Below, piece after piece: positions 1-64,000 of a stretch of DNA of 64,000 nucleotides. The notes beneath the pieces were generated by a model, which saw only the letters and a program-made list of their open reading frames with translations, made no database searches and was not told the DNA's origin. The position numbers and the translations under genes were made by a program. Numbering within the stretch: position 1 is the stretch's first letter; each line of letters opens with the position of its first letter. This DNA is from Jannaschia sp. W003 (GTDB lineage Bacteria; Pseudomonadota; Alphaproteobacteria; Rhodobacterales; Rhodobacteraceae), in assembly GCF_025144335.1 (NCBI RefSeq), contig NZ_CP083539.1:1055501-1119500 (forward strand). The letters run 5' to 3'.

Positions 1-239
1 ATCGGACCCTCGAGCGCGCGGTCGTCCGGGACGGGCTCGTGGATGTCGACGCGCCGGAGCGGCGCAGCGCGGCCCTCGGCGGTGAGGGGGTACTCGCCGC
101 CCACCTCCTCGCGCCAGCGCTGGCACCAGATGCAGCCCGCCTCCTCGCCCATCACGAGGGCGACCTCGGCCGCGGCGGGCGCGGCCTCGAGGGCGAGCGC
201 CGCGGAGGCGGCGAGGAGGATGGAACGGATCGCTTGCAT
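1..239 (-). CDS. soxS: SoxS, periplasmic thioredoxin-like protein (3' part missing)
   Basis: The visible 79 residues start with a signal peptide (MQAIRSILLAASAALALEAA) and reach a thioredoxin-type motif C36-I-W-C39-Q-R-W followed by 'REEVGGEYPLT'. The C-terminus lies outside the window. SoxS is a periplasmic thiol-disulfide protein that keeps the Sox system, probably the SoxY cysteine, in its active reduced state. It points away from soxV and shares a 49-bp intergenic region with it, the arrangement known from Paracoccus, where soxR follows soxS. The assignment rests on the CxxC motif, the length of the N-terminal part and this position; another periplasmic thioredoxin is possible but less likely. 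Confidence 0.8.
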   Translation of the reverse strand, partial: MQAIRSILLAASAALALEAAPAAAEVALVMGEEAGCIWCQRWREEVGGEYPLTAEGRAAPLRRVDIHEPVPDDRALEGP

Positions 240-288
240 GTCGCACAACGTATCTTGAATATGTTCGGCAACAAGGGGAGATGCGGCC
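240..288. promoter_or_regulatory. soxS/soxV divergent promoter region, candidate SoxR operator
   Basis: This 49-bp gap between divergent soxS and soxV is much more AT-rich than its surroundings and holds the interrupted palindrome GAA-TATG-TTC (256-265). The RBS AAGGGGAG at 273-280 sets the GTG start of soxV at 289. In Paracoccus pantotrophus the ArsR-type repressor SoxR binds the soxS-soxV and soxW-soxX gaps; a second AT-rich gap is also present here before soxX. The operator call is inference. Confidence 0.4.
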
Positions 289-1023
289 GTGTTCGACGTG
301 ACCATCGCAGGCGCCGTGCTGGCGGGACTCCTCAGCTTCCTGTCGCCCTGCATCCTGCCCATGGTGCCGTTCTACCTCGGCTACCTCGCGGGCGGCAGCG
401 CGGCCGCGCTCGAGGCGGGCGACGTGCCGGCGGGCACGCGGCGGCGGGCGGTGGTCTCGGCGCTGGCCTTCGCGGCCGGGGTCGCCACGATCTTCGTGGG
501 CCTCGGTGCCACCGCCACGCTGTTCGGGAAGGTGGTGCGCGAGTGGTTCGACGTGCTGCGCTGGATCGCGGCGGGAATCATCCTCCTGATGGGGCTCCAC
601 TTCCTCGGGGTGCTGCGGATCGGCCTGCTCTACCGCTCGTTTGGGCAGGGGGCGGGCGGCGCCGCGACGGGCGGCGGCGGCATCGTGTCCGGCTACGTGA
701 TCGGCCTCGCCTTCGCGTTCGGCTGGACGCCCTGCGTCGGGCCGGTTCTGGCGGCGATCCTGTTCATGGCCGGCGCGCAGGAGAGCGTGCGCGAGGGCAT
801 GGTCCTGCTGCTGGCCTATGCCGCGGGCATGACCGCGCCCTTCGTGCTGGCGGCGGCCTTCGTCGGGCCCTTCATGCGCTGGATGCGCGGCTTTCGGCGC
901 CACTTGCCGGTCATCGAGAAGGCGATGGGGGGCGTGCTGGTCGCCTTCGCCCTGCTGATCGCCACCAATTCCATGAACGTGATCGCGAACTGGATGCTCC
1001 GGTTCTGGCCCGCGATCGGATAG
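289..1023 (+). CDS. soxV: SoxV, CcdA/DsbD-type membrane thiol transporter
   Basis: A 244-residue polytopic membrane protein starting at GTG. It has the CcdA family signature 'LSFLSPCILPMVPFYLGY' near the N-terminus and a second conserved cysteine in 'FGWTPCVGPVLAAIL', the pair that relays reducing equivalents across the membrane. About six hydrophobic segments are visible. SoxV passes electrons from cytoplasmic thioredoxin to periplasmic SoxW. It is the first gene of the plus-strand sox cluster and lies 14 nt before soxW. CcdA for cytochrome c maturation is the alternative, but the position inside the sox cluster supports SoxV. Confidence 0.92.
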   Translation: MFDVTIAGAVLAGLLSFLSPCILPMVPFYLGYLAGGSAAALEAGDVPAGTRRRAVVSALAFAAGVATIFVGLGATATLFGKVVREWFDVLRWIAAGIILLMGLHFLGVLRIGLLYRSFGQGAGGAATGGGGIVSGYVIGLAFAFGWTPCVGPVLAAILFMAGAQESVREGMVLLLAYAAGMTAPFVLAAAFVGPFMRWMRGFRRHLPVIEKAMGGVLVAFALLIATNSMNVIANWMLRFWPAIG

Positions 1024-1037
1024 CGAGGGAGAATGCC

Positions 1038-1589
1038 ATGAGACTTCTGATTGCCGCCGTTGCCGCGCTCTGGGCGGTCGCCGCGCCCGCCGCCGAGCTG
1101 GGCGACGACGGGCTGCACAAGGCGCCCTGGATGGTGGAGACCTTCAAGGACCTGCGCGAGGATCTGGCCGAGGCGAACGCGTCGGGCCGCCGTCTCCTGC
1201 TGATCGTCGAGCAGCGGGGCTGCATCTACTGCACCAGGATGCACGAGGAGGTGTTCCCCCGGGAGGACATCGCCCGGATGCTGGGCGAGGACTACCTCGT
1301 GGTGCAGCTCAACATGTTCGGCGACGTCGAGGTGACCGACTTCGACGGCGAATCGATGAGCGAGAAGGCGGCCGTCCGCCGCTGGGGCCTCAACTTCACG
1401 CCCACCCTCCTGTTCCTGCCCGAGGATGTCCCCGAGGGCGCCACCGCGGGCGAGGCGGCTGTGGCCACGATGCCCGGCGCGTTCGGTGCGGGCACCACGC
1501 GGAACCTGCTGCAATGGGTGCTGGAGCGCGGCTACGCGGGCGACGAGCCGTTCCAGGCCTATCACGCGCGCAAGCTGGGCGGGGGCTGA
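1038..1589 (+). CDS. soxW: SoxW, periplasmic thioredoxin
   Basis: A 183-residue secreted protein with a cleavable signal peptide (cleavage probably after AAPAA) and a thioredoxin-like fold with the redox motif R-G-C62-I-Y-C65-T-R-M. The segment 'NFTPTLLFLPE' supplies the cis-proline loop of the fold. SoxW is the partner of SoxV and is reduced by it; in Paracoccus it keeps SoxYZ active. The ATG at 1038 is chosen because it gives an intact signal peptide and follows a GAGGGAGAA-type RBS; the reading frame stays open far upstream but without secretion signals. Confidence 0.9.
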   Translation: MRLLIAAVAALWAVAAPAAELGDDGLHKAPWMVETFKDLREDLAEANASGRRLLLIVEQRGCIYCTRMHEEVFPREDIARMLGEDYLVVQLNMFGDVEVTDFDGESMSEKAAVRRWGLNFTPTLLFLPEDVPEGATAGEAAVATMPGAFGAGTTRNLLQWVLERGYAGDEPFQAYHARKLGGG

Positions 1590-1679
1590 CGGATCGAAGT
1601 ATTCACGAGTATGCATTCGTCCTTGCCATCCCCGCCACCTCCCGCGTAGCGTCGGCGCAAGGGAGACTAGGGAGGTCCC
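1590..1679 (+). promoter_or_regulatory. soxW-soxX intergenic region, candidate soxX promoter/SoxR site
   Basis: A 90-bp gap with an AT-richer core containing GAA-GTA-TTC and, 10 nt later, ATGCATTC (about 1596-1618). It ends with the RBS GGGAGG before soxX. The family precedent is SoxR binding in this gap to control soxXYZABCD. The precise operator cannot be defined by eye. Confidence 0.35.
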
Positions 1680-2159
1680 ATGAGACGCTATGCGCTTGGA
1701 ATCGCGGCGCCCCTCGTCTGCGCCGCCGGCATCGCCGCGGCGGAGACCGTGGCCCCGTCCGAGGTGACGTACGACGAGTACGGGGCCGTCGAGGTCTCGC
1801 TCTCGGGCGCGCCGGGCGATCCGGAGAACGGCCGCGTCCTGATGGACAAGGGGGCGGGCAACTGCATCGCCTGCCACGCGGTCACCGACCTCGAGGAGCT
1901 GGGCTTCCACGGCGAGATCGGGCCGATGCTCGACGGCGTGGCCGACCGCTGGACCGAGGCCGACCTGCGCGGGATCGTGGCCAACGCCAAGATGATGTTC
2001 CCCGAGACGATGATGCCGTCGTTCTACAAGACCACCGGCTACGTCCGGCCCGGCGACGCCTACACCGGCAAGGCCGCCGAGGGCGAGCTGGACCCGCTGC
2101 TGACGGCCCAGGAGGTCGAGGACGTGGTGGCCTACCTCATGACATTGAAGGAGAGCTGA
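1680..2159 (+). CDS. soxX: SoxX, monoheme cytochrome c subunit of SoxXA
   Basis: A 159-residue periplasmic cytochrome with an Ala-rich signal peptide and a single heme motif C62-I-A-C65-H66. The 'MMFPETMMPSFYK' region probably holds the distal methionine ligand. SoxXA couples thiosulfate oxidatively to the cysteine of SoxY, the entry reaction of the Sox pathway. Heme-binding and length match the SoxX family. A GGGAGG RBS lies just upstream, and soxY follows after 2 nt, so translation is coupled. Confidence 0.96.
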   Translation: MRRYALGIAAPLVCAAGIAAAETVAPSEVTYDEYGAVEVSLSGAPGDPENGRVLMDKGAGNCIACHAVTDLEELGFHGEIGPMLDGVADRWTEADLRGIVANAKMMFPETMMPSFYKTTGYVRPGDAYTGKAAEGELDPLLTAQEVEDVVAYLMTLKES

Positions 2160-2161
2160 AG

Positions 2162-2578
2162 ATGCGACTGACGCGACGCGACACGCTGATGCTCGGCGGC
2201 GCCGCGGCGGCGCTCGCCGCGCTGCCGATGCAGGCCCATGCGGCCGTGGACGAGGCCATCGCCGCGTTCACCGGCGGCGCCGAGGTGGGCTCCGAGGGGA
2301 TCACCCTGACCGCGCCTGAGATCGCCGAGAACGGCAACACGGTACCCGTCGAGGTGTCGGCCCCCGGCGCCGAGGCGATCATGCTGCTGGCCGCCGGCAA
2401 TCCCAACCCCGACGTGGGAACGTTCAACTTCGGCCCGCTCGCCGCCTCGCAGTACGCGGCCACGCGGATCCGCCTCGCCGGCACGCAGGACGTGGTCGCC
2501 ATCGCGCGGATGCCGGACGGCAGCTTCGTGCAGGCCTCGCAGGAGGTGAAGGTGACCATCGGCGGATGCGGCGGCTGA
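2162..2578 (+). CDS. soxY: SoxY, sulfur carrier protein
   Basis: A 138-residue protein starting with a Tat signal (TRRDTLMLGGAAAALAALP) and ending in the diagnostic carrier motif G-G-C136-G-G. The swinging-arm cysteine carries the thiosulfate-derived sulfur adduct through the cycle of SoxXA, SoxB and SoxCD. SoxY exports as a complex with SoxZ, which has no signal peptide, via Tat. The start is set by the RBS AAGGAGAG inside the end of soxX; soxZ follows after 25 nt. Confidence 0.97.
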   Translation: MRLTRRDTLMLGGAAAALAALPMQAHAAVDEAIAAFTGGAEVGSEGITLTAPEIAENGNTVPVEVSAPGAEAIMLLAAGNPNPDVGTFNFGPLAASQYAATRIRLAGTQDVVAIARMPDGSFVQASQEVKVTIGGCGG

Positions 2579-2603
2579 GCCCCACAGGACAAGGAGAGAA
2601 GAC

Positions 2604-2933
2604 ATGGCTGAAGGCGTGAAGCCCCGCGTCCGCGTCCCCGGAGAGGCCGCGGCCGGCGAGACGATCCAGATCAAGACGCTGATCTCGCACCCGATGGAAT
2701 CGGGCCAGCGCAAGGACAGCGACGGCAACACCATCCCGCGCTCGATCATCAACCGGTTCACGGTCGACTTCGAGGGCGAGAACGTCATCGACGTGACGCT
2801 GGAGCCGGCGATCTCCACCAACCCGTACTTCGAGTTCGAGGCGACCGTGCCGGCCTCCGGCACCTTCGTGTTCACGTGGTACGACGACGACGGCGACGTC
2901 TACACCGAGGAAAAGGCCATCACGGTCTCCTGA
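2604..2933 (+). CDS. soxZ: SoxZ, SoxY-binding subunit
   Basis: A 109-residue protein with no signal peptide, as is usual for SoxZ, which is co-exported with SoxY. Beta-rich sequence with the family segments 'IQIKTLISHPMESGQRKD' and 'PYFEFEATVPASGTFVFTW'. SoxYZ is the carrier heterodimer of the Sox multienzyme system. The RBS AAGGAGAG lies 7 nt before the ATG. The gene is followed by a strong hairpin before soxA. Confidence 0.97.
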   Translation: MAEGVKPRVRVPGEAAAGETIQIKTLISHPMESGQRKDSDGNTIPRSIINRFTVDFEGENVIDVTLEPAISTNPYFEFEATVPASGTFVFTWYDDDGDVYTEEKAITVS

Positions 2934-2942
2934 GCGCCGCGC

Positions 2943-2969
2943 GGCGCGGCCCCGGGAGGGGGCCGCGCC
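2943..2969 (+). terminator. soxZ-soxA intergenic hairpin (attenuator or mRNA-stabilising)
   Basis: An 11-bp perfect stem (2943-2953 GGCGCGGCCCC with 2959-2969 GGGGCCGCGCC) around a GGGAG loop. There is no U tract after it, so it may stabilise the 3' end of soxXYZ mRNA or reduce read-through rather than terminate fully. Confidence 0.55.
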
Positions 2970-2995
2970 CGCCCGCGAGGGAAGGGAGGAACGAC

Positions 2996-3841
2996 ATGAA
3001 GACCCTGATGCTCCCGGCGGCCGTGCTGGCCTTCGCAGCCGGCGCCGCGCAGGCCGACCCGGACGACGACCAGCTTGTCGTCAACGGCGATCTGGAGATC
3101 GTCACCGAGGCGGCGGCCCCCGATCACCTGGAAGGCGCGATCGACACCATCTACTCGGGCTGGCGCTTCCGCTCCGACGAGACGCAGGCGGTGCAGGCCG
3201 ACGACTTCGACAACCCCGGCATGCTGGGCGTCGAGAGCGCGATCGACATGTGGAACGCCGCTGAGGGCACCGGAGGCGAGAGCTGCGCCTCGTGCCACGG
3301 CGAGCCCGAGGAGATGGCCGGCGTGGCGCCCACCTACCCCAAGTGGGACGAGGCGGCGGGCGAGGTGCAGACCCTCACCATGCAGGTCAACGAGTGCCGC
3401 ACCGAGCGCATGGGCGCCGAGCCGCTGCCCTACGACAAGGGTGCGGCGACCGACATGGTGGCGCTGCTGACCTCCGTGAGCCGCGGCATGCCGGTGAACG
3501 TCGCCATCGACGGCCCCGCACAGTCCACGTGGGAGCAGGGCAAGGAGCTTTACTACACGCGCTTCGGCCAGCTGGAGCTGAGCTGCTCGAACTGCCACGA
3601 GGACAACTACGGCCGCATGATCCGCGCCGACCACCTGAGCCAGGGGCAGATCAACGGCTTCCCGACCTACCGGCTCAAGAACACCAAGCTCAACGGCGTG
3701 CACTCGCGCTTCCGGGGCTGCATCCGCGATACCCGGGCCGAGACCTTCGCGGTGGGCTCGCCGGAGCTGGTGGCCCTCGAGCTCTACGTCGCGTCGCGCG
3801 GGAACGGCCTCTCGGTCGAAGGCCCCTCCGTCCGCAACTGA
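2996..3841 (+). CDS. soxA: SoxA, diheme cytochrome c of SoxXA
   Basis: A 281-residue secreted protein with two heme motifs, C97-A-S-C-H101 and C197-S-N-C-H201, and the catalytic cysteine C242 in 'RFRGCIRDTRAE', the residue that becomes the cysteine persulfide heme ligand. C134 ('VNECRTERMGA') fits the conserved structural disulfide position. With SoxX it forms the SoxXA conjugase linking thiosulfate to SoxY. The start is fixed by GAAGGGAGG before ATG 2996, which gives a clean signal peptide. Strong hairpins flank the gene on both sides. Confidence 0.97.
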   Translation: MKTLMLPAAVLAFAAGAAQADPDDDQLVVNGDLEIVTEAAAPDHLEGAIDTIYSGWRFRSDETQAVQADDFDNPGMLGVESAIDMWNAAEGTGGESCASCHGEPEEMAGVAPTYPKWDEAAGEVQTLTMQVNECRTERMGAEPLPYDKGAATDMVALLTSVSRGMPVNVAIDGPAQSTWEQGKELYYTRFGQLELSCSNCHEDNYGRMIRADHLSQGQINGFPTYRLKNTKLNGVHSRFRGCIRDTRAETFAVGSPELVALELYVASRGNGLSVEGPSVRN

Positions 3842-3850
3842 CCCCCCGGA

Positions 3851-3882
3851 AGGCCCGCCCGCCGGAGACGGCAGGCGGGCCT
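3851..3882 (+). terminator. soxA-soxB intergenic hairpin, likely partial terminator
   Basis: AGGCCCGCC (3851-3859) pairs with GGCGGGCCT (3874-3882); inside it GCCG and CGGC close a GAGA tetraloop after one C/A mismatch. The stem is followed by TTCCC. It is a good candidate for partial termination, which would lower soxBCD expression relative to soxXYZA. Confidence 0.65.
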
Positions 3883-3930
3883 TTCCCGCCTTGACGGATG
3901 CAAGAACATGAATACGAAGAAGGTGTCCCG

Positions 3931-5619
3931 ATGATCTCCCGGCGCGACTTCCTCCAGGCGGCCATGGCGGCGTCGGCCCTCTACGGCGGCAGCGTCCCCT
4001 GGGCGCGGCTCGCCGCGCAGCAGGCCATGACGCAGGACGACCTCCTGCGCTTCGACACCTCGGGCAACGTCACGCTGATCCACGTCACCGACATCCACGC
4101 CCAGCTTGTGCCGGTCTGGTTCCGCGAGCCCGAGGTCAACATCGGCGTCGGCGATGCGGCCGGCCAGCCGCCGCACCTGACCGGCGACGACTTCCTGCGC
4201 CGCTACGGCATCGAGCCGCGCTCGCCGGCGCAGTATGCCCTGAGCTACCCGGACTTCGACGCGTTGGCACGGTCTTACGGTCGCATGGGCGGCGCCGACC
4301 GCATCGCCACCGTGGTCAAGGCGATCCGCGCCGAGCGCCCGGACGCGCTGCTGCTCGACGGCGGCGACACCTGGCAGGGCAGCCTAACAGCCCTGCGCAC
4401 CGAAGGGCGCGACATGGTCGAGGTGTTCAACGCGCTGGGCACCGACGCCATGACCGCGCATTGGGAGTTCACGCTCGGCCTCGACCGGGTGAACGAGATC
4501 ATCGAGAACGAACTGCGCTTCCCGTTCCTCGGCGCCAACATCTTCGACGCCGAATGGGACGAGCCGGCCTACGAGCCCTTCCGGATGTTCGAGCGGGGCG
4601 GGGCGCGCATCGCCGTGGTCGGGCAGGCCTTCCCCTACATGCCGATCGCCAACCCCTCCTACCTGTTCCCGGGCCTCAGCTTCGGGGTGCGCGAGGAGCG
4701 CATGGCCGAGGTCGTCCAGCAGGCCCGCGACGCAGGCGCCGAGGCGGTCGTGGTCCTGTCCCACAACGGCTTCGACGTGGACCGCAAGATGGCCGCGAGC
4801 GTGCCGGGCATCGACGTGATCCTGACGGGCCACACCCACGACGCGCTGCCCGAGCCGCTGCTGGTCGGCAAGACCCACCTCATCGCGAGCGGATCGCACG
4901 GCAAGTTCGTCAGCCGCCTCGACCTCGACGTGCGGGACGGTGCGGTGCAGTCGGTCGCCCACAAGCTGATCCCGATCTTCTCGGACGTGATCGCCCCCGA
5001 CCCGGACATGCGCGCCCTGGTCGAGGCGCAGCGCGCGCCCTTCCTCTCCGAGCTGACCGAGGTGATCGGCCGCACGGACTCGCTGCTCTACCGCCGGGGC
5101 AACTTCAACGGGACCTGGGACGACCTGATCTGCAAGGCCCTCCTGGAGGAGCGCGAGGCCGACATCGCCCTCTCGCCCGGCTTCCGCTGGGGCGCGAGCG
5201 TGATCCCGGGGCAGGACATCACCCGCGAGGACATCTTCAACGTCACCGCCATGAGCTACCCCGAGGCCTACCGCACCGAGATGACCGGCGCGCAGCTTCA
5301 CACGGTCATGGAGGACGTGGCCGACAACCTGTTCCACCCCGACCCCTACTACCAGCAGGGCGGCGACATGGTGCGGGTGGGCGGCCTCGGCTACCGCATC
5401 GACATCGCGAAGCCCCAGGGCAGCCGCATCACCGAGATGACGCTGCTGAAGACGGGCGAGCGCCTCGATCCGGACGGCACCTACGCGGTGGCCGGCTGGG
5501 CCAGCGTGAACCCAGACGTCGAGGGCCCGCCCATCTGGGACGTGGTGGAATCTTACATCGCCCGCGAGGGCACCGTCTCGGTCGGGCCGAACGCTTCGGT
5601 GATCGTCGATGGGGCGTGA
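3931..5619 (+). CDS. soxB: SoxB, dimanganese thiosulfohydrolase
   Basis: A 562-residue protein of the 5'-nucleotidase/metallophosphatase family. It has a Tat signal (S-R-R-D-F-L-Q), the metal motif 'HVTDIHAQL' (near residue 50), 'DGGDTWQGS' and the late histidine motif 'GHTHD'. SoxB hydrolyses the terminal sulfone from SoxY-bound intermediates as sulfate. An in-frame ATG at 3898 would add 11 residues, but 3931 is preferred because it places the twin-arginine motif at the N-terminus and has GAAGAAGG upstream. The end overlaps one possible soxC start. Confidence 0.96.
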   Translation: MISRRDFLQAAMAASALYGGSVPWARLAAQQAMTQDDLLRFDTSGNVTLIHVTDIHAQLVPVWFREPEVNIGVGDAAGQPPHLTGDDFLRRYGIEPRSPAQYALSYPDFDALARSYGRMGGADRIATVVKAIRAERPDALLLDGGDTWQGSLTALRTEGRDMVEVFNALGTDAMTAHWEFTLGLDRVNEIIENELRFPFLGANIFDAEWDEPAYEPFRMFERGGARIAVVGQAFPYMPIANPSYLFPGLSFGVREERMAEVVQQARDAGAEAVVVLSHNGFDVDRKMAASVPGIDVILTGHTHDALPEPLLVGKTHLIASGSHGKFVSRLDLDVRDGAVQSVAHKLIPIFSDVIAPDPDMRALVEAQRAPFLSELTEVIGRTDSLLYRRGNFNGTWDDLICKALLEEREADIALSPGFRWGASVIPGQDITREDIFNVTAMSYPEAYRTEMTGAQLHTVMEDVADNLFHPDPYYQQGGDMVRVGGLGYRIDIAKPQGSRITEMTLLKTGERLDPDGTYAVAGWASVNPDVEGPPIWDVVESYIAREGTVSVGPNASVIVDGA

Positions 5620-5638
5620 GACCATGGGAAAGCGAGAC

Positions 5639-6895
5639 ATGACGAAGACGACGACGCGGCGCGGGCTGCTGCGCGGCGGGATCGCCGCCGCCGGGGCGGG
5701 CGCGCTCGCCCCCGTGGCGGCGCGGGCCGCCGGCGACCCGGCCATTACCGAGCTCCAGCCCTGGATGCAGCAGCTGGGCGACGGCGTGGACGCGCGGCCC
5801 TACGGGATGCCGTCCCCCTTTGAGGCCCACGTGAAGCGCCGCAACGTGGACTGGCTGACGGCCGACCCGGTCTCCTCGGTCAACTTTACGCCGCTCCACG
5901 AGATGGAGGGCATCATCACCCCCAACGGCCTGTGCTTCGAGCGCCACCACGCCGGCATCGCCGAGGTGGACCCCGCCCAGCACCGGTTGATGATCAACGG
6001 CATGGTGGACCGCGAGCTGGTCTTCACGATGGAGGATCTCGCGCGGTTCCCCCGGCACAACCGGGTCTACTTCCTGGAATGCGCGGCCAACTCCGGCATG
6101 GAGTGGCGCGGCGCCCAGCTCAGCGGCTGCCAGTTCACCCACGGCATGATCCACAACGTCATGTACACCGGCGTGATGCTGCGCGACGTGCTCGCCTCGG
6201 CGGGCGTAAAGCCCGGCGCGGCGTGGATCCTGCCCGAGGGTGCCGACGCCTCGGCCATGACCCGCTCGGTGCCGTTGGAGAAGGCGCTCGAGGACTGCAT
6301 GATCGCCACCCACATGAACGGCGAGCGACTTCGCCCCGAGCAGGGCTATCCGGTCCGCCTCGTGGTGCCCGGCTGGGAGGGCAACATGTGGGTGAAGTGG
6401 CTGCGCCGCATCGAGGTCGGCGACCAGCCCTGGCACCACCGCGAAGAGACGTCGAAGTACACCGACCTCCTGGCCGACGGCGAGGCGCGCCGCTTCACCT
6501 GGGCCATGGACGCCAAGTCCGTGATCACGAACCCCTCGCCCCAGGCGCCCATCACCCACGGCCCCGGCCCGACCGTGATCACGGGCGTGGCCTGGTCGGG
6601 GCGCGGCACGATTCCGCGCGTGGACGTGACCCTCGACGGCGGGCGCAACTGGCACGTGGCGCGCATGGACGGGCCGAGCTTGGACAAGTCCATGCACCGC
6701 TTCTACTTCGAGTTCGACTGGGACGGCACGCCGCTCCTGCTGCAGTCCCGCGCCCACGACAGCACCGGCTACGTGCAGCCCACGAAGGACGCGCTGCGCG
6801 CGGTCCGGGGCGAGAACTCCATCTACCACAACAACGGCATCCAGACCTGGCATGTCGACGAGCGCGGGGAGGCCGAGAATGTCGAGGTCGGCTAA
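5639..6895 (+). CDS. soxC: SoxC, molybdenum sulfur dehydrogenase subunit
   Basis: A roughly 418-residue molybdopterin oxidoreductase of the sulfite oxidase family with a Tat signal (TTTRRGLLRGGIAAAG). The molybdenum-ligand cysteine is in 'RVYFLECAANSGMEW', and the C-terminal Mo-co dimerisation domain is present ('SPQAPITHGPGPTVITGVAWSG'). SoxCD oxidises the SoxY-bound persulfide sulfur by six electrons. ATG codons at 5609, 5624 and 5639 are in frame; 5639 puts the Tat motif closest to the N-terminus. The 3' end overlaps soxD by 17 nt. Confidence 0.95.
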   Translation: MTKTTTRRGLLRGGIAAAGAGALAPVAARAAGDPAITELQPWMQQLGDGVDARPYGMPSPFEAHVKRRNVDWLTADPVSSVNFTPLHEMEGIITPNGLCFERHHAGIAEVDPAQHRLMINGMVDRELVFTMEDLARFPRHNRVYFLECAANSGMEWRGAQLSGCQFTHGMIHNVMYTGVMLRDVLASAGVKPGAAWILPEGADASAMTRSVPLEKALEDCMIATHMNGERLRPEQGYPVRLVVPGWEGNMWVKWLRRIEVGDQPWHHREETSKYTDLLADGEARRFTWAMDAKSVITNPSPQAPITHGPGPTVITGVAWSGRGTIPRVDVTLDGGRNWHVARMDGPSLDKSMHRFYFEFDWDGTPLLLQSRAHDSTGYVQPTKDALRAVRGENSIYHNNGIQTWHVDERGEAENVEVG

Positions 6896-8207
6896 GCTTC
6901 TTCTTCCCGTGGCCCTGGCCGGAACCGCCGCGCTGCTGGGCACGGCCTATGTCGGGGCGAACCTGATGACGCCGGAGTTGCGCGCCGACCGTGTGGAGGC
7001 GCCCGCCGCGGTGCCTGCGGCCCCCGAGACCGTGGCGGTGGCCGCGGCGCCGGCGGCACCCGCCGCGCAGGTGACCACCGAGGCGTCCACCCGCTCGCCC
7101 GAGCCCGTCGCCCTGGACCTGGGCCGCCCGGCCACCCCCGAGGAGGTCGCCGCCTGGGACATCGACGTGCGCCCCGACGGGGCGGGCCTGCCCGACGGCT
7201 CGGGCGACGTCTGGACCGGCGAGGAACTCTACGTCGAGCAGTGCGCCGCCTGCCACGGCGACTTCGGCGAGGCGATCGGCCGCTGGCCGGTGCTCGCGGG
7301 CGGGCAGGGCACGCTGACCCGCGACCGGCCCGTCAAGACGGTGGGCAGCTACTGGCCCTTCCTCTCCACGGTCTACGACTACGTCCACCGCGCCATGCCC
7401 TTCGGGAACGCCCAGTCGCTGTCGGACGACGACGTCTACGCCATCACGGCCTACATCCTCTACCTCAACGACCTCGTGGACGACGACTTCGTTCTCGACC
7501 GCGCGTCGCTCGCCGCCTTCGAGATGCCGAACGCGGGCGCCTTCGTGCCCGACGACCGGGCCGAGACGGAGTATCCGATGTTCTCGGGCGAGGTCTGCAT
7601 GGAGAGCTGCGGCGAGCCGGTGGAGATCACCGCCCGTGCCGCCGTGGTCGACGTGACCCCCGAGGACGAGGCCGCCCGCAAGGCGCGCGCCGCCGCCGCC
7701 ACCGGCATCGACAGCGGCATCACCGAGGCCGACGCCGCGATCGAGGTCGCCGCCGCGCCGACCGAGGCGCCGGTGGAGGAGGGCACCACGCCGCTGGCCG
7801 CGACCGCCACCGAGGACGGGGCGGACGAGAGCGCGACGGACGCGGTCGCAGCAGTCGATGCCGCGCCCGATCCCGCGCTCGTGGCCGCGGGCGAGAAGGC
7901 GTTCCGGCAATGCTCCTCGTGCCATCAGGTGGGCGAGGATGCGCGGAACCGCACGGGCCCCGTCCTGAACGGCATCGTCGGGCACCCGGCCGGCGCGGTC
8001 GAGGGATACCGCTACTCGAAGGCGCTCGCCGAGATGGCCGAGGGCGGGCTGGCGTGGACGCCCGAGGAGCTGGCCGCCTTCCTCGCCGCGCCGCGCGACT
8101 ACATGCCCGGCACGAAGATGTCGTTCCGGGGCCTGCGCTCCGAGGACGACCTCGCCGCGGTGATCGCCTACCTGGGCAGCTTCGCCGAGGACGGGACGCA
8201 GCGTTGA
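6879..8207 (+). CDS. soxD: SoxD, diheme cytochrome c subunit of SoxCD
   Basis: A 442-residue cytochrome with an N-terminal membrane or signal segment, a first heme domain with CAACH near residue 122 and a second with CSSCH near residue 345. They are joined by a long Ala/Glu-rich linker (about residues 250-335). The length and two-domain layout match SoxD of Paracoccus. It takes electrons from SoxC and passes them to small cytochromes and the respiratory chain. The start at 6879 follows GGGGAGG at 6866-6872; an in-frame ATG at 6852 lacks this. Confidence 0.94.
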   Translation: MSRSAKLLLPVALAGTAALLGTAYVGANLMTPELRADRVEAPAAVPAAPETVAVAAAPAAPAAQVTTEASTRSPEPVALDLGRPATPEEVAAWDIDVRPDGAGLPDGSGDVWTGEELYVEQCAACHGDFGEAIGRWPVLAGGQGTLTRDRPVKTVGSYWPFLSTVYDYVHRAMPFGNAQSLSDDDVYAITAYILYLNDLVDDDFVLDRASLAAFEMPNAGAFVPDDRAETEYPMFSGEVCMESCGEPVEITARAAVVDVTPEDEAARKARAAAATGIDSGITEADAAIEVAAAPTEAPVEEGTTPLAATATEDGADESATDAVAAVDAAPDPALVAAGEKAFRQCSSCHQVGEDARNRTGPVLNGIVGHPAGAVEGYRYSKALAEMAEGGLAWTPEELAAFLAAPRDYMPGTKMSFRGLRSEDDLAAVIAYLGSFAEDGTQR

Positions 8208-8239
8208 TCGGGACGGTCCGGCCCGTCTGACCGGATCCC

Positions 8240-8259
8240 GGGGCGGCGCGCGCCGCCCC
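8240..8259 (+). terminator. hairpin between soxD and DUF302 gene
   Basis: A perfect 20-nt palindrome, GGGGCGGC-GCGC-GCCGCCCC. It lies 33 nt after the soxD stop and just before the RBS of the next gene. No U tract follows; it probably attenuates or stabilises rather than ends transcription. Confidence 0.5.
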
Positions 8260-8276
8260 GCAAGGGAGGGAACGAG

Positions 8277-8705
8277 ATGATCCGACACGCAATGGCCGCC
8301 CTGGCCCTTCTGGCCGCGCCCGCCGCGGCGCAGGAGATGGCCACCGCCCCCTTCGACGGCGGCGTCGAGGATGCCGCCTTCGCGGTGGAGTCGGCGATCG
8401 TGAACCGGGGGCTGGTGATCGACTTTACCAGCCACGTCGGCGAGATGATGGCCCGCACCGGCGCCGACCTCGGGCTCGGGCCCTCGCCCGTGGGCGAGGA
8501 GGCCAAGATCTTCGTGTTCTGCTCTGCGCAGGTCAGCCGCGAGGTGATGGAGGCCGACCCGAGCAACATCGTCCACTGTCCCTACGGCATCTTCGTCGCC
8601 GAGCTGGACGGGCAGACCACGGTCGGGCGCCGCGTCTACGCCGACGAGAGCATGGCCCCCGTCAACGCGCTGCTGGAAGGAATCGTGGCCGAGGCGACCG
8701 AGTAG
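8277..8705 (+). CDS. secreted DUF302 family protein in the sox cluster
   Basis: A 142-residue protein with a signal peptide (cleavage after APAAAQ) and a DUF302-like core ('SAIVNRGLVIDFTSHVGEMM...VFCSAQVSREVMEADPSNIVHCPYGIFV'). Two cysteines remain in the mature part, in 'VFCSAQ' and 'VHCPYG'. DUF302 proteins have no settled biochemical role. Its own RBS (AAGGGAGG) and position after soxD and before a DsrE-like gene suggest a role beside the Sox cycle, perhaps with sulfur intermediates, but that is inference from context. It replaces soxE at this position in Paracoccus; no heme motif is present. Confidence 0.75.
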   Translation: MIRHAMAALALLAAPAAAQEMATAPFDGGVEDAAFAVESAIVNRGLVIDFTSHVGEMMARTGADLGLGPSPVGEEAKIFVFCSAQVSREVMEADPSNIVHCPYGIFVAELDGQTTVGRRVYADESMAPVNALLEGIVAEATE

Positions 8706-8757
8706 CCCCGGCGCACGCCATACCCCCTCGCGGGGCGATCGGAAGGGAGGACATCCG

Positions 8758-9222
8758 ATGAAGACGATTCTGGCCGCCGCGCTCGGCGCGTGCCTGGCCC
8801 TCGGGGCCGCGCCGGCCGCCGTGGCGCAGGACGCCGCCGCGCAGGCCTACGCGCAGCAGAAGGTCGCCTACCACGTCAACGGCAACGGCGGCGAGGGGGA
8901 CCGCGCGTACCTCGGGGCGCTGCGCAACGCGCAGAACCACATCAACGCGGTGGGCGAGGGCAACGTGGACCTCGTGGTGGTGATGCACGGCAACGGGCTG
9001 GGCCTTCTCGCGAACGCGTTAGAGAACGACGCGCTCAAGACCGCGATCGCCTCGCTGAAGGGGCAGGGCGTGCGCTTCCAGGTCTGCAACAACACCCTCG
9101 TCGGGCGGAACATCGACTGGGAGAACGACCTCTACGACGTCTGGGAGGAGGACATCGTGCCCTCCGGCGTGGCGCAGCTCTCGCACCTGCAGCAGCAGGG
9201 CTTCACCTACCTCAAGCCCTGA
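8758..9222 (+). CDS. periplasmic DsrE-like protein
   Basis: A 154-residue protein with a signal peptide ([23 protein letters not shown]) and a DsrE/F/H-type fold: '[33 protein letters not shown]', '[15 protein letters not shown]' and the cysteine segment '[11 protein letters not shown]' about where DsrE-type active-site cysteines occur. Cytoplasmic DsrE carries sulfur; secreted relatives occur in sox clusters, where a sulfur-binding role is suspected but not shown. It has a strong RBS (GAAGGGAGG), and hemA begins 5 nt after its stop. Confidence 0.8.
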
Positions 9223-9227
9223 TCCCC

Positions 9228-10449
9228 GTGGACTTCGAGCAGCACTTCGCGGACGCCCTCGGCCGGCTCAGGGCCGAGGGCGACTACCGGCACTTCGCCG
9301 AGCTGGAGCGCCACCGCGGCGCCTTCCCCCGCGCCACCGACCACGGCGGCGGCGGGGGCGAGGTCACAGTCTGGTGCTCCAACGACTACCTCGGGATGGG
9401 CCAGCATCCGGCGGTGCTGGAGGCCATGCACGCGGCCCTCGACCGGACGGGCGCGGGCGCGGGCGGCACGCGCAACATCTCCGGCACGACCCACGCCCAC
9501 GTGGCGCTGGAGCGCGAGCTGGCCGACCTCCACGGCAAGGAGGCGGCGCTCCTGTTCACCTCCGGCTACGTCTCGAACTGGGCCACTCTGGGCACGTTGG
9601 CCGCGCGCATCCCCGCCTGCGTGGTGCTGTCGGACGCGCTGAACCACGCCAGCATGATCGAGGGCATCCGCCACTCGCGCGCCCAAAAAGGTGATCTGGC
9701 GGCACAACGACCTCGCGGATCTCGAGGCCAAGCTCGCCGCGCTGCCCGCAGACGCGCCGAAGCTGATCGCCTTCGAGAGCGTCTACTCCATGGACGGCGA
9801 CATCGCCCCGATCGAGGGCATCTGCGACCTCGCCGAGCGCTACGGCGCGCTGACATACCTCGACGAGGTCCACGCGGTGGGCCTCTACGGGCCACGCGGG
9901 GGAGGGGTGGCCGAGGCGCTAGGCCTGATGCATCGGATCGACGTGATCGAGGGCACCTTGGGCAAGGCGTTCGGGGTGATGGGCGGCTACATCGCCGCGT
10001 CGGCCGGCTTATGCGACTACGTCCGCTCCTTCGCGTCGGGCTTCATCTTCACCACCGCGCTGCCGCCCGCCGTGGCCGCCGGCGCCTGCGCCAGCGTGCG
10101 GCACCTGAAGCGCAGCGGCACCGAGCGCGCGGAGCACGCCGCCCGCGTCGCCGCCGTGCGTGCGGGGCTGGACGCGGCCGGCATCCCCCACGTGGCGAAC
10201 CCCTCGCACATAATCCCCGTGATGGTGGGCGACCCGGTGAAGTGCCGCTACATCTCGGACGTGCTGATGCGCGAGCACGGCATCTACATCCAGCCGATCA
10301 ACTACCCCACCGTGCCGCGGGGCACGGAGCGGCTGCGGATCACGCCCTCGCCGGTCCACTCCGACGGGGACGTGGAGCGGTTGCTCGCGGCGCTGTGCTC
10401 GCTCTGGACCCAATGCCAGCTCGCGCGGAGGCCCGTGGCGGCGCAGTAG
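9228..10449 (+). pseudogene. hemA: 5-aminolevulinate synthase, disrupted by a one-base frameshift
   Basis: Both halves clearly encode alphaproteobacterial ALAS, which condenses glycine and succinyl-CoA to 5-aminolevulinate with PLP. The first frame runs from GTG 9228 ([11 protein letters not shown]...) through 'CSNDYLGMG' and '[19 protein letters not shown]' to '[14 protein letters not shown]'. The second runs from '[14 protein letters not shown]' through '[18 protein letters not shown]' and '[14 protein letters not shown]' (the PLP lysine) to the stop at 10447. The break is at 9680-9690, where GCCCAAAAAGGTG has one base too many; removing one C restores the frame. Sequencing error, a decayed second hemA or a real mutation are all possible. 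The gene is only 5 nt from the dsrE-like gene. Confidence 0.85.
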
Positions 10450-10462
10450 CGCCGCCCGCGCC

Positions 10463-11350
10463 TCAGCCCTGCACGAAGCGGAAGCCCTCGGCCGCGCGCT
10501 CGACCCGGCCGATGCCGCCGTTCGGCAGATGGAAGCCCACGATCCCGAGGTCGTCGGCGAGGATCCTGTCGAAGAGGCGCAGCCGCGTCTCGGCGGCGAG
10601 CGCCATGTCCTGATCGCTGCCCGAGGGCCATTCCGGGCGGGCGAAGGCGACGTGGTGGTTCGAGATCGCGTCGCCGAGGATCAGCACGCCCTCCGCCCGG
10701 AACGCCATGTGGCCGGGCGTGTGGCCGGGTGCGAGGATCGCCTCGACGCCCGGCACCACCTCGGCGCCGTCCTCGAAGGTCTCGATCCGGTCGCCCAGCT
10801 CTTCAAGGCGCCGCGCCGCGCCGGCGGCGAAGGCGGCGCGGGCCTCGCCGATGCTGTCCACCGTGGCCGGGTCGGACCAGTAGCGCAGCTCCGCGGCGCC
10901 CATGCGGTGCGCGGCCTCGGGGAACATTGGGTCGGAGAAGTCGTCGAGCACGCCCCAGAGATGGTCCGGGTGGCCGTGGGTGAACACCACGTCGGTGATC
11001 TCCTCCGGCGCGACCCCGGCCGCGTCCAAGGCATCGGGCAGGGTGCCAGCGGTGGGCATGAAGTCGGGCCCGGCGCCCGCGTCGAACAGCACCGTCCGGT
11101 CGCCCCGGCGCAGGAGCGCGAGGTTGCACTCCGGCACGAGCCGCTCGCGGTCCACCGCGAACGGGGCCAGTACGGCATCCAACTCCGCCTCGGGCATCGG
11201 CGCGAACACGAAGCTGCCGGGCAGGACGAGCGAGCCGTCCGACACGGTGGTCAGCATCGCGCCGCCCCCGAGGTCGGTCTGCGCCACGGCAAAGCGGGGA
11301 AACGCCAGGGCCGCGGCGGCGGAGGCGAGGACGTGACGGCGGGGGATCAT
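10463..11350 (-). CDS. secreted metallo-beta-lactamase-fold hydrolase
   Basis: A 295-residue MBL-fold protein with an N-terminal RR-containing signal peptide ([23 protein letters not shown]). Zinc-binding motifs are visible: 'HGHPDHLWG', '[10 protein letters not shown]' and '[11 protein letters not shown]'. The family spans lactonases, thioesterases and arylsulfatase-like enzymes, so the substrate cannot be named. It converges with hemA (13-nt gap) and may be functionally separate from sox, although SoxH of Paracoccus is also a zinc hydrolase of this fold. The start at 11350 is chosen because it begins exactly at the signal peptide. Confidence 0.85.
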
Positions 11351-11509
11351 CGGCGCTCTCCTTGATTCAACGAGATGAATACGATGCCGCGCGGCATGGC
11401 GCAATGCGCCCGGTTCCGCCCGGACCGCCCGGAAGCCGCGCCCGGCGTTGCCCCGTACCGGCGCACGGCCCATGCTCGGGGCGACCGCAACGGGGAGCCG
11501 GACGGACCC

Positions 11510-12121
11510 ATGCGCGCGCCTCCCGACCCCTCCCATCCCCGCCTCGACGCGGTGCTGGACCGGCTCGCCGCCCGCAACGGCGCCGGGGCCGCGGTATCGC
11601 TGCGGGACGTGCTCGAGGAGAGCGGGAGCCGCGCCCACGGCCTCGCGATCCTCGTGCTCGCGCTGCCCGAGGCGCTGCCCCTGCCGATCCCCAGCGCGGG
11701 CGCGGTGCTCGGCGTGCCGCTGCTGCTCGTGTCCGCGCATCTGCTGATCCACGGCGAGCGGATGCGCCTGCCGGCGGCGGTGACGGCGCGCCGGGTGCCA
11801 GGCCCCGCGCTCGACGCGCTCGCGCGCTTCGCCGGCCCCGCGATCCGCCGGGCGGAGCGCCTCACCCGCCCGCGCCTGCCGTCGATGGTCCGGCGCGAGC
11901 GCCTCGTCGGCCTCGCCGCGACGCTGATGTCGCTGGTGCTGTTCCTGCCGATCCCCTTCGTGAACCTGCCCCCGGCGATCGTGCTCGCGATCCTCGGCTG
12001 GGGGCTGGTCCAGCGCGACGGCCTGTTCGTGGCAACGGGCCTCGCGCTGACGCCGGTGCTCCTGGGGGGCAGCGCGCTGCTCGGCGGGTGGGCGGCGGAC
12101 TGGATCGCGGCGTGGCTCTGA
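11510..12121 (+). CDS. ExoD family membrane protein
   Basis: About 203 residues with the ExoD family layout: a soluble N-terminal part ('LRDVLEESGSRAHGLAILVLALPEALPLP'), then several hydrophobic segments ('LMSLVLFLPIPFVNLPPAIVLAILGW', 'LALTPVLLGGSALLGG'). ExoD was named for exopolysaccharide and alkali-tolerance phenotypes in rhizobia; its mechanism is unknown. An in-frame ATG at 11375 would add 45 atypical Arg/Pro-rich residues, so 11510, after GGGGAG at 11492-11497, is preferred. It converges with the L,D-transpeptidase gene over a hairpin. Confidence 0.8.
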   Translation: MRAPPDPSHPRLDAVLDRLAARNGAGAAVSLRDVLEESGSRAHGLAILVLALPEALPLPIPSAGAVLGVPLLLVSAHLLIHGERMRLPAAVTARRVPGPALDALARFAGPAIRRAERLTRPRLPSMVRRERLVGLAATLMSLVLFLPIPFVNLPPAIVLAILGWGLVQRDGLFVATGLALTPVLLGGSALLGGWAADWIAAWL

Positions 12122-12127
12122 CGGGCA

Positions 12128-12152
12128 CGCGCCCGGCGCGGGGCCGGGCGCG
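12128..12152. terminator. bidirectional hairpin between exoD-like and L,D-transpeptidase genes
   Basis: A 10-bp GC stem (CGCGCCCGGC with GCCGGGCGCG) around a GCGGG loop, in the 37-nt gap between two converging genes, the expected place for a shared terminator. There is no U tract. Confidence 0.6.
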
Positions 12153-12158
12153 CCAAGC

Positions 12159-12860
12159 TCAGTAGAGCGGCGCCACGCCCTCGGGGCGCATCGACGGGAG
12201 CACCACCACGTCGGCCCCGTGCACGGCACGGGCGTGGAGGTGGATCACGTCCTGGTTCAGCATCCGGATGCAGCCCTGCGAGACGGCCTTCCCCAGCTCG
12301 ATCGCCGACGCCGAGCCATGGATGCGGTAGAGCGTGTCGCGCCCGTTCCGGAACAGGTAGAGCGCGCGCGCCCCCATGGGGTTGTCCGGCCCCGGATCCA
12401 TGCCGCCGTTCGCCACCGAGAAGGGAGCGAGGTGGGGCTGCCGCTCGATCATGGTCTCGGGCACCTTCCAGCGTGGCCACGCGCGGCGGAACTGGAGCCG
12501 CGCGGTGCCTTCCCAGGCGAAGCCCGCGGCGCCGACGCTGACGCCGTAGCGGGTAGCACGCTCCGCGTTTTCCACGAAGTGGAGCATCGCGGCGTCGGGG
12601 TCGATCACGATGGTGCCGCGGGCGCGCCCGGGCCACGGGTTCTCGACCTCCTGGCGCCAGAGGTGGGGTCGAAGCACGCCCTCGGGGATCGCGGGCACGG
12701 GGAAGGGCTCGCCCTCCACCGCGCCGTAGAAGGTGGGCAGGGGCGGGATGGGCGGCGGCACGGCGGCGGCGGTAGCGGCACGGGCCACAGGCTCGGGCGG
12801 GCGGGCGCAGGCGGACAGCGCGGCGGCGCCTCCGAGGAGGGCGAAGGTTCGTCGGTTCAT
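12159..12860 (-). CDS. L,D-transpeptidase (YkuD) lipoprotein
   Basis: A 233-residue protein with a lipobox (ALSAC at residues 14-18) and a YkuD domain. The catalytic motif is 'YRIHGSASAIELGKAVSQGCIRMLN', with His and Cys in the standard HG..SxGCIRM arrangement. Such enzymes cross-link peptidoglycan 3-3 or anchor proteins to the wall at the periplasmic face. A proline-rich linker follows the lipid anchor. 51 nt separate it from the small upstream minus-strand ORF. Confidence 0.9.
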   Translation of the reverse strand: MNRRTFALLGGAAALSACARPPEPVARAATAAAVPPPIPPLPTFYGAVEGEPFPVPAIPEGVLRPHLWRQEVENPWPGRARGTIVIDPDAAMLHFVENAERATRYGVSVGAAGFAWEGTARLQFRRAWPRWKVPETMIERQPHLAPFSVANGGMDPGPDNPMGARALYLFRNGRDTLYRIHGSASAIELGKAVSQGCIRMLNQDVIHLHARAVHGADVVVLPSMRPEGVAPLY

Positions 12861-12911
12861 GGAAATGTCCTCGTGAAGGTCGGTTCGCGCGCCGGGGCGC
12901 GCGGGCGAGCT

Positions 12912-13268
12912 TCAGAGGCGGCGCGGGGGCCGGGCCGGCGGCGGCGGTGCGCGGCCCGGCGAGGCGGGAACGGGGCGCGCTTCAATCGCGGCGGCACCCG
13001 CTTCGAACGACGCAACGGCCGTCTCCCGCGGCAGCACCGGCGTGGGCGCGCAGGGCGCGCCGGGCAGCACGGCGGTGCGGCAGCGCCGGGCGACCGAGAC
13101 CTCGCGGTCGTCCACGGAGACGAGAACGTACGCATCCGGGGAAGCGGCCGAATGGTGCTCCGGGGCGACTGCCATGCCCGACGCAGCCGTCCCGTGGTCG
13201 GCGTAGGCGCCCCACGGAAGCATCAGCGCCGCTAGGAGGAAGGCGAGGAAGGTGCGGATCGGGCGCAT
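12912..13268 (-). CDS. small secreted protein of unknown function
   Basis: About 118 residues beginning with a good signal peptide (MRPIRTFLAFLLAALMLPWGAYA). The mature part has a histidine cluster (ADHGTAA, PEHHSAA), two cysteines in 'RRCRTAVLPGAPCAP' and a Pro/Arg-rich tail. I do not recognise a family. It precedes the L,D-transpeptidase on the same strand and may be co-transcribed. The evidence for coding is the signal peptide and a short hydrophilic domain with paired cysteines; the tail composition is that of GC-rich noncoding translation, so the true 3' part is uncertain. Confidence 0.5.
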   Translation of the reverse strand: MRPIRTFLAFLLAALMLPWGAYADHGTAASGMAVAPEHHSAASPDAYVLVSVDDREVSVARRCRTAVLPGAPCAPTPVLPRETAVASFEAGAAAIEARPVPASPGRAPPPPARPPRRL

Positions 13269-13536
13269 AGGGCCCGATAGCACTCCCGGGTGGCGGAGCG
13301 AAGCCCTCGGCAATGGTCGGGGGATCCGACTGTGCCCGATGCGGTGGTCCCTGATGCTCTGGACCGAGGCGCCCACGTCACTGGAGCCCGAGTGGGGTGG
13401 CTCCGCACTGCTGCAGCTTCCCGCGGGAGCAGGCCTAAGAGCTCTACGGGGAAGCCGGTGGTTGCTCTGGACGGACCCGACGCCAGAGACGCGCGGGCTG
13501 CCGATCTGCGCAGCATGTCCCGCGCGGCTGGGTGGC

Positions 13537-13743
13537 TCAGTCGGTGCTGATTCCGAACGGGCGGTAGAGCAGGCAACGCCCCGTGATCGCCGTGACGATC
13601 AGGATGAGACCCGCGCCCCCGAGCGCGAGGACGGCGACGGTGCCGAGGGTAGCCGCCTCGATGCCGTAGGCGGCCGCAGCGACGAGCATGAGGCCGAGGA
13701 CGGCGCGGATCACCCGGTCTGCCGGGCCGACGTTGATCTGCAT
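13537..13743 (-). CDS. small DUF2892-type inner membrane protein
   Basis: A 68-residue protein with the DUF2892/YgaP-like pattern: 'MQINVGPADRVIRAVLGLML', then two membrane spans, then 'TAITGRCLLYRPFGIST', where family members have a conserved C..Y..G. Such domains are often linked to rhodanese or anaerobic genes. It has a GGAG RBS 8 nt before the ATG, and a palindromic FNR box 90 nt upstream within the ccoS ORF, suggesting low-oxygen induction. Its first 34 nt overlap the long 3' tail of ccoS. Confidence 0.85.
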   Translation of the reverse strand: MQINVGPADRVIRAVLGLMLVAAAAYGIEAATLGTVAVLALGGAGLILIVTAITGRCLLYRPFGISTD

Positions 13744-13991
13744 GGGGGGTCTCCTTCGGGAACGGGCCGCCGGGGCGGCGTCGCGCGGTGTTCCGCGCCT
13801 TCTCCGGGTGCCATCGGCGCGCCCTCGGCGCCTTGATCCGCGTCAAACGGCGCGGCGTCCTCCAGCAGCCCCTGGGCGGCGTCGCCCTCGAGGTCGTCGT
13901 ACTGCTCGGCGCGCAGGCTCCACAGGAAGGCCGCGAGGCTGCCGAGGCCGAGCAGCAGCGAGACCGGGATCAGGACCACGAGGACGTTCAT
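13710..13991 (-). CDS. ccoS: CcoS, cbb3 oxidase maturation protein
   Basis: The first 50 residues are typical CcoS: one membrane span followed by 'AAFLWSLRAEQYDDLEGDAAQGLLED'. CcoS is needed for cofactor insertion into cbb3 oxidase. The ORF continues to 93 residues with a hydrophilic tail unlike the family, which encodes an FNR box and overlaps the start of the next gene. The tail may be real, or the native stop may have been lost. It begins in an ATGA overlap with ccoI, indicating translational coupling. Confidence 0.88.
   Translation of the reverse strand: MNVLVVLIPVSLLLGLGSLAAFLWSLRAEQYDDLEGDAAQGLLEDAAPFDADQGAEGAPMAPGEGAEHRATPPRRPVPEGDPPCRSTSARQTG
13833..13846 (-). promoter_or_regulatory. 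FNR box inside ccoS ORF, upstream of DUF2892 gene
   Basis: TTGAT-CCGC-GTCAA on the plus strand, differing from the FNR consensus TTGAT-N4-ATCAA at one position. It lies 90 nt before the DUF2892 start and within the unusual C-terminal extension of ccoS. Confidence 0.65.
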
Positions 13992-16090
13992 CGCGCCATT
14001 CCCCCGCGCAGGGCGTTCAGCACCACGAGGATTGAGGAGGTGGACATGGCGGCGGCGGCCATGAGGGGCGTGGCGATGCCCGCAAGGGCGAGGGGCACGC
14101 TGACCGCGTTGTAGAGGGCGGCGAGGGCGAAGTTCTCCAGCATGCGCCGCCGGGCGCCGCGCGCGACCGCGAGGGCGTGGGGCACGGCGCCGAGGTCGCC
14201 CCCGAGCAGCACCACGTCCGCCGCGGCGCGGGCCGCGTCGAGGGCGCCCGCGGGGGCGATCGAGACGTGCGCCGCCGCAAGCGCGCCCGCGTCGTTGAGC
14301 CCGTCGCCGACCATCAGCGCGCGGTGCCCCGCGGCGGCGAGGTCGCGCAGCGCCGCGAGCTTCGCCTCCGGCGAGACGTCCCCCGACCAGTCCTCGATGC
14401 CCAGCGACCGCGCCACGGCGCGGACCGCGGCGGGCCGGTCGCCCGACAGCAGGATCATCGGCATGCCCTGCGCCTGCACCTCCCGCACCAGCGCCTCGGC
14501 GCCGGGGCGCAGGGTCTCGCGCGGGGTGACGTCGACGGGGGCGCGGCCGGGCAGCTCCAGCATCGTGCCGCCCGCGCCCCGGCCGAGGCGCACGGGCGCG
14601 CCGTTCCACGTCCCCGAGACGCCCTCGCCGGCGGTCTCGCGCACGGCGTCCACGGGGGCGGGGGCGGTGCCGGCGAGGGCCGCCGCGATGGCGCGCGCGA
14701 CCGGGTGGTCCGAAGCGCGGGCGAGGGCCAGGGCGACCGAGGCCGCCTCCGGGTCCAGATGCCCGAGGTCCGCCGTGCCCGTGGTCAGCGTGCCGGTCTT
14801 GTCGAGCACCACGGCGTCCACCTGCGCCATGCGCTCCAGCGCGGTCGCGGACTTCACCAGGAGGCCCCGCGCGAAGAGGCGGGCGGTGGCCGCGACGGAC
14901 ACGGCGGGCACCGCGAGGCCGAGCGCGCAGGGACACGTGATCACGAGGGTCGAGACCGCCACGAGGATCGCCCGGTGCACGTCGCCCGTGGCGAGCCACC
15001 ATCCGAGAAAGCCGGCGAAGGCGAGGCCGTGCACGAGGGGCGCGTAGAGACGCGCCGCCCGGTCGGCCAGAGCCACGTGGGCGCCCCGCGCGCCCTCGGC
15101 CACGGCCACGGCGCGGGCCATGCGGCGCAGGCCGGTGTCCTCGCCCACGGCGGTGGCGCGCAGGAGCAGGGTGCCGTCCACCACCACCTCGCCGGCGGCG
15201 ACGCGGGTGCCGGGGCGGGCGGCGGCGGGCAGGCTCTCGCCGGTCAGGAGGCTGCGGTCGAGCTCGGCGGCGCCCTCGGCCACCTCGCCGTCAACGGGCA
15301 CGCGGCCCCCGGCGCGGACGCGGATCCGGTCGCCGGCCCGCAAGGCGCGGGTGGGCACGGTTTCCTCGACGCTGTCGCGGACGCGCACGGCGCGGGGCAC
15401 CTCCAGCGCGGTCAGCGCCGCCGCGGCGGAGCGGGCGCGGGCGCGCGTCCGGTGCTCGAGGTAGCGGCCGATCAGCAGGAACAGGGTGAGCGACAGGGCC
15501 GCGTCGAACCAGGCGTCGTGCCCCCCGGCGGCGGTCTCCCACAGCGACATCCCCGCCGCGAGGGCGATGGCCAGCGCGATCGGCACGTCCATCGCGAGGT
15601 GCCCGGCGGCGAGGGCGCGGAAGGCGGCGGCGAAAAAGGGGCGCGCGGCGTAGGCGAGGGCGGGCAGGGCGATCGCGGCGCTGATCCAGTGGAACAGGGC
15701 GCGTGCGGCGTCGTCGGCGCCGGACCATACCGCGACCGACAGGATCATCACGTTCATCATCGCGAAGGCCGCCACGCCGATCCGCGTGAGCAGCGCGCGG
15801 CCCTCGGCGTCGGTGCGGGGCGCGAGGGCGTCCGGGTCCAGCTCGGCGGCGGCATAGCCGGCGCGGCCGAGCGCCTCGACCAGCGGGCCGGGGCGGATGC
15901 GGGCGCCGGTGACGCGCACCTGCCGCGCGCCGAGGTTGACGCGGGCCGCCTCCACGCCGGGCAGGGCGCGCAAGGCCCCTTCGACCCCGGCGATGCAGCC
16001 GGCGCAGCGGATCTCGGGCAGGGCGAGCACGATCTCACGCGGCGGTGGGGCGGCGGCGGGGCCCGCTTCGGGATGCGCGAGCGCGGTCAC
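13988..16090 (-). CDS. ccoI: CcoI, copper-exporting P1B-type ATPase for cbb3 assembly
   Basis: A 700-residue heavy-metal P-type ATPase. N-terminal heavy-metal domain with 'IRCAGCIAGVE' (CxxC), transmembrane CPC motif ('VITCPCALGLAVPAV'), phosphorylation site 'DKTGTLTTGT', and hinge 'MVGDGLNDAGALAAA'. CcoI/FixI delivers copper for CuB of the CcoN subunit. It lies in the ccoGHIS cluster with ATGA overlaps on both sides, which distinguishes it from general copper-efflux CopA. Confidence 0.95.
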   Translation of the reverse strand: MTALAHPEAGPAAAPPPREIVLALPEIRCAGCIAGVEGALRALPGVEAARVNLGARQVRVTGARIRPGPLVEALGRAGYAAAELDPDALAPRTDAEGRALLTRIGVAAFAMMNVMILSVAVWSGADDAARALFHWISAAIALPALAYAARPFFAAAFRALAAGHLAMDVPIALAIALAAGMSLWETAAGGHDAWFDAALSLTLFLLIGRYLEHRTRARARSAAAALTALEVPRAVRVRDSVEETVPTRALRAGDRIRVRAGGRVPVDGEVAEGAAELDRSLLTGESLPAAARPGTRVAAGEVVVDGTLLLRATAVGEDTGLRRMARAVAVAEGARGAHVALADRAARLYAPLVHGLAFAGFLGWWLATGDVHRAILVAVSTLVITCPCALGLAVPAVSVAATARLFARGLLVKSATALERMAQVDAVVLDKTGTLTTGTADLGHLDPEAASVALALARASDHPVARAIAAALAGTAPAPVDAVRETAGEGVSGTWNGAPVRLGRGAGGTMLELPGRAPVDVTPRETLRPGAEALVREVQAQGMPMILLSGDRPAAVRAVARSLGIEDWSGDVSPEAKLAALRDLAAAGHRALMVGDGLNDAGALAAAHVSIAPAGALDAARAAADVVLLGGDLGAVPHALAVARGARRRMLENFALAALYNAVSVPLALAGIATPLMAAAAMSTSSILVVLNALRGGMAR

Positions 16091-16539
16091 CGCCCGTCCC
16101 CCAGTTTCAGACGCCGGCGGAAGCGCGTGCCGTCCGGGGCGACCGCCACGAGGCGCAGGTCCCAGTTGCCCGGCGCGAGGACGACGGGCGCGCGCCAGAG
16201 CGTGCCGTCGAAGCGGAAGCGCGGCGCGACGTCGTCGGCCACGCTGGTGGCCCGCCCGAGCGTCGCCTCGATCCGCGCGTCCCCCACGGGGCCGCGCGCG
16301 TCGCGCAGGTCCAGCACCACCCCGTCCGCATCCAGGGCCGCGGTGGCGGTCCAGCCCAGGGCCTCCTGCGCGGCGCGCTCGCGCTCGAAGCGCTGCGAGG
16401 CGACGTAGCTGTTGCGGGTCTCGAGGCCGGGAAAGCTGCGCACCGCATTCACGGCGAGGGTCGCGTTGGCGACGAGGATCGCCCCGAAGCCCAGGGCGAA
16501 GAGGCCGAGCACCCTACGGCCGGTCAGTGGTCGGGACAT
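16087..16539 (-). CDS. ccoH: CcoH/FixH, cbb3 oxidase assembly protein
   Basis: A 150-residue protein with one N-terminal membrane anchor and a periplasmic beta-rich FixH domain ('FPGLETRNSYVASQRFERER', 'LWRAPVVLAPGNWDLRLVA'). FixH/CcoH assists assembly and stability of cbb3 oxidase. It overlaps ccoG by 26 nt and ccoI by 4 nt, so the four genes are translationally coupled. Confidence 0.93.
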   Translation of the reverse strand: MSRPLTGRRVLGLFALGFGAILVANATLAVNAVRSFPGLETRNSYVASQRFERERAAQEALGWTATAALDADGVVLDLRDARGPVGDARIEATLGRATSVADDVAPRFRFDGTLWRAPVVLAPGNWDLRLVAVAPDGTRFRRRLKLGDGR

Positions 16540-17950
16540 GGGCGTCCTCCTTTCCGTGGAACAGGGTCGATGCGGCCGCGCTCTCGCCCGAGACCGGGTC
16601 GGTCACGCGGATGCGCAGCGCGGTGCGGGCCGCGGCGGCGGCGGGCGAGCCGGACGCGGCGGTCACGTAGGCGCGCTGGTGAAGCGTCGCGTCGGCGGGC
16701 ACCACCGTCTCGTTCCCCATGCGCCCCTCCAGCGCGAGCGCGAGGGGCGCGTCCGCTTCCACGGCGAGGCGCATGGCCCGCGCCTCGCCGTGCTTGTTGC
16801 GCAGGCGGATGTCGTAGGCGTTGCGGATCGCCCCGTCCGAGAGCGTGACCGAGACCGGGTTGCGGACCGGGGCCACCGAAAGGCCGATCTCGGGGCGCAG
16901 CGCGAGGGCCGCCACGATGCCGACCCCGATCAGCGACCACAGCGCGGTGTAGATCACCGTGCGCGGGCGCAGGACGTGCTCGCGCAGGGGGCGCGGCGAC
17001 CAGTCCGCAGCGGCGCCCTCGGGCGGGCGGTCCTCCAGGGCGAGGTAGTCGACGAGGCCGCGGGGTCGCCCGATCCGCTCCATCACGTCGTCGCAGGCGT
17101 CGATGCACAGGGCGCAGGTGATGCAGGCGAGCTGCTGGCCCTCGCGGATGTCGATGCCCATGGGGCAGACGTTCACGCAGGCGCGGCAGTCGATGCAGTC
17201 GCCCGCCACGGGGTCGCGCTGCTTGCCGCGCGGCTCGCCCCGCCAGTCGCGGTAGCCCACGGTCAGCGTGCGCTCGTCCATCATCGCGCCCTGGATGCGC
17301 GGCCAAGGGCACATGTAGATGCAGACCTGCTCACGCATGAAGCCGCCGAGCACCACGGTGGTGGCCGTCAGCACCGCGACCGAGGCGTAGGCGACCGGGT
17401 GGGCCGCGCCGGTCAGGAGGTCGCGCAGAAGCGTCGGGGCGTCCGCGAAGTAGAACACCCACGCCCCGCCCGTCAGCAGGCCGATCACCGTCCAGACGGC
17501 CCACTTGGCGAGGCGCAGCCGCCACTTGCGCGCGTCCCACGGCGCCCGCCAGAGCCGCACGCGCGCATTGCGGTCGCCCTCGATCCACCGCTCCACGGCG
17601 AGGAACAGGTCGGTCCATACGGTCTGCGGACAGGCGTAGCCGCACCAGACCCGCCCGAGCGCCGAGGTGAACAGGAACAGCCCCAGCCCCGCCATGACCA
17701 GGAGGCCCGCCACGACGTAGAACTCGTGCGGCCAGATCTCGACGAAGAAGAAATGGAAGCGCCGCCCGGCCAGGTCCACGAGCACCGCCTGGTCGGGCAT
17801 GTCCGGCCCCCGGTCCCAGCGCAGCCAGGGCGTCACGTAGTAGACGCCCAAGGTCGCGATCATCACCGCCCACTTCAGCCGGCGGAACCGCCCCGAGACC
17901 CGGCGCGGGAACACCGGCTCGGTCGGGGCGAAGAGGGGGGCGTCGGTCAT
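16514..17950 (-). CDS. ccoG: CcoG/FixG, membrane iron-sulfur protein
   Basis: A 478-residue polytopic membrane protein with two [4Fe-4S] clusters: 'CIDCRACVNVCPMGIDIREG' and 'CITCALCIDACDDVME'. The conserved 'CGYACPQTVWTD' segment is in the membrane part. CcoG (RdxA) reduces copper for cbb3 maturation. The ATG at 17950 gives the typical MTDAPLFAPTEPVFP start; upstream in-frame codons cross an FNR box and are not coding. Confidence 0.95.
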   Translation of the reverse strand: MTDAPLFAPTEPVFPRRVSGRFRRLKWAVMIATLGVYYVTPWLRWDRGPDMPDQAVLVDLAGRRFHFFFVEIWPHEFYVVAGLLVMAGLGLFLFTSALGRVWCGYACPQTVWTDLFLAVERWIEGDRNARVRLWRAPWDARKWRLRLAKWAVWTVIGLLTGGAWVFYFADAPTLLRDLLTGAAHPVAYASVAVLTATTVVLGGFMREQVCIYMCPWPRIQGAMMDERTLTVGYRDWRGEPRGKQRDPVAGDCIDCRACVNVCPMGIDIREGQQLACITCALCIDACDDVMERIGRPRGLVDYLALEDRPPEGAAADWSPRPLREHVLRPRTVIYTALWSLIGVGIVAALALRPEIGLSVAPVRNPVSVTLSDGAIRNAYDIRLRNKHGEARAMRLAVEADAPLALALEGRMGNETVVPADATLHQRAYVTAASGSPAAAAARTALRIRVTDPVSGESAAASTLFHGKEDAHVPTTDRP

Positions 17951-18008
17951 GGGCTGTCCTGGCGCGGGGGCGATGCCGCAGCGGTGCCATCCGGCGGGGG
18001 GCCGTGCC

Positions 18009-18022
18009 TTGACGTGGATCAA
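18009..18022 (-). promoter_or_regulatory. FNR box upstream of ccoGHIS
   Basis: TTGAC-GTGG-ATCAA, a near-perfect FNR palindrome, 58 nt before the ccoG start and beyond the ccoP terminator. It implies that the assembly genes have their own low-oxygen promoter. Confidence 0.8.
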
Positions 18023-18028
18023 GAAAGG

Positions 18029-18060
18029 GCGCCCCCGGACCCTGCGGGCCGCGGGGGCGC
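18029..18060 (-). terminator. ccoNOQP terminator hairpin
   Basis: A 9-bp GC stem (18029-18037 with 18052-18060) with a 14-nt loop, 54 nt after the ccoP stop and before the ccoG promoter box. Sensible position for a rho-independent-like stop, although without a strong U tract. Confidence 0.55.
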
Positions 18061-18113
18061 GAGTGCGGTCCGGGACAGATCGGACCCTTCGCGCGGGGCA
18101 CGCGCGGACGCGT

Positions 18114-18989
18114 TCAGTCGGGGAGGTCCTCCTCGCCGCCGCCCAAGCCGTGCACGTAGGCCGCGACGGCGCGCACCTCGGCCTCGCCCAGCCGCTCGCC
18201 CCAGGGGGGCATCACGCCGAAGCGGGCCTCGCGCACGGACGTCTCTACCGCCTCCGGGTCGCCCCCGTAGAGCCAGATCGCGTCCGCGAGGTTCGGCGCG
18301 CCGATCGTGCGGTCGCCGGTGCCGCGCTCGCCGTGGCAGGCGGCGCAGTTGTCGGCGAAGAGGGCGGCGCCGGCAGGGTCGGCGTCCGCCAGCCCGCCCA
18401 GGTGCCGGACTTGGGCCACCACGGCGGCGATCTCCTCGTCTCCGAGCATCTCGCCGAAGGCGGGCATCTCGGACCAGCGGCCTTCGGGGTCGGCCTCGGA
18501 GCGGATGCCGTGGCGCACCGTGTCGGCGATCTCGCGCAGCGAGCCGCCCCAGAGCCACTCGTCGTCGAGGAGGTTCGGATAGCCCGCCGCAGCGACGCCC
18601 GCCGCGCCGCGCCCGTGGCACTGCGAGCAGTTGTTCTCGAACACCGACTCGCCGGCGGCCACGGCGAAGCGGTGGAGCGGCTCGTTCGCCGGCAGCACCG
18701 CGAGGTCGGTGCCCACGAGGCTGGCGAGCATGTCGGCGTTCGAGAGGTCCACGCGCTCGATCTCGGCGGCCACCTCCCCGCGGGTGGACCAGCCCAGCAC
18801 CCCGGCGGTGGCGCCCGAGACCAGCGGCCAGGCGGGGTAGAGGACGGTGTAGATCACGCCCCACAGAATCGTCGCGTAGAAGGTCCAGAGCCACCAGCGG
18901 GGCAGGGGGGTGTTCAGCTCCTCAATGCCGTCCCAGCGGTGGCCGGTGGTCTCGGTGCCGGTCTCGGGGTCGATGCGGCGCTCGCTCAT
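18114..18989 (-). CDS. ccoP: CcoP, diheme cytochrome c subunit of cbb3 oxidase
   Basis: A 291-residue subunit with the family N-terminus ('HRWDGIEELNTPLPRWWLWTFYATI'), one membrane span and two heme motifs, 'NNCSQCHG' and 'DNCAACHGERGTGDRTIGAPNL'. It passes electrons from cytochrome c to CcoO. It begins within the end of ccoQ (ATGA). Length and order are as in Rhodobacter. Confidence 0.97.
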   Translation of the reverse strand: MSERRIDPETGTETTGHRWDGIEELNTPLPRWWLWTFYATILWGVIYTVLYPAWPLVSGATAGVLGWSTRGEVAAEIERVDLSNADMLASLVGTDLAVLPANEPLHRFAVAAGESVFENNCSQCHGRGAAGVAAAGYPNLLDDEWLWGGSLREIADTVRHGIRSEADPEGRWSEMPAFGEMLGDEEIAAVVAQVRHLGGLADADPAGAALFADNCAACHGERGTGDRTIGAPNLADAIWLYGGDPEAVETSVREARFGVMPPWGERLGEAEVRAVAAYVHGLGGGEEDLPD

Positions 18990-19165
18990 GGTGCCGTCTC
19001 CTTCGAGGCGGGGGTGCGGTCGCGCAGGGGCACCTGCGCCGCGTCGTCGTGGAGGGTGCGCGCGCCGGGGCGGAAGACCCAGAGCACGGCGCCGAGGAAG
19101 AACGCGAAGAGGGCGAGCAGGCCCCAGCTGTCGGCGATCTCGCGAAGGAGGGAGTAGAGGTCCAT
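18986..19165 (-). CDS. ccoQ: CcoQ, small cbb3 oxidase subunit
   Basis: A 59-residue protein with one membrane span ('YSLLREIADSWGLLALFAFFLGAVLWVFRPG') and a short charged tail, as is typical of CcoQ/FixQ, which stabilises the oxidase complex. Located between ccoO and ccoP, with a 4-nt overlap with ccoP. Confidence 0.93.
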   Translation of the reverse strand: MDLYSLLREIADSWGLLALFAFFLGAVLWVFRPGARTLHDDAAQVPLRDRTPASKETAP

Positions 19166-19175
19166 CGGCGCGTCC

Positions 19176-20007
19176 TCAGCGGCTCGCGTCAGGCTCGAAG
19201 GTGGAGAAGTCCACCAGCGTGCCGAGCATCTGAAGGTAGGCCACGAGCGCATCCATCTCGGTGAGCGCGCCCCCGGCCGTCGAAGTCGCGGACCTGGGCG
19301 CCGGGGTAGCGCTCCAGCAACCCGTCCACGTCGCCGAAGGGGTCGACCTGCGCGCGCATGTCGGCGGTGGCCATGGCCACCATCTCGGCCCCGTAGGGCA
19401 CGCCCACCATGGCATGGGCCGCCACGAGGTCGCCCGCCCGCTCGGGGCGCAGCCGCGTCTCGGCCAGGAAAGCGTAGGGCGGCATGATCGACTCGGGGAC
19501 GACCGACTGCGGGTCGACGAGATGGTCCACGTGCCATTCGTCGGAGTAGCGCCCGCCGACGCGGGCGAGGTCCGGACCGGTGCGCTTCGACCCCCATTGG
19601 AAGGGGTGGTCGTACATGGATTCGGCGGCGAGGCTGTAGTGCCCGTAGCGCTCCACCTCGTCGCGCATGGGGCGGATCATCTGGCTGTGGCAGGTGTAGC
19701 AGCCCTCGCGCACGTAGATTTCGCGGCCCGCCAGCTCGAGGGGCGTGTAGGGGCGCATCCCCGACACCTCCTCGATGGTGTTCTCGAGCCAGAACAGGGG
19801 GGCGATCTCGACCACGCCGCCGACCGAGACCACCAGGAGGCTGCCCACCAGCAGGAGGGTGGCATTCCGCTCCAGCCGCCGGTGCAGCGTGATGGTGCCG
19901 GTCTCGGGGGGCAGCTCGTTCGGGACCGCCTCGGGCAGGTCCGAGAGGGTGTCGACCTTCGGGTCGTCCTCGGGGTCGTAGGCAGGGTGTCTGGGATCGG
20001 TGCTCAT
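19176..20007 (-). CDS. ccoO: CcoO, monoheme cytochrome c subunit of cbb3 oxidase, frameshifted near the 3' end
   Basis: CcoO carries one heme motif ('[23 protein letters not shown]') after a membrane anchor. From ATG 20007 the main frame runs normally to '[11 protein letters not shown]' and then turns into nonsense, ending at 19189 (272 aa). The expected C-terminus '[23 protein letters not shown]' is in the neighbouring frame and ends at 19176. On the coding strand GACGGCCGGGGGCGCGCTC near 19272-19288 has one extra base; deleting one C restores a 276-residue CcoO. A sequence error is likely because the rest of the oxidase operon is intact. Start and RBS (GGAGTGACCCCC) are normal. Confidence 0.9.
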
Positions 20008-20012
20008 GGGGG

Positions 20013-21608
20013 TCACTCCGCGGGAACGGCGGCGGTCACGGGGCGGGGCGCGCGGATGGTCATCCACATGTTCCACACCATCACCAGCGCGCCGGAGAGG
20101 TAGAGGACGCCGCCGAGGGCCCGCACCACGTACATCGGGAACTTGGCCTCCACGGTGTCGGCGAAGCTGTTGACGAGGAAGCCGTTCGCATCGACCTCGC
20201 GCCACATCAGGCCTTCCATGATCCCGGTGACCCACATCGAGGCCGCGTAGAGGACGATCCCCACGGTCGCGAGCCAGAAATGGAGGTTGATCGCGGGCAC
20301 CGAATGCATCCGCGCGCGGCCCCAGAGCTTCGGGGTGAGGAAGTAGAGCGCGGCGAAGGTGATCAGCCCGTTCCACCCCAGCGCGCCGGAATGCACGTGG
20401 CCGATGGTCCAGTCGGTGTAGTGCGACAGGGCATTCACCGCGCGGATCGACATCATCGGCCCCTCGAAGGTCGACATGCCGTAGAAGGCCAGCGAGGCCA
20501 CCATCATGCGGATGATCGGGTCGGTGCGGATCTTGTCCCAGGCACCTTCCAGCGTCATCAGGCCGTTGATCATGCCGCCCCAGCTCGGCATCCACAGCAC
20601 TACCGAGAACACCATGCCCAGCGTCGAGGCCCAGTCGGGCAGCGCGGTGTAGTGCAGGTGGTGCGGCCCCGCCCAGATGTAGAGGAAGATCAGCGCCCAG
20701 AAGTGGATGATCGACAGCTTGTAGCTGTAGATCGGCCGGTTCGCCTGCTTGGGCACGAAGTAGTACATCATGCCCAGGAAGCCGGCCGTCAGGAAGAAGC
20801 CCACGGCGTTGTGCCCGTACCACCATTGGGTCATCGCGTCCTGCACGCCGGCGAAGACCTGCACCGACTTCGAGCCGAACACCGAGACCGGAATGCTGAG
20901 GTTGTTGACCACGTGGAGCATGGCCACGGTGACGATGAAGGCGAGGAAGAACCAGTTGGCGACGTAGATGTGCCGCTCGCGCCGGTGGAGGATCGTGCCG
21001 AGGAACACGGCGAGGTAGGCCAGCCAGACCACCGTGAGCCAGATGTCCACGTACCACTCGGGCTCGGCGTACTCCTTGGACTGGGTGGCGCCCAGCAGGT
21101 AGCCGGTGGCGGCCAGCACGATGAAGAGGTTGTAGCCCCAGAACACGAACCACGCCGCGTTGCCGCCCCACAGGCGCGCGGCGCAGGTGCGCTGCACGAT
21201 GTAGAACGAGGTGGCGATCAGTGCGTTGCCCCCGAAGGCGAAGATCACCGCCGAGGTGTGCAGGGGCCGCAGTCGCCCGAAGTTGCCGTAGGGCTGCGCC
21301 CAGTCGAAGTTGAGCTGGGGGAAGGCGAGCTGGAAGGCGATGAAGGTGCCCACCAGGAACCCGGCGATGCCCCAGAACGCGGTGGCGACGACGCCGGCGC
21401 GGACGGGGCCGTCCATGTAGCCCGCCTCGGGCGCGCGGGCGGCGGGTGACGGCTCCTCCATGCGGCGCAGCGTGAGCAGGAACAGCCCCGCCGCGACGAC
21501 CATCACGATCACCGCGTGGAGCAGGTATGCCGCGTCGAGCGCGCGGTTGGCGGCGATCGCGGCGAGCAGCGCCACGATCCCCAGCGTCGAGAGCTTCACG
21601 TAGTCCAT
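20013..21608 (-). CDS. ccoN: CcoN, catalytic subunit of cbb3 cytochrome oxidase
   Basis: A 531-residue heme-copper oxidase subunit with about 12-14 membrane spans. Ligand histidines are recognisable in '[13 protein letters not shown]', '[13 protein letters not shown]', '[13 protein letters not shown]' and '[16 protein letters not shown]'. It reduces oxygen at the heme b3-CuB site with high affinity. The ATG at 21608 is preferred; an upstream frame start at 21692 would cross the FNR box. It lies 5 nt before ccoO and is probably FNR controlled. Confidence 0.97.
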
Positions 21609-21678
21609 CCGGCCCTTCCCCGTGGCGGGCCGAACGGCCCCTCGGGAACCGGGATAGGGGCCCCGCGCCGGCGCGGCC

Positions 21679-21692
21679 TTGATCGAGGTCAA
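21679..21692 (-). promoter_or_regulatory. FNR box upstream of ccoN
   Basis: TTGAT-CGAG-GTCAA, one mismatch to the FNR palindrome, 71 nt before the ccoN ATG and between it and fnrL. Suggests direct FnrL activation of ccoNOQP under low oxygen. Confidence 0.8.
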
Positions 21693-21705
21693 GCGCGCCG
21701 AGTGG

Positions 21706-22437
21706 TCAGGCTGGGAAGGCGCCGCCCCCGTCGTCGCCCGCCTCCGCGAGCAGGCGCGCGAGGTCGTCGCAGAGCACCTCCCGCGCGCCCTCGAGCCGGA
21801 TCACCCCGTCGCGGCGCAGGGCGGTGATCTGGCGGCTCACGGTCTCGATGGTCAGGCCGAGGTAGCTGGCCATGGCCTCGCGGGTGAGCGGCAGCGCGGC
21901 GCGCAGGGGGTGCGCGGCGGTGGAGGCCCGGCGCAGCACGATGGCGAGCAGGGTGGCGACCTTCTCGCGCGCGGTCTTGCGGCCCAGCAGCACCATCCAG
22001 TCGCGCGCCGCGTCCAGCTCGTCGAGCGACATCTCCAGCAGGCGGCGCGCCACGCGGGGCGTGTCGCGCATCATGGCCTCGAAGGCCGTGCGGTCGAACA
22101 GGCACATCGTGACGTCGGTCGCGGCGACCACCTCGTAGGGCGCATCCGCCCGCCCCGGGCGGCCCACGAAGTCGGAGGGCAGCATCAAGCCGACCATCTG
22201 CGTCCGCCCGTCCTCGAGCGAGCGGGTGAGCGTGGCGCAGCCCGAGACGATCGAGGCCACGAAGGGCAGCGCCTCGCCCTCCAGCACGATCGTCTCGCCC
22301 GCCTCCCAGCTGCGGTAGCTCTTCATGGCGGCGAGGCGCGCCAGCTCCACGCCCTCGCACGCGGCGCAGACCGCGCGGTGGCGGATCGGGCAGCGCAGGC
22401 AGTCCTGCGCGGCGACCTGGAGGTCGATGCGCGACAT
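21706..22437 (-). CDS. fnrL: FnrL, oxygen-sensing [4Fe-4S] CRP/FNR regulator
   Basis: A 243-residue CRP-family regulator with FNR cluster cysteines C13-x2-C16-x7-C24 at the N-terminus and a central cysteine in '[10 protein letters not shown]'. The C-terminal helix-turn-helix '[24 protein letters not shown]' has the E-x2-S-R recognition pattern for TTGA half-sites. It activates anaerobic and microaerobic genes; the FNR boxes near ccoN and ccoG are likely targets. The start at 22437 is chosen because it gives the family N-terminus MSRIDLQ. No hemN follows as in Rhodobacter. Confidence 0.93.
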
Positions 22438-22507
22438 GGACGAGTGTCCCACGCCCGCCGGCGCGCGGCAAGGCGCGGCGGAGGCCAAGCCGCACCGTCG
22501 ATCCCCC

Positions 22508-23344
22508 TCAGCAGGACAGCAGGAGCGGCACCGGGGCGTCGCGCAGGAGCGCGCTGGTGGTGGCGCCGAACAGGAATTCGTAGGCGCGCGAGTGGCCGAA
22601 GGCGCCGGCCACGAGCATGTCCGCCCCCACCTCGCGCGCCTCGCGCACCAGAACCTCGGCCACGGTGTCGTGATGGGGCTCGCGCTGGGTCATGACGACG
22701 TCGTGGCCGTGCCGGGCGAGCACGGCGCTCATCTCGATCATCGAGTGGTGGCGCATCGCGTCCAGGTCCCCGCCCACGTGGACGAGGTGGATCGCCGCGC
22801 CCTGCGCCAGGAGGGGCAGCGCGTCGAAGGCGGCGCGCGCCGCCTCGCGGGCGTCGGCATGGGCCATCACCACCCGGCGCCCGACGCCGCCTCCGATCCC
22901 CGCCTCGGGCACCAGCAGGACCGGGCGCCCGCCGCCGCGGACCACGCGCTCGGCGACGTGCCGGTGCTCGGAGGGCGCGTCCGCGCTGCCGGGAAGGGCC
23001 AGGAGCACGAGATCGGCGTTGCGGCACGCCACGGCCATCCGGTCCGCGGCGGCAAGGGGCGCGCCGCGCACGGTGCGCCACTCGCACCGCGCGCTGGCGT
23101 TTCCGGCCCGCTCGCGGAAGATCGCCTCGATCGCGTCGGCGCGGGCCGTCTGCGCGGCGTCGACCGCATCGCTCATGGACGGCGAGAAGTAGGCCTCCAC
23201 GCCGGGATAGACCATGATCCCCTCCAGCGTGTGCTGGGCGACGAGATGGGCGTCGAGGCGCTCCGCGAGGGCGAGGCCGGCGTCGGCGAGGCGCGCGGCG
23301 GTCGCCTTGTGCGACAGGTGGGCGAGGATGGTTCCGACGGTCAT
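22508..23344 (-). CDS. tandem-domain universal stress protein
   Basis: A 278-residue protein with two UspA domains, each with a beginning like 'TVGTILAHLSHKATAARLADAGLALA' and a C-terminal 'GADMLVAGAFGHSRAYEFLFGATTSALL', the typical ATP-binding G-x2-G-x9-G-S/T-like loop. In Rhodobacter a Usp of this type stands beside fnrL and ccoN and is induced by FnrL. RBS GGAGG precedes ATG 23344. An FNR-like half-conserved palindrome lies about 310 nt upstream. Confidence 0.88.
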   Translation of the reverse strand: MTVGTILAHLSHKATAARLADAGLALAERLDAHLVAQHTLEGIMVYPGVEAYFSPSMSDAVDAAQTARADAIEAIFRERAGNASARCEWRTVRGAPLAAADRMAVACRNADLVLLALPGSADAPSEHRHVAERVVRGGGRPVLLVPEAGIGGGVGRRVVMAHADAREAARAAFDALPLLAQGAAIHLVHVGGDLDAMRHHSMIEMSAVLARHGHDVVMTQREPHHDTVAEVLVREAREVGADMLVAGAFGHSRAYEFLFGATTSALLRDAPVPLLLSC

Positions 23345-23819
23345 GGGGCGTTCCTCCGGCTGCTTGCGTGGGGCGCGGGCCGGGGCGGCCCGCGCCGGGG
23401 CTCGGGATCGTGGCGGTGCAGGGCGGCACGACCAGCTCCGTCGGCGCGTCGCTCCCGGCGCCGGGCGGGGCGGACTCGACCGGGTCGCGGCCCGCCCGCC
23501 GGGCCCTCCGGACCGTCCCGGGGCAGCACCGTGATCGCGCCGCTCATGCGGTGGCCGGAGCTCCGGGGGAGGGCGGGGGAGAGGGGCGCGCATCGGAACG
23601 CTCCTTTGGATGCCTCGCCTCCGACCATGGGGCGTGCGGGACGCCCGCACCTTGCGCCATGTCAAACGCTCCCGGGCGACCGGAACGGGTGGTTGGCCCG
23701 GGTCAACGCAACGCAGGCCCGCCTTCCGTTTCCCCGGCCCCTGTCCCTATTCCGGCGAGGGCAGGGACCGGACGCTCCGCGTGGGGTGCGCGCCGGGCCA
23801 TGCGAACCGCGGCGCGCCC
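23345..23819. promoter_or_regulatory. 475-bp intergenic region with a weak FNR-like palindrome
   Basis: No convincing gene: open frames here have Arg/Pro/Gly-rich composition and no family signature. TTGCG-CCAT-GTCAA at 23652-23665 resembles an FNR box with three departures from the consensus and could act on the usp gene 308 nt away. Nothing else was recognised. Confidence 0.4.
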
Positions 23820-25172
23820 TCACTCCTCCTTGAATGCCCGCCACATGCTGTCGGAGATGGGCTTCGCGAGGTACTGCGCGAAGGTGCGCTCCGCGGTCTG
23901 GATCATGACCTCGGCGGGCATCCCGGGCGTGGGGGTGAACCCGCTCACCCTGCTCAGCTCCTCGCCGTCCAACGCGATCCGGGCGACGTAGATGTCGAGG
24001 GTGCTGCCCTCGACCTTCTCGGAGATCGCGTCGGCCGACACGTAGACCACGTGCCCCTCGAGGATCGGCGTGGTCCGCTGGTTGAGCGCCACGAGCCGGA
24101 CCGCCGCGATCTGCCCCAGCTCCACGCTGTCGATCTCGTTGCGCGAGATCTTGGCCTCCACGATGAGCGGCGCGCCGGTCGGCAGGATCTCGGCGATCGG
24201 CTTGCCGCTCTCGATGACGCCGCCGGGCGTGTTGTACAGGAGCCGGACGATCGTGCCGTCGACCGGCGCCTCGACCACGGCGCGGCGCAGGATGTTCCGG
24301 GCCGTGCGGGACTTCTCGCGAACGGAGTCGAGCTCGGCCTGGATCGCCTGGAGCTCCTCCAGCGCCACCTGCCGGTGCTCGGACCGCGCCTGGTCGATCT
24401 GGGTGCGGTGGCGGCTCTGCACCATCTCGATCTCCTCGATCTCCGCCTCCAGGCGCCCGATCTGGCCCTCGGCCTCGGCGATGGTGCGGTCGATCACGTT
24501 GATCTGCGTGCGCCGGACCAGTCCCTTCTCGAGGAGCTGCTGCTGCGATGCCTGCTCCTCGCCGAGGATCGCGAGCTGCCGCTCGTGCGAGTCGAGCTGC
24601 AGGCGGTAGCCGCCGGCGCGGATCTGCAGGGCCTCGATGTTGCGCTCGATCAGCGCGACGTCCTGCTCGAGCGCGCGCCGGGCCTCGCGGAAGTTCAGGC
24701 GCTGGCTGGCGATGATCGCCTCGACCTCCGGGTCGGTCGCCGCGGCGATCACGAGGCGGTCCGGCATCGTAACCGTGGCGGCGCCGTCGTGCTCCGCGAG
24801 GAGGCGGGCCTCGGTGGCCTCGAGGCGCACCTCGCGCAGGAAGAGCTCGCGCTCGTTGGCGAGCGCCGCCGTCTCGTCGAGCCTCAGGATCGGCGTGCCC
24901 GTCCTCACGCGGTCCCCTTCCGCGACGAGGATCTCGCGGATGATACCGCCCTCGAGGTGCTGCACGATCTTGTTCTGACCGGTGGCGACGAAGCTGCCCT
25001 GCGAGATCACCGCGGCCGCCAGAGGCGCCTGGAACGCCCAGACCCCGAAGCCGCCGAAGGCGCAGACCATGAGCGCGATCCCGAACTTCGCGTGGCCGCG
25101 GATGGACCGCGGGACCTCGTCGTACCATTCCGCCGCCGGGTGCGGGGCGAGGGGTGCGGGTGCGAGGCTCAT
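23820..25172 (-). CDS. HlyD-family membrane fusion protein of a type I secretion system
   Basis: A 450-residue periplasmic adaptor. One membrane span near residues 30-50, a lipoyl-like half motif ('KIVQHLEGGIIREILVAEGDRVRTGTPILRLDE'), a long coiled coil (about residues 125-285) and the C-terminal barrel with 'RRAVVEAPVDGTIVRLLYNTPGGVIESGKPIAEILP'. The family signature 'GFTPTPGMPAEVMIQTAERTF' is at the end. It links the inner-membrane ABC permease to a TolC-like channel, which is not in the window. It overlaps the ABC gene by ATGA and ends the minus-strand secretion operon. Confidence 0.92.
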   Translation of the reverse strand: MSLAPAPLAPHPAAEWYDEVPRSIRGHAKFGIALMVCAFGGFGVWAFQAPLAAAVISQGSFVATGQNKIVQHLEGGIIREILVAEGDRVRTGTPILRLDETAALANERELFLREVRLEATEARLLAEHDGAATVTMPDRLVIAAATDPEVEAIIASQRLNFREARRALEQDVALIERNIEALQIRAGGYRLQLDSHERQLAILGEEQASQQQLLEKGLVRRTQINVIDRTIAEAEGQIGRLEAEIEEIEMVQSRHRTQIDQARSEHRQVALEELQAIQAELDSVREKSRTARNILRRAVVEAPVDGTIVRLLYNTPGGVIESGKPIAEILPTGAPLIVEAKISRNEIDSVELGQIAAVRLVALNQRTTPILEGHVVYVSADAISEKVEGSTLDIYVARIALDGEELSRVSGFTPTPGMPAEVMIQTAERTFAQYLAKPISDSMWRAFKEE

Positions 25173-27310
25173 GTGGGGTCCTTCCGAGTCGCGGGCGTTC
25201 CCTGCGGGACCTGCCCGCCCGGGCGCGCGCTCTCCTGGATCTTGCGGAGCACCTCGGCGCGTTCGCCGAACAGGGCGACCTGCCCGTCGCGCAGGAGCAT
25301 CACCTTGTCGACCTCGTTGAGGAGCTGGGGCTTCTGCGTGATGGCCACCACGGTGATGCCGTTCTGACGGGCATGTCCCAGGGCGTTCGCCAGCGCCTTG
25401 TCGCCGGCGGTGTCGAGGTTGGAGTTGGGCTCGTCGAGCACCACGAGCCGGGGCGTCCCGAAGAAGGCGCGGGCGAGCGCGATGCGCTGCTTCTGTCCCC
25501 CCGACAGCGGCGCGCCGTCCGCCGACACGGTGGTCTCGTAGCCCTGCGGCAGGTTCGAGATCATCTCGTGCACGTCGGCGAGCACCGCCGCGTCGTGGAT
25601 CTGCTGGTCGGTCGCGTCGCGGCGCATCCGGCCGATGTTGTCCTTGATGGTGCCGGGAAAGAGTTGGACGTCCTGGGGCAGGTACCCGATCGACTCGCCG
25701 AACTGGCGCGGATCCCAGTTGCGGATGTCCATGAGGTCGAGGCGCACGTTGCCAGAGGTGGGAAGGATCGAGCCCACCAGCATCTTGCCCAGGGTGGTCT
25801 TGCCCGCGCCCGAGTTGCCGATCACCGCCAGCGTCTCGCCGGGGTTGAGCGAGAAGCTGACCGCGTTGAGCACGACCTGCTTGGTGCCGCCCGGGACGTA
25901 GAGCAGCCGCTCGACGTCGAGGCGGCCCTCGGGCCGCGGCAGGATCAGCTTCTCGAACTGGAGCCGCGACGACAGCAGCAGCGCGCTGATCCGCCCGTAG
26001 GCGGCGCGCGAGAGCAGGAACGCGTTCCACCCCTCGATGGAGCCCTCGATCGGCGCGAGGGCGCGGCCGGCGATGATGGATGCGGCGATCACCATGCCGC
26101 CCGTGATCTGCCCGTCGATCGCGAGGTAGGCGCCCCAGCCCAGCATGCTGATCTGCGTCAGCAGGCGGACCGCCCGCGAGATGGCCGCGAACACGATGTT
26201 GCGGTCCTGGGCGTGGACCTGGGCCGTCAGCGAGGCGGCCGTGTCGCGGCCCCAGATCGACACCGCCTCGGGGATCATCGCGAGCGCGTTGATGATCTGG
26301 CTGTTGCGCGACATCGAGTCGAGGTGCCCGTGGGCGCGCGACTGCGCGGCGTTCGCCTCGCCGAACAGCCCGGCGGTGGCCTTCTGGTTGCAGATCGCGA
26401 TCACGAGCAGGATCAGCGCGGTGACCACGACGATGGCGCCGAGGTCGGGATGGATCAGGAACACCGCGAAGATGAAGAGCGGCGCGAAGGGCACGTCGAG
26501 GAAGGAGATCAGCGTGCCCGAGGTCAGGAAGCCGCGGAGCTGCTGCAGGTCGCCGAGCACCTGGTACTCCCGCCCCGAGCCGTGCAGCGAGGCTGCCGCG
26601 GCGGCGCTGAGGACCGGCGCGCCCAGCCGCACCGCCAGCTCCACCGCCGTGCGCATCAGCATGAACCGCCGGACCGCATCGAACACCGCCTGGAGCGTCA
26701 CGGCGCCGACCATCACGATGGTCAGCATGATAAGCGTGTCCACCGAGCGCGAGGTCAGCACACGGTCCGAGATCTGGAACAGGTAGACCGGGATGGCGAG
26801 GATCAGCACGTTCGTCGCGCAGGTCATCAGCATCACGAACAGAAGGTTGCGCCGGATCGCGGCCCGCCCGAGGCGCAGGCTACGCCCGAAGTCCTGCGGC
26901 GGCGTCTTGCGGTGAAACCCGCCGATGCCGCCGCCGCCGCCGCCTCCGCCGCGATCGCCCTGGCCGCCCCCGCCGGTGGGCGTCCCCGAAGCCCGCAGCG
27001 GCTCGTTGGCGCGCTCCTCGATGGTGGTGCCCAGACGGTCCGTCGGCGAGGACGGCGTCACGCGGGCCTCGACCTCCGGCGGCAGCCGGCCGGTCTCCGC
27101 CTCGCCGGTCGCGTTTCCGAGGTCTCCTTCCGGGTCGGTCTTGCGGCCCTCGTCCGGAGCGGTGTCCGCGTCCGGGGATGCCGCGGGAGGGGGCTCCGCG
27201 ATGTCGCCCTTGGCGTCGTCCGGGGCATCGTCGCGCGCACCCACCCTGTCCGCCGTTCGCAGCCAGAGCGGGATGCGGGCGCCGGGGTCGTTGTCGAGTT
27301 GGTCTTTCAT
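25169..27310 (-). CDS. type I secretion ABC permease/ATPase with a long N-terminal extension
   Basis: A 713-residue PrtD-like exporter half-transporter: a membrane domain with six spans, then an ATPase domain with Walker A 'GNSGAGKTTLGKML' (about residue 495), signature 'LSGGQKQRIALARAF' (about 602) and Walker B 'RLVVLDEPNSNLD'. Unlike standard PrtD, the first roughly 150 residues are a disordered, acidic, Pro-rich stretch ending in a glycine run and 'IGGFHRKTPPQDFGRSLR'. This extension could bind a substrate or regulator. It lies 18 nt after the 694-residue gene, so the two are probably co-transcribed. Confidence 0.92.
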   Translation of the reverse strand: MKDQLDNDPGARIPLWLRTADRVGARDDAPDDAKGDIAEPPPAASPDADTAPDEGRKTDPEGDLGNATGEAETGRLPPEVEARVTPSSPTDRLGTTIEERANEPLRASGTPTGGGGQGDRGGGGGGGGIGGFHRKTPPQDFGRSLRLGRAAIRRNLLFVMLMTCATNVLILAIPVYLFQISDRVLTSRSVDTLIMLTIVMVGAVTLQAVFDAVRRFMLMRTAVELAVRLGAPVLSAAAAASLHGSGREYQVLGDLQQLRGFLTSGTLISFLDVPFAPLFIFAVFLIHPDLGAIVVVTALILLVIAICNQKATAGLFGEANAAQSRAHGHLDSMSRNSQIINALAMIPEAVSIWGRDTAASLTAQVHAQDRNIVFAAISRAVRLLTQISMLGWGAYLAIDGQITGGMVIAASIIAGRALAPIEGSIEGWNAFLLSRAAYGRISALLLSSRLQFEKLILPRPEGRLDVERLLYVPGGTKQVVLNAVSFSLNPGETLAVIGNSGAGKTTLGKMLVGSILPTSGNVRLDLMDIRNWDPRQFGESIGYLPQDVQLFPGTIKDNIGRMRRDATDQQIHDAAVLADVHEMISNLPQGYETTVSADGAPLSGGQKQRIALARAFFGTPRLVVLDEPNSNLDTAGDKALANALGHARQNGITVVAITQKPQLLNEVDKVMLLRDGQVALFGERAEVLRKIQESARPGGQVPQGTPATRKDPT

Positions 27311-27328
27311 GACATTCCGTTCCGCGGC

Positions 27329-29413
27329 CTAGGCCAGCATTCCTTGCATCACGTCGACGTCGCCGCCGGTGGTTGCCATGGCGGCGAGGGTCGCCTCCTG
27401 GATGTCCGCGGCGTCGACCAGACCGTCCGCCAGGAACGCGACGGCTTCCGAGGCCAGATCCTCCGCGTCGGGGATCGAGTCGATTAGGCTGGCCTGGTGG
27501 AGGAGGGCGTCCGTGTAGAGCTCGCCCCCGACCAGCACCTCCGAGTCGATGCCGAGGTCGGTGACGCTGGCGACGTTGATCTGGGTGTTCGCGCCCGTGG
27601 TGATCTTCGCGGCCTCGCCGGCCGCTCCGACCGCCAGGTCGCGCGCCGCGCTGACCAGGTCGGAGTCCCCGAGCACGTTCATTTGGTTGACCACGGTCAC
27701 CTCGACGAAGTCGCCCGCGATCCAGAGCGCGAGCAGGGGCATGCCCCCGTGCACGAGGAAGCCGTCGGCGATGCCCGAGAGGTCGGCGCCGCCGGCGGCG
27801 AGCGAAGCGCCGGCCGCCTCGAAGCCCGCCTTGAGCGAGGCGTAGGCGTCGATCCCGACCGTGCTGAGGGAGGCGACGTTCGCCTGGACGTTGCCGCCGG
27901 TCGCGAGCGCCGGCGCCGCACCGGCGGCGGACGCCCCGGACGGGACGGACGCCCCGGCGCCGGGAAGGACGATCGTGTCGGAATCGTAGAGCACGCTCGT
28001 CTGGTGGATCGTGGTCATCTTGACCATGTCCCCGCCGACGAAGATCACGTCGTAGGCCAGACCGAAGATCCCGAGGTCGGCGTCGTTGAACACCACGTTC
28101 TCGCCGGAGATGATGCGGCTCGACGCGCTCGTGACCGATACGGTGTCGGTGTCGGTCACGAAGATCTGCTGGTCGAACACGTTGTAGGACACGAGGTCGC
28201 CCTCGACGCGCGCGATCGCCCAGCCCGCCGGGGCGACGCCGCCCTCGGCCTCGGTGATCGGCTTGAACTGCGACTCCTGCTTCGAGAACGACGCCGCGTT
28301 GTAGCTGCGCGGCGCCTCGAAGCCCGGAACGCCCCCGCCTGCCGCCGGAGCTAGCGCGCCGTCGGCATCGCGCCCGATCACGACGTCCCGGTCGACCGTC
28401 GCCGCGACCTGGCTGATCGCCTCGACCTCGACCGCATCGCCCATCACCGCGATCACGGGCGCATCCACCCAGGCCGAGGTGACGTTGACGGCGTTGACGA
28501 CGAGGTTGCCGCCGGTCACGACCTCGCTCTCGAACGCGTCCCCGTCGTCCTCGTCCTCGTCCTCCTCCGGGGCGGGAAGGGGAAGCGCGGGCAGCGCGTC
28601 GACCGCCTCGCCGTCGACGAACTTCGCGGCGTGGCTCTCCACGTCCTCGACGACGTGGACGGTCCACGTCCCGCCGCCGCCGGCGTCCGCCGCCTTGCCG
28701 CCGAACGGGGCGACGGCGTCGGTCGAGACCGCCCTGGCCCCGGCGGCCCATTCGGTCTCGCCGAACGCCCCGGGCTCCGCGATGGCCCCGGAGGGAACGC
28801 CGTGCGCCGCCTGGGCCTCCTCCGCCACGGCAGCGGCGAGCGAGACATGGTGCGCGAGGCCGGGCGCGCTGCCCGTATCGGGCGGCTCGAGGGTTCCGAA
28901 CACGTCCGCGTCGGACAGCGCGGCGGTCTGCACCGTGATCGTCGCGACGCTGCCTGGGGGGGGCATCGGCGGCATCGGCGGCGCCACGGGTCCGGGCGTG
29001 GGCTCCGGGACCGGCACCGGCGTCGGCGTGAGGGCCGGCGGGACGCCCGGTCCGGGCCCGTCCGTCCCCGGAGGGTTCGCGGGCACGTCCGGCGCCGCGG
29101 GCGTGTCGGGTTCGTCCTGCCAGCCCCAATCGGCCGGAAGGGGCGTCAGCTCCGGCGGCGAGATCAGGTGCTCGACCTCGGGGGTGCCGGGCAGCATCTG
29201 CTCGATCCCGGCGTCGTAATCGAGACCGGGGTCGAAGCCTTCTAGCTGGTGGGAAGAGGTGATGTGGGGGTGGTGGCCCCCAAGCGGTCCGGGGTCTTCG
29301 GCCCGGGCGGCGTGCCCTGCGAACGAGTCGTGCTGGGCGCGCATCCGCGCCTCTTCGACCGCGACCGCGAAGAGGCCGATGAATCTCGCGATGATGCCAG
29401 TGGTAGCGTCCAA
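27329..29413 (-). CDS. large repetitive protein of a type I secretion operon, likely substrate or surface partner
   Basis: A 694-residue protein with no signal peptide. N-terminal quarter: Pro/Glu-rich linker ('PAPPTLTP...VPEPTPG'-like). From about residue 300 to the end are at least four degenerate repeats of the form G-x-N-x2-x-N-x-A-x5-G-I-D, e.g. 'TGGNVQANVASLSTVGIDAY', 'TGANTQINVASVTDLGIDSE' and 'ISGENVVFNDADLGIFGLAY', each followed by a beta-rich 'hydrophobic-Q-x-VL-x-DSD' segment. These look like stacked beta-solenoid units. It carries no RTX nonapeptides. Position directly before the ABC-HlyD pair and absence of signal peptide suggest T1SS export, but this is unproven. I do not recognise a named family. 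Confidence 0.7.
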   Translation of the reverse strand: MDATTGIIARFIGLFAVAVEEARMRAQHDSFAGHAARAEDPGPLGGHHPHITSSHQLEGFDPGLDYDAGIEQMLPGTPEVEHLISPPELTPLPADWGWQDEPDTPAAPDVPANPPGTDGPGPGVPPALTPTPVPVPEPTPGPVAPPMPPMPPPGSVATITVQTAALSDADVFGTLEPPDTGSAPGLAHHVSLAAAVAEEAQAAHGVPSGAIAEPGAFGETEWAAGARAVSTDAVAPFGGKAADAGGGGTWTVHVVEDVESHAAKFVDGEAVDALPALPLPAPEEDEDEDDGDAFESEVVTGGNLVVNAVNVTSAWVDAPVIAVMGDAVEVEAISQVAATVDRDVVIGRDADGALAPAAGGGVPGFEAPRSYNAASFSKQESQFKPITEAEGGVAPAGWAIARVEGDLVSYNVFDQQIFVTDTDTVSVTSASSRIISGENVVFNDADLGIFGLAYDVIFVGGDMVKMTTIHQTSVLYDSDTIVLPGAGASVPSGASAAGAAPALATGGNVQANVASLSTVGIDAYASLKAGFEAAGASLAAGGADLSGIADGFLVHGGMPLLALWIAGDFVEVTVVNQMNVLGDSDLVSAARDLAVGAAGEAAKITTGANTQINVASVTDLGIDSEVLVGGELYTDALLHQASLIDSIPDAEDLASEAVAFLADGLVDAADIQEATLAAMATTGGDVDVMQGMLA

Positions 29414-29496
29414 ACCGGGTACTCCAACACAATCAGAGACCTGAAGACGAGGTTCCTTCGGGTCCGCGGGTCGTCCATGGCCTCCGGTTCTGTTGC

Positions 29497-29523
29497 GGCG
29501 GGGCCGGAAGAACCGGCCCCGCC
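29497..29523 (-). terminator. hairpin between the 943-aa and 694-aa genes
   Basis: An 11-bp perfect stem (GGCGGGGCCGG with CCGGCCCCGCC) around AAGAA, starting 19 nt after the 943-residue gene. It may make that gene far more strongly transcribed than the downstream secretion genes. Confidence 0.65.
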
Positions 29524-29541
29524 CGTCTCAGTGGGGTGCGA

Positions 29542-32373
29542 TCAGACGGTGTCTCCGCCGTCGTCGCCCGAGTAGGTCGAGCTCATCGAGCCGCCGACCA
29601 GGGTCATGTCGACCTCGTTGCCGAGCACGTTGGCACCCTGGACCACGGTCTGGTTGAACGCGTCCGTGGTGAGCTCGGCGCTGGCGTCGGCCATCGACTG
29701 GCCGGTGACGTAACCGTCGTCACCGTTGCCCGAACCCCAGGAGCCGCCGTTGCCGCCCCCGCCGCCGGCACCGCCGGTGGCCGCACCGCCGTAGCCGGCG
29801 ATCGCCTCGCCGATGTCGGCCATGCCGCCCGTGGCCGCGCCGCCGGACGCGGCACCGCCCGCGGCACCCGCGGCCGTGGCCGCACCGCCCGCGCCGGTGT
29901 CGCCGCTCATCGCGGACGAGGTGCTCTCGCCCGACGCGGTCGTGGTGGCGGTGTTCGCGGAGTCCGCGGCGCCACCGTAGCCCGCGATGGCATCGGCCAT
30001 CGCGTCGCCCGAGCCGTCGACCGTCAGGTCGGACATGGCGTCCGACATGCCGCCGTCGCCGGCATTGGCTTCGGAGCTTCCGTTGCCGGCCCCGTCGGCC
30101 GCGCCTTCGAACGCCCCGTTGCCGGATCCGGCGTCACCGCCGGCGGCATCGGCGTTGCCCGTGCCGGACGCCTCCGCAGCCGCGTCCGAGGCCGCGTCGA
30201 TCGCGCCGCCCGCGGCACCCGCCGCGTTGGACGTTCCCGTCCCGGTGCCGTCCGCCGTGGTGTCGCCGTCGACACCCGAGGCGCCTCCGTCCCCACCGTT
30301 GGCATCCGCGTCCGCGTCGCCGGACGCTTCGGCCGTCGAGTCGGTGTCGGCGTCCGAGGTGCCGCCCGCGCCGCCGGCGCCGTCGGCCGTGCCGGTCCCG
30401 GTGCCGGTCGCATCCGAGTCGGCCATCGAGTCGGACGTGCCGCCCGCGCCGCCCGTGCCGTCACCGGTGCCCGTGCCCGTGCCAGCGCCGTCGGCGCGGC
30501 CCGATTCCGGACCCTCGCCGCCCGCGCCGCCCGTGCCGCCGAGCCCGCCGGCGCCGCCGAGGCCACCGGACCCGCCGAGACCGCCCAGGCCGCCGGTGCC
30601 ACCCAGGCCGCCGGTGCCGCCCGCGCCGCCTGCGCCGCCCGGATCACCGCCGTCGCCGCCGTTGGCGTCACCGCCGTTGCCGTCGCCGCCGTCGCCGCCT
30701 TCGGCACCGTCGCCGCCGTCACCGCCTTCGCCGCCATCGCCGCCTTCACCGCCCGCGCCGCCGTCGCCTTCGGCGTTGGATCCGGCGAGACCCGCGCCGA
30801 GGCCGAGGCCCAGGCCGGTTCCGTTGCCGCCGTCCGCGTCGCTGTCGCTGTCGGCGCCGGACAGACCCGCGCCGAGGCCGAGGCCGGTCGCGGTGCCATC
30901 GCCGCCGTCGGCATCGCCCGACGTGCTGTCGCCGTCGCTGTCGGACGCGCCAAGGCCGAGACCGATCGCGCCGGTGTCACCGCTGTCGCCCGCGGTGGAG
31001 TCGTTGTCGGACTGCGAGGCGCCGAGACCGACGCCCAGACCTGCCGAGTTGCCGTCGCCACCGTCGCCGGAGTCGCCGTCGGCCGTCGAGTCGCTGTCGG
31101 ACGCGCCGAGGCCGACGCCGATCGCGCCGGTGTCGCCGCTGTCGCCGCCGTCACCGCTCACGGTGCCGTCGGACGAGGCCGCGCCGAGCCCGAGCCCGAG
31201 CGAGCCGGCATCGCCGCCCTCGCCGCCATCCGAGGTCGCGGTCGAGGTGCCGTCGCCGTCACCGAGGCCGAGCGCCAGCGCGCCGCTGTCGCCGCCCTCG
31301 CCGCCGTCGGTGTCGCTGGCCGAGGTCGAGGTGCCGTTGCCGAGGCCGAGGCCGATCGAGTTCGCGTCACCGCCCTCGCCGCCCTGGCCGCCGGCCGCGG
31401 TCCCGTTTCCGCCCTCGCCGCCGTTACCGCCGTTGGAGTTCCCGTCACCACCGGTGCCGTTCCCGCCGATGGCTTCGCCACCCTCGCCGCCGTAGTTGTC
31501 GCTGCCGCCCTCGCCGCCGCCGGAGTCGGCGTCGATGCCGTCATCGCTCGTCGCGGTGCCGCCGTTGACCGTGCCGGCCCCGTCGAACGTCCCGTCGTTG
31601 GAGAGCGAGATGTCGGAGAGGTCGTCGTCGTCGGACAGCGTGTTCGACTGGACGTTGATGATGCCGGCATCGTTGCCTTCACCGCCCAGCGAGTCGGACA
31701 GCGCGCCCGACAGGTCGGGATCGTTGCCCGGATCGTAGGCGAGATTGCCTTGGGCAAAGATGTTGCCGTAGATCGACGACGAGCCGGAGGCATCGAAGTC
31801 CGCGAAGTCGTTATCGTCCGGCGGGCCTTCCATGCTCATCGTGGCGTCGAGGTTCACGTCGACGTTCGAGGCGTTGGCGTTCGAGACGTCGCTCGACGCG
31901 AAGTGCTCGTGGGTCGACGTGTTGTCGTTGCTGTTGGCGTTGTCCGACGCGTTGGCGTTGGAGTTGAAGTTCTCGCCGATGCTCGAGCTCGCCGAGTTGG
32001 AGTTCGATCCGGAGTCGGAGTTGGAGTTCGATCCCGAATCGGAGGCGGACGCCGCGTCAGCCGCGGAGCCGGAGTCCGAATTGGAGTTCGATCCCGCGTC
32101 GGAGTTCGAATTGGAGTTCGAACCGGCGTTCGCGCCGGCGTCCGCGTCGGAGTTCGCTCCCGAATCGGACGTGCTGGCCGCGTTGCCGGCGCCGGCGCCT
32201 GTGGCGTCCGCTCCGCTGTCGGACGAGCTGTCATTCACGTTGACGTTCTCGTTCGTCGAGGTCTGATCCTGGTGCTGATGTTGGTGCTGGTGCTGGTGCT
32301 GCCCGTGCAGGTCGTCGAGGTCATGGTCGCCGTCGGCGATCTGGAACAGCTGCTGATTGTTGCGTTCTGACAT
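29542..32373 (-). CDS. 943-aa acidic Gly/Ser/Asp-rich low-complexity protein
   Basis: No signal peptide. Composition changes in blocks: N-terminal 'DGDHDLDDLHGQ' followed by an HQ repeat (4-5 units), a Ser/Asn/Asp-rich region to about residue 160, a less repetitive bridge (about 160-285), a long Gly/Asp zone with recurring 'G-L-G-L-G-A-S-D-S-D' and 'GGEGGDGG' units (about 285-590), and a Gly/Ala/Ser zone to the end. The C-terminus 'NQTVVQGANVLGNEVDMTLVGG' resembles the 'NQMNVLGDSD' segments of the 694-residue neighbour. Glycine runs are reminiscent of polyglycine-II sandwich proteins such as PE_PGRS, without homology shown. Cysteine is absent. A secreted structural or matrix protein is a plausible role, inferred from context only. 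RBS GGAG is present. Confidence 0.75.
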   Translation of the reverse strand: MSERNNQQLFQIADGDHDLDDLHGQHQHQHQHQHQDQTSTNENVNVNDSSSDSGADATGAGAGNAASTSDSGANSDADAGANAGSNSNSNSDAGSNSNSDSGSAADAASASDSGSNSNSDSGSNSNSASSSIGENFNSNANASDNANSNDNTSTHEHFASSDVSNANASNVDVNLDATMSMEGPPDDNDFADFDASGSSSIYGNIFAQGNLAYDPGNDPDLSGALSDSLGGEGNDAGIINVQSNTLSDDDDLSDISLSNDGTFDGAGTVNGGTATSDDGIDADSGGGEGGSDNYGGEGGEAIGGNGTGGDGNSNGGNGGEGGNGTAAGGQGGEGGDANSIGLGLGNGTSTSASDTDGGEGGDSGALALGLGDGDGTSTATSDGGEGGDAGSLGLGLGAASSDGTVSGDGGDSGDTGAIGVGLGASDSDSTADGDSGDGGDGNSAGLGVGLGASQSDNDSTAGDSGDTGAIGLGLGASDSDGDSTSGDADGGDGTATGLGLGAGLSGADSDSDADGGNGTGLGLGLGAGLAGSNAEGDGGAGGEGGDGGEGGDGGDGAEGGDGGDGNGGDANGGDGGDPGGAGGAGGTGGLGGTGGLGGLGGSGGLGGAGGLGGTGGAGGEGPESGRADGAGTGTGTGDGTGGAGGTSDSMADSDATGTGTGTADGAGGAGGTSDADTDSTAEASGDADADANGGDGGASGVDGDTTADGTGTGTSNAAGAAGGAIDAASDAAAEASGTGNADAAGGDAGSGNGAFEGAADGAGNGSSEANAGDGGMSDAMSDLTVDGSGDAMADAIAGYGGAADSANTATTTASGESTSSAMSGDTGAGGAATAAGAAGGAASGGAATGGMADIGEAIAGYGGAATGGAGGGGGNGGSWGSGNGDDGYVTGQSMADASAELTTDAFNQTVVQGANVLGNEVDMTLVGGSMSSTYSGDDGGDTV

Positions 32374-33033
32374 GGCGTCTTACTCCGCGCGCAACGATGT
32401 CGACCGCCAATCCATACAAAGCGGACATTGCCATCGGCTGCGCATTAATGATGAACATGGATCGACGCGGATTCCGATGCGGGGGAAGGCGCGCCGTCGT
32501 ATCTCGAACTTCTCGATACCTCCCGCTTGTGCACTCGTAACAGGGGCGCGAAACAACCGGCATTCACACTGGAATGCGTGTCGGAATCGATTTCCCCACA
32601 GGCGCGCCGCTCCGTAATCCGGCGCCCGGACGGCCGTGCCGCCTCGGTCCGGAAAGTGTGTGCCAATATCGGCAGGAGAAAAATACATCGAGTTGCGTGC
32701 CCGTCGGATAGTCGGCGCAAGTATATGTTTTTGTTGAAATTACCGAAGGTTATTCAGATCTCGTGGCGTATTGCCGTCCGGGCGTCAGGGGCGCTTAATT
32801 AACCCTCCGTTTACGCACGTTAACCGAACGGTTATGCTGCGGGCGAGGGCGCGACGGGATGCGGGATCGCATTCTTGGAAATTCCTGCGCGGTCTTGGCC
32901 GTGCTTGGAGCAAGTATGTTGCCCCTGCGTCAACCGTATGATAATATGGGATTTGCTAGGTTCGATGCGCGATGATTGCGCGCACCCCGATTGAAGTGGC
33001 TGCCATTTCCTCTTTGCACCAAGGCTACATATT
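32374..33033. promoter_or_regulatory. 660-bp divergent regulatory region, comparatively AT-rich
   Basis: No gene is supported here. It separates the 943-residue gene (minus) from the LuxR-like gene (plus). It holds the palindrome TAACCG-AA-CGGTTA (32821-32834), TTAATTAA (32795-32802), an inverted repeat TGCGCG/CGCGCA (32966-32971 and 32979-32984) in the presumed leader of the regulator, and several A/T-rich stretches (32721-32760). It is the least GC-rich stretch of the window and probably contains several promoters and operators. Confidence 0.6.
32821..32834. promoter_or_regulatory. perfect inverted repeat, candidate operator
   Basis: TAACCG-AA-CGGTTA with 6-bp arms, in the middle of the divergent regulatory region, about 200 nt before the LuxR-like start and 450 nt from the 943-residue gene. 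It is a suitable size for a dimeric HTH regulator; the protein is unknown. Confidence 0.5.
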
Positions 33034-33717
33034 ATGATGAGTAAGTTGGGCGTAGAGCCATTTCACTACGAACGTACCACGTCCGGGCAGGGCGCCTATG
33101 CGCGGCTGCACCTGATCGGATCGTTCCCGTCGCTCTCGGACCGCTCCGTGCTGCACCTGGCGTCCGCGGCCGGCTGCCGCAGGGTGCAGCGGTTCGAGGC
33201 GCTGGGGGACGTAGGGGCCGCCGACGAATCCGGCGCACTGACCCTGATCGACGCGGAACTCCTCGGGGCGGCGGGCGCCGTCGAGCGGATCGAGGCCCTC
33301 GCCGACCACGGCGCCGCCGCCCTATGCTACGACGCCGCGACCGATCCGGCGCCGCTGCGCCGGGCGCTCGGGGCGGGGCGGCTGGCGTCGGTCTCGGTCC
33401 TGAAGCTCGGCGTCAGCTTCGAGGAGCTGATGTCGGCCATCGACCTGATCGCCGGCGGGTCGACCTACTTCGCCCCCGAGATCGTCGCGGCCCTGCTCCG
33501 GACGGACAAGCCCTGCGAGCTCCGGTTCGATCCGCTGACGGAGCGCGAGGTCGAGGTGCTCAGCCGGGTCGCCCAGGGAAAGAGCAACAAGGCGGTGGCG
33601 CGCGACCTGTCGATCACCGAGCACACGGTGAAGCTGCACGTCCACCACATCCACCGGAAGATCGGGGTCTGCAACCGCACGGCCGCGGCGGGCTGGTACC
33701 TGTCGCGGCAGTCGTGA
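33034..33717 (+). CDS. LuxR/FixJ-type regulator with degenerate receiver (CsgD-like)
   Basis: A 227-residue protein with a C-terminal LuxR helix-turn-helix 'DPLTEREVEVLSRVAQGKSNKAVARDLSITEHTVKLHVHHIHRKIG', a strong match. The N-terminal half resembles a response-regulator receiver at its end ('SVSVLKLGVSFEELMSAIDLIAGGSTYFAPEIVAALL'), but an acidic pocket and phospho-aspartate are not obvious. That layout is seen in CsgD, which controls matrix genes. It stands divergent from the large repetitive-protein operon and is the natural candidate for its regulator. No AHL-binding domain is present. An alternative ATG is at 33037. Confidence 0.85.
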   Translation: MMSKLGVEPFHYERTTSGQGAYARLHLIGSFPSLSDRSVLHLASAAGCRRVQRFEALGDVGAADESGALTLIDAELLGAAGAVERIEALADHGAAALCYDAATDPAPLRRALGAGRLASVSVLKLGVSFEELMSAIDLIAGGSTYFAPEIVAALLRTDKPCELRFDPLTEREVEVLSRVAQGKSNKAVARDLSITEHTVKLHVHHIHRKIGVCNRTAAAGWYLSRQS

Positions 33718-33736
33718 CCGCGCCGGCCGGGATCCG

Positions 33737-34264
33737 ATGACCCCCGCGGATCCCGGCGGCGGCGCCGTCCCGTTCGACGAGTTCCTCCTGCTCGTGGGCA
33801 AGCTGAACTACTCGTGGACGAACACCGAGAGCCTTCTCATCCACCTGATCGCGCGGCTGGTCGGGTGCGACGACCAGACCGCCACGGTCATGTTCCTCAC
33901 GCTGAACTCGACGCGCGCGCGGCTGGACCTGGTGGAGCGGCTGGCCAAGCTCGAGCGCGTGCCCGCGGAGCGGCGCGAGACTATCCTCGCCCTCACGTCG
34001 CGGTTCGCGAAGCTCTCGGGCCTGCGCAACCGCTACAGCCACTGCATCTACTCCTTCGACCAGAACAGCGGGGCGATGCGCACGATCCTCATGCGGATCG
34101 CGGACCGGAAGCACAGCATCAAGGTGGGGCAGACGAGCGACATCGATCGCTCCGCCGCCCGCGAGGTGCAGGACGCCATCGACGCGATCGCCGAGCTGAA
34201 CATCGACATCTGGCGCGCGGTGGGCGAGGCGTTTCCGGACCAGCCCGCCAAGGGCGCCGGGTAG
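33737..34264 (+). CDS. HEPN-like protein of unknown function
   Basis: A 175-residue, mostly helical soluble protein with no known named family. It holds R97-N98-R99-Y100-S101-H102 in 'SGLRNRYSHCIYSF', the R-N-x3-H motif used by HEPN ribonucleases. The preceding helices 'TRARLDLVERLAKLERVP...ILALTSRFAKL' fit the HEPN layout, and the N-terminal 'NYSWTNTESLLIHLIARLVG' is typical of such relatives. It is 20 nt after the LuxR-like gene and probably co-transcribed with it. RNase activity is inference from one motif; no antitoxin gene was found. Confidence 0.6.
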   Translation: MTPADPGGGAVPFDEFLLLVGKLNYSWTNTESLLIHLIARLVGCDDQTATVMFLTLNSTRARLDLVERLAKLERVPAERRETILALTSRFAKLSGLRNRYSHCIYSFDQNSGAMRTILMRIADRKHSIKVGQTSDIDRSAAREVQDAIDAIAELNIDIWRAVGEAFPDQPAKGAG

Positions 34265-34292
34265 GGGAGCGGCCCCCCGCGGCGGAGGCGGC

Positions 34293-36002
34293 CTAGGCCG
34301 ACAGCGCCCTCGCGGCCTCGCTCTGGCTGAGGAACACCTGCCCCGTGAGGTGCGCGAGGAAGTCGGTCCGGGCGAGGCGGTCCATGACGGGCCCCTTCAC
34401 CTCCGACAGGTGCAATGCCACGCCCATGTCGCGCAGGCGCGCGACGAGCGCCTCGAGGCTCTCCAGCGCGCTCAGGTCCACGGCGTTCACGGCCGAGCAC
34501 ATCAGCACCACGTGGCGCAGGGCGGGGCGCTCGGCGGCGAGGGCGAGGACGTGCGCCTCCAGGCCTTGGGCGTTCGCGAAGTAGAGGCTTTCGTCGATGC
34601 GCACCGAGAGGACGGCCGGGTCGGTCTCGACATGGTGGCGCTCGACGTTGCGGAAGTGCTCCGTGCCCGGCACCCGCCCCACCACGGCGACGTGGGGCCG
34701 CGAGGTGCGCCACAGGTGGGTAGCCAGCGACACCAGCACCCCGGCGGCCACGCCCGGCTCCACGCCGAGCAGGAGCGTGGCGAGGATCGTGACGGCCACG
34801 GCGGCGAAGTCGGCGCCGCTGTAGGCCCAGGCCCGGCGCAGGATCGCGAGGTCCACGAGCGAGAGCACGGCGACGATGATGGTGGCCGCCAGCACCGCGT
34901 CGGGCAGGTAGTGGAGGAGCGGCGTCAGGAACAGCGAGGCGCCCAGCAGGCCGAGCGCGGTGAGGATGCCCGCCGCCTGCGTCGCCGCGCCGGCGTCGAA
35001 GTTCACCACCGAGCGCGCGAAGCCGCCCGTGACCGGAAAGCCCCCGGTGAAGGCGGCGCCGATGTTGGCGGCCCCGAGGCCGATCAGTTCGCCGTCGGGG
35101 TCGATGCGCTCGCGGCGCTTGGCGGCGAGGGTCTGGGCGACCGAGACGGACTCCACGAACCCGATCACCGCGATGGCTGCGGCCGAGCCGGCGAGGGCCA
35201 GCCACAGGTCCGGCGCGAATCGGGGCAGGGTGAGGGGCGGCAGGCCCGCGGGCACGTCCCCGACGATGCGCACGCCCGCGAGGTCGAGGCGGAGCATCCA
35301 CACCGCGAGCGTGGCACCCGCGACGGCGAGGATCGGCCCCACGCGCACCGCGATGGCGGCCGGGCGCTCGGCCACGCCGAGGCGGCGCAGGAGCGGCCCG
35401 AGGCCCCGCCGGACCCAGAAGAGGAAGCCGAGCGCGCCCGCCCCGATGGCGAGGGTGGGTCCGTGAACGTCTCCGAGGTTCGCACCCAGCGACAGCGCCA
35501 GCTCGGGCAGGGTGTGGCCGTGGGCCTCGATGCCCAGCACGTGGCGGAGCTGGCTTGCGGCGATCAGGATTCCGGAAGCGGTGATGAAGCCCGAGATCAC
35601 GGGATGACCGAGGAAGTTGGCCAGCACGCCGAGGCGCAGCACCCCCATCGCCAGCAGCATCGCGCCCGACAGGAGCGCGAGGACGAGGGCAGCGGCGACG
35701 AACTCCGGCGATCCCGGCTCGGCCACGCGCCCCGCCGCGGCCGCCGTCATCAGCGACAGCACGGCCACGGGGCCGACCGCGAGCGTCCGGCTAGTGCCGA
35801 AGAGGGCGTAGAGGACGATGGGCAGGATCGACGCGTAGAGACCCGCCTCGGGCGGCAGCCCCGCCAGCATCGCGTAGGCCAGCGACTGGGGCACCAGCAT
35901 GATCGTCACGATCACGGCGGCCAGCGCGTCGGCGCCGAAGGCCGCGCGGTCGTAGCGCCGGCCCCAGTCCAGGGCCGGCACGAAGCTGCGGAGGCGGTGC
36001 AT
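34293..36002 (-). CDS. SulP-family anion transporter with STAS domain
   Basis: A 569-residue permease with the SulP start ('MLVPQSLAYAMLAGLPPEAGLYASILPIVLYALFGTSRTLAVGPVAV'), 10-14 membrane spans, and a C-terminal STAS domain ('VVLMCSAVNAVDLSALESLEALVARL'). SulP members move sulfate, bicarbonate or other anions. In the context of a persulfide-oxidising operon it probably exports sulfite or sulfate, but substrate and direction cannot be read from sequence. It is 1 nt from the rhodanese gene. Confidence 0.92.
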   Translation of the reverse strand: MHRLRSFVPALDWGRRYDRAAFGADALAAVIVTIMLVPQSLAYAMLAGLPPEAGLYASILPIVLYALFGTSRTLAVGPVAVLSLMTAAAAGRVAEPGSPEFVAAALVLALLSGAMLLAMGVLRLGVLANFLGHPVISGFITASGILIAASQLRHVLGIEAHGHTLPELALSLGANLGDVHGPTLAIGAGALGFLFWVRRGLGPLLRRLGVAERPAAIAVRVGPILAVAGATLAVWMLRLDLAGVRIVGDVPAGLPPLTLPRFAPDLWLALAGSAAAIAVIGFVESVSVAQTLAAKRRERIDPDGELIGLGAANIGAAFTGGFPVTGGFARSVVNFDAGAATQAAGILTALGLLGASLFLTPLLHYLPDAVLAATIIVAVLSLVDLAILRRAWAYSGADFAAVAVTILATLLLGVEPGVAAGVLVSLATHLWRTSRPHVAVVGRVPGTEHFRNVERHHVETDPAVLSVRIDESLYFANAQGLEAHVLALAAERPALRHVVLMCSAVNAVDLSALESLEALVARLRDMGVALHLSEVKGPVMDRLARTDFLAHLTGQVFLSQSEAARALSA

Positions 36003-36003
36003 C

Positions 36004-36369
36004 TCAGCCTTCGACGGGCAGGCCGGCCTTGCGCCAGCCCTCGAGGCCTCCCTCGATCACGTCGGCCTCGTATCCCATGCGCCGGAGCTGGGCTGCGGCC
36101 ATGGCCGCGCGGGCACCCGAGGCGCACAGGACGTGGACGGCGCGCGCGTCGACGAGGCGGCGCTCGGCGGTGGGCAGATCCGGGTCGGCGCGCGACTCCA
36201 GCACGCCGCGCGGCACGTGGAGCGCGCCCTCGACGCGACCCTTCTCCTCCAACTCGCCCGACTCGCGCACGTCGAGGATCAGTCCCCCGGCGTCCTGCGC
36301 CTCCTGCGGGGAGACGCTTCCGACCTGCGCCTTCGCCTCGGCCACCAGGTACTTCATGCTCATCGGCAT
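36004..36369 (-). CDS. single-domain rhodanese
   Basis: A 121-residue cytoplasmic rhodanese domain with substrate loop 'VHVLCASGARAAMAAAQLRRMGY', where the persulfide-bearing cysteine sits in C-A-S-G-A-R. 'ILDVRESGELEEKGRVEGALHVPRGVLE' is the family's N-terminal signature. It transfers sulfane sulfur, here likely between persulfide substrates and the dioxygenase-like neighbour. The start at 36369 follows GGAG by 7 nt. Confidence 0.93.
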   Translation of the reverse strand: MPMSMKYLVAEAKAQVGSVSPQEAQDAGGLILDVRESGELEEKGRVEGALHVPRGVLESRADPDLPTAERRLVDARAVHVLCASGARAAMAAAQLRRMGYEADVIEGGLEGWRKAGLPVEG

Positions 36370-36381
36370 CGCGGCACTCCT

Positions 36382-37293
36382 TCAGAACTTGTTGAGCGGC
36401 ATCTTGAGGTAGCTGTGCCCGTCGTCCTCGGGCGGGGGCAACTGGCCGGCGCGCAGGTTCACCTGCAGCGCGGCCAGCATGCGGTCGGGCAGCGCGAGGG
36501 TCGCGTCGCGCTTCTCGCGCTTGGCGATCCAGGCATCCCGGTCGGTGCCGCGCTTCACGTGGACGTTGCGCTCGAGGTGCTCGGCCACGGTCGCCTCCCA
36601 CTCGGGCGCGTCACGGTCGTCGCCGGGATAGTCGTGGCCGATGAAGAGACGGGTCGACTCGGGCAGGGCGAGGATCGCCTGGATCGAGGCCCACAGCTCC
36701 GCCGCCGAGCCGCCCGGGAAGTCGCAGCGCGCGGTGCCCTGGTCGGGCTGCATCAGCGTGTCGTGCACGAAGGCCGCGTCCTCGCCCACCACGTAGGTGA
36801 TGGACCCCAGCGTGTGGCCGGGCGAGAGCATCACCCGCACGTCGAGCTTGCCGATCCGGAACGTGTCGTCGTCGGCGAACAGGCGGGCGTAGTCGCGGTC
36901 CACGTCGAACGCATCGGGCATGTTGTAGAGCCCGCGCCAGAGCTCGGCGATCTCGCGGACCTTCGTGCCGATGGCGTTGGGCACGCCGAAGCGCCCGGCC
37001 AGTTGCACCGAGGCGGTGAAGTGGTCGGCATGGGGGTGGGTGTCAAGCACCCATTCCACGGTCAGGCCCTCGCGCTCCACGATGGCGATGGCCTGGTCGC
37101 GGGCCTCGGTGCCGGTCGAGAAGCCGGCCGGATCGAAGTCCTGCACCACGTCGACGAGCGCGGCCTTCCGCGTCTCGGGGCAGGCGACGACGTACTGCGC
37201 CGAGCCGGTGGGGGGGTCGTAGAAGCCCCAGACGTCGGGCGAGCCGGGGCCCTTCGAGGGGGAGTGCCGCTCGGTGCGTTCGGAATCGGACAT
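36382..37293 (-). CDS. Blh/persulfide dioxygenase-like MBL-fold protein
   Basis: A 303-residue MBL-fold protein of the ETHE1/Blh type: 'WVLDTHPHADHFTASVQLAGRFG' (zinc ligands), 'LSPGHTLGSITYVVG', 'FVHDTLMQPDQGTARCDFPGGSA' and 'LFIGHDYPGDDRDAPEWEATVAEH'. ETHE1 oxidises glutathione persulfide to sulfite using a single iron. In Xylella and Agrobacterium blh lies with bigR, and this locus has the same partners. The gene is 1 nt from pmpB-like and 12 nt from the rhodanese gene. Confidence 0.9.
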   Translation of the reverse strand: MSDSERTERHSPSKGPGSPDVWGFYDPPTGSAQYVVACPETRKAALVDVVQDFDPAGFSTGTEARDQAIAIVEREGLTVEWVLDTHPHADHFTASVQLAGRFGVPNAIGTKVREIAELWRGLYNMPDAFDVDRDYARLFADDDTFRIGKLDVRVMLSPGHTLGSITYVVGEDAAFVHDTLMQPDQGTARCDFPGGSAAELWASIQAILALPESTRLFIGHDYPGDDRDAPEWEATVAEHLERNVHVKRGTDRDAWIAKREKRDATLALPDRMLAALQVNLRAGQLPPPEDDGHSYLKMPLNKF

Positions 37294-37294
37294 G

Positions 37295-37735
37295 TCAGGC
37301 TCCTTGCGTTGCGGGGGCGGGGGCGAGGGCGCGCTTCGCCGGACCGCCCAGGACGAGGCCCAGGACCATCGCGACGAGGAAGACGAGCGCGCCCGCGTCG
37401 AGCGAGGGCAGGGCCGTCCAGGCGGGGCCGGGGCAGAAGCCGCCGATGCCCCATCCGGTGCCGAAGAGGGCGGCGCCTACCAGCAGCGGGCGGTCTACGT
37501 CCCGAGCCGAGGGGATGTCGAAGTCCGGCATCGCCAGGGGGCTCGCGCGGCGCCAGGCGAAGCGGTAGCCGAGGAAGGCCGTCACGCTCGCCCCGCCCAT
37601 CACGAAGGCGAGGCTGGGGTCCCACGGACCCAGCACGTCGAGGAAGTTCAGCACCTTCGCGGGGTTCGACATGCCCGAGACGACGAGGCCGAGGCCGAAC
37701 ACGAGGCCGGCGAGGAATCCGAGGAACGCGCGCAT
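37295..37735 (-). CDS. YeeE/YedE-family membrane protein (PmpB-like)
   Basis: A 146-residue membrane protein with four spans, family segments 'GLVFGLGLVVSGMSNPAKVLNFLDVLGPWDPSLAFVMGG' and 'GTGWGIGGFCPGPAWTAL', where the C-P-G cysteine probably handles thiosulfate or persulfide sulfur. Two-subunit YeeE proteins (PmpA/PmpB) import or export sulfur compounds. It follows the partner gene after 3 nt. Confidence 0.9.
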   Translation of the reverse strand: MRAFLGFLAGLVFGLGLVVSGMSNPAKVLNFLDVLGPWDPSLAFVMGGASVTAFLGYRFAWRRASPLAMPDFDIPSARDVDRPLLVGAALFGTGWGIGGFCPGPAWTALPSLDAGALVFLVAMVLGLVLGGPAKRALAPAPATQGA

Positions 37736-37738
37736 CGG

Positions 37739-38194
37739 TCAGCCTCCCACCACGTGACGCAGCACGAGCACGGTCGCGGCGGCGAAGAGCATGAAGGTGA
37801 TCACGGCGACCAGCGAGCGCCCCGACAGCCGCGCCAGCCCGCAGACCCCGTGCCCGGACGTGCAGCCCGAGCCGACGCCGGTGCCGAGACCGACCAGCAG
37901 TCCCGCCAGCGCCATGCCAGGCACCGACGGCGGGATCGCCTGCTCGAACGGGCCGGCGATGAGCACGTAGAGGACCGGCGCCGCCACCAGCCCGCCGAGG
38001 AAGGCGAGGCGCCAACCCCAGTCGGGCGCGGCGTCGCGTCCGGGGATCGCGGGCGAGAGCGCGCCGGTGGAGATCCCGGCGATGCCGGCGATGCGGCCGA
38101 AGACTAGCATCACCATCACCGCGGAGAGGCCGATCAGGACCCCTCCGAACAGCGAGGCCCACAGCGTGAAGGCGGTGGGAACGACGGGCAGCAT
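37739..38194 (-). CDS. YeeE/YedE-family membrane protein (PmpA-like)
   Basis: A 151-residue membrane protein with the motif 'GLGTGVGSGCTSGHGVCGLARLSGRS', the conserved cysteine site of thiosulfate-handling YeeE transporters. With the following gene it forms the two-piece counterpart of full-length YeeE. It is the first gene of the minus-strand persulfide operon and stands divergent to the ArsR-type regulator, which probably controls it. Confidence 0.9.
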   Translation of the reverse strand: MLPVVPTAFTLWASLFGGVLIGLSAVMVMLVFGRIAGIAGISTGALSPAIPGRDAAPDWGWRLAFLGGLVAAPVLYVLIAGPFEQAIPPSVPGMALAGLLVGLGTGVGSGCTSGHGVCGLARLSGRSLVAVITFMLFAAATVLVLRHVVGG

Positions 38195-38260
38195 GGGCGG
38201 TCCTCCGGGTCGGGCGAATGCGCACTGGCGCGAACGGGCTTGTGGGGCTATATATGCACA
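38195..38260. promoter_or_regulatory. divergent sqrR/pmpA promoter region
   Basis: A 66-bp gap. Its sqrR-side part (GGCTATATATGCACAATG) is AT-rich and is the probable binding site of the ArsR-type regulator. BigR and SqrR operators lie between bigR/sqrR and the neighbouring operon in known cases. No exact palindrome can be delimited by eye. Confidence 0.45.
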
Positions 38261-38611
38261 ATGTCTAAATCAGGCAACGCTAATATAGGGGGAGCGGTTC
38301 CCGAGGCGCTCGCGGAGCGGGCCGACCGCGTGGCCGCGCGGCTGGGCGTGCTCGCCAACGCCAAGCGCCTCCTGATCCTGTGCCACCTGATGCAGGCCGA
38401 GACGGACGGCAGCGGCGAGATGACGGTGGGCGCGCTGCAGCGCGCCGTGGACCTGTCGCAGTCGGCGCTCTCCCAGCACCTCGCCCGCCTGCGCGACGCC
38501 GGCATCGTGGCGACGCGGCGCGAGGCGCAGACCATCCACTACCGCATCGACGATCCCGAGATGCGCCGAATGATGGCCGCGCTCTACGACGTGTTCTGCC
38601 GCGGCGCCTGA
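38261..38611 (+). CDS. sqrR: SqrR/BigR-type ArsR-family persulfide-sensing repressor
   Basis: A 116-residue winged-helix ArsR regulator with HTH 'VDLSQSALSQHLARLRDAGIVATRREAQ'. Cysteines are at 41 ('LILCHLM') and 113 ('DVFCRGA'), very close to the C41/C107 pair that forms a sulfur-bridged link in Rhodobacter SqrR and the C42/C108 pair of BigR. No ArsR metal-binding ELCVCDL motif is present. It represses genes for sulfide and persulfide oxidation until reactive sulfur accumulates. The start at 38261 aligns C41 with the family. Confidence 0.85.
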   Translation: MSKSGNANIGGAVPEALAERADRVAARLGVLANAKRLLILCHLMQAETDGSGEMTVGALQRAVDLSQSALSQHLARLRDAGIVATRREAQTIHYRIDDPEMRRMMAALYDVFCRGA

Positions 38612-38622
38612 CGCACGGCCCG

Positions 38623-38658
38623 TTGCAGCCCCCATTCTGGTCGACTAGGATACCAGTA
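38623..38658 (+). promoter_or_regulatory. sigma70-like promoter with overlapping operator
   Basis: TTGCAG at 38623-38628 and TAGGAT at 38646-38651 are separated by 17 nt. ACTAGGATACCAGTA (38644-38658) overlaps the -10 element. The core CTAGGATACCAG occurs again, reversed, at 44095-44106 before dctP. It resembles GntR-type uxuR/exuR operators (TGGTATACCA). Confidence 0.65.
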
Positions 38659-38672
38659 ATGGGGAGGGTGCC

Positions 38673-39818
38673 ATGGATCGGACGTTGCGGGTTCTCGTCG
38701 CGGGAACGGGCTTCGCGGGGCAGGGGCACGCGGAGGCCTTCCGCGCCGCGGGCGCCGAGGGCGTGGGCATGGTGGGCCGCACGCCCGAGGTGGTGCGCGA
38801 GGTCGCCGCGCGCATGGACATCCCCCATGCCGGCACCGACTGGACCGCCGCGCTGAAGGCGTGCCGCCCGGACGTCGTCTCGATCGCCACCCCCGGCGGC
38901 GCCCACCACGGGCCGATCCGCGCGGCCATCGACGCGGGCTGCCACGTGTTCTGCGACAAGCCCCTGACGGACAGCGCCGACACCGCCGAGGACCTGCGGG
39001 ACCGCGCGCGGGCGCGGGGCGTCAAGACGGCCTTCGCGGCGAGCTTCCGCTACACCCCGAGCGTCCTCCACGCGCGCGCGCTGGTCGCGGCGGGCGCCAT
39101 CGGCGAGCCGACGGAGGTGGAGTGCATCTCGCACTTCGGCCTCGAGCGAGGCATCCCCTTCGGCTGGTCGCACCGCCGCGCGGACGGCGGGGGGCGGCTC
39201 GCCAACAACTTCACCCACTCGCTCGCCATCGTCACCTCGGTGGTGGGCGAGCGCATCCTCGGCGTCTTCGGCGACCTGCGCGACGATCTCGGCCGCGCGC
39301 CAGTCGTGGAGGGCGTGCACGACTTCACGAAGCGCCGCGCCTTCATCCCCGCCGATCTGGACGACCCCGCCCTGGAGTGGGGCGAGAGCGACGTGGAGTG
39401 GTCCTACGCCGTGCTGGCCCGCATCGAGAGCCCGCTGGCCACCAAGCCCGTCTCGGCGCTGTTCAAGCACAGTGGGCTGGTGCCGCGCCTGCGCGAGGAT
39501 CACGTGGTGTTCTACGGCACCCGCGGCGCGATCTATCTGGAAGGGCACTACGGCAGCGGCACGCTCCACCACCACGACGGCACCGGCTGGCGGATCGTGC
39601 CCACGCCCGAGGCCATCCGCGCCGCCGTTCCCGAGGCGAAGGGCGAGACCGAGCAGTGCTGGGCGCATCTCGCCCGGCTCTTCGTGCGCGACATCCGGGG
39701 CGAGGCGGTTGAGCCCTACCCGACCTTCGAGGAGGGCGCGCGCTACCAGCGCATCATCGACCTCCTGCGCGCGGGCGGGACATGGACCGAGGTTCCGGCG
39801 CCGGAGGGCGCGGCATGA
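38673..39818 (+). CDS. Gfo/Idh/MocA family dehydrogenase
   Basis: A 381-residue NAD(P)-dependent dehydrogenase. The Rossmann motif 'VLVAGTGFAGQGHAEAFRAAG' starts the protein; 'GCHVFCDKPLTDSADTAE' holds the family's catalytic K-P motif, and the second domain includes 'AASFRYTPSVLHARALVAAGAIGEP'. These enzymes oxidise sugars, inositol or sugar-acid derivatives. It ends in ATGA overlap with the dehydratase gene, so the two are co-translated and probably act on successive intermediates. Confidence 0.9.
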   Translation: MDRTLRVLVAGTGFAGQGHAEAFRAAGAEGVGMVGRTPEVVREVAARMDIPHAGTDWTAALKACRPDVVSIATPGGAHHGPIRAAIDAGCHVFCDKPLTDSADTAEDLRDRARARGVKTAFAASFRYTPSVLHARALVAAGAIGEPTEVECISHFGLERGIPFGWSHRRADGGGRLANNFTHSLAIVTSVVGERILGVFGDLRDDLGRAPVVEGVHDFTKRRAFIPADLDDPALEWGESDVEWSYAVLARIESPLATKPVSALFKHSGLVPRLREDHVVFYGTRGAIYLEGHYGSGTLHHHDGTGWRIVPTPEAIRAAVPEAKGETEQCWAHLARLFVRDIRGEAVEPYPTFEEGARYQRIIDLLRAGGTWTEVPAPEGAA

Positions 39819-41035
39819 GGATCACCGGCGCCAGGGTGTTCGTGGGCGGACCCGGCAAGAATTACGTCACGCTCAAGATCGAGACCGACGTGGGCGTGCA
39901 CGGGCTGGGCGACGCCACGCTCAACAACCGCGAGACCCTGCCCGCCGCCTACCTGCGCGACTACGTCGTGCCGAACCTCGTGGGCATGGACCCGCGCCGC
40001 TCCGAGGACATCTGGCAGTTCCTCTACCGCGGCGCCTACTTCCGCCGCGGGCCGGTCGCCATGGCCGCCTTCGGGGCCGTCGACATGGCGCTGTGGGACA
40101 TCAAGGGCAAGCTGGCGGGCATGCCGGTCTGCGACCTGCTCGGCGGGCGCAGCCGCGAGGGCGCGATGGTCTACGGCCACGCCGCGGGGGCAGACCTCGA
40201 GGACCTCATGGACTCCGTCGCCTCCCACGTGGAGCGCGGCTACCGCGCCGTGCGGGTGCAGTGCGCCGTGCCCGGCATGGCCGGCTATGCGGTGCCCGAG
40301 GCGCGGGGCGGGGCGGGCGACTTCATCACCGACTTCGGCGGCATCCGCTCCAAGGTGGAGGCGTGGGACACGGGCCGCTACATGCGCTTCATGCCCGGCG
40401 CCCTGGCCGAGATCCGCGCCCGCTTCGGGCCGGAGCTGCACATCCTCCACGACGTCCACCACCGCCTCCTGCCCCGCGAGGCCGCGGAGTTCGCCCGCGC
40501 GGTCGAGCCCGTCGGCCTCTTCTGGCTGGAGGACCCGACCCCGGCCGAGGATCAGGACGCGCTGCGGATCATCCGCCAGCACTCCACGGTGCCGCTGGCC
40601 ATCGGCGAGGTGTTCAACTCGATCTGGGACTGCAACCGCTTGATCGAGCGGGAGCAGATCGACTTCATCCGCGTGGCCGCCACCTACGCGGGCGGCATCA
40701 CCCACGTGCGGCGCATCGTCGACCTAGCGGCGCTGCACCACGTGCGCACCGGCTTCCACGGGGCGCCGAGCCACTCGCCGATCTGCATGGCGGCCCACGC
40801 CCATCTCGACGTCTGGGCGCCCAACTTCGGCATCCAGGAGTGGCTGGTGCTGGGGACCCCCGCGTGCGACGCGCTGTTCCCCACGGAGCACCGAGTCGAG
40901 GACGGCATGCTGCGGGTCAGCGACGCGCCGGGCCTCGGGGTGGAGTTCGACGAGCGCGAGGCGGCGCGCTACGAGTACCGCCCCGGCAGTCATCCGGTGG
41001 TGCGGCTTGGGGACGGCACGCTCTGGAACTACTGA
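39815..41035 (+). CDS. enolase-superfamily D-mannonate dehydratase-like protein (ManD)
   Basis: A 406-residue enolase-superfamily sugar-acid dehydratase. ManD features: 'LHDVHHRLLP' (Asp ligand with paired His), 'LFWLEDPTPAED' (Glu), 'LAIGEVFNSIWD' (Glu) and 'HVRTGFHGAPSHSP' (base His). N-terminal 'ITGARVFVGGPGKNYVTLKIETDVGVHGLGDATLNNRE' matches. It dehydrates D-mannonate or a related aldonic acid to a 2-keto-3-deoxy acid. ManD members vary in substrate, so the acid is uncertain. The ATG at 39815 is in the upstream stop overlap. Confidence 0.9.
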   Translation: MRITGARVFVGGPGKNYVTLKIETDVGVHGLGDATLNNRETLPAAYLRDYVVPNLVGMDPRRSEDIWQFLYRGAYFRRGPVAMAAFGAVDMALWDIKGKLAGMPVCDLLGGRSREGAMVYGHAAGADLEDLMDSVASHVERGYRAVRVQCAVPGMAGYAVPEARGGAGDFITDFGGIRSKVEAWDTGRYMRFMPGALAEIRARFGPELHILHDVHHRLLPREAAEFARAVEPVGLFWLEDPTPAEDQDALRIIRQHSTVPLAIGEVFNSIWDCNRLIEREQIDFIRVAATYAGGITHVRRIVDLAALHHVRTGFHGAPSHSPICMAAHAHLDVWAPNFGIQEWLVLGTPACDALFPTEHRVEDGMLRVSDAPGLGVEFDEREAARYEYRPGSHPVVRLGDGTLWNY

Positions 41036-41054
41036 GGGGCGCCGCCGCCGCCCC
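41036..41054. terminator. short hairpin between converging manD-like and dctM genes
   Basis: GGGGCG (41036-41041) with CGCCCC (41049-41054), 7-nt loop, in the 25-nt gap between two converging genes. The stem is only 6 bp, so this is a weak call. Confidence 0.4.
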
Positions 41055-41060
41055 CCGGGG

Positions 41061-42371
41061 TCAGCGGAACGAGCCGGGCATCAGCGTGCGCGGCAGCCAC
41101 AGGGCGATCTCCGGAAACACGATGATCGCCACGAGGATCAGCAGCATCGGTACGAGGATGATCACCACGTCGCGCATCACCTGCACCACGTTCATGCCCC
41201 CGATCGCCGCCGAGATCAGCAGGCACAGCCCGTAGGGCGGCGTGACCAGCCCAAAGGCGAGGCTGACGATGCCGATGATCGCAAAGGCAATGGGGTCGAT
41301 CCCGGCGGCCTGCGCCACGGGCATCAGCACGGTGCCGAGGATGATGATCGTGGGGATCGCGTCGATGAAGAGGCCGAAGAACAGGAACAGCGCCGCGATC
41401 ATCACCGCCGTGCCGAAGGGGCCGAACTCCATCGCCGTCATCGCGCCCACGATCAGGCGCGGCACGTTGTAGAAGGACAGCATCCAGCCGAAGGCCGAGG
41501 CCGTCCCGATCGCGAAGAGCGAGATCGCCGCGAAGCGCGCGGTGTCGTAGAGGATGCCGCCCAGGTCGCGCAGCGTGACGGTGCGGTACACGAACATGCC
41601 CAGGATCAGCGCGTAGCCCGCGGCGATGATCGCGCTCTCGGTGGGGGTGACGATGCCGCCCACGATGCCGCCGATCACCAGGATCGGGGTCAGCATCGCC
41701 AGCGCGGCGCCTTTGAACGCCTCCCAGAACGCGCTCCTGGTGGGGCGGAGCGCGATGGGGTAGTCGTAGATCTTGGCGTAGGCGTAGACCGTGGACGTCA
41801 GCGCCAGCCCGATCAGCAGCCCCGGGATCGCGCCGCCGAGGAAGAGCGCGCCCACCGAGACCTGCATCACGCCGCCCCAGACCACCATCAGGATCGAGGG
41901 GGGGATGATGACGCCCATAACGGACGAGCAGGCGGTGATGGCGATGGCGAAGCGCGTGTCGTAGCCCTCGCGCTGCATGGCGGGGATCAGGATCTTGCCG
42001 CAGCCCGCCGCATCCGCCGTGGACGAGCCCGAGATGCCCGCGAAGAGCATCGAGACGGCCACGTTCACATGGCCCAGCCCGCCCGGCATCCAGCCCGTGA
42101 GCACGCGGGCGAAGGCGATCAGGCGGTCAGTGACCTTGCCGGAGTTCATGAGGTTCGCGGCCAAGAGGAAGAACGGCACGGCGAGCAGGATGAACGAGTT
42201 GTACGACTGGAACATCCGGTCGATCACGATGAATGGCGTGAGCCGCAGCTCCAGCACCACGATCGGGATCGTGGCGATGCCGAGCGCGAAGGCGACCGGC
42301 ACGCGGATGAACACCATCACGAGGAACGAGCCGACGAGGACGAGGCAGGCGAGGCCGGTGGATACGATCAC
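41061..42371 (-). CDS. dctM: TRAP transporter large membrane subunit (DctM)
   Basis: A 436-residue membrane protein with about 12 spans and DctM signatures: 'AVSMLFAGISGSSTADAAGCGKILIPAM', 'VMGVIIPPSILMVVWG' and 'IVTPTESAIIAAGYALILG'. It moves the substrate with Na+ coupling, fed by DctP. The start is a GTG at 42371 that overlaps the dctQ stop (GTGA). With the dehydratase and dehydrogenases next door, a sugar acid is the likely cargo. Confidence 0.92.
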   Translation of the reverse strand: MIVSTGLACLVLVGSFLVMVFIRVPVAFALGIATIPIVVLELRLTPFIVIDRMFQSYNSFILLAVPFFLLAANLMNSGKVTDRLIAFARVLTGWMPGGLGHVNVAVSMLFAGISGSSTADAAGCGKILIPAMQREGYDTRFAIAITACSSVMGVIIPPSILMVVWGGVMQVSVGALFLGGAIPGLLIGLALTSTVYAYAKIYDYPIALRPTRSAFWEAFKGAALAMLTPILVIGGIVGGIVTPTESAIIAAGYALILGMFVYRTVTLRDLGGILYDTARFAAISLFAIGTASAFGWMLSFYNVPRLIVGAMTAMEFGPFGTAVMIAALFLFFGLFIDAIPTIIILGTVLMPVAQAAGIDPIAFAIIGIVSLAFGLVTPPYGLCLLISAAIGGMNVVQVMRDVVIILVPMLLILVAIIVFPEIALWLPRTLMPGSFR

Positions 42372-42859
42372 GACGCGGCCCCCGCTTGGCGGTACTCGGC
42401 CCAGGCCTCGGCGAGGCGGTAGGCGGTGAACACGGTCCACACCAGACCCGCGATCGGCACCGAGACGTAGGTGACCATGAGGTTGGCCCGCATCATCACC
42501 GAGCGCTGGTTGCCGCCGAAGGCGGCGTAGTCGAGGCCGTACCAGAAGAAGTAGAGCGAGAAGACCCCGATCAGCAGGAGCACGACGGCCTTCTGCAGGA
42601 GGCGGGCGAGGGGGCGCTCGGCGTCGGGCAGGACGCGCACGTCGAAGTGGGTGCCGTCCCAGACCGCCACCATCGCGCCGATCATCACGATCCACACGAA
42701 GATGAAGGTCGACAGCTCCTCGGTCCACAGGAAGGTCGGGATCAGCCCCGTGTAGCGCGAGATCACCTGCATCGCGACGGGGATGGCCAGCGCCCCCATC
42801 AGCACGGCGAGCAGCACGCGCAGCCCGTCGCAGAACCTGTCGAGCATCCGTCCGATCAT
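42368..42859 (-). CDS. dctQ: TRAP transporter small membrane subunit (DctQ)
   Basis: A 163-residue protein with four membrane spans, typical of DctQ: 'FCDGLRVLLAVLMGALAIPVAMQVISRYTGLIPTFLWTEELSTFIFVWIVMIGAMVA' contains the conserved W-x-E-E-x-S-x3-F-V-W pattern. It pairs with DctM. It overlaps dctM by 4 nt and is separated from dctP by an attenuator-like hairpin. Confidence 0.92.
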   Translation of the reverse strand: MIGRMLDRFCDGLRVLLAVLMGALAIPVAMQVISRYTGLIPTFLWTEELSTFIFVWIVMIGAMVAVWDGTHFDVRVLPDAERPLARLLQKAVVLLLIGVFSLYFFWYGLDYAAFGGNQRSVMMRANLMVTYVSVPIAGLVWTVFTAYRLAEAWAEYRQAGAAS

Positions 42860-42884
42860 TTCGGGAGTCCTTGGGAGGGGAAAC

Positions 42885-42908
42885 GGGGAGCGCCGCGTCG
42901 GCGCCCCC
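42885..42908 (-). terminator. dctP-dctQ intergenic hairpin, probable partial terminator
   Basis: GGGG-A-GCGCCG, loop CGT, CGGCGC-CCCC: a 10-bp stem with one bulged A. It lies between the binding protein and the membrane genes; such hairpins keep DctP in excess over DctQM. Confidence 0.6.
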
Positions 42909-42944
42909 CTGGCGCGCCCCCCGGGGAGGGCGGGCGGCGCGTCG

Positions 42945-43934
42945 TCACATGCCGCGGATGCGCTCGAGCAGCTCGGTGGCGCCCAGCTCGGCGGCGTAGG
43001 CGTCCTGCACGGGCTTCACGCGCTCGAGCATCTCGTCGCGGCCCTCGAACTCCTGCACCTGAATCTGGCCGGCATCGACCATCTCCTGCAGCTTCTCGCC
43101 GTCCTCGCGCGATTCGAGCTCGCGGCCGTAGGCGCCGGCCTCCTCGCCCGCTTCCATGATCGCGGCCTGCAGGTCCTCGGGCAGGGCGTCGAAGGTCTTG
43201 GCCGACACCACGATGGGCCGCACGGTGATGGTGTGCTGCGTCTTGGTGACGTGGGGGGCGACCTCGTAGAACTTGAGGTTCTGGATCGAGGCGGCCTCGT
43301 TCTCGAAGCCCGCGATCACGCCGGTCTGGATGGCGTTGTAGACCTCGTTGTAGGCGATCGCGGAAGGCGCCGCGCCAACGGCCGCGAAGGTCTGGGCCTG
43401 GATCGGCGCGCCCATCACCCGCATGCGGTGGCCCGACAGCTCGTCCATGTTGGCGATCGGCTCGGCCGAGACGAGGTTGCGCACGCCGCCGCCGGTGTAG
43501 CCCACGATCACGATGCCGGCCTTCTCGCGCAGCTCCTCCTCGAGGGGGGCGAGCGCGTCCGAGGACAGCACCGCGTTCCAGTGGTCGAGGTCGCGGAACA
43601 GGAACGGCATGTCCATCAGCGGGATGGATTCCGAGAACACCGCCATGTTGGAGGGGGCGATGATCGTGTAGTCGACCGCGACGCCCTGGTTGAGGTAGGT
43701 GACGTAGTCGCTCTCGACGCCGAGCTCGCCGTTCAGGCGCAGGTCGAACTCGACCTCGCCGTCGTACTTCTCCTGCACCAGCTCCTCGAAGCGGCGCAGC
43801 GTTTTGGTGAAGGCGTGCTCCTCGTCGAACATCGAGGCGCCGCGCAGCGTCACCTCCTGCGCGACGGCGGCGAGCGGCGTGGCGGCGATGGCGGCGGCGG
43901 CCACGAGGCCGAGCGTCCTGCGGTTGATCGTCAT
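42945..43934 (-). CDS. dctP: TRAP transporter periplasmic binding protein (DctP)
   Basis: A 329-residue secreted solute receptor with signal peptide (MTINRRTLGLVAAAAIAATPLAAVA) and DctP signatures: 'VAVDYTIIAPSNMAVFSESIPLMDMPFLFRDLDHWNAVL' and 'GHRMRVMGAPIQAQTFAAVGAAPSAIAYNEVYNAIQTGVIAGFENEAASI'. The conserved Arg in 'HRMRV' normally binds a carboxylate. Probably binds a sugar acid. RBS GGGAG before the ATG at 43934. Confidence 0.93.
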   Translation of the reverse strand: MTINRRTLGLVAAAAIAATPLAAVAQEVTLRGASMFDEEHAFTKTLRRFEELVQEKYDGEVEFDLRLNGELGVESDYVTYLNQGVAVDYTIIAPSNMAVFSESIPLMDMPFLFRDLDHWNAVLSSDALAPLEEELREKAGIVIVGYTGGGVRNLVSAEPIANMDELSGHRMRVMGAPIQAQTFAAVGAAPSAIAYNEVYNAIQTGVIAGFENEAASIQNLKFYEVAPHVTKTQHTITVRPIVVSAKTFDALPEDLQAAIMEAGEEAGAYGRELESREDGEKLQEMVDAGQIQVQEFEGRDEMLERVKPVQDAYAAELGATELLERIRGM

Positions 43935-44093
43935 GGCGGAATCTCCCTGTCCGGTCCCTTCGGGCGGAGATCGCGCCGTGCGCGGATGCGTCCCCGGACC
44001 CCGATAGGGCCCCGGGCGCACGGCGGCCGCTCGCGGCGCCGCCATGGCGCCCCGACCCCGCACCCGCGACGATCGAACTTCCTCCCGTCCGCG

Positions 44094-44108
44094 ACTGGTA
44101 TCCTAGTA
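44094..44108 (-). promoter_or_regulatory. operator-like repeat upstream of dctPQM
   Basis: ACTGGTATCCTAGTA, the reverse complement of a sequence sharing a 12-bp core (CTAGGATACCAG) with the site before 38673. It is 160 nt upstream of dctP, between the second dehydrogenase gene and dctP. Matching sites at both ends of the island point to one regulator. Confidence 0.65.
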
Positions 44109-44185
44109 TTCACGTTAAAGCAACGTGCACCGCGGTCCCGGACCAACGGGTGCCGCGAAGGCGCCGTTGCGCCCGTGTCGACCCG

Positions 44186-45202
44186 TCAGCCCGGCAGGTC
44201 CACCGCGTGCCCCGCGCGCGACGACCGCTCGATCGCGTCGATCAGCCGGTGCGCGGCCAGCGCCTCGCGGCCCGGCACCATGGGCGGGCGCCCCGTGCGG
44301 AGGGCGTCCGCGAAGTCCGCGATCACGGCGGCGTGCCAAGCGTGCTTCGGGCCCTCCACGGTCGCCTCGACAGCGCTGCACCCGTCGCGCCAGTCCACCC
44401 GCAAGTCCGCTCGGCCCACGCGCAGCGAGGCGTGCTCGAAGTGGAGCGCGATGGACTCCGGCGCGGGCGGGAAGCTGGCCGTTGTCGCCACCAGCGAGCC
44501 CGCCGCGCCGCAGGCGAAGCGCAGGCCCGCGGCGGCGAAGTCCTCGGCTTCCATGCGGTGCAGCGGCGTGGTGGCCGTCATGGCCTGCACGCGCGCCACC
44601 GGCCCCGCGAGCGAGAGCGCGAGGTCGATCGTGTGGATACCTTGCGTCAGCAGCACGCCGCCGCCGTCGCGGGCGTAGGTGCCGCGCCCCAGCTCGTCGT
44701 AGTAGCTCTGCGGCCGCCAGAGCGGCGCGGCGATCTCCACCATGCCGAGCCGCCCGAGCCGCCCCGACGCCATGTGCGCCGCCGCGGCGCGTCCCGGCTC
44801 GCCCGCGCGGTGCTGGAGCAGCATGCCCAGGGGCACGCCCGCCCGCTCGCAGGTCTCCACCACGCGCTCCGCCTCGGCGAGGCTGCGCGCGACTGGCTTC
44901 TCCAGGAGCACGCCCTTGCCTGCCGCCGCCAGCGTCCCGATGGGGCCGTCGCGCACGCTCGGCGGCGTGGCGACGATGGCGAAGTGAACGCCCGGGTCCG
45001 CCGCAACCGCGCCCAGGTCGGCGGTCAGCTCCGGGGCGGGACCGTCGTATGCGGCGGCGAGGGGCGCGGCCCGCTCGGGCCGCCGCGCCACGATCCAGCG
45101 CAGGCGCACGCGGTCCCCCAGCGCCGAGAGCGCGGCGACGTGGAGCGGGGCGATCATGCCCGCGCCCACCAATGCGACGCCGAGCGGCGCGGCGCCGGTC
45201 AC
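44186..45202 (-). CDS. second Gfo/Idh/MocA family dehydrogenase
   Basis: A 338-residue NAD(P)-dependent dehydrogenase: Rossmann motif 'GVALVGAGMIAPLHVAALSALG', 'GKGVLLEKPVARSLAEAERVVETCERAGVPLGML' with the catalytic K-P. It differs clearly from the first dehydrogenase (38673), so it is not a recent duplicate. Likely part of the same sugar-acid pathway, judging from the neighbouring TRAP transporter and dehydratase; the exact reaction is unknown. Confidence 0.88.
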   Translation of the reverse strand: MTGAAPLGVALVGAGMIAPLHVAALSALGDRVRLRWIVARRPERAAPLAAAYDGPAPELTADLGAVAADPGVHFAIVATPPSVRDGPIGTLAAAGKGVLLEKPVARSLAEAERVVETCERAGVPLGMLLQHRAGEPGRAAAAHMASGRLGRLGMVEIAAPLWRPQSYYDELGRGTYARDGGGVLLTQGIHTIDLALSLAGPVARVQAMTATTPLHRMEAEDFAAAGLRFACGAAGSLVATTASFPPAPESIALHFEHASLRVGRADLRVDWRDGCSAVEATVEGPKHAWHAAVIADFADALRTGRPPMVPGREALAAHRLIDAIERSSRAGHAVDLPG

Positions 45203-45230
45203 GCGGAACCCATGCGGAGCAGGGGCAGCC

Positions 45231-46016
45231 TCACTCGTCGGGGACGACCGAGGCGTCGAAGTGGCCGATGTCGGGCTTGGCCGAGCCGAGGCGAATGTAG
45301 CCGAGCACGCGGTTTGCGCGCGTGGGGTCCACCACCAGCATCTCGCCCTCGTAGACCGAGAACTCGGTCAGCTCCTGGATGTTGGTGAAGTGCGAGATCA
45401 CCAGCAGCGGCCCCTCCGCCTCGCCGCCCTCGCCGTCCCACGCCGAGATGCGCTCGCGCATGTCAGTGACGTTGGGCGCGCCCTGGAGCGAGAGGAGGAG
45501 GTTGAGGCTCGGGTCGGTGTCGACCTTGATGTCGCGCATGATCTCGGGGTCGACCCGCTCCATGCCGGCCACGATCGCGTCGAACGTCTCCTGGTTGCGG
45601 CACCACTGGCTGACCACCACCCGCGAGGGCACCAGCTCGTTGGCGACTAGGAGCGCGCCGAGGTCGCGCATCTGGGTCTTGCCGTCCTCGGTCATGATCC
45701 GCTGGTTGTCGCAGTCGTCGGGCGCGACGTCGGTGCGGTCGCGCTTCGACCAGTCCGTGGGGCCGTGGCGCATCAGGAGCACGATGTCGCTGCGGAACAG
45801 GTCGTCGAGCATCTGGTAGGGCTCGAAGCGCAGAACCTCCGAGACGCCCTCGCCGGCGGCGGCGGGCATCGTCATGGACATCTCGCCCAGGTGCGTGCCG
45901 ATCTGCGCGATGGCGCCGCGAATGTCCCCGGTCTCCACTCGTTCGGTCTGCGCCGTGGCGGGCGCGGCGGCGAGGGCGACGCAGGCCGCGAGGAGCGGCG
46001 TAAGGACGGTTCGCAT
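45231..46016 (-). CDS. secreted histidine phosphatase family protein
   Basis: A 261-residue protein with a signal peptide (MRTVLTPLLAACVALAAAPATA) and the catalytic 'VLLMRHGPTDWSKRD' motif (R-H-G). The second histidine is in 'LLVISHFTNIQELTEFSVYEGEMLVVDP'. The family contains phosphoglycerate mutases and phosphatases; as a secreted single domain, an extracytoplasmic phosphomonoesterase is likely. The start at 46016 gives the signal peptide exactly. Confidence 0.87.
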   Translation of the reverse strand: MRTVLTPLLAACVALAAAPATAQTERVETGDIRGAIAQIGTHLGEMSMTMPAAAGEGVSEVLRFEPYQMLDDLFRSDIVLLMRHGPTDWSKRDRTDVAPDDCDNQRIMTEDGKTQMRDLGALLVANELVPSRVVVSQWCRNQETFDAIVAGMERVDPEIMRDIKVDTDPSLNLLLSLQGAPNVTDMRERISAWDGEGGEAEGPLLVISHFTNIQELTEFSVYEGEMLVVDPTRANRVLGYIRLGSAKPDIGHFDASVVPDE

Positions 46017-46093
46017 TGGGGGAATCCTCGAGGTTAGGCCAGAGCCATACATAGGGGGACGCCGGCCGGGTTCCATGCCCCCCGCCCGCGCCC

Positions 46094-46639
46094 TCAGAGC
46101 GCGCGGGCGACGATCTCGGCCAGCTGCAGCCAGACCGCCTCGTGGGCGGCGATGATGGCGGGGTAGCCGTCGCCCGCCACGGGGGCCGTGAGGGCGAAGG
46201 TCTCGATCTGCCCCGAGCGGGCCACCTCGTCGCGGATCGCGTAGAAGCCGGTGAAGCGCAGCGTGCCCGACGCCTGCACGATCATGTCCTCGACCGTGAC
46301 CGTCACCTCGCGCTCCGGAAAGCCCGCGAGGGGCCAGGGCTCGACCCCCACCTCGGCGTCGGTGATCATGTTGAGGTGCCGCGCCAGCGACACCTGCAGC
46401 GCGCGGTCCGGCAGGTCGGCCCACAGCTTGTCGGTGTCCGTGACCAGGCTGCCGTCGGCGCGTTGGATCGGGATCTCCTGGTTGACCGCGTATTCCGGCA
46501 TGGAGACCGCGTTCACCATGACCGTCTCGGCGGTTACGTTCACGCGCAGCTCCGAGCGCGCGGGGGGCGGGGCGAAGAACTCGGTGCCGTCGCCGCAGGC
46601 GGCCAGCAGGAGCGCCAGGAGGGGAAGGATCGCGCGCAT
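46094..46639 (-). CDS. pqiC: PqiC-type outer membrane lipoprotein
   Basis: A 181-residue lipoprotein with lipobox 'LLAAC' and the ABC-transport auxiliary fold of PqiC ('VMVNAVSMPEYAVNQEIPIQRADGSLVTDTDKLWADLPDRALQVSLARHLNMI'). In E. coli PqiC forms an outer-membrane ring that receives the PqiB tunnel. It is the last gene of the pqi operon, 95 nt after pqiB. The start at 46639 is chosen because it begins the lipobox signal. Confidence 0.88.
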   Translation of the reverse strand: MRAILPLLALLLAACGDGTEFFAPPPARSELRVNVTAETVMVNAVSMPEYAVNQEIPIQRADGSLVTDTDKLWADLPDRALQVSLARHLNMITDAEVGVEPWPLAGFPEREVTVTVEDMIVQASGTLRFTGFYAIRDEVARSGQIETFALTAPVAGDGYPAIIAAHEAVWLQLAEIVARAL

Positions 46640-46734
46640 GGGAAGGCCTCGCTTGGGTCGCGGTCGTGTCTGCGGGAGGGGACGGGCCGTGCGCAATGCA
46701 CGGCCCGACCGGGCGCGCTGTTTTCGCCGCGACG

Positions 46735-49700
46735 CTAGCGTCCGAGCAACAGCGAGTTCGGATTGCGCTCGATGGTGCGCGACAGCGACGAGACGTCCTC
46801 GGCGGCCCGGGTCGCCGCGCGCAGGGTGGAGTAGAGCTCCTGCGCGATGCGGCTCTCGCTGTTGTAGGAGGCCAGCACCTCGGTGGCCGAGGTGGACAGC
46901 CCCTGCAGCCGCGCGAGCAGCGCCGGAAGGTCCGCCGCCGCGCCCTCGATGCCCCCCGCGGCGCTCGCGGCCGAGACGAGGGCCGCGTTCAGGTTGTCGA
47001 GCGCCCCGCCGGTGCGGATCGTCTCCACCGTGCGCCGCAGCTCCTCGAGCGTGTTCGAGAGCACCACGGGCACGTCGCCCGCCTCGTCCGACGACAGGAA
47101 CAGGTCGGCGGTGACCATAAGGTCGGTGGTGGCGTTGACCAGTTCGTCCAGTGCGAGGTCGTTGGCCTTGGCCGAGAGCTGCGTGAGGTTGCCAGCCAGG
47201 ACCTCGGCCTCCGCCAGCACGCGCTGGGCCGACGCGGACAGCTCCGGCAGCCCCTGCGTGGAGTCGGCCACCGACGTGGCCGCCTGCTCCGCCGCGGCGA
47301 GCGCCGAGGTGAGGGCGGCGGCGGCCTCGGCCTGCCGGATCTCGTCGGTAATCGCGCGGATGTCGGCGGTGATTAGTGGCAGGTCCGCGAGCAGCGCCTG
47401 GATCTCGGGCGCGCCGAGGATCGCGCGGGCGTCCTCCACGAGCCCCCGCGCGGCGGCGGGCAGGGCGCGGGCGCCCTCGCTGTCCAGGATGTCCGCGGCC
47501 CCGCCCACGGCGCGGTCGAGCGAGGCGCGCAAGGAAGCCAGATCGGCGGTCCCGGCGGCCACGTTCTCCGTGGCGGTCTCGATCGAGGCGAGCGAGGCCT
47601 CGATGCGCGCGGCGGCCTCGGGCGTGGCGACGCCCTCGGCCATGGTGCGCAGGCCCGCGGCCACGGCGGCGGTGTCCTGCAGGATCGCATCGATCTCCGG
47701 CCCGGCGAGCACGTCGCTCGCGCCGGCCAAGGCGTCGGTGGCCTCGGCGAGCGTGCCGCGCAGGGCGGCGGGCAGGGCCTGGGTGTCCTCGGAGGAGAGG
47801 ATCGCGGCGGCGCCCTCGGCGGCGCGGTCGATCGAGGCGCGCAGGGTGCCGAGGTCGGCGGTGCCGGCCTCGACGTTGCGCGCCGTGGCCTCCACGGCGG
47901 CGAGCGCCTCCGTGAGGCCCGCGGAGAGGGCGGCCCCGTCGATGCCCTCGGCGATGGCGCGGGCCTCGGAGGCGGCGGCGGCCACGTCGGCGAGGATCGC
48001 CGCGATCTCGGGCGCGGCCAACGCGTCGCTGGCGCCCTGCAGCGCGGAGCGGGCGAGGCCGGGCAGGGCCTGCGTGTCCTCGGAGGCCAGCAGCGCCTCG
48101 GTGCCGTCCAGCGTCGACTGGAGGCTGGCGCGCAGGTCTCCCAGATCGCGGGTGCCCTTGGCGACGTTGCGCGCCACCGTGCGCAGGTCCTGCGCTGCGG
48201 CGGCCACGGCGGCGGCGGTCTCGGGGGTCGCGGCGCCCTCGGCCACGGTGCGCAACCCGGCGGCCACGGCGGCCGCGTCGGCGAGGATGGCTTCCAGCTG
48301 CGGGCCGGCGAAGGCGGTGCTCGCGCCCTCGAGCGTCTCGCGGGCGAGACCCGGGATCGCCTGGGTGTCGGCGGAGGCGAGCAGCGCGCGCGCGCCTTCC
48401 AGCGTGCCGTCGAGGGCGGCGCGCAGGGTGCCGAGGTCGGCAGTGCCCTCGGCCACGTTGCGGGCGGCGTCGTCGATGCCGGCCAGCGCGCCCTCGATGC
48501 GCTCGGCCACGGCGTCGGTGGCGATGCGCGCGGCGAGCTGGCGGATGTCGGTGGTGACCGCGGCGGTGGATTCCAGGATCGCCGCGATCTCGGGCGCGGC
48601 CAATACCGCGGTGCCGGCGTCCAGCGCGGCGCGCGCCGCGGCGGGCAGGGCCTGCGCGGCCTCCGAGGACACGAGGCGCCCGGCCTCGTCGAACAGCACC
48701 ACGGCGCCGTCGGCGATCTCTCCCAGGCGCTCGGTGCCGGCGGCCACGTTGGCGACGGCGACGTTGGCGCCCTCCAGCGTGTCGGCGAGGGTGGCCACGA
48801 TCTCGCGCTCGCGGATGCGCGCCGTGAGGGCGGCCACGTCAGCGGCGATGCTCTGGGCATCGAGCAGCACGGCGGCGGTCTCGGGCGCGGAGACGATGGC
48901 GCGCACGTCCGCGAGCAGCCCCTCGCCGCCGCGGATGGTGTCGAGCGCGGCGGAGGGGATGGCGCGGGTCGCCTCGTCGCCGGCGATGCGGTTGAGGTTC
49001 GCGAGGAGGTCGGTCGCCGACACCAGCAGCTCCTCGATGGGCAGCTCGTTGAAGCGCGACAGCACGCCCTCGGCGGTGGCGGTGAGCGATCCGCCCTCGG
49101 TCTCGATCGAGGGGATCACCGGGTTGTCGGCCACGCCCACTTCCAGCGCGGCGGGCGCGCCGCCCTCGACGGACACGAGGTCGACCGCCAGTTCGCCGCC
49201 GAGGATCGAGGTGGAGACGAGTTGCGCGCGCAGGCCGCGCTCCACGAGGGTGCCCACGAAGTCCACGCCGTCGAGGTCGCTCTCCATGGACTCGAGGCCC
49301 ATGCGGCTGGGCTGGATCGCCATGACCGCCAGCAGCTGCACCTCGCCGTCCGGATCGTCGGGGCGCACGAAGCCGGTGATCGAGGTGACCACGCCCACGC
49401 GCACGCCGCCGAAGCGCACGGGCGCGCCCTCCGACAGGCCCGCCGCGGCGGCCGGGAACAGGGCGGAGAAGCGTACCGCGCGCGAGGTGGGCGCCTCGAA
49501 GGTGGAGGCGAGGGCGTCGTCGCGGTCGTCGAAGATGTCGAATACGTGGCCGCGGTCGATGGGCTGCCCGCCCGAGATCAGCGTATCGAACACGACGCCG
49601 CCCTCCAGGATGGCGGCGAGCGAGCCGACGTTCAGCTCCAGCCCCGAGCCGCCCAGGGCCACGGACACGCCCGAGGCATCCCAGAAGCGCGTGGCCGACG

Positions 49701-50355
49701 AGAGCTGGCGGTCGTAGGGCGCGCGGATGAAGGCGTCGAGGCGCACCTCGGAGCCGTCGGGCGAGAGCGAGGGGGTGGCAACCTCGCCCACCTCGATGCC
49801 GCGGTAGAGGATCGGCGCGCCGGCCTCGAGGCGGGCGCCGTCGGCGGCGCGCAGCACGATCGCGGTGCCGCGCACCCCGGGCGGCACGATGGGCGGCGTG
49901 TCGGTTCCCGCGAACACCACCTTGGGCACGCCGATCTCGCTGTCCCAGACGCCCTGGATGTAGGTGCCCGAGAGGATCGTGTTCAGGCCCGTGACGCCGC
50001 GCGCCGAGACCGAGGGCTGCACCACCCAGAAGGCGGCGTCCTCGTCGAGGAAGGGGGCGATGTCCTTGCTGACCCGGATGTAGACGTTCACCGAGGCGAG
50101 GTCGGGCGAGAAGCCCACGTCCTCGACCACGCCCACGGTCACCTCCTTGAAGCGCAGCGTGGTCTCGCCGGCGGTCACGCCCGAGGCGTCCGGGAAGGCG
50201 ACCGCGATTAGCACGCCGCGGTTCGAGTAGGCCTGCCAGGCGATCGCCAGCGCGATCAGCACCGCGGCCATCGGCACGAGCCAGACCGCGGAGATGTTGC
50301 CGCGGCGGCGGCGCAGGGGCTCGGCGACGGGGGTGTGGGGCGTGGGATCGGTCAT
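46735..50355 (-). CDS. pqiB: giant PqiB, MCE-domain periplasmic tunnel protein
   Basis: A 1206-residue protein, about twice the length of E. coli PqiB. One N-terminal membrane span ('NISAVWLVPMAAVLIALAIAWQAY') is followed by three MCE domains, recognisable by 'GVTAGETTLRFKEVTVGVVEDVGF', 'RLEAGAPILYRGIEVGEVATPSL' and 'GLSEGAPVRFGGVRVGVVTSI'. From about residue 570 there is a long alpha-helical region with about five 97-residue repeats, and a C-terminal 'LRAATRAAEDVSSLSRTIERNPNSLLLG' end. MCE rings with a helical needle carry lipids between membranes; this one should span a greater distance. It starts in ATGA overlap with pqiA. Confidence 0.93.
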   Translation of the reverse strand: MTDPTPHTPVAEPLRRRRGNISAVWLVPMAAVLIALAIAWQAYSNRGVLIAVAFPDASGVTAGETTLRFKEVTVGVVEDVGFSPDLASVNVYIRVSKDIAPFLDEDAAFWVVQPSVSARGVTGLNTILSGTYIQGVWDSEIGVPKVVFAGTDTPPIVPPGVRGTAIVLRAADGARLEAGAPILYRGIEVGEVATPSLSPDGSEVRLDAFIRAPYDRQLSSATRFWDASGVSVALGGSGLELNVGSLAAILEGGVVFDTLISGGQPIDRGHVFDIFDDRDDALASTFEAPTSRAVRFSALFPAAAAGLSEGAPVRFGGVRVGVVTSITGFVRPDDPDGEVQLLAVMAIQPSRMGLESMESDLDGVDFVGTLVERGLRAQLVSTSILGGELAVDLVSVEGGAPAALEVGVADNPVIPSIETEGGSLTATAEGVLSRFNELPIEELLVSATDLLANLNRIAGDEATRAIPSAALDTIRGGEGLLADVRAIVSAPETAAVLLDAQSIAADVAALTARIREREIVATLADTLEGANVAVANVAAGTERLGEIADGAVVLFDEAGRLVSSEAAQALPAAARAALDAGTAVLAAPEIAAILESTAAVTTDIRQLAARIATDAVAERIEGALAGIDDAARNVAEGTADLGTLRAALDGTLEGARALLASADTQAIPGLARETLEGASTAFAGPQLEAILADAAAVAAGLRTVAEGAATPETAAAVAAAAQDLRTVARNVAKGTRDLGDLRASLQSTLDGTEALLASEDTQALPGLARSALQGASDALAAPEIAAILADVAAAASEARAIAEGIDGAALSAGLTEALAAVEATARNVEAGTADLGTLRASIDRAAEGAAAILSSEDTQALPAALRGTLAEATDALAGASDVLAGPEIDAILQDTAAVAAGLRTMAEGVATPEAAARIEASLASIETATENVAAGTADLASLRASLDRAVGGAADILDSEGARALPAAARGLVEDARAILGAPEIQALLADLPLITADIRAITDEIRQAEAAAALTSALAAAEQAATSVADSTQGLPELSASAQRVLAEAEVLAGNLTQLSAKANDLALDELVNATTDLMVTADLFLSSDEAGDVPVVLSNTLEELRRTVETIRTGGALDNLNAALVSAASAAGGIEGAAADLPALLARLQGLSTSATEVLASYNSESRIAQELYSTLRAATRAAEDVSSLSRTIERNPNSLLLGR
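47230..48750 (-). repeat. 97-residue (291-bp) helical tandem repeats in PqiB
   Basis: Consecutive copies begin 'GTADLGTLRAALDG', 'GTRDLGDLRASLQS', 'GTADLGTLRASIDR' and 'GTADLASLRASLDR' and share 'EDTQALP', 'ALAAPEIAAIL' and 'AEG...ARNVA'. The first two complete units are 97 residues each; the third is 104, the extra seven residues being one heptad. More degenerate partial copies flank them. Confidence 0.8.
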
Positions 50356-50990
50356 TCCGCGGCGACCTTGTCGATCTGGTCCCAGAGCCGGCGGCTGTCG
50401 AAGCTGAGCGCCGAGAGCATCGTGAAGATGACCGAGAGCGCGAAGCAGGCCGCGGCGATGCCGGGGTTGATGGTGGCGAGTAGGTTGAACTGCACGAGCG
50501 CGGCGAGGATCGCCACGACGAAGACGTCGATCATGGACCAGCGGCCGATCCACTCCACGAACTCGTAGAGATGGAGCAGCTGGCCCGGGCTGTGGCCGTG
50601 CGGGCGGCGCACGATGAGGGCGAGGTAGCCGATGGCGACGAACTTGCCCACAGGGATCAGCACCGAGGCCACGAACACGATGATGGCCACCGCGTAGGCG
50701 TGATGCTCCCACAGCTCGAACACGCCGCCGACGATGGTGGCCTCCTGGGTGCGGCCCACGGTGGTGGTCAGCAGCATCGGGAAGACGTTGGCGGGGATGT
50801 AGAACAGCAGCCCCGCCACCAGCCACGCCCAGACCCGCTGCAAAGACGCGTGGTCGCGGCTCTGCAGCTTCGCGCCGCAGCGCGAGCAGCGCGGCGTGCC
50901 GGCGGCGCTGACGCGAGTGCAGACCCGGCAGCCCACCAGCCCCGCCTCGCGGGCGGTCAGCGCGTGGTAGCGGTGTCCAGGGCGGTCCAT
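50352..50990 (-). CDS. pqiA: PqiA-type membrane protein, second half-protein
   Basis: A 212-residue protein with the N-terminal zinc-ribbon-like pairs 'VGCRVC' and 'PRCSRCG', then four membrane spans ('WAWLVAGLLFYIPANVFPML', 'GRWSMIDVFVVAILAALVQF'). PqiA is the inner-membrane partner that feeds PqiB. E. coli PqiA is one protein with two such halves; here the halves are separate genes. It overlaps the preceding gene by 34 nt and pqiB by 4 nt. Confidence 0.9.
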   Translation of the reverse strand: MDRPGHRYHALTAREAGLVGCRVCTRVSAAGTPRCSRCGAKLQSRDHASLQRVWAWLVAGLLFYIPANVFPMLLTTTVGRTQEATIVGGVFELWEHHAYAVAIIVFVASVLIPVGKFVAIGYLALIVRRPHGHSPGQLLHLYEFVEWIGRWSMIDVFVVAILAALVQFNLLATINPGIAAACFALSVIFTMLSALSFDSRRLWDQIDKVAAE

Positions 50991-51577
50991 GTCGAATGCC
51001 TGCTCAACTGGGAGTCGCCCAGCGCGGTTATGATCACGATGGCGCCGAACGACCAGAAGGCCGGGCCCATCGACAGGGTGGCGAGGTCGGCCAGCTTCAC
51101 GAGGGCGATCGCCACGCCCACCATGAAGATCTCGGCCATGGCCCAGGGGCGGATGCGCTCGGCCCAGCGCAGGGCCGGACGCGCGCCGGGCCAGGCGCCG
51201 CGATCGAGGGTCACCGGGAACAGCGCCCAGACCAGCAGCCCCAGCCGCGCCGTGGGCAGCACCACGATGAACAGCCCCACCGCCAGCGACAGCGGCGCCA
51301 TCACCCCGTCCGAGAAGGTCATCACCGTGTCGAACACCGACGCGCGGCTGGTGAACACGCCCTGCTGCAGCTCCAGGAACGGGTAGAACACCACGATCGT
51401 CATCAGGACCAGCGAGGTTGCCGCCAGCACCACCACGCGGGTGATCGCCTCGGGGCGGCCCGTGCCCAGCACCGTGCGGCAACGCACGCAACGCGCCCGC
51501 TCGCCGGCGGGCAGCTCGGGCAGGCTGTGCAGCGCGTCGCAGACGGGGCAGCAGACGAGGTCGGGCGAGGGGATCAT
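50957..51577 (-). CDS. pqiA: PqiA-type membrane protein, first half-protein
   Basis: A 206-residue protein with two cysteine pairs 'VCCPVCDA' and 'ARCVRCRTVL', then four membrane spans including 'FYPFLELQQGVFTSRASVFDTVMTFSDGVM' and 'IRPWAMAEIFMVGVAIALVKLADLATLSMG', a PqiA signature. It corresponds to the N-terminal half of E. coli PqiA. It begins 46 nt after tamB ends, so it is likely in one operon with tamAB. Confidence 0.88.
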   Translation of the reverse strand: MIPSPDLVCCPVCDALHSLPELPAGERARCVRCRTVLGTGRPEAITRVVVLAATSLVLMTIVVFYPFLELQQGVFTSRASVFDTVMTFSDGVMAPLSLAVGLFIVVLPTARLGLLVWALFPVTLDRGAWPGARPALRWAERIRPWAMAEIFMVGVAIALVKLADLATLSMGPAFWSFGAIVIITALGDSQLSRHSTWTALDTATTR

Positions 51578-51623
51578 GGCTTCCGGTAGGTGGGGTGCGG
51601 AGGGGGCAGGGGAAGGGGCGTCG

Positions 51624-54600
51624 TCAGTAGTCCTTCTCGAAGAACAGGCCGATCGAGGTGTCGCCGGCCGCGCCGGCCGAGCCGCGCACCGTGAGGTTGG
51701 GCGTGATGTCGAGGTTCAGCGTCACGGTCGCGTCGCCGTCCTGGTCCACCTGCACGTCCGTGTAGACGTTGTCGGAGATGTACTTGCCGGCCCGGATCGC
51801 GGTGTTGCCGTCGGCGTCCGTGGTCAGGTCCAGGTCGTCGAGGCCGGCGTTGCCGCGCAGCCGCTCCAGCAGCCCGCCCGAGCCGCGGCCCGCCAGCGTC
51901 GCCACCGAGTTCGCGAGCTGCAGCGCCTGCAGCGCCGAGAGCTGGCTCAGGTCGCGGCCGAAGAAGATCTGGGCGAGGATCTCCTCCTGCGGCACGTCCG
52001 GCGTGGACTCGAAGCGCACCTCGGGGGCGTTGGCGGGCCCTTCCACGATGATCGACGCCGTGAGCGCGTCGCCCTCGGTGATCGCCACGAGGCGGATGAA
52101 GGGCACGAGCGAGCCGCCGAAGCTGATCCGGCCCTCGTCGAGCTGGAAGCGCTGCTCCAGGATGTCGAGGCGGCCGCGCACCAGTTCGAAGCCGCCCGAG
52201 ATGACGGGGTTCGCGGTGGTGCCCGAGACGAACAGCTCGCCCCCCAGCTCGGCGTCGAGACCCCGGCCGCGCACGAAGATGCGGTTGGGCGCGCGCACGC
52301 GCAGGTCGAGGTCGTAGACCGGCCCGCCGCCGCCGTCCGCGCCGTCCCCCTCGTCGTCGGCGTCGCCGCCCGCGGGGTCGAGGTCGGCGCGCTGGAGGGT
52401 GCGCATCACCGGGCGGGTGACGTTGACGTGGCGCACGTCGGGCAGCTCGCCCACCGCGGTGAGGCCGGTGGATGGCACCGAGATCTCGGCCTCGTCGAGC
52501 AGGATGTCGCCCGAGATCGTGGCCCCGCCCGCGAGCGGGCCGGAGACGTTCACCGTGGCGATCACCCGAGCGGTGTAGAGGTTCGGATCCTCGAGCCGCC
52601 CGTCGAAGCGCAATGCCAGCGCGCCGTCGAAGGGCGGCGCCAGCGAGACCGGCCCCGAGAGCGTCAGCACGCCGCCCGAGGTGGGCGTGGCCCGCAGGTC
52701 GACCGTGGCCCGGTCGCCCGCCAGCGTCACCGTGGCGTCGATGGCGTCGAGGCCGTTGCGCAAGGTGGGCAGCACCAGCGAGGCGCCCGAGGTCGAGATG
52801 GTTCCGCGCACCGATTCCAGCGCGGGCGGGCCGTCCACGCGCAGGTCGACGCGCGCCGTGCCGGCGAGGTTGTTGGGCGCGATGAAGGCGTTGGCCAGCC
52901 CCAGCGGGATCTGTCCCGTGACGCCGAGCGACAGCGTGGAGCCGACCGTGCCGGCCACCGAGGCGGTGGTGCCGCCGGGGCCCGTCAGGTCCACGTCGAG
53001 GGCGATGCCGTCCGGCCCCTGCGAGGCGGTGCCGGTCGCGCGCAGCGGCCCGGCAAGGTCGGGCACCAGCGGCGAGACGTCGGGGACGCGCAGATCGAAG
53101 CGGGCCTGCGGCGCGCCCGGCCCCGTGGCCTGCCCCGAGGCGGTGAGCTGCGCGCCGAGCGGCCCGGAGGCGTCCACCTCGAAGGCGTAGCCTCCGTTCT
53201 GGCCGAACAGGCGCCCCGAGGCGTTCAGCGGACCCGACAGCCCGAGCGCGAAGGGCGAGACGTCGGCAGCGGCGAGGCGGAACGCCACGTCGGGGTTCGG
53301 TCCCGTCACGGGGCCTTCCACCGACAGGCTCAGGCCGCCCGCGCCGGACAGGTCGGCATCCACCGACCAGATCGCGTTGCGCTGCTCGGCGCGCACGTCG
53401 AAGGCCACCGGCCCCGAGAGCTGCGGCACCAGCGCGCCGGCTTCCGGAAGACGCCCCTGCGCGGTGACGGTGATGCCCTCGGCGCCGAGCGCCGCGTCGG
53501 CGGTCAACTCCACGTCGTAGGGGCCGGTGCCTTGGGCGGTGACCGCGAAGCCGTCCTCGGTCTGCTGCAGGGTGCCGGCCACGTCGACGCCGCCGGGCAC
53601 GGGGGCGAGCGGCTCCAGCGAGGGCAGGGCGATCGTGAAGTCCACGGCGAGGGGCTCCGCGCCCAGCACCGTGGCCGCCGTGGCGCGCGCGTCCAGGGGG
53701 CCGGCCGCCGCTACGTCGAGCGCGAAGCCTTCGGGCGTTTGGTCCAGCGTGCCGTCGAGCGACAGCGTGCCGGCGAGCGCGGGCGGCAGATCGGGGGCGA
53801 AGACCTCGATCTGCGGAACGGTCGCCTGGAAGGCCAGCGACACGGCGTCGGGGCCGGTCACGGGGCCGCGGGCGCGTGCGGTGATCCCGGCGGGGGCGTC
53901 GAGCGCCGCATCGAGGCGCCACGCGCCATCGGTCTGCGCCAGCGTGCCCTCCAGCGCCGCGCGGCCCGCGAGCGCGGGATAGGCCGCGAGGGCGGGGTTC
54001 ACGTCCTGCAGGTCGGGCACGGCGGCGGTGAAGGCCACGCGCGGGGCGGGGCCGGTCACGGGGCCCTCGGCGGTGGCGCGGAAGCCGCCGTCCACGTCCA
54101 GGGCGGCGTCCACGATCCACGCCTCGCCGGGACGACGCGCGGAGCCCTCCAGCACGGCGGCGCCGGTCAGCGGGGGGATCGCCTCGAGCGCCTCCGAGAA
54201 GCTCTCGATCTGCGGAACCCGCACGGTGAAGGCCACGTCCGGCGAGGCGCCGGTCACGGTGCCCTCGACGTCGGCCTCGATGCCGCCCTCGGTGCGCAGC
54301 TGCACGTCCACGACGTAGGCGTCCGCGGGGCGCGTCAGCAGGCCCTCCAGCGTGGCGGTTCCCTGCAGGGGCGGGATGGTCTCGAAGGCCGGGGACAGCT
54401 CGCCCAGGCGGGGCACCGTGACCGCGAAGGCCAGGCGCGGGTCGTCGCCCGTCACGGGGCCTTCCACGGTGGCCTCGATGCCGCCCTCGGTGGTGAGCGT
54501 GACGTCCGCCTCCCAGGTGTCTCCGTCGCGTTCCACCACGCCGTCCAGCACGGCCTCGCCGGACAGGGGGCCGACCTCTGCGATGGCGGGCGAGAAGCCC

Positions 54601-57600
54601 TCCAGCTCGGGCACGCGGGCCGAGAACTCCAGCCGCGGAGCGTTACCTGTCACGGTGCCGTCGGCCCGGACTTCGATGCCCCCTTCTGTGTCGAGCGCCG
54701 CGTCCACGGACCAGGCGTCGCCGTCCTTCTCGACCACGGCGTCCAGCGTCGCGGTGCCCTGCAACGCGGGCACGTCGTTCAGGGCCGGGTTCACGCGGTT
54801 CAGCGCCGGAACCGTGACGGAGGCCTCGATGCGAGGGTTGTCCCCGGTCACGGTGCCCTCGACGTCGGCGGTGGTGCCGCCCTCGGTGCGCAGGGCCACG
54901 TCCACGTCCCACGCCCCGTCGGGGCGCGCGACGGTGCCCGACAGCGTGCCGGGGCCTTCCAGCGGCTCGGCCTCGGCCAGGGCCGGGGACAGCGCGCGCA
55001 GGTCAGGCGCGGAGACCTCGAAGGCGATGCGGGGGCTGTCGCCCGTCACCGTGCCCTCGACCTCGGCAGCAAGCCCGCCCTCGGCATCCAAGCCCACGTC
55101 CACCGACCACGCGCCGTCCACCTGCGAGGCGGTGCCGGCTAGCGTCGCGGCGCCCTGCAGCGGGCCGACCTCGGCCAGCGCGGGCGACAGGGCGGAGGCG
55201 TCGGGGACCGAGGCCGTGAAGGCGACCGACGGCGCGGGACCGGTCACGGTGCCCCCCACGGCGGCCTCGATGCCGCTGTCGGTCGCGGCCTCCACGTCGA
55301 CCGCGAACGCGCCGTCCACCTGCGCGGCGGTGCCGGACAAGGTCGCGGCGCTCTCCAGCGGCGCGATCCCGTCCAGCGCGGGCGAGAAGGCCGAGAGGTC
55401 GGGGACCGAGGCGTCGAAGGCGAGGCGTGGGGCGCCCTCGCCGGTCACGGGGCCGGCGACGGTGGCCTCGATGCCGCTGCCGGTGCGCAAGGCGGCGTCC
55501 ACCGACCAAACGTCGCCCTCGCGCGCGGCGGTGCCGGCGAGGGTGGCGTCGGTGTTCAAGGGCTCCACCTCGGCCAGCGCGGGCGAGAAGGCGGCCACGT
55601 CGGGCACGGTGGCCTTGAAGGCGAGGCGCGGGGCGTCGCCGGTGACGGGACCCGTCATGGTGGCCTCGACCCCGCCGCCGGTGGTGACGGCGGCATCCAC
55701 GGACCAGATGCCCGCGTCCTGCGAAGCGACGCCCTCCAGCGCGGCGGCGCCCCGCAGCGGCGGGACTTCCTCCAGCGCGGCGGAGAACGCCTCCAGCTCC
55801 GGCACGGTGGCCGAGAAGGCGACGCGCGGCGCGGGGCCGGTCACGGGGCCGGAGACATCGGCGGCGATGCCGGTGCGGGTGGTGACGTCGGCGTCGACGG
55901 ACCAGACGTCGCCCGTGCGCGCGGCGTTGCCGGCGAGCGTGGCGGGGGTCTGGAGTGGCTCGATCTCAGCCAGCGCGGGCGAGAAGGCCGAGAGGTCGGG
56001 CACGGTCGCGCGGAACGCCACGTCGGGCGCGTCGCCGGTGACGGGGCCGGAGACCTCGGCCGCGACGCCGCCGTCGGTCTCGAGCGCGGCATCTAGGGAC
56101 CAGACGCCCTCCCGCTGCGACGCGGTACCCTCCAGCACGGCGGCGCCGCGCAGGGGGGCGACCTCCTCCAGCGCGGGCGAGAAGGCCTGCAGCTCGGGCA
56201 CGCGCGCGGAGAAGGCGACCGAGGGCGCATCGCCGGTGACGGTGCCGTCTACGGAAGCGGCGATGCCGCCGTCGGTGGCGAGGTCCGCATCGACGCTCCA
56301 CGCGCCGTCGGTCTGCTCGGCCACGCCCTGCAGCGTCGCCGCGCCGCGCAGGGGCTCGATGCCCTCCAGCGCGGGCGCGAGGCTCTGCAGTTCGGGCACG
56401 CGGGCGTCGAAGACCACGCGGGGGGCGGGGCCGGTCACCGGGCCCGTCACGGAGGCGCGCGTGCCGCCATCGGTGCTGAGCCCCACGTCGACGGTCCAGG
56501 TCTCGCCCGTCCGCGCGGCGGTGCCTTCCACGGCGGCGCGCCCCGCGAGCGGCTCGGCCTCGGCGAGGGCGGGCGAGAGGGCGCGGCCGTCCGGCACCGA
56601 CAGCGCGAAGGCCACCGAGGGCGCGTCGCCCGTCACGGTGCCGTCGACGGAGGCCACGAGGCCGCCCTCGGAGGCCACGTCGACGTCCACGGACCATGCG
56701 CCGTCGTTCTGCGCCGCGACCCCCTCCACGGTGGTCTCCCCTTGCAGCGGGCCGACGTCGGCGAGCGCGGGCGATAGGGCGGAGGCGTCGGGCACGGTGG
56801 CCAAGAAGGCCACACGCGGGGCGGGGCCGGTCAAGGGGCCGGAGACCGAGGCGGCGAGGCCGGTCTCGGTGTCGACGGCCGCGTCCACGGTCCAGGTCTC
56901 GCCCGCACGCGCGGCGGTGCCCGAGAGCGTCGCGGGGGTCCGGAAGGGCGGGGCGTCGAGCGCGGGCGCGAGGGCCGAGAGGTCGGGCACGGTGGCGTCG
57001 AAGGCGATGCGGGGGCTGTCGCCGGTCACGGGGCCGCGCACGGTGGCTTCCACGCCGCCGTCGGTGGCGAGCGCGGCGTCCACGGACCAGACGCCATCGG
57101 TCTGCTCGGCCACGCCTTCGAGGGCCGCGGTGCCTTCCAGCGGCGCGATCCCCTCCAGCGCGGGCGAGAACGCCTCCAGCTCCGGCACGTTCGCGGAAAA
57201 GGCGACGCGGGGCGCGGGGCCGGTCACGGGGCCGTCGATCGCGGCCGTGATGCCGCCGTCGGTCTCCACGTCGACGTCGAGGACCCAGGCCTCGCCCTGG
57301 TTCGCCGCGGTGCCCCGCAGGGTCGCGGCGCCGGCGAGGGGCTCGATCTCGGCGAGCGCGGGCGAGAAGGCTTGGAGATCGGGCACGCGGGCCTCGAAGG
57401 CGACGCGGGGGGCCTCGCCGGTCACGGGGCCCTCCAACGAGGCGGCCACGCCGCCCGCGGTCTCGAGCGTGGTGTCGAGCGACCAGACGCCGTTCGCCTG
57501 CGAGGCCACGCCCTCCAGCTCCACGGGGCCGCGCAGGGGCTCCACGCCCGACAGCGCGGGCACGGGGCCCGAGAGGTCGGGCGCGGTGGCGCGGAACGCC

Positions 57601-59768
57601 ACGCGCGGCGCGTCCCCCGTGACGGGGCCATCGATGCGCGCGTCGATGCCGTAGGGACCGGAGGCGTCGGCTTCCAGGGTCCAAACGCCTTCCACGGCGG
57701 CGGCGCGGCCGCTCATCGAGAGGCCGCCGGGCACGCCCTCCGCGAAGGCGGCGAGGTCGGGCACGGAGGCCGAGAACTGGAGGTCGGGCCGCTCGCCGGT
57801 CAGGGCGCCCGAGGCGTTGAGAGCAATGCCGTTGGGCGCGGCACCATCCAAGGTGCCGGACCATACGCCGTCCTCGGCCTGCGTGACGTCGGCGGAGAGG
57901 GTGATCTCGCCGTCGAGGCGCGGGTCGAGGAGGGTGCCGTCGAGGATGCGGGCCTCGAAGGCGGCCTGGCCGGTGCGGCCCTCCTCGCGGGCGACCGTGC
58001 CCTCGCCGTAGATCGCCGCCGAGGCGTTCAGGGCGAGCTGGTCGTTGCCGAGGCGCAGGGCGTCCACGAAGGTGCCGTCGGTGGAGCGGCGCGCGTCCAC
58101 CATGAGCGTGGTGGTGCCGCGCAGAAGCGCGTCGGCCTGCTCCACGTCCACGGAGAGACCGCCCGCCTCGCCCTCGACCACGAGGTCGAAGGTGCCGGCG
58201 AGGGGGTCGACCTCGCCCTGCGTGGTGATCTCGGCAGTGCCCGCGAGGTCGCGGCCCGCTAGCGCCGAGAAGCGCGCGAGGTCTTCGAGCGTCACGGCGA
58301 GGTCAAGTGTCGCGGGCAGACCCGCGGTCTCGGTCTCGCCGCGCGCGATGCCGACGTCGCCGGCCAGCGCGTAGCCGGGGCCGCGGAAGGAGAGGTCCTC
58401 AATGCGCACCGGCTCGCCGTCGCGCCAATTGAGGTCGGCGTCGAGCGAGATGCGCGCGCCCACCGCCTCGGCGAGCGCGGGATCGGTGAAGCCGAGCTGG
58501 TTGGCGGCCGCCTCGATCGCGCCGGTGGCGGCATCGACCACGCCATCGGTGCGGCTCAGGAGGCCCGAGGCCTGCAAGGAGGCGTCGCCCACGGTGACCT
58601 CGGGGTGGTTCAGCTCCAGCACCGAGAGGTCGACGCGCCAGTTGTCGGAGTTCGCCGGATCGTAAGCGACCGCGAGCTCGGCGCGGCGCAGGGTGACGTT
58701 GGCGGCGGTGGGCAGCAGCACGGGCGTGCCGTCGGCAGCCTCGACCGTGCCCTGAATGTCGATGAAGGTGGGGAAGTTGTCGGGGCCGAGGCGCAGGGAG
58801 CCCGCGATCTTGGCGGCCTCGGTGTCGAGGTCGAGCGCGTCGAGCACCAGCCCGCCCGCGTCGAGCTGCGTGCCGCGCGCGACCAGCGCCACGCGGTCGC
58901 CGAAGAAGGGCTTGTAGCGGGGGGCGAACAGCTCGGTCACGTCGCCGGCCACGTCCACCGCGAAGGCGCGTCCATCTTCCACGCCGCGCAGCGCCACGGT
59001 GCCCGCGAGGCGCGGCTCGCCGTCGCTCAGGAGGCCCAGATCGGCGGTGAAGTCGTCGAGCGGGCCGCGGCCGGCCACGGTCAGCTCCACCGCGGGGGCG
59101 CCAGGCAGGCGCAGCAGCGTGGCGGCGAGGCCGCCCTCGGCCTCGCGCACGTCGAGGTCGAGCGCCAGCACGGGCGGCTCGCCGGCGGTGTAGGCGACCT
59201 CGATCCCGAACACGCCCTCGGGGCCGTCGAGGCGCGTGGCCTGCAGCGTGGCCGAGCCGGAGCCGTCCGAGAGCTGCGCCTGGGCCTCCAGCGTCAGGGC
59301 CACGGACTGGCCGAGCACGGCCTCGCCCAGCTCGATGCGCTCGGCGGCGAGGCGCTCGATGTCCACGGAGACGGGCAGGTCGGGGAGCGAGAAGCCCGAG
59401 GCGGCGGCGGCAGGCGGCTCGGCGCCCTCGGCGGGCAGGGGCGGGCGCTCGAGGCGGATCACCGCGGCGGTCAGTTCCTCGACCTCGAGCCGCCCGCGCA
59501 AGAGCGCCGAGCGGCTCCAGTCCAGCACCACGTCCTGCATCACCAGCCAGGTGCCCTGGTCGTCGGAGATCCGCAGCTCGTCCACGGAGGCGCGCGAGGA
59601 CAGGGCGCCTTCGAAGCCGTCGATCTGCACGTCGAGGCCGGGCGCGCGCAGGTTGTCCTCGATCAGGCCGGCCAGGAAGCCGGGATCGCGGTCGGAGTCC
59701 TGCGCGCCCAGCGGGGCGGCGGTGAGGGTGAGGGCCGCAAGGCCTGCGAGGACGCCGCGCTTGATCAT
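51624..59768 (-). CDS. tamB: giant TamB, AsmA-like inner-outer membrane bridge protein
   Basis: A 2714-residue protein, more than twice E. coli TamB (about 1260 residues). It has a signal or anchor segment (MIKRGVLAGLAALTLTAAPLGA), an N-terminal TamB part ('ALSSRASVDELRISDDQGTWLVMQDVVLDW'), then about 20 tandem 66-residue repeats, and the conserved C-terminal DUF490 domain ('SGGFELVRGRLDILEQRFQLDEGRISFGGSLVPFIRLVA', 'LAQIFFGRDLSQLSALQALQLANSVATLAGRG') ending in 'TSIGLFFEKDY'. TamB forms a lipid-conducting beta groove and, with TamA, helps outer-membrane assembly. The start overlaps the tamA stop (TGATG). Confidence 0.95.
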   Translation of the reverse strand: MIKRGVLAGLAALTLTAAPLGAQDSDRDPGFLAGLIEDNLRAPGLDVQIDGFEGALSSRASVDELRISDDQGTWLVMQDVVLDWSRSALLRGRLEVEELTAAVIRLERPPLPAEGAEPPAAAASGFSLPDLPVSVDIERLAAERIELGEAVLGQSVALTLEAQAQLSDGSGSATLQATRLDGPEGVFGIEVAYTAGEPPVLALDLDVREAEGGLAATLLRLPGAPAVELTVAGRGPLDDFTADLGLLSDGEPRLAGTVALRGVEDGRAFAVDVAGDVTELFAPRYKPFFGDRVALVARGTQLDAGGLVLDALDLDTEAAKIAGSLRLGPDNFPTFIDIQGTVEAADGTPVLLPTAANVTLRRAELAVAYDPANSDNWRVDLSVLELNHPEVTVGDASLQASGLLSRTDGVVDAATGAIEAAANQLGFTDPALAEAVGARISLDADLNWRDGEPVRIEDLSFRGPGYALAGDVGIARGETETAGLPATLDLAVTLEDLARFSALAGRDLAGTAEITTQGEVDPLAGTFDLVVEGEAGGLSVDVEQADALLRGTTTLMVDARRSTDGTFVDALRLGNDQLALNASAAIYGEGTVAREEGRTGQAAFEARILDGTLLDPRLDGEITLSADVTQAEDGVWSGTLDGAAPNGIALNASGALTGERPDLQFSASVPDLAAFAEGVPGGLSMSGRAAAVEGVWTLEADASGPYGIDARIDGPVTGDAPRVAFRATAPDLSGPVPALSGVEPLRGPVELEGVASQANGVWSLDTTLETAGGVAASLEGPVTGEAPRVAFEARVPDLQAFSPALAEIEPLAGAATLRGTAANQGEAWVLDVDVETDGGITAAIDGPVTGPAPRVAFSANVPELEAFSPALEGIAPLEGTAALEGVAEQTDGVWSVDAALATDGGVEATVRGPVTGDSPRIAFDATVPDLSALAPALDAPPFRTPATLSGTAARAGETWTVDAAVDTETGLAASVSGPLTGPAPRVAFLATVPDASALSPALADVGPLQGETTVEGVAAQNDGAWSVDVDVASEGGLVASVDGTVTGDAPSVAFALSVPDGRALSPALAEAEPLAGRAAVEGTAARTGETWTVDVGLSTDGGTRASVTGPVTGPAPRVVFDARVPELQSLAPALEGIEPLRGAATLQGVAEQTDGAWSVDADLATDGGIAASVDGTVTGDAPSVAFSARVPELQAFSPALEEVAPLRGAAVLEGTASQREGVWSLDAALETDGGVAAEVSGPVTGDAPDVAFRATVPDLSAFSPALAEIEPLQTPATLAGNAARTGDVWSVDADVTTRTGIAADVSGPVTGPAPRVAFSATVPELEAFSAALEEVPPLRGAAALEGVASQDAGIWSVDAAVTTGGGVEATMTGPVTGDAPRLAFKATVPDVAAFSPALAEVEPLNTDATLAGTAAREGDVWSVDAALRTGSGIEATVAGPVTGEGAPRLAFDASVPDLSAFSPALDGIAPLESAATLSGTAAQVDGAFAVDVEAATDSGIEAAVGGTVTGPAPSVAFTASVPDASALSPALAEVGPLQGAATLAGTASQVDGAWSVDVGLDAEGGLAAEVEGTVTGDSPRIAFEVSAPDLRALSPALAEAEPLEGPGTLSGTVARPDGAWDVDVALRTEGGTTADVEGTVTGDNPRIEASVTVPALNRVNPALNDVPALQGTATLDAVVEKDGDAWSVDAALDTEGGIEVRADGTVTGNAPRLEFSARVPELEGFSPAIAEVGPLSGEAVLDGVVERDGDTWEADVTLTTEGGIEATVEGPVTGDDPRLAFAVTVPRLGELSPAFETIPPLQGTATLEGLLTRPADAYVVDVQLRTEGGIEADVEGTVTGASPDVAFTVRVPQIESFSEALEAIPPLTGAAVLEGSARRPGEAWIVDAALDVDGGFRATAEGPVTGPAPRVAFTAAVPDLQDVNPALAAYPALAGRAALEGTLAQTDGAWRLDAALDAPAGITARARGPVTGPDAVSLAFQATVPQIEVFAPDLPPALAGTLSLDGTLDQTPEGFALDVAAAGPLDARATAATVLGAEPLAVDFTIALPSLEPLAPVPGGVDVAGTLQQTEDGFAVTAQGTGPYDVELTADAALGAEGITVTAQGRLPEAGALVPQLSGPVAFDVRAEQRNAIWSVDADLSGAGGLSLSVEGPVTGPNPDVAFRLAAADVSPFALGLSGPLNASGRLFGQNGGYAFEVDASGPLGAQLTASGQATGPGAPQARFDLRVPDVSPLVPDLAGPLRATGTASQGPDGIALDVDLTGPGGTTASVAGTVGSTLSLGVTGQIPLGLANAFIAPNNLAGTARVDLRVDGPPALESVRGTISTSGASLVLPTLRNGLDAIDATVTLAGDRATVDLRATPTSGGVLTLSGPVSLAPPFDGALALRFDGRLEDPNLYTARVIATVNVSGPLAGGATISGDILLDEAEISVPSTGLTAVGELPDVRHVNVTRPVMRTLQRADLDPAGGDADDEGDGADGGGGPVYDLDLRVRAPNRIFVRGRGLDAELGGELFVSGTTANPVISGGFELVRGRLDILEQRFQLDEGRISFGGSLVPFIRLVAITEGDALTASIIVEGPANAPEVRFESTPDVPQEEILAQIFFGRDLSQLSALQALQLANSVATLAGRGSGGLLERLRGNAGLDDLDLTTDADGNTAIRAGKYISDNVYTDVQVDQDGDATVTLNLDITPNLTVRGSAGAAGDTSIGLFFEKDY
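53650..57640 (-). repeat. about 20 tandem 198-bp repeats inside tamB
   Basis: Units start 'GPVTG-x-A-P-R-V-A-F' and continue with 'VPDLSAFSPALAEIEPL', 'G-A-A-T-L-G-T-A' and 'W-S-V-D-A-L-T-D-G-G'. GPVTG codons near 57,620 and near 53,860 are 19 units apart at a constant spacing of 198 bp (66 residues). Copies vary at many positions, so the array is not a recent expansion, but a few adjoining pairs are close. A further more distant unit lies outside. Confidence 0.9.
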
Positions 59769-61564
59769 CAGAAGGCCTGCCCGATGCCGATGTAGATTTC
59801 CACGCCGCCGTTGTCGTTGGGGCCCGAGACAGGCACCCCGACGTCCACGCGGATCGGCCCGATGCCGGTGTCGTAGCGCACGCCGAGGCCGGCGCCGACG
59901 TGGTAGTCGCCGTCCGCGAAGCCGGTGCCCTCGGAGATCCAGCCGGCGTCCGCGAAGGCCACCGCGCCGATCTTGTCGGTGACGCGCTGGCGCACCTCGC
60001 CCGAGGTGCCGAGGAACGAGCGCCCGCCCGTGCGCCGCCCCGAGGGCAGCTCCACGGCGAGGTCCTGGAAGGGCTGGCCCCGCACGGTGCCGCCGCCGCC
60101 CGAGAAGAACAGCCACTCGGGCGGGATCTCGTCGAGGTCGGGGCCGAACACGGCGCCCAGCTGCACGCGCGCCGCCAGCACGGTGCGGTCCGCGTCCTCG
60201 CCGCCGAAGCCCTGGTAGCCGCGCAGGTCGGCCGTGAAGCGCGCGCCCGCGCCGGCGGTCTGGAAGCCCTGGAACGGCTTCAGCCCGGCCTCGACGTAGT
60301 AGCCGTCGGCGGGGTTTAGGGGATCGTCGCGGCGGTCGTAGGCGGCGGCGAGGGGCAGCGACAGGATCGAGAACTCGCGGGTGCCGAAGGCGTCCGTGGT
60401 CTTGGAGTAGGTGTAGCTCACGCCGTAGCTGTAGGAGAACTCCTCGGAGGCGATGCGCCGCGCGGCGGCGCCGATCTCGAAGCGGTCCGAGACGAAGTCG
60501 GGCTGGTCGAGCCGCTCCACCTCGACGCCGACCACGAGGTCGGTCTCGGGGTTGAACACGGCGGGGCGCGCGTAGGCGAGGCTCAGGCCGTAGTCGATGC
60601 CGCCGCCGTCGCCGCCGATGTCGGCCACCTCGCCCTCCACGCGCAGGGAGTCGGCGTAGCCCGTGAGGTTGCGGTGCAGCCAGAAGGCCGAGAGGGTCGC
60701 GCCCTCGGTGGAGCCGATCTCGGCGCCGAAGCCGAAGCGCCGGGGCAGCTGCTCGATCACGTCGATGACAAGGGGCAGGGTGTCGCCCGGGCCGATCGCG
60801 TCGGCCTCTGTGATGGAGACGGAGCGGAACGCGCCGGTGCGCTGGAGCCGGGACGCCGCCGCCTCGATCTGGTCGGGGTCGTAGACCTGGCCGGCGCGCA
60901 GGTCGGCGATGCGGCGGATCTGCCGCTCCAGCACCCGCTCCTCGCCGTTCACCGCCGTCGGGCCGTAGCGCAGGCGCGGGCCGGGCGCGAGGCGGATCGC
61001 CACCGAGAGCTGGTCGGCGGCGTGGTCGGCCACGATGTCCTGCCCACCCACGTCGGCCTTGGCGTGGCCGATCGCGCGCCAGGCCTCCACGCCCACGCGC
61101 GCGGTGGTGCGCAGGATCTCCGTGCCAGCCGGCTCGCCGGCGGCGAAGCCTTCGGGGATCTCGGTGCCGGGCGCCAGCGGGGCGATCTCGGTCCGGCCGA
61201 AGCGGTACTCGGGGCCGGGCTCGACCCGAACCACCACGCGGCCCACGCCCTCCTCGGCCGAGACGGCCGGAAGCTCGGCGGCCTCGACGCCGTCGAGGGT
61301 GATCGAGATCTCGGGGCCGAAGCGGCCCGACTCCCACAGCACCGCGAGCAGGCGGCGGTAATCCGCCTGCGCGGCCGCCACCACCTCGCGGCGGGCCGGC
61401 GCCGGCGTCTCCTCATAGGTCTGCAGCAGGAGCGAGGCGCCCCGCAGCGCGTCGCTCAGGTCGTCGTCGACGGCGAGCTGGAAGAGGAGGTCCGCGCGCG
61501 CGCCCGCACCGGGGGCGACGGCGGCGAGGAAGCCGAGAAGGCCAGCGGCGAGCGTGCGTTGCAT
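59768..61564 (-). CDS. tamA: TamA, Omp85-family outer membrane protein
   Basis: A 598-residue protein with a signal peptide (MQRTLAAGLLGFLAAVAPGAGARA), POTRA-like N-terminal domains ('VVRVEPGPEYRFGRTEIAPL', 'RLRYGPTAVNGEERVLERQIRRIADLRAGQVYDPDQIEAAASRLQRTGAF') and a C-terminal 16-strand barrel with 'WLFFSGGGGTVRGQPFQDL', matching the L6 VRGF/Y-type loop. It ends in 'VEIYIGIGQAF'. It works with TamB. The start at 61564 begins the signal peptide. Confidence 0.94.
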   Translation of the reverse strand: MQRTLAAGLLGFLAAVAPGAGARADLLFQLAVDDDLSDALRGASLLLQTYEETPAPARREVVAAAQADYRRLLAVLWESGRFGPEISITLDGVEAAELPAVSAEEGVGRVVVRVEPGPEYRFGRTEIAPLAPGTEIPEGFAAGEPAGTEILRTTARVGVEAWRAIGHAKADVGGQDIVADHAADQLSVAIRLAPGPRLRYGPTAVNGEERVLERQIRRIADLRAGQVYDPDQIEAAASRLQRTGAFRSVSITEADAIGPGDTLPLVIDVIEQLPRRFGFGAEIGSTEGATLSAFWLHRNLTGYADSLRVEGEVADIGGDGGGIDYGLSLAYARPAVFNPETDLVVGVEVERLDQPDFVSDRFEIGAAARRIASEEFSYSYGVSYTYSKTTDAFGTREFSILSLPLAAAYDRRDDPLNPADGYYVEAGLKPFQGFQTAGAGARFTADLRGYQGFGGEDADRTVLAARVQLGAVFGPDLDEIPPEWLFFSGGGGTVRGQPFQDLAVELPSGRRTGGRSFLGTSGEVRQRVTDKIGAVAFADAGWISEGTGFADGDYHVGAGLGVRYDTGIGPIRVDVGVPVSGPNDNGGVEIYIGIGQAF

Positions 61565-61685
61565 GGAAGTCCCCCGGGCGACGTCTGTCCGGGGCAGACC
61601 GGATCCGGCCGCCCGCCGGCGTCCCCCCGTCCTTCCCCGCGACGCGTCTATCACCCGCCGGATTCCCCCGGAACAGTCCCCCCCA

Positions 61686-62906
61686 TCACGTTTTCGCATG
61701 GGCGCGGCGGAGAAGCCGCAGGTCCGCGAGCAGGGCGCGCCGGTCGATCGTGGCCGGCAGCGTCATCAACTCCTCCAGCGCCCGGATCGCCGCCTCCGTC
61801 GCCATGCGGTCGTCGGTGAGGTAGGGCATCGCCGCCGGGAAGGTCCGCGCATAGAGCGCCGCGAAGTCGAGCCAGTCGCCGTGGAGCCGCCCCGAGGGGG
61901 GCTGGCGCAGCCCGCCGCGATGCACCAGCGCCTCGGCCAGGGCCGCGGCGAGCCAGTTGATGCAGTTCACCGCCGTGAAGGGGTCGTTCACGCCCGGCGA
62001 GAGCGCGATGCCGATCATCTCCACCAGCTGGTCGGCGAGGAACGTTGGGGTCTGCGTCTCGGTGGGCTCGGGCCCGAGGGCCACGGCGCGGTCCAGCGCC
62101 TCGCGCGCCTCGTCCTCGGTCATCTCGCCCCAGATGCGCAGGAGCGTGCGCCGGGGATGGACGAACTCGCCCGCCCGCGCCTCGATCCGCATCACCGCTC
62201 CGCGCCGGCGCGCCAGCTCCGCCAGCCGGTCGTAGGCCACGGTCTGGATGTAGCCCCGACCCGATGCGGCGAGGGCGAGGTCGGGGTCGCGCTCGGGCAG
62301 GGGCATGGACCCGTTCGCGCCGCCGTCGCTCGCCCGCGCCTCCTCGGTCCGGTCGATGCGCGCGCGCAGCTGCTCGGTCAGCCGCTCGCCCAGGCCCGCG
62401 GTGATGTTCGACACGTTCACCGTCTCGGGCACGTGGTGGACGTAGAAGATCATGGTGCCCACCGAGAGGAAGGTGAGCCCGAGCGCCACCAGCACCGTGA
62501 GCTGGATCACCGAGTCCGGCGAGCTGTCCGCGAGCACCAGCGCGGTGAAGGCGTAGACGAAGGTGGCCACGAGGATGCCGAGCGCCCACTGGTTGCCCCG
62601 GTCGCGCATGAAGTTCCCGATCAGGCGCGGCCCGTACTTGCCGGCCGCGTGGGTCACGGCCACCAGCGTGAGCGAGAACATCACGCCCGTGACGCCGATG
62701 ATCGACGAGGCGATCACGGTGAGGAGGTTGCGCGCGGCGTCGTCGGTTAGCTCGCCCACGGGCAGCCAGCCGATCACCTCGGGCTGGAACCACCACAGCG
62801 CCAGCGCCAGCGCCGCGGCGCCCGCGGCGAGGGTGCCCGGGATGAACCAGTATCCGCCTCGGATCTCCTGCAGCACCTTGCGTGCCAGCGCCCCCGGCTC
62901 GTGCAT
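61686..62906 (-). CDS. DUF2254 family membrane protein
   Basis: A 406-residue predicted inner-membrane protein with four N-terminal spans ('GGYWFIPGTLAAGAAALALALWWF', 'TVIASSIIGVTGVMFSLTLVAVTHAAGKYGPRLI', 'GILVATFVYAFTALVLA', 'VLVALGLTFLSVGTMIFYVHHV'), then a soluble domain. 'QMVEMIGIALSPGVNDPFTAVNCINWL'-type text ('SPGVNDPFTA') is conserved in DUF2254. Function is unknown. The start at 62906 follows GAAGGAGG by 9 nt; an ATG at 62915 is too close to that RBS. Confidence 0.85.
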   Translation of the reverse strand: MHEPGALARKVLQEIRGGYWFIPGTLAAGAAALALALWWFQPEVIGWLPVGELTDDAARNLLTVIASSIIGVTGVMFSLTLVAVTHAAGKYGPRLIGNFMRDRGNQWALGILVATFVYAFTALVLADSSPDSVIQLTVLVALGLTFLSVGTMIFYVHHVPETVNVSNITAGLGERLTEQLRARIDRTEEARASDGGANGSMPLPERDPDLALAASGRGYIQTVAYDRLAELARRRGAVMRIEARAGEFVHPRRTLLRIWGEMTEDEAREALDRAVALGPEPTETQTPTFLADQLVEMIGIALSPGVNDPFTAVNCINWLAAALAEALVHRGGLRQPPSGRLHGDWLDFAALYARTFPAAMPYLTDDRMATEAAIRALEELMTLPATIDRRALLADLRLLRRAHAKT

Positions 62907-63018
62907 TCCCGCCATCCTCCTTCGAGAGCCCCGGGAACGTATCGCCCCCCCTCCGGGTTGCATCGGTGCAACCGCAGATTCGCGCCCATCCCCGCGCCCA
63001 TCGCACCGGAGACCGCCC
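62907..63018. promoter_or_regulatory. divergent promoter region of DUF2254 and FNT genes
   Basis: A 112-bp gap between genes facing away from each other; it must hold both promoters. No clear operator, -10 or -35 was found by eye. ACCGGAG precedes the FNT-family start. Confidence 0.35.
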
Positions 63019-63906
63019 ATGACCACAGCCTCCCCCGACGCGGAGTTCCGCGAGGACGACGGCATGGCCGACGCCTTGATCGAGCACATCGAGCACGAGG
63101 AGCGCGAGGAGGCGGCGATCGAGGAGGCGGGGCAGCTCGGCGCCAAGCTGCTCTACGAGGTGATCCGCCGCGCCGGCGAAGAGGAGCTGTCGCGGCCGCT
63201 GCGCTCGCTGACCTACTCGGGCATCGCCGCGGGCGTGATGATTTCGATGTCGGTGGTGGGCGAGGCGGTGCTGCGCACCTACCTGCCCGATGCCCCCTGG
63301 AGCTACCTCGTCGAGAACCTCGGCTACTCGCTGGGCTTCATCGTGGTGATCCTGGGCGGCATGCAGCTGTTCACGGAGAACACCATCACCACCGTGATCC
63401 CGGTGATCGCCGAGCGGCGCAAGCGGCTGTGGTGGATGATGCTGCGCCTGTGGGCGATCGTGCTGGCGGCCAACGTCTTCGGCTGCTTCTCGATCTCGGC
63501 ATTCTACTACTACACGCCCGCGCTTCCGCCCGAGATTCTGCCCGCGCTGACCTCGCTGTCGGCCCACGCCACCGGCTTCGAGCCGGGCACGGCGTTCTTC
63601 CGCGCGATCCCGGCGGGCGTGCTGGTGGCGGCGCTGGTGTGGATGCTGCCGCAGCGCAACTCGGGGCGCTTCGCGATCATCATGGTGTTCACCTGGCTGA
63701 TCGCCGCGGGGGACTTCACCCACGTGGTGGCCGGCTCCGTGGAGTGGGGCTGGATGTTCTGGAGCGACCAGCTGGACTTCTGGGAGGGCTTCACCGGGTT
63801 CTTCCTGCCGGTCCTGTCGGGCAACATCGTGGGCGGCACCGTGATCTTCACGCTGGTCACCCACGGGCAGGTCAAGGACGAGATGCACCGCAAGCCGCTG
63901 ATCTGA
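63019..63906 (+). CDS. formate/nitrite transporter (FNT) family protein
   Basis: A 295-residue protein with a 65-residue acidic N-terminal extension ('HIEHEEREEAAIEEAG') and a six-span FNT core: 'LTYSGIAAGVMISMSVVGEAVL', 'LGGMQLFTENTITTVIPVI' and 'GNIVGGTVIFTLVTHGQV'. It is closer to the YfdC-like subgroup than to FocA, judging by the N-terminal extension. FNT channels pass formate, nitrite or hydrosulfide; the substrate here is unknown. The start at 63019 lies after ACCGGAG. Confidence 0.87.
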   Translation: MTTASPDAEFREDDGMADALIEHIEHEEREEAAIEEAGQLGAKLLYEVIRRAGEEELSRPLRSLTYSGIAAGVMISMSVVGEAVLRTYLPDAPWSYLVENLGYSLGFIVVILGGMQLFTENTITTVIPVIAERRKRLWWMMLRLWAIVLAANVFGCFSISAFYYYTPALPPEILPALTSLSAHATGFEPGTAFFRAIPAGVLVAALVWMLPQRNSGRFAIIMVFTWLIAAGDFTHVVAGSVEWGWMFWSDQLDFWEGFTGFFLPVLSGNIVGGTVIFTLVTHGQVKDEMHRKPLI

Positions 63907-63915
63907 GACCCATCG

Positions 63916-63936
63916 CGCCCCCCTCCGCGGGGGGCG
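63916..63936. terminator. bidirectional terminator after FNT gene
   Basis: CGCCCCCC (63916-63923) and GGGGGGCG (63929-63936) with loop TCCGC, between converging genes. An 8-bp GC stem that ends at the stop of the last gene. Confidence 0.6.
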
Positions 63937-64000
63937 TCAGAGCAGGGGGCGCGGCTTCGGCGGCGCGGTGTCGGTCATGCCGATCCGGGCCAGGGTCTCC
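63937..64000 (-). CDS. C-terminal end of an unidentified protein (partial)
   Basis: Twenty codons and a stop (63939-63937) reading 'ETLARIGMTDTAPPKPRPLL'. The frame is open to the window edge, and the stop follows directly after the hairpin, which suggests a real gene end. Too short to identify. Confidence 0.35.
   Translation of the reverse strand, partial: ETLARIGMTDTAPPKPRPLL

Follow-up and report, generated by a model that had tools for sequence, protein, structure and literature searches.

Among described exporters, the closest to the locus analysed here, which lies in a 64,000-nucleotide stretch of DNA from Jannaschia sp. W003 (the window, by which we mean the whole stretch), are systems of the PrtD/PrtE (PrsDE) type. 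They share with it an ABC protein and an HlyD protein of these subfamilies and a TolC-type gene elsewhere in the genome. Unlike them, the locus has two presumed substrate families for which Pfam and NCBIfam hold no model, and it is linked to a divergent regulator gene and a gene for a HEPN-like protein. Passages on Rhizobium leguminosarum 3841 describe toaDE and tobDE as PrsDE-like pumps without known substrate (PMC2275737).

Two other type I systems resemble the locus in part. Cdz of Caulobacter likewise combines two Gly-rich proteins, a type I exporter and divergent operons, but in the passages describing it the substrates are glycine-zipper proteins of 84-86 residues, against 694 and 943 aa here, and the immunity factor is a small membrane protein, which we count as a further difference (PMC5380434). 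In systems of the BapA and LapA kind, a type I exporter serves an acidic surface protein of low complexity that biofilm formation requires (passages in PMC5588039). BapA differs in being a single agglutinin of Asp-Ala repeats that comes with an outer-membrane gene of its own, and the passages on it name neither a second substrate nor a regulator or HEPN-like gene; they report bapBCD as the predicted sole type I system of Paracoccus denitrificans Pd1222 (PMC5588039).

Curli and Fap are alike in having two repeat subunits and a divergent LuxR-type regulator gene. In the csgBA/csgD layout, the regulator gene is read divergently across about 0.7 kb. The beta repeats of the first large protein of our locus, with their conserved Asn and Gln, and its non-significant structural matches to FapC add to this likeness. 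Unlike curli proteins, the two large proteins are presumably exported by a type I pump and have no Sec-like N-terminus by a crude measure. Membership among the curli was rejected, as there was no curlin Pfam match and Qx10Q was not enriched. CsgG (PF03783) was found nowhere in the window's genome, with 4 of 14 control genomes positive.

The first-pass annotation of this DNA knew of no named system with the present combination of genes. We likewise recognised no description of the six-gene set in the open-licence literature (subscription papers were outside the scope).

Gene content and layout

The locus consists of six genes and two intergenic features (Table 1). We refer to the two large acidic proteins as R694 and G943, and to the regulator as REG. 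Re-checking the sequence reproduced what had first been read from it: gene lengths and strands, the divergent pair, the hairpin between the two large genes, the 18-nt gap between the ABC gene and R694, and the ATGA overlap of the exporter genes, with the first base of HlyD at 25172 and the last of the ABC stop codon at 25169. G943 and R694 are 128 nt apart. The GC content of the window is 73%.

Table 1. Coordinates of the six genes and two intergenic features, counted from the first letter of the window
Feature	Position	Strand	Length	Family or remark
HlyD-type periplasmic adaptor (membrane fusion protein)	23820..25172	-	450 aa	TIGR01843
PrtD-type ABC exporter	25169..27310	-	713 aa	TIGR01842
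R694, acidic repeat protein	27329..29413	-	694 aa	TTG start; presumed type I substrate
Hairpin between G943 and R694	29497..29523	-		11-bp stem, 5-nt loop
G943, Gly/Ala/Asp/Ser-rich acidic protein	29542..32373	-	943 aa	
Divergent promoter region	32374..33033	no strand	660 bp	
REG, LuxR/NarL-type regulator	33034..33717	+	227 aa	GerE
HEPN-like protein	33737..34264	+	175 aa	Rx4H motif

Conservation and range of the module

We collected 67 loci through R694 (63 from a genome collection, three from relatives, and the window) and scanned them with profiles of all six genes, excluding the short pieces L001-L007, which had been refetched at greater length. A search with the HEPN-like protein served as an independent check. 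The window's gene order and strand recur in 54 of the 67 loci. Three Mesorhizobium loci hold the module without REG, and two Salinarimonas loci have the HEPN-like gene downstream and REG absent. In L063 and L064 the HEPN-like gene lies upstream on the same strand and REG downstream, and in L011 both are downstream. Five loci are incomplete: four stop at a contig end, and the fifth (L010, from the window's own genus) has a split ABC frame, lacks G943 and the HEPN-like gene, and looks decayed.

Counted by gene, the ABC gene is present in 66 of the 67 loci (the remaining one ends at a contig end), G943 in 65 (absent from L010 and from L020, which is cut by a contig end) and the HEPN-like gene in 63 (absent from L010 and from three loci cut by a contig end). 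The linkage of the two large proteins to the ABC-HlyD pair, as first proposed, thus stands: homologs near such a pair, sought in other genomes as a refuting check set beforehand, are present.

R694 has a match in 4 of 60 relatives and in 3 of 20 genomes of the same genus, the own genome included in both counts. Across the family, a profile search found R694 in 34 of 394 genomes and a separate search found the HEPN-like protein in 36. All 34 genomes with R694 carry both (hypergeometric P 5e-47, relatedness ignored). As for the two genomes with the HEPN-like protein only, in one (G320) a contig breaks off right at the HEPN-like and REG genes, and the other (G120) has a weak, distant match (E 8e-5). 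Two wider draws, in which the HEPN-like gene occurred in 6 of 337 genomes (class-wide) and in 9 of 299 (phylum-wide, every one in the window's class), show that it is present beyond the family too. All seven strong matches outside the family adjoin R694 and/or G943: six lie next to R694, and one (L080) lies next to G943 at a contig end.

Rhodobacterales had been suggested as the place to look for homologs. The module is indeed found there, but it is not limited to this order, as it also occurs in Mesorhizobium, Ensifer, Roseibium and Salinarimonas. Three plasmid records carry it as well, one each from Paracoccus denitrificans (HAMBI 2443, L074), Sulfitobacter indolifex and Ensifer adhaerens. 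REG was not found by profile in the Ensifer locus, and in the Sulfitobacter annotation R694, G943 and the HEPN-like protein are each a 'hypothetical protein'.

We then clustered flanking ORFs of at least 110 aa from 70 loci (the 67 and the three plasmid loci). The largest flanking family occurs in at most 16 of the 70 loci and, judged from its members, looks like other ABC/HlyD transport genes. As no flanking family exceeds this count, the unit comprises these six genes. Flank families common to L011, L039, L041, L072 and L075 are found in 5 or 6 loci only and are therefore not core. Polysaccharide genes, suggested by an annotated GalE/glycosyltransferase neighbourhood in Sulfitobacter indolifex, were rejected as core partners. 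Judged from gene content and order, the six genes travel as one conserved module. A final profile search with R694 returned nine proteins; this was a word-limited first look and is no measure of abundance.

Exporter genes and the two large proteins

The ABC protein matches TIGR01842 (PrtD) with 691.5 bits against a cut-off of 510.15, and the HlyD protein matches TIGR01843 with 367 bits against 208.65 (NCBIfam). The ABC match begins at residue 151, and a low-complexity N-terminal extension, which differs in other loci, lies ahead of the membrane domain. A TolC-type gene is encoded elsewhere in the genome, outside the module (TIGR01844, 270.5 bits, cut-off 225.15). On these family assignments, the module is best read as a type I secretion locus with a PrtD-type ABC protein and HlyD.

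R694 has a helical segment at its N-terminus and a conserved tail at its C-terminus, with about five imperfect repeats, mostly beta, in between. The repeats follow the pattern GxNxxxN ... [VI]xVGGD ... QxNxLxDxD. Profile alignment of the repeats gave a probability of 98% (E 1e-12) for 2 against 4, 95% for 2 against 6, 94% for 5b against 3 and 87% for 4 against 6; 3 against 4 (55%) and 5a against 2 (47%) were weaker. Residues 148-175 were rejected as a further repeat, since they hold the motif only (154-174) and aligned to repeat 3 with a probability of 2%. In an alignment of 48 of the 64 full-length proteins, the N-terminus is conserved (..AHFIG..), the tail reads SEAVAFLAD ... DxMQxxLA (DVMQGMLA at the end of the window's protein) and one Asp in the tail is invariant. 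The motif QxNxLxDxD occurs at 202 sites in all 67 R694 proteins (<1.5 expected). N-x-h-x-h-x-Q was seen 62 times against 22.9 expected, and N-x5-Q-x-G 32 times against 7.3, which gives R694 some resemblance to curlin repeats.

In the AlphaFold2 model, the repeat region of R694 is mostly beta with two short helices. A pLDDT of at least 90 is reached at 230 of the 694 residues. Between residues 300 and 640 the ten-residue means are mostly 85-96, with links down to 55-81, and the model is poor over the first 150 residues, the N-terminal helices excepted, and the last 45. Foldseek returned no significant solved structure (best E 0.077, probability 0.02). Most of its top rows, none of them significant, are beta-helix or solenoid proteins or the FapC amyloid, and the model gives the impression of a solenoid-like protein. 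R694 of the window has no match in Pfam or NCBIfam and no relative in the PDB, and none of the 48 aligned members matches Pfam at E 0.01.

G943 is acidic and of low complexity, with K+R at 0.2%. In an alignment of 32 of 36 non-redundant members, two regions are conserved across genera: a QxNxLxDxD patch near residue 242 and the C-terminal ~70 residues (AFNQ..GANVLGN.VDMT.VGG), which are unlike the ending of R694. The window's protein has no match in Pfam or NCBIfam, and one of the 32 members has a single weak, unrelated Pfam match. QxNxLxDxD was counted at 39 sites in 37 of 65 G943 proteins (<1.5 expected); N-x-h-x-h-x-Q and N-x5-Q-x-G are not enriched in G943. Homology between G943 and R694 could not be established, hhalign giving a probability of at most 25% despite the common QxNxLxDxD motif.

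The two families have a similar overall composition. Both have a median pI of 4.05, the floor of the program, and few K and R; 50 of 67 R694 and 56 of 65 G943 proteins are without Cys. By 12-residue hydropathy, a crude measure, a hydrophobic N-terminal stretch is absent from 65 of 67 R694 and 64 of 65 G943 proteins. G943 is linked to the exporter by position and composition only. It is duplicated in tandem in L078 and L064, as expected of a bulk subunit.

A hairpin between the two large genes

The 128-nt gap of the window gives a better fold than shuffled versions of it (z -2.3, with 3 of 200 as good). We counted the longest stem (loop 3-8) in 64 of the 65 loci that have both genes; L064 was skipped, its spacer being 1920 nt long. 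Against dinucleotide shuffles, a stem of at least 9 bp is present in 57 of the 64 gaps (5.4 expected), and one of at least 11 bp in 52 (0.8 expected). At other sites, stems of at least 9 bp were counted downstream of HlyD (22 of 64) and of the HEPN-like gene (12 of 63), and upstream of G943 (5 of 63) and of REG (7 of 58). The stem sequences vary widely between genera, which indicates that it is the structure that is kept. Within Ruegeria (seven sequences) there was too little variation to count covariation, and the hairpin has no Rfam match. As no T run follows the stem in the window, an ordinary terminator is unlikely there. A natural guess is that the hairpin acts through differential stability or partial attenuation of the message.

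Regulator gene and divergent promoter region

REG carries a GerE/LuxR helix-turn-helix (Pfam, 66.8 bits). Its N-terminal half has no receiver-domain match in Pfam, and we regard it as unrecognised, degenerate and receiver-like. The name 'LuxR/CsgD-type regulator' given at first holds for the LuxR-type helix-turn-helix, but CsgD is a loose label, the equivalog model scoring 58.2 bits against a cut-off of 250. The REG alignment comprised 28 of 49 non-redundant sequences. Since the profile does not find REG in the three Mesorhizobium, two Salinarimonas and Ensifer loci, it is not indispensable.

The spacers between REG and G943 have a median length of 664 bp. For promoter words we used 45 of the 52 divergent spacers of 300-900 nt, with near-copies removed, and the word counts pointed to words containing TTAA. 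Exact TTAA-N7-TTAA, which we take to be the CtrA consensus, is present in 11 of the 45 (0.9 expected), and 0-2 sequences have TTAA pairs at each of 12 other spacings, a control internal to the same sequences. Exact CtrA-type boxes number 11 in 29.7 kb of promoter region and 6 in 454 kb of flanks; the box was noticed in the same sequences in which it was counted. Allowing one mismatch leaves hardly any enrichment (18 of the 45 spacers, 12.8 expected, sd 2.7). The window's divergent promoter contains no exact box, and its one-mismatch box at 32799-32813 means little alone. In passages on Dinoroseobacter, CtrA sites are reported at luxI2/R2 and at flagellar genes, and a search of the paper's text found no TTAA (PMC6473078).

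Two further words were picked from the same 45 sequences in which they were counted. GTTCTAGAAC occurs with one mismatch in 6 of the 45 spacers (0.2 expected) and with two mismatches in 16 (8.3 expected), and GAATAGCTG with one mismatch in 20 (4.8 expected). No sigma-70-like promoter was found in the divergent region.

The HEPN-like protein

Proteins of the HEPN superfamily share the motif Rx4-6H. The small protein encoded beside REG has RNRYSH (Rx4H) at residues 97-102, and in an alignment of 49 of 63 proteins N98 and H102 are present in 49 of 49 and R97 in 47 of 49 (K in two). It is modelled as a bundle of helices with three short strands (pLDDT 89.4) and has no convincing solved relative; the matches listed in the fold comparison include no HEPN structure, which excludes nothing. 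Because the motif is conserved and no solved relative convinces, we keep the first-given name 'HEPN-like' as a label that stands on the motif alone. The window's protein has no Pfam or NCBIfam match, and among its relatives weak matches are scattered over 33 Pfam families (E up to 1). PF13556 (HTH_30) leads these with 7 of the 49 members (best E 0.00055), and the protein could be something else, as these weak helix-turn-helix matches illustrate.

The gene closely follows REG on the same strand in 56 loci (gap -20 to 62 nt). The N-terminal part of the protein is fairly hydrophobic, with a 12-residue hydropathy of at least 2.0 in 20 of 63 sequences. Except for the decayed L010, every locus able to show the gene has it, and by this distribution the HEPN-like protein is a core part of the module. 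Five weak matches (L085-L089) have no module nearby. R[ND]xxxH is kept in four of them, L087 and L088 being identical, so that they count as remote homologs from other gene contexts. Scoring 7996 candidates with the HEPN-like profile gave 2224 matching proteins; as these come without gene neighbourhoods, no module count was drawn from them.

Proposed function and alternatives

Our preferred reading, to which we give a probability of roughly 0.55, is that this type I locus exports R694 and G943 into a surface or matrix structure under the control of REG and the HEPN-like protein. The PrtD-type ABC protein and HlyD, together with TolC encoded elsewhere, would export R694 by way of its conserved C-terminal tail; we infer this route and signal from the protein families. 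G943 would very probably leave the cell through the same channel. Outside, R694 may fold as a stack of beta repeats and G943 may form a flexible, highly acidic, Gly-rich bulk, the two together building a structure for adhesion, a biofilm or a capsule-like coat, a role that we infer from composition and by analogy. REG and its divergently encoded HEPN-like companion would regulate the operon, and in some species the CtrA-type promoter box may tie it to a motile/sessile or cell-cycle programme. The hairpin after G943 would probably stabilise or attenuate the message, so that the cell makes more G943 than R694 and pump proteins.

The role of the HEPN-like protein is where the best-placed alternative departs from this reading. 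Instead of regulating, it might serve secretion itself, as a dedicated chaperone or export partner holding the substrates unfolded, all else being as proposed above. A small, helical, well-conserved protein that is present in all but one observable locus, even where REG is missing, would suit such a task. However, its gene mostly trails REG on the same strand, away from the substrate operon, and Rx4H is kept also in distant homologs with no module nearby. We consider the chaperone role unlikely, though worth keeping in view.

We are more doubtful that R694 and G943 are Ca2+-dependent adhesins of the RTX/LapA/BapA type whose RTX repeats were lost or degraded. The transporter is of the same kind, the proteins are acidic, the repeated Qx5DxD clusters of R694 could bind Ca2+, and GGxGxD was seen 155 times in the 65 G943 proteins against 79.4 expected. 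The nonapeptide GGxGxDxUx itself, however, is not enriched (9 against 9.9 in the 65 G943, 0 against 0.8 in the 67 R694). The LapA retention model (NF033682) matches 1 of 48 R694 members, at E 0.003, and is absent from the window's protein. As to the BapA kind, BapA of P. denitrificans is, in the passages describing it, served by a separate bapBCD set that includes an outer-membrane gene (PMC5588039), and a P. denitrificans plasmid carries the six-gene module as well.

A role in antagonism seems less probable again. Immunity proteins usually diversify along with their toxin, whereas the HEPN-like protein, the best conserved of the non-transport proteins, has a median identity to the window's copy of 55%, against 30.5% for R694. 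R694 and G943 would here be surface-held, contact-dependent antibacterials like Cdz, with the HEPN-like or another small protein conferring immunity. The patchy occurrence of the module in the family (34 of 394 genomes) and the presence of the HEPN-like gene on plasmids in several genera would fit. Cdz is, in the passages that describe it, a two-protein type I system with divergent operons that forms surface aggregates, but CdzC and CdzD have 86 and 84 residues (PMC5380434), far from the size of the proteins here.

A long shot is a separate class of two-protein extracellular fibre or matrix, exported by a type I pump, in which the HEPN-like protein, as a HEPN-fold RNase or RNA-binding protein, acts on the hairpin and so sets the ratio of R694 to G943; the composition of the matrix would then be under dedicated post-transcriptional control. 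Finally, low-complexity ORFs at such a high GC content can be spurious, but adjacency by accident or annotation artefact is refuted by synteny, with the recurring gene order, by co-occurrence and by the patches of G943 that are conserved across genera, and we give it practically no weight.

Significance and origin

As far as searched, the module appears to be undescribed, combining a known kind of transporter with new substrate families and unexpected companions. Should our preferred reading be right, many alphaproteobacteria of sea and soil, Paracoccus denitrificans, Tritonibacter and Ensifer among them, carry a surface system that has gone unnamed although its genes are clustered in dozens of genomes. 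Two substrate families without a model would join a well-known type of pump, and some of the orphan type I pumps might be explained by the module. The HEPN superfamily is known chiefly from toxin-antitoxin and defence systems, which makes it unexpected to meet a HEPN-like protein, conserved at about 55% median identity to the window's copy, next to what appears to be a cell-surface locus. The sharp border of the module, the conserved hairpin and the promoter box are each open to direct tests.

In a quick tree of HlyD (local-support values only, several long branches, L010 left out), the window's copy is unplaced and the copy of a congener (L009) groups with those of Pseudoruegeria and Salipiger, a hint that the module may have moved horizontally.

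Variation among copies of the module

An exact palindrome, GTTCTAGAAC, was found in the divergent spacer between the genes for G943 (the Gly/Asp-rich acidic protein) and REG (the LuxR-type regulator) of loci L031, L061, L065 and L067. It lies about 400–450 bp upstream of G943 in these loci, and is a candidate operator for REG in this subgroup. G943-type genes occur twice in tandem in two other loci, L078 (14497–16506) and L064 (5975–8848).

The module copy of L010, from the same genus as the window, looks decayed. Its ABC gene is split into two separate frames, the N-terminal part of its acidic repeat protein R694 is not clearly readable, and neither G943 nor the HEPN-like gene was found within 6.8 kb upstream.

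Distant homologs of the HEPN-like protein were present in L085–L089, where the module is absent from their vicinity. The R[ND]xxxH motif was kept in four of these homologs, two of which (L087 and L088) are identical. In L085 (genome G476, one contig), the profile match stops at position 94 of 163, and the Rx4H motif is not visible in the open frame. The neighbours of these homologs may provide a clue to the ancestral function.

Genomic flanks of the module

In the window, a sulfur-related gene run adjoins the module. The opposite flank is perhaps a microaerobic-respiration neighbourhood, and one further ORF there, on the same strand, reads like the cytochrome-c subunit of the heme-copper oxidase.

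Genes flanking the module in the window
Feature	Position	Strand	Gene run
SulP/STAS sulfate permease	within 34293–38194	-	sulfur-related
Rhodanese	within 34293–38194	-	sulfur-related
Metallo-beta-lactamase-fold protein	within 34293–38194	-	sulfur-related
DUF6691 protein	within 34293–38194	-	sulfur-related
Sulf_transp (YeeE-like) protein	within 34293–38194	-	sulfur-related
Heme-copper oxidase subunit I	within 19189–23665	-	
CRP/FNR-type regulator	within 19189–23665	-	
Universal stress protein	within 19189–23665	-
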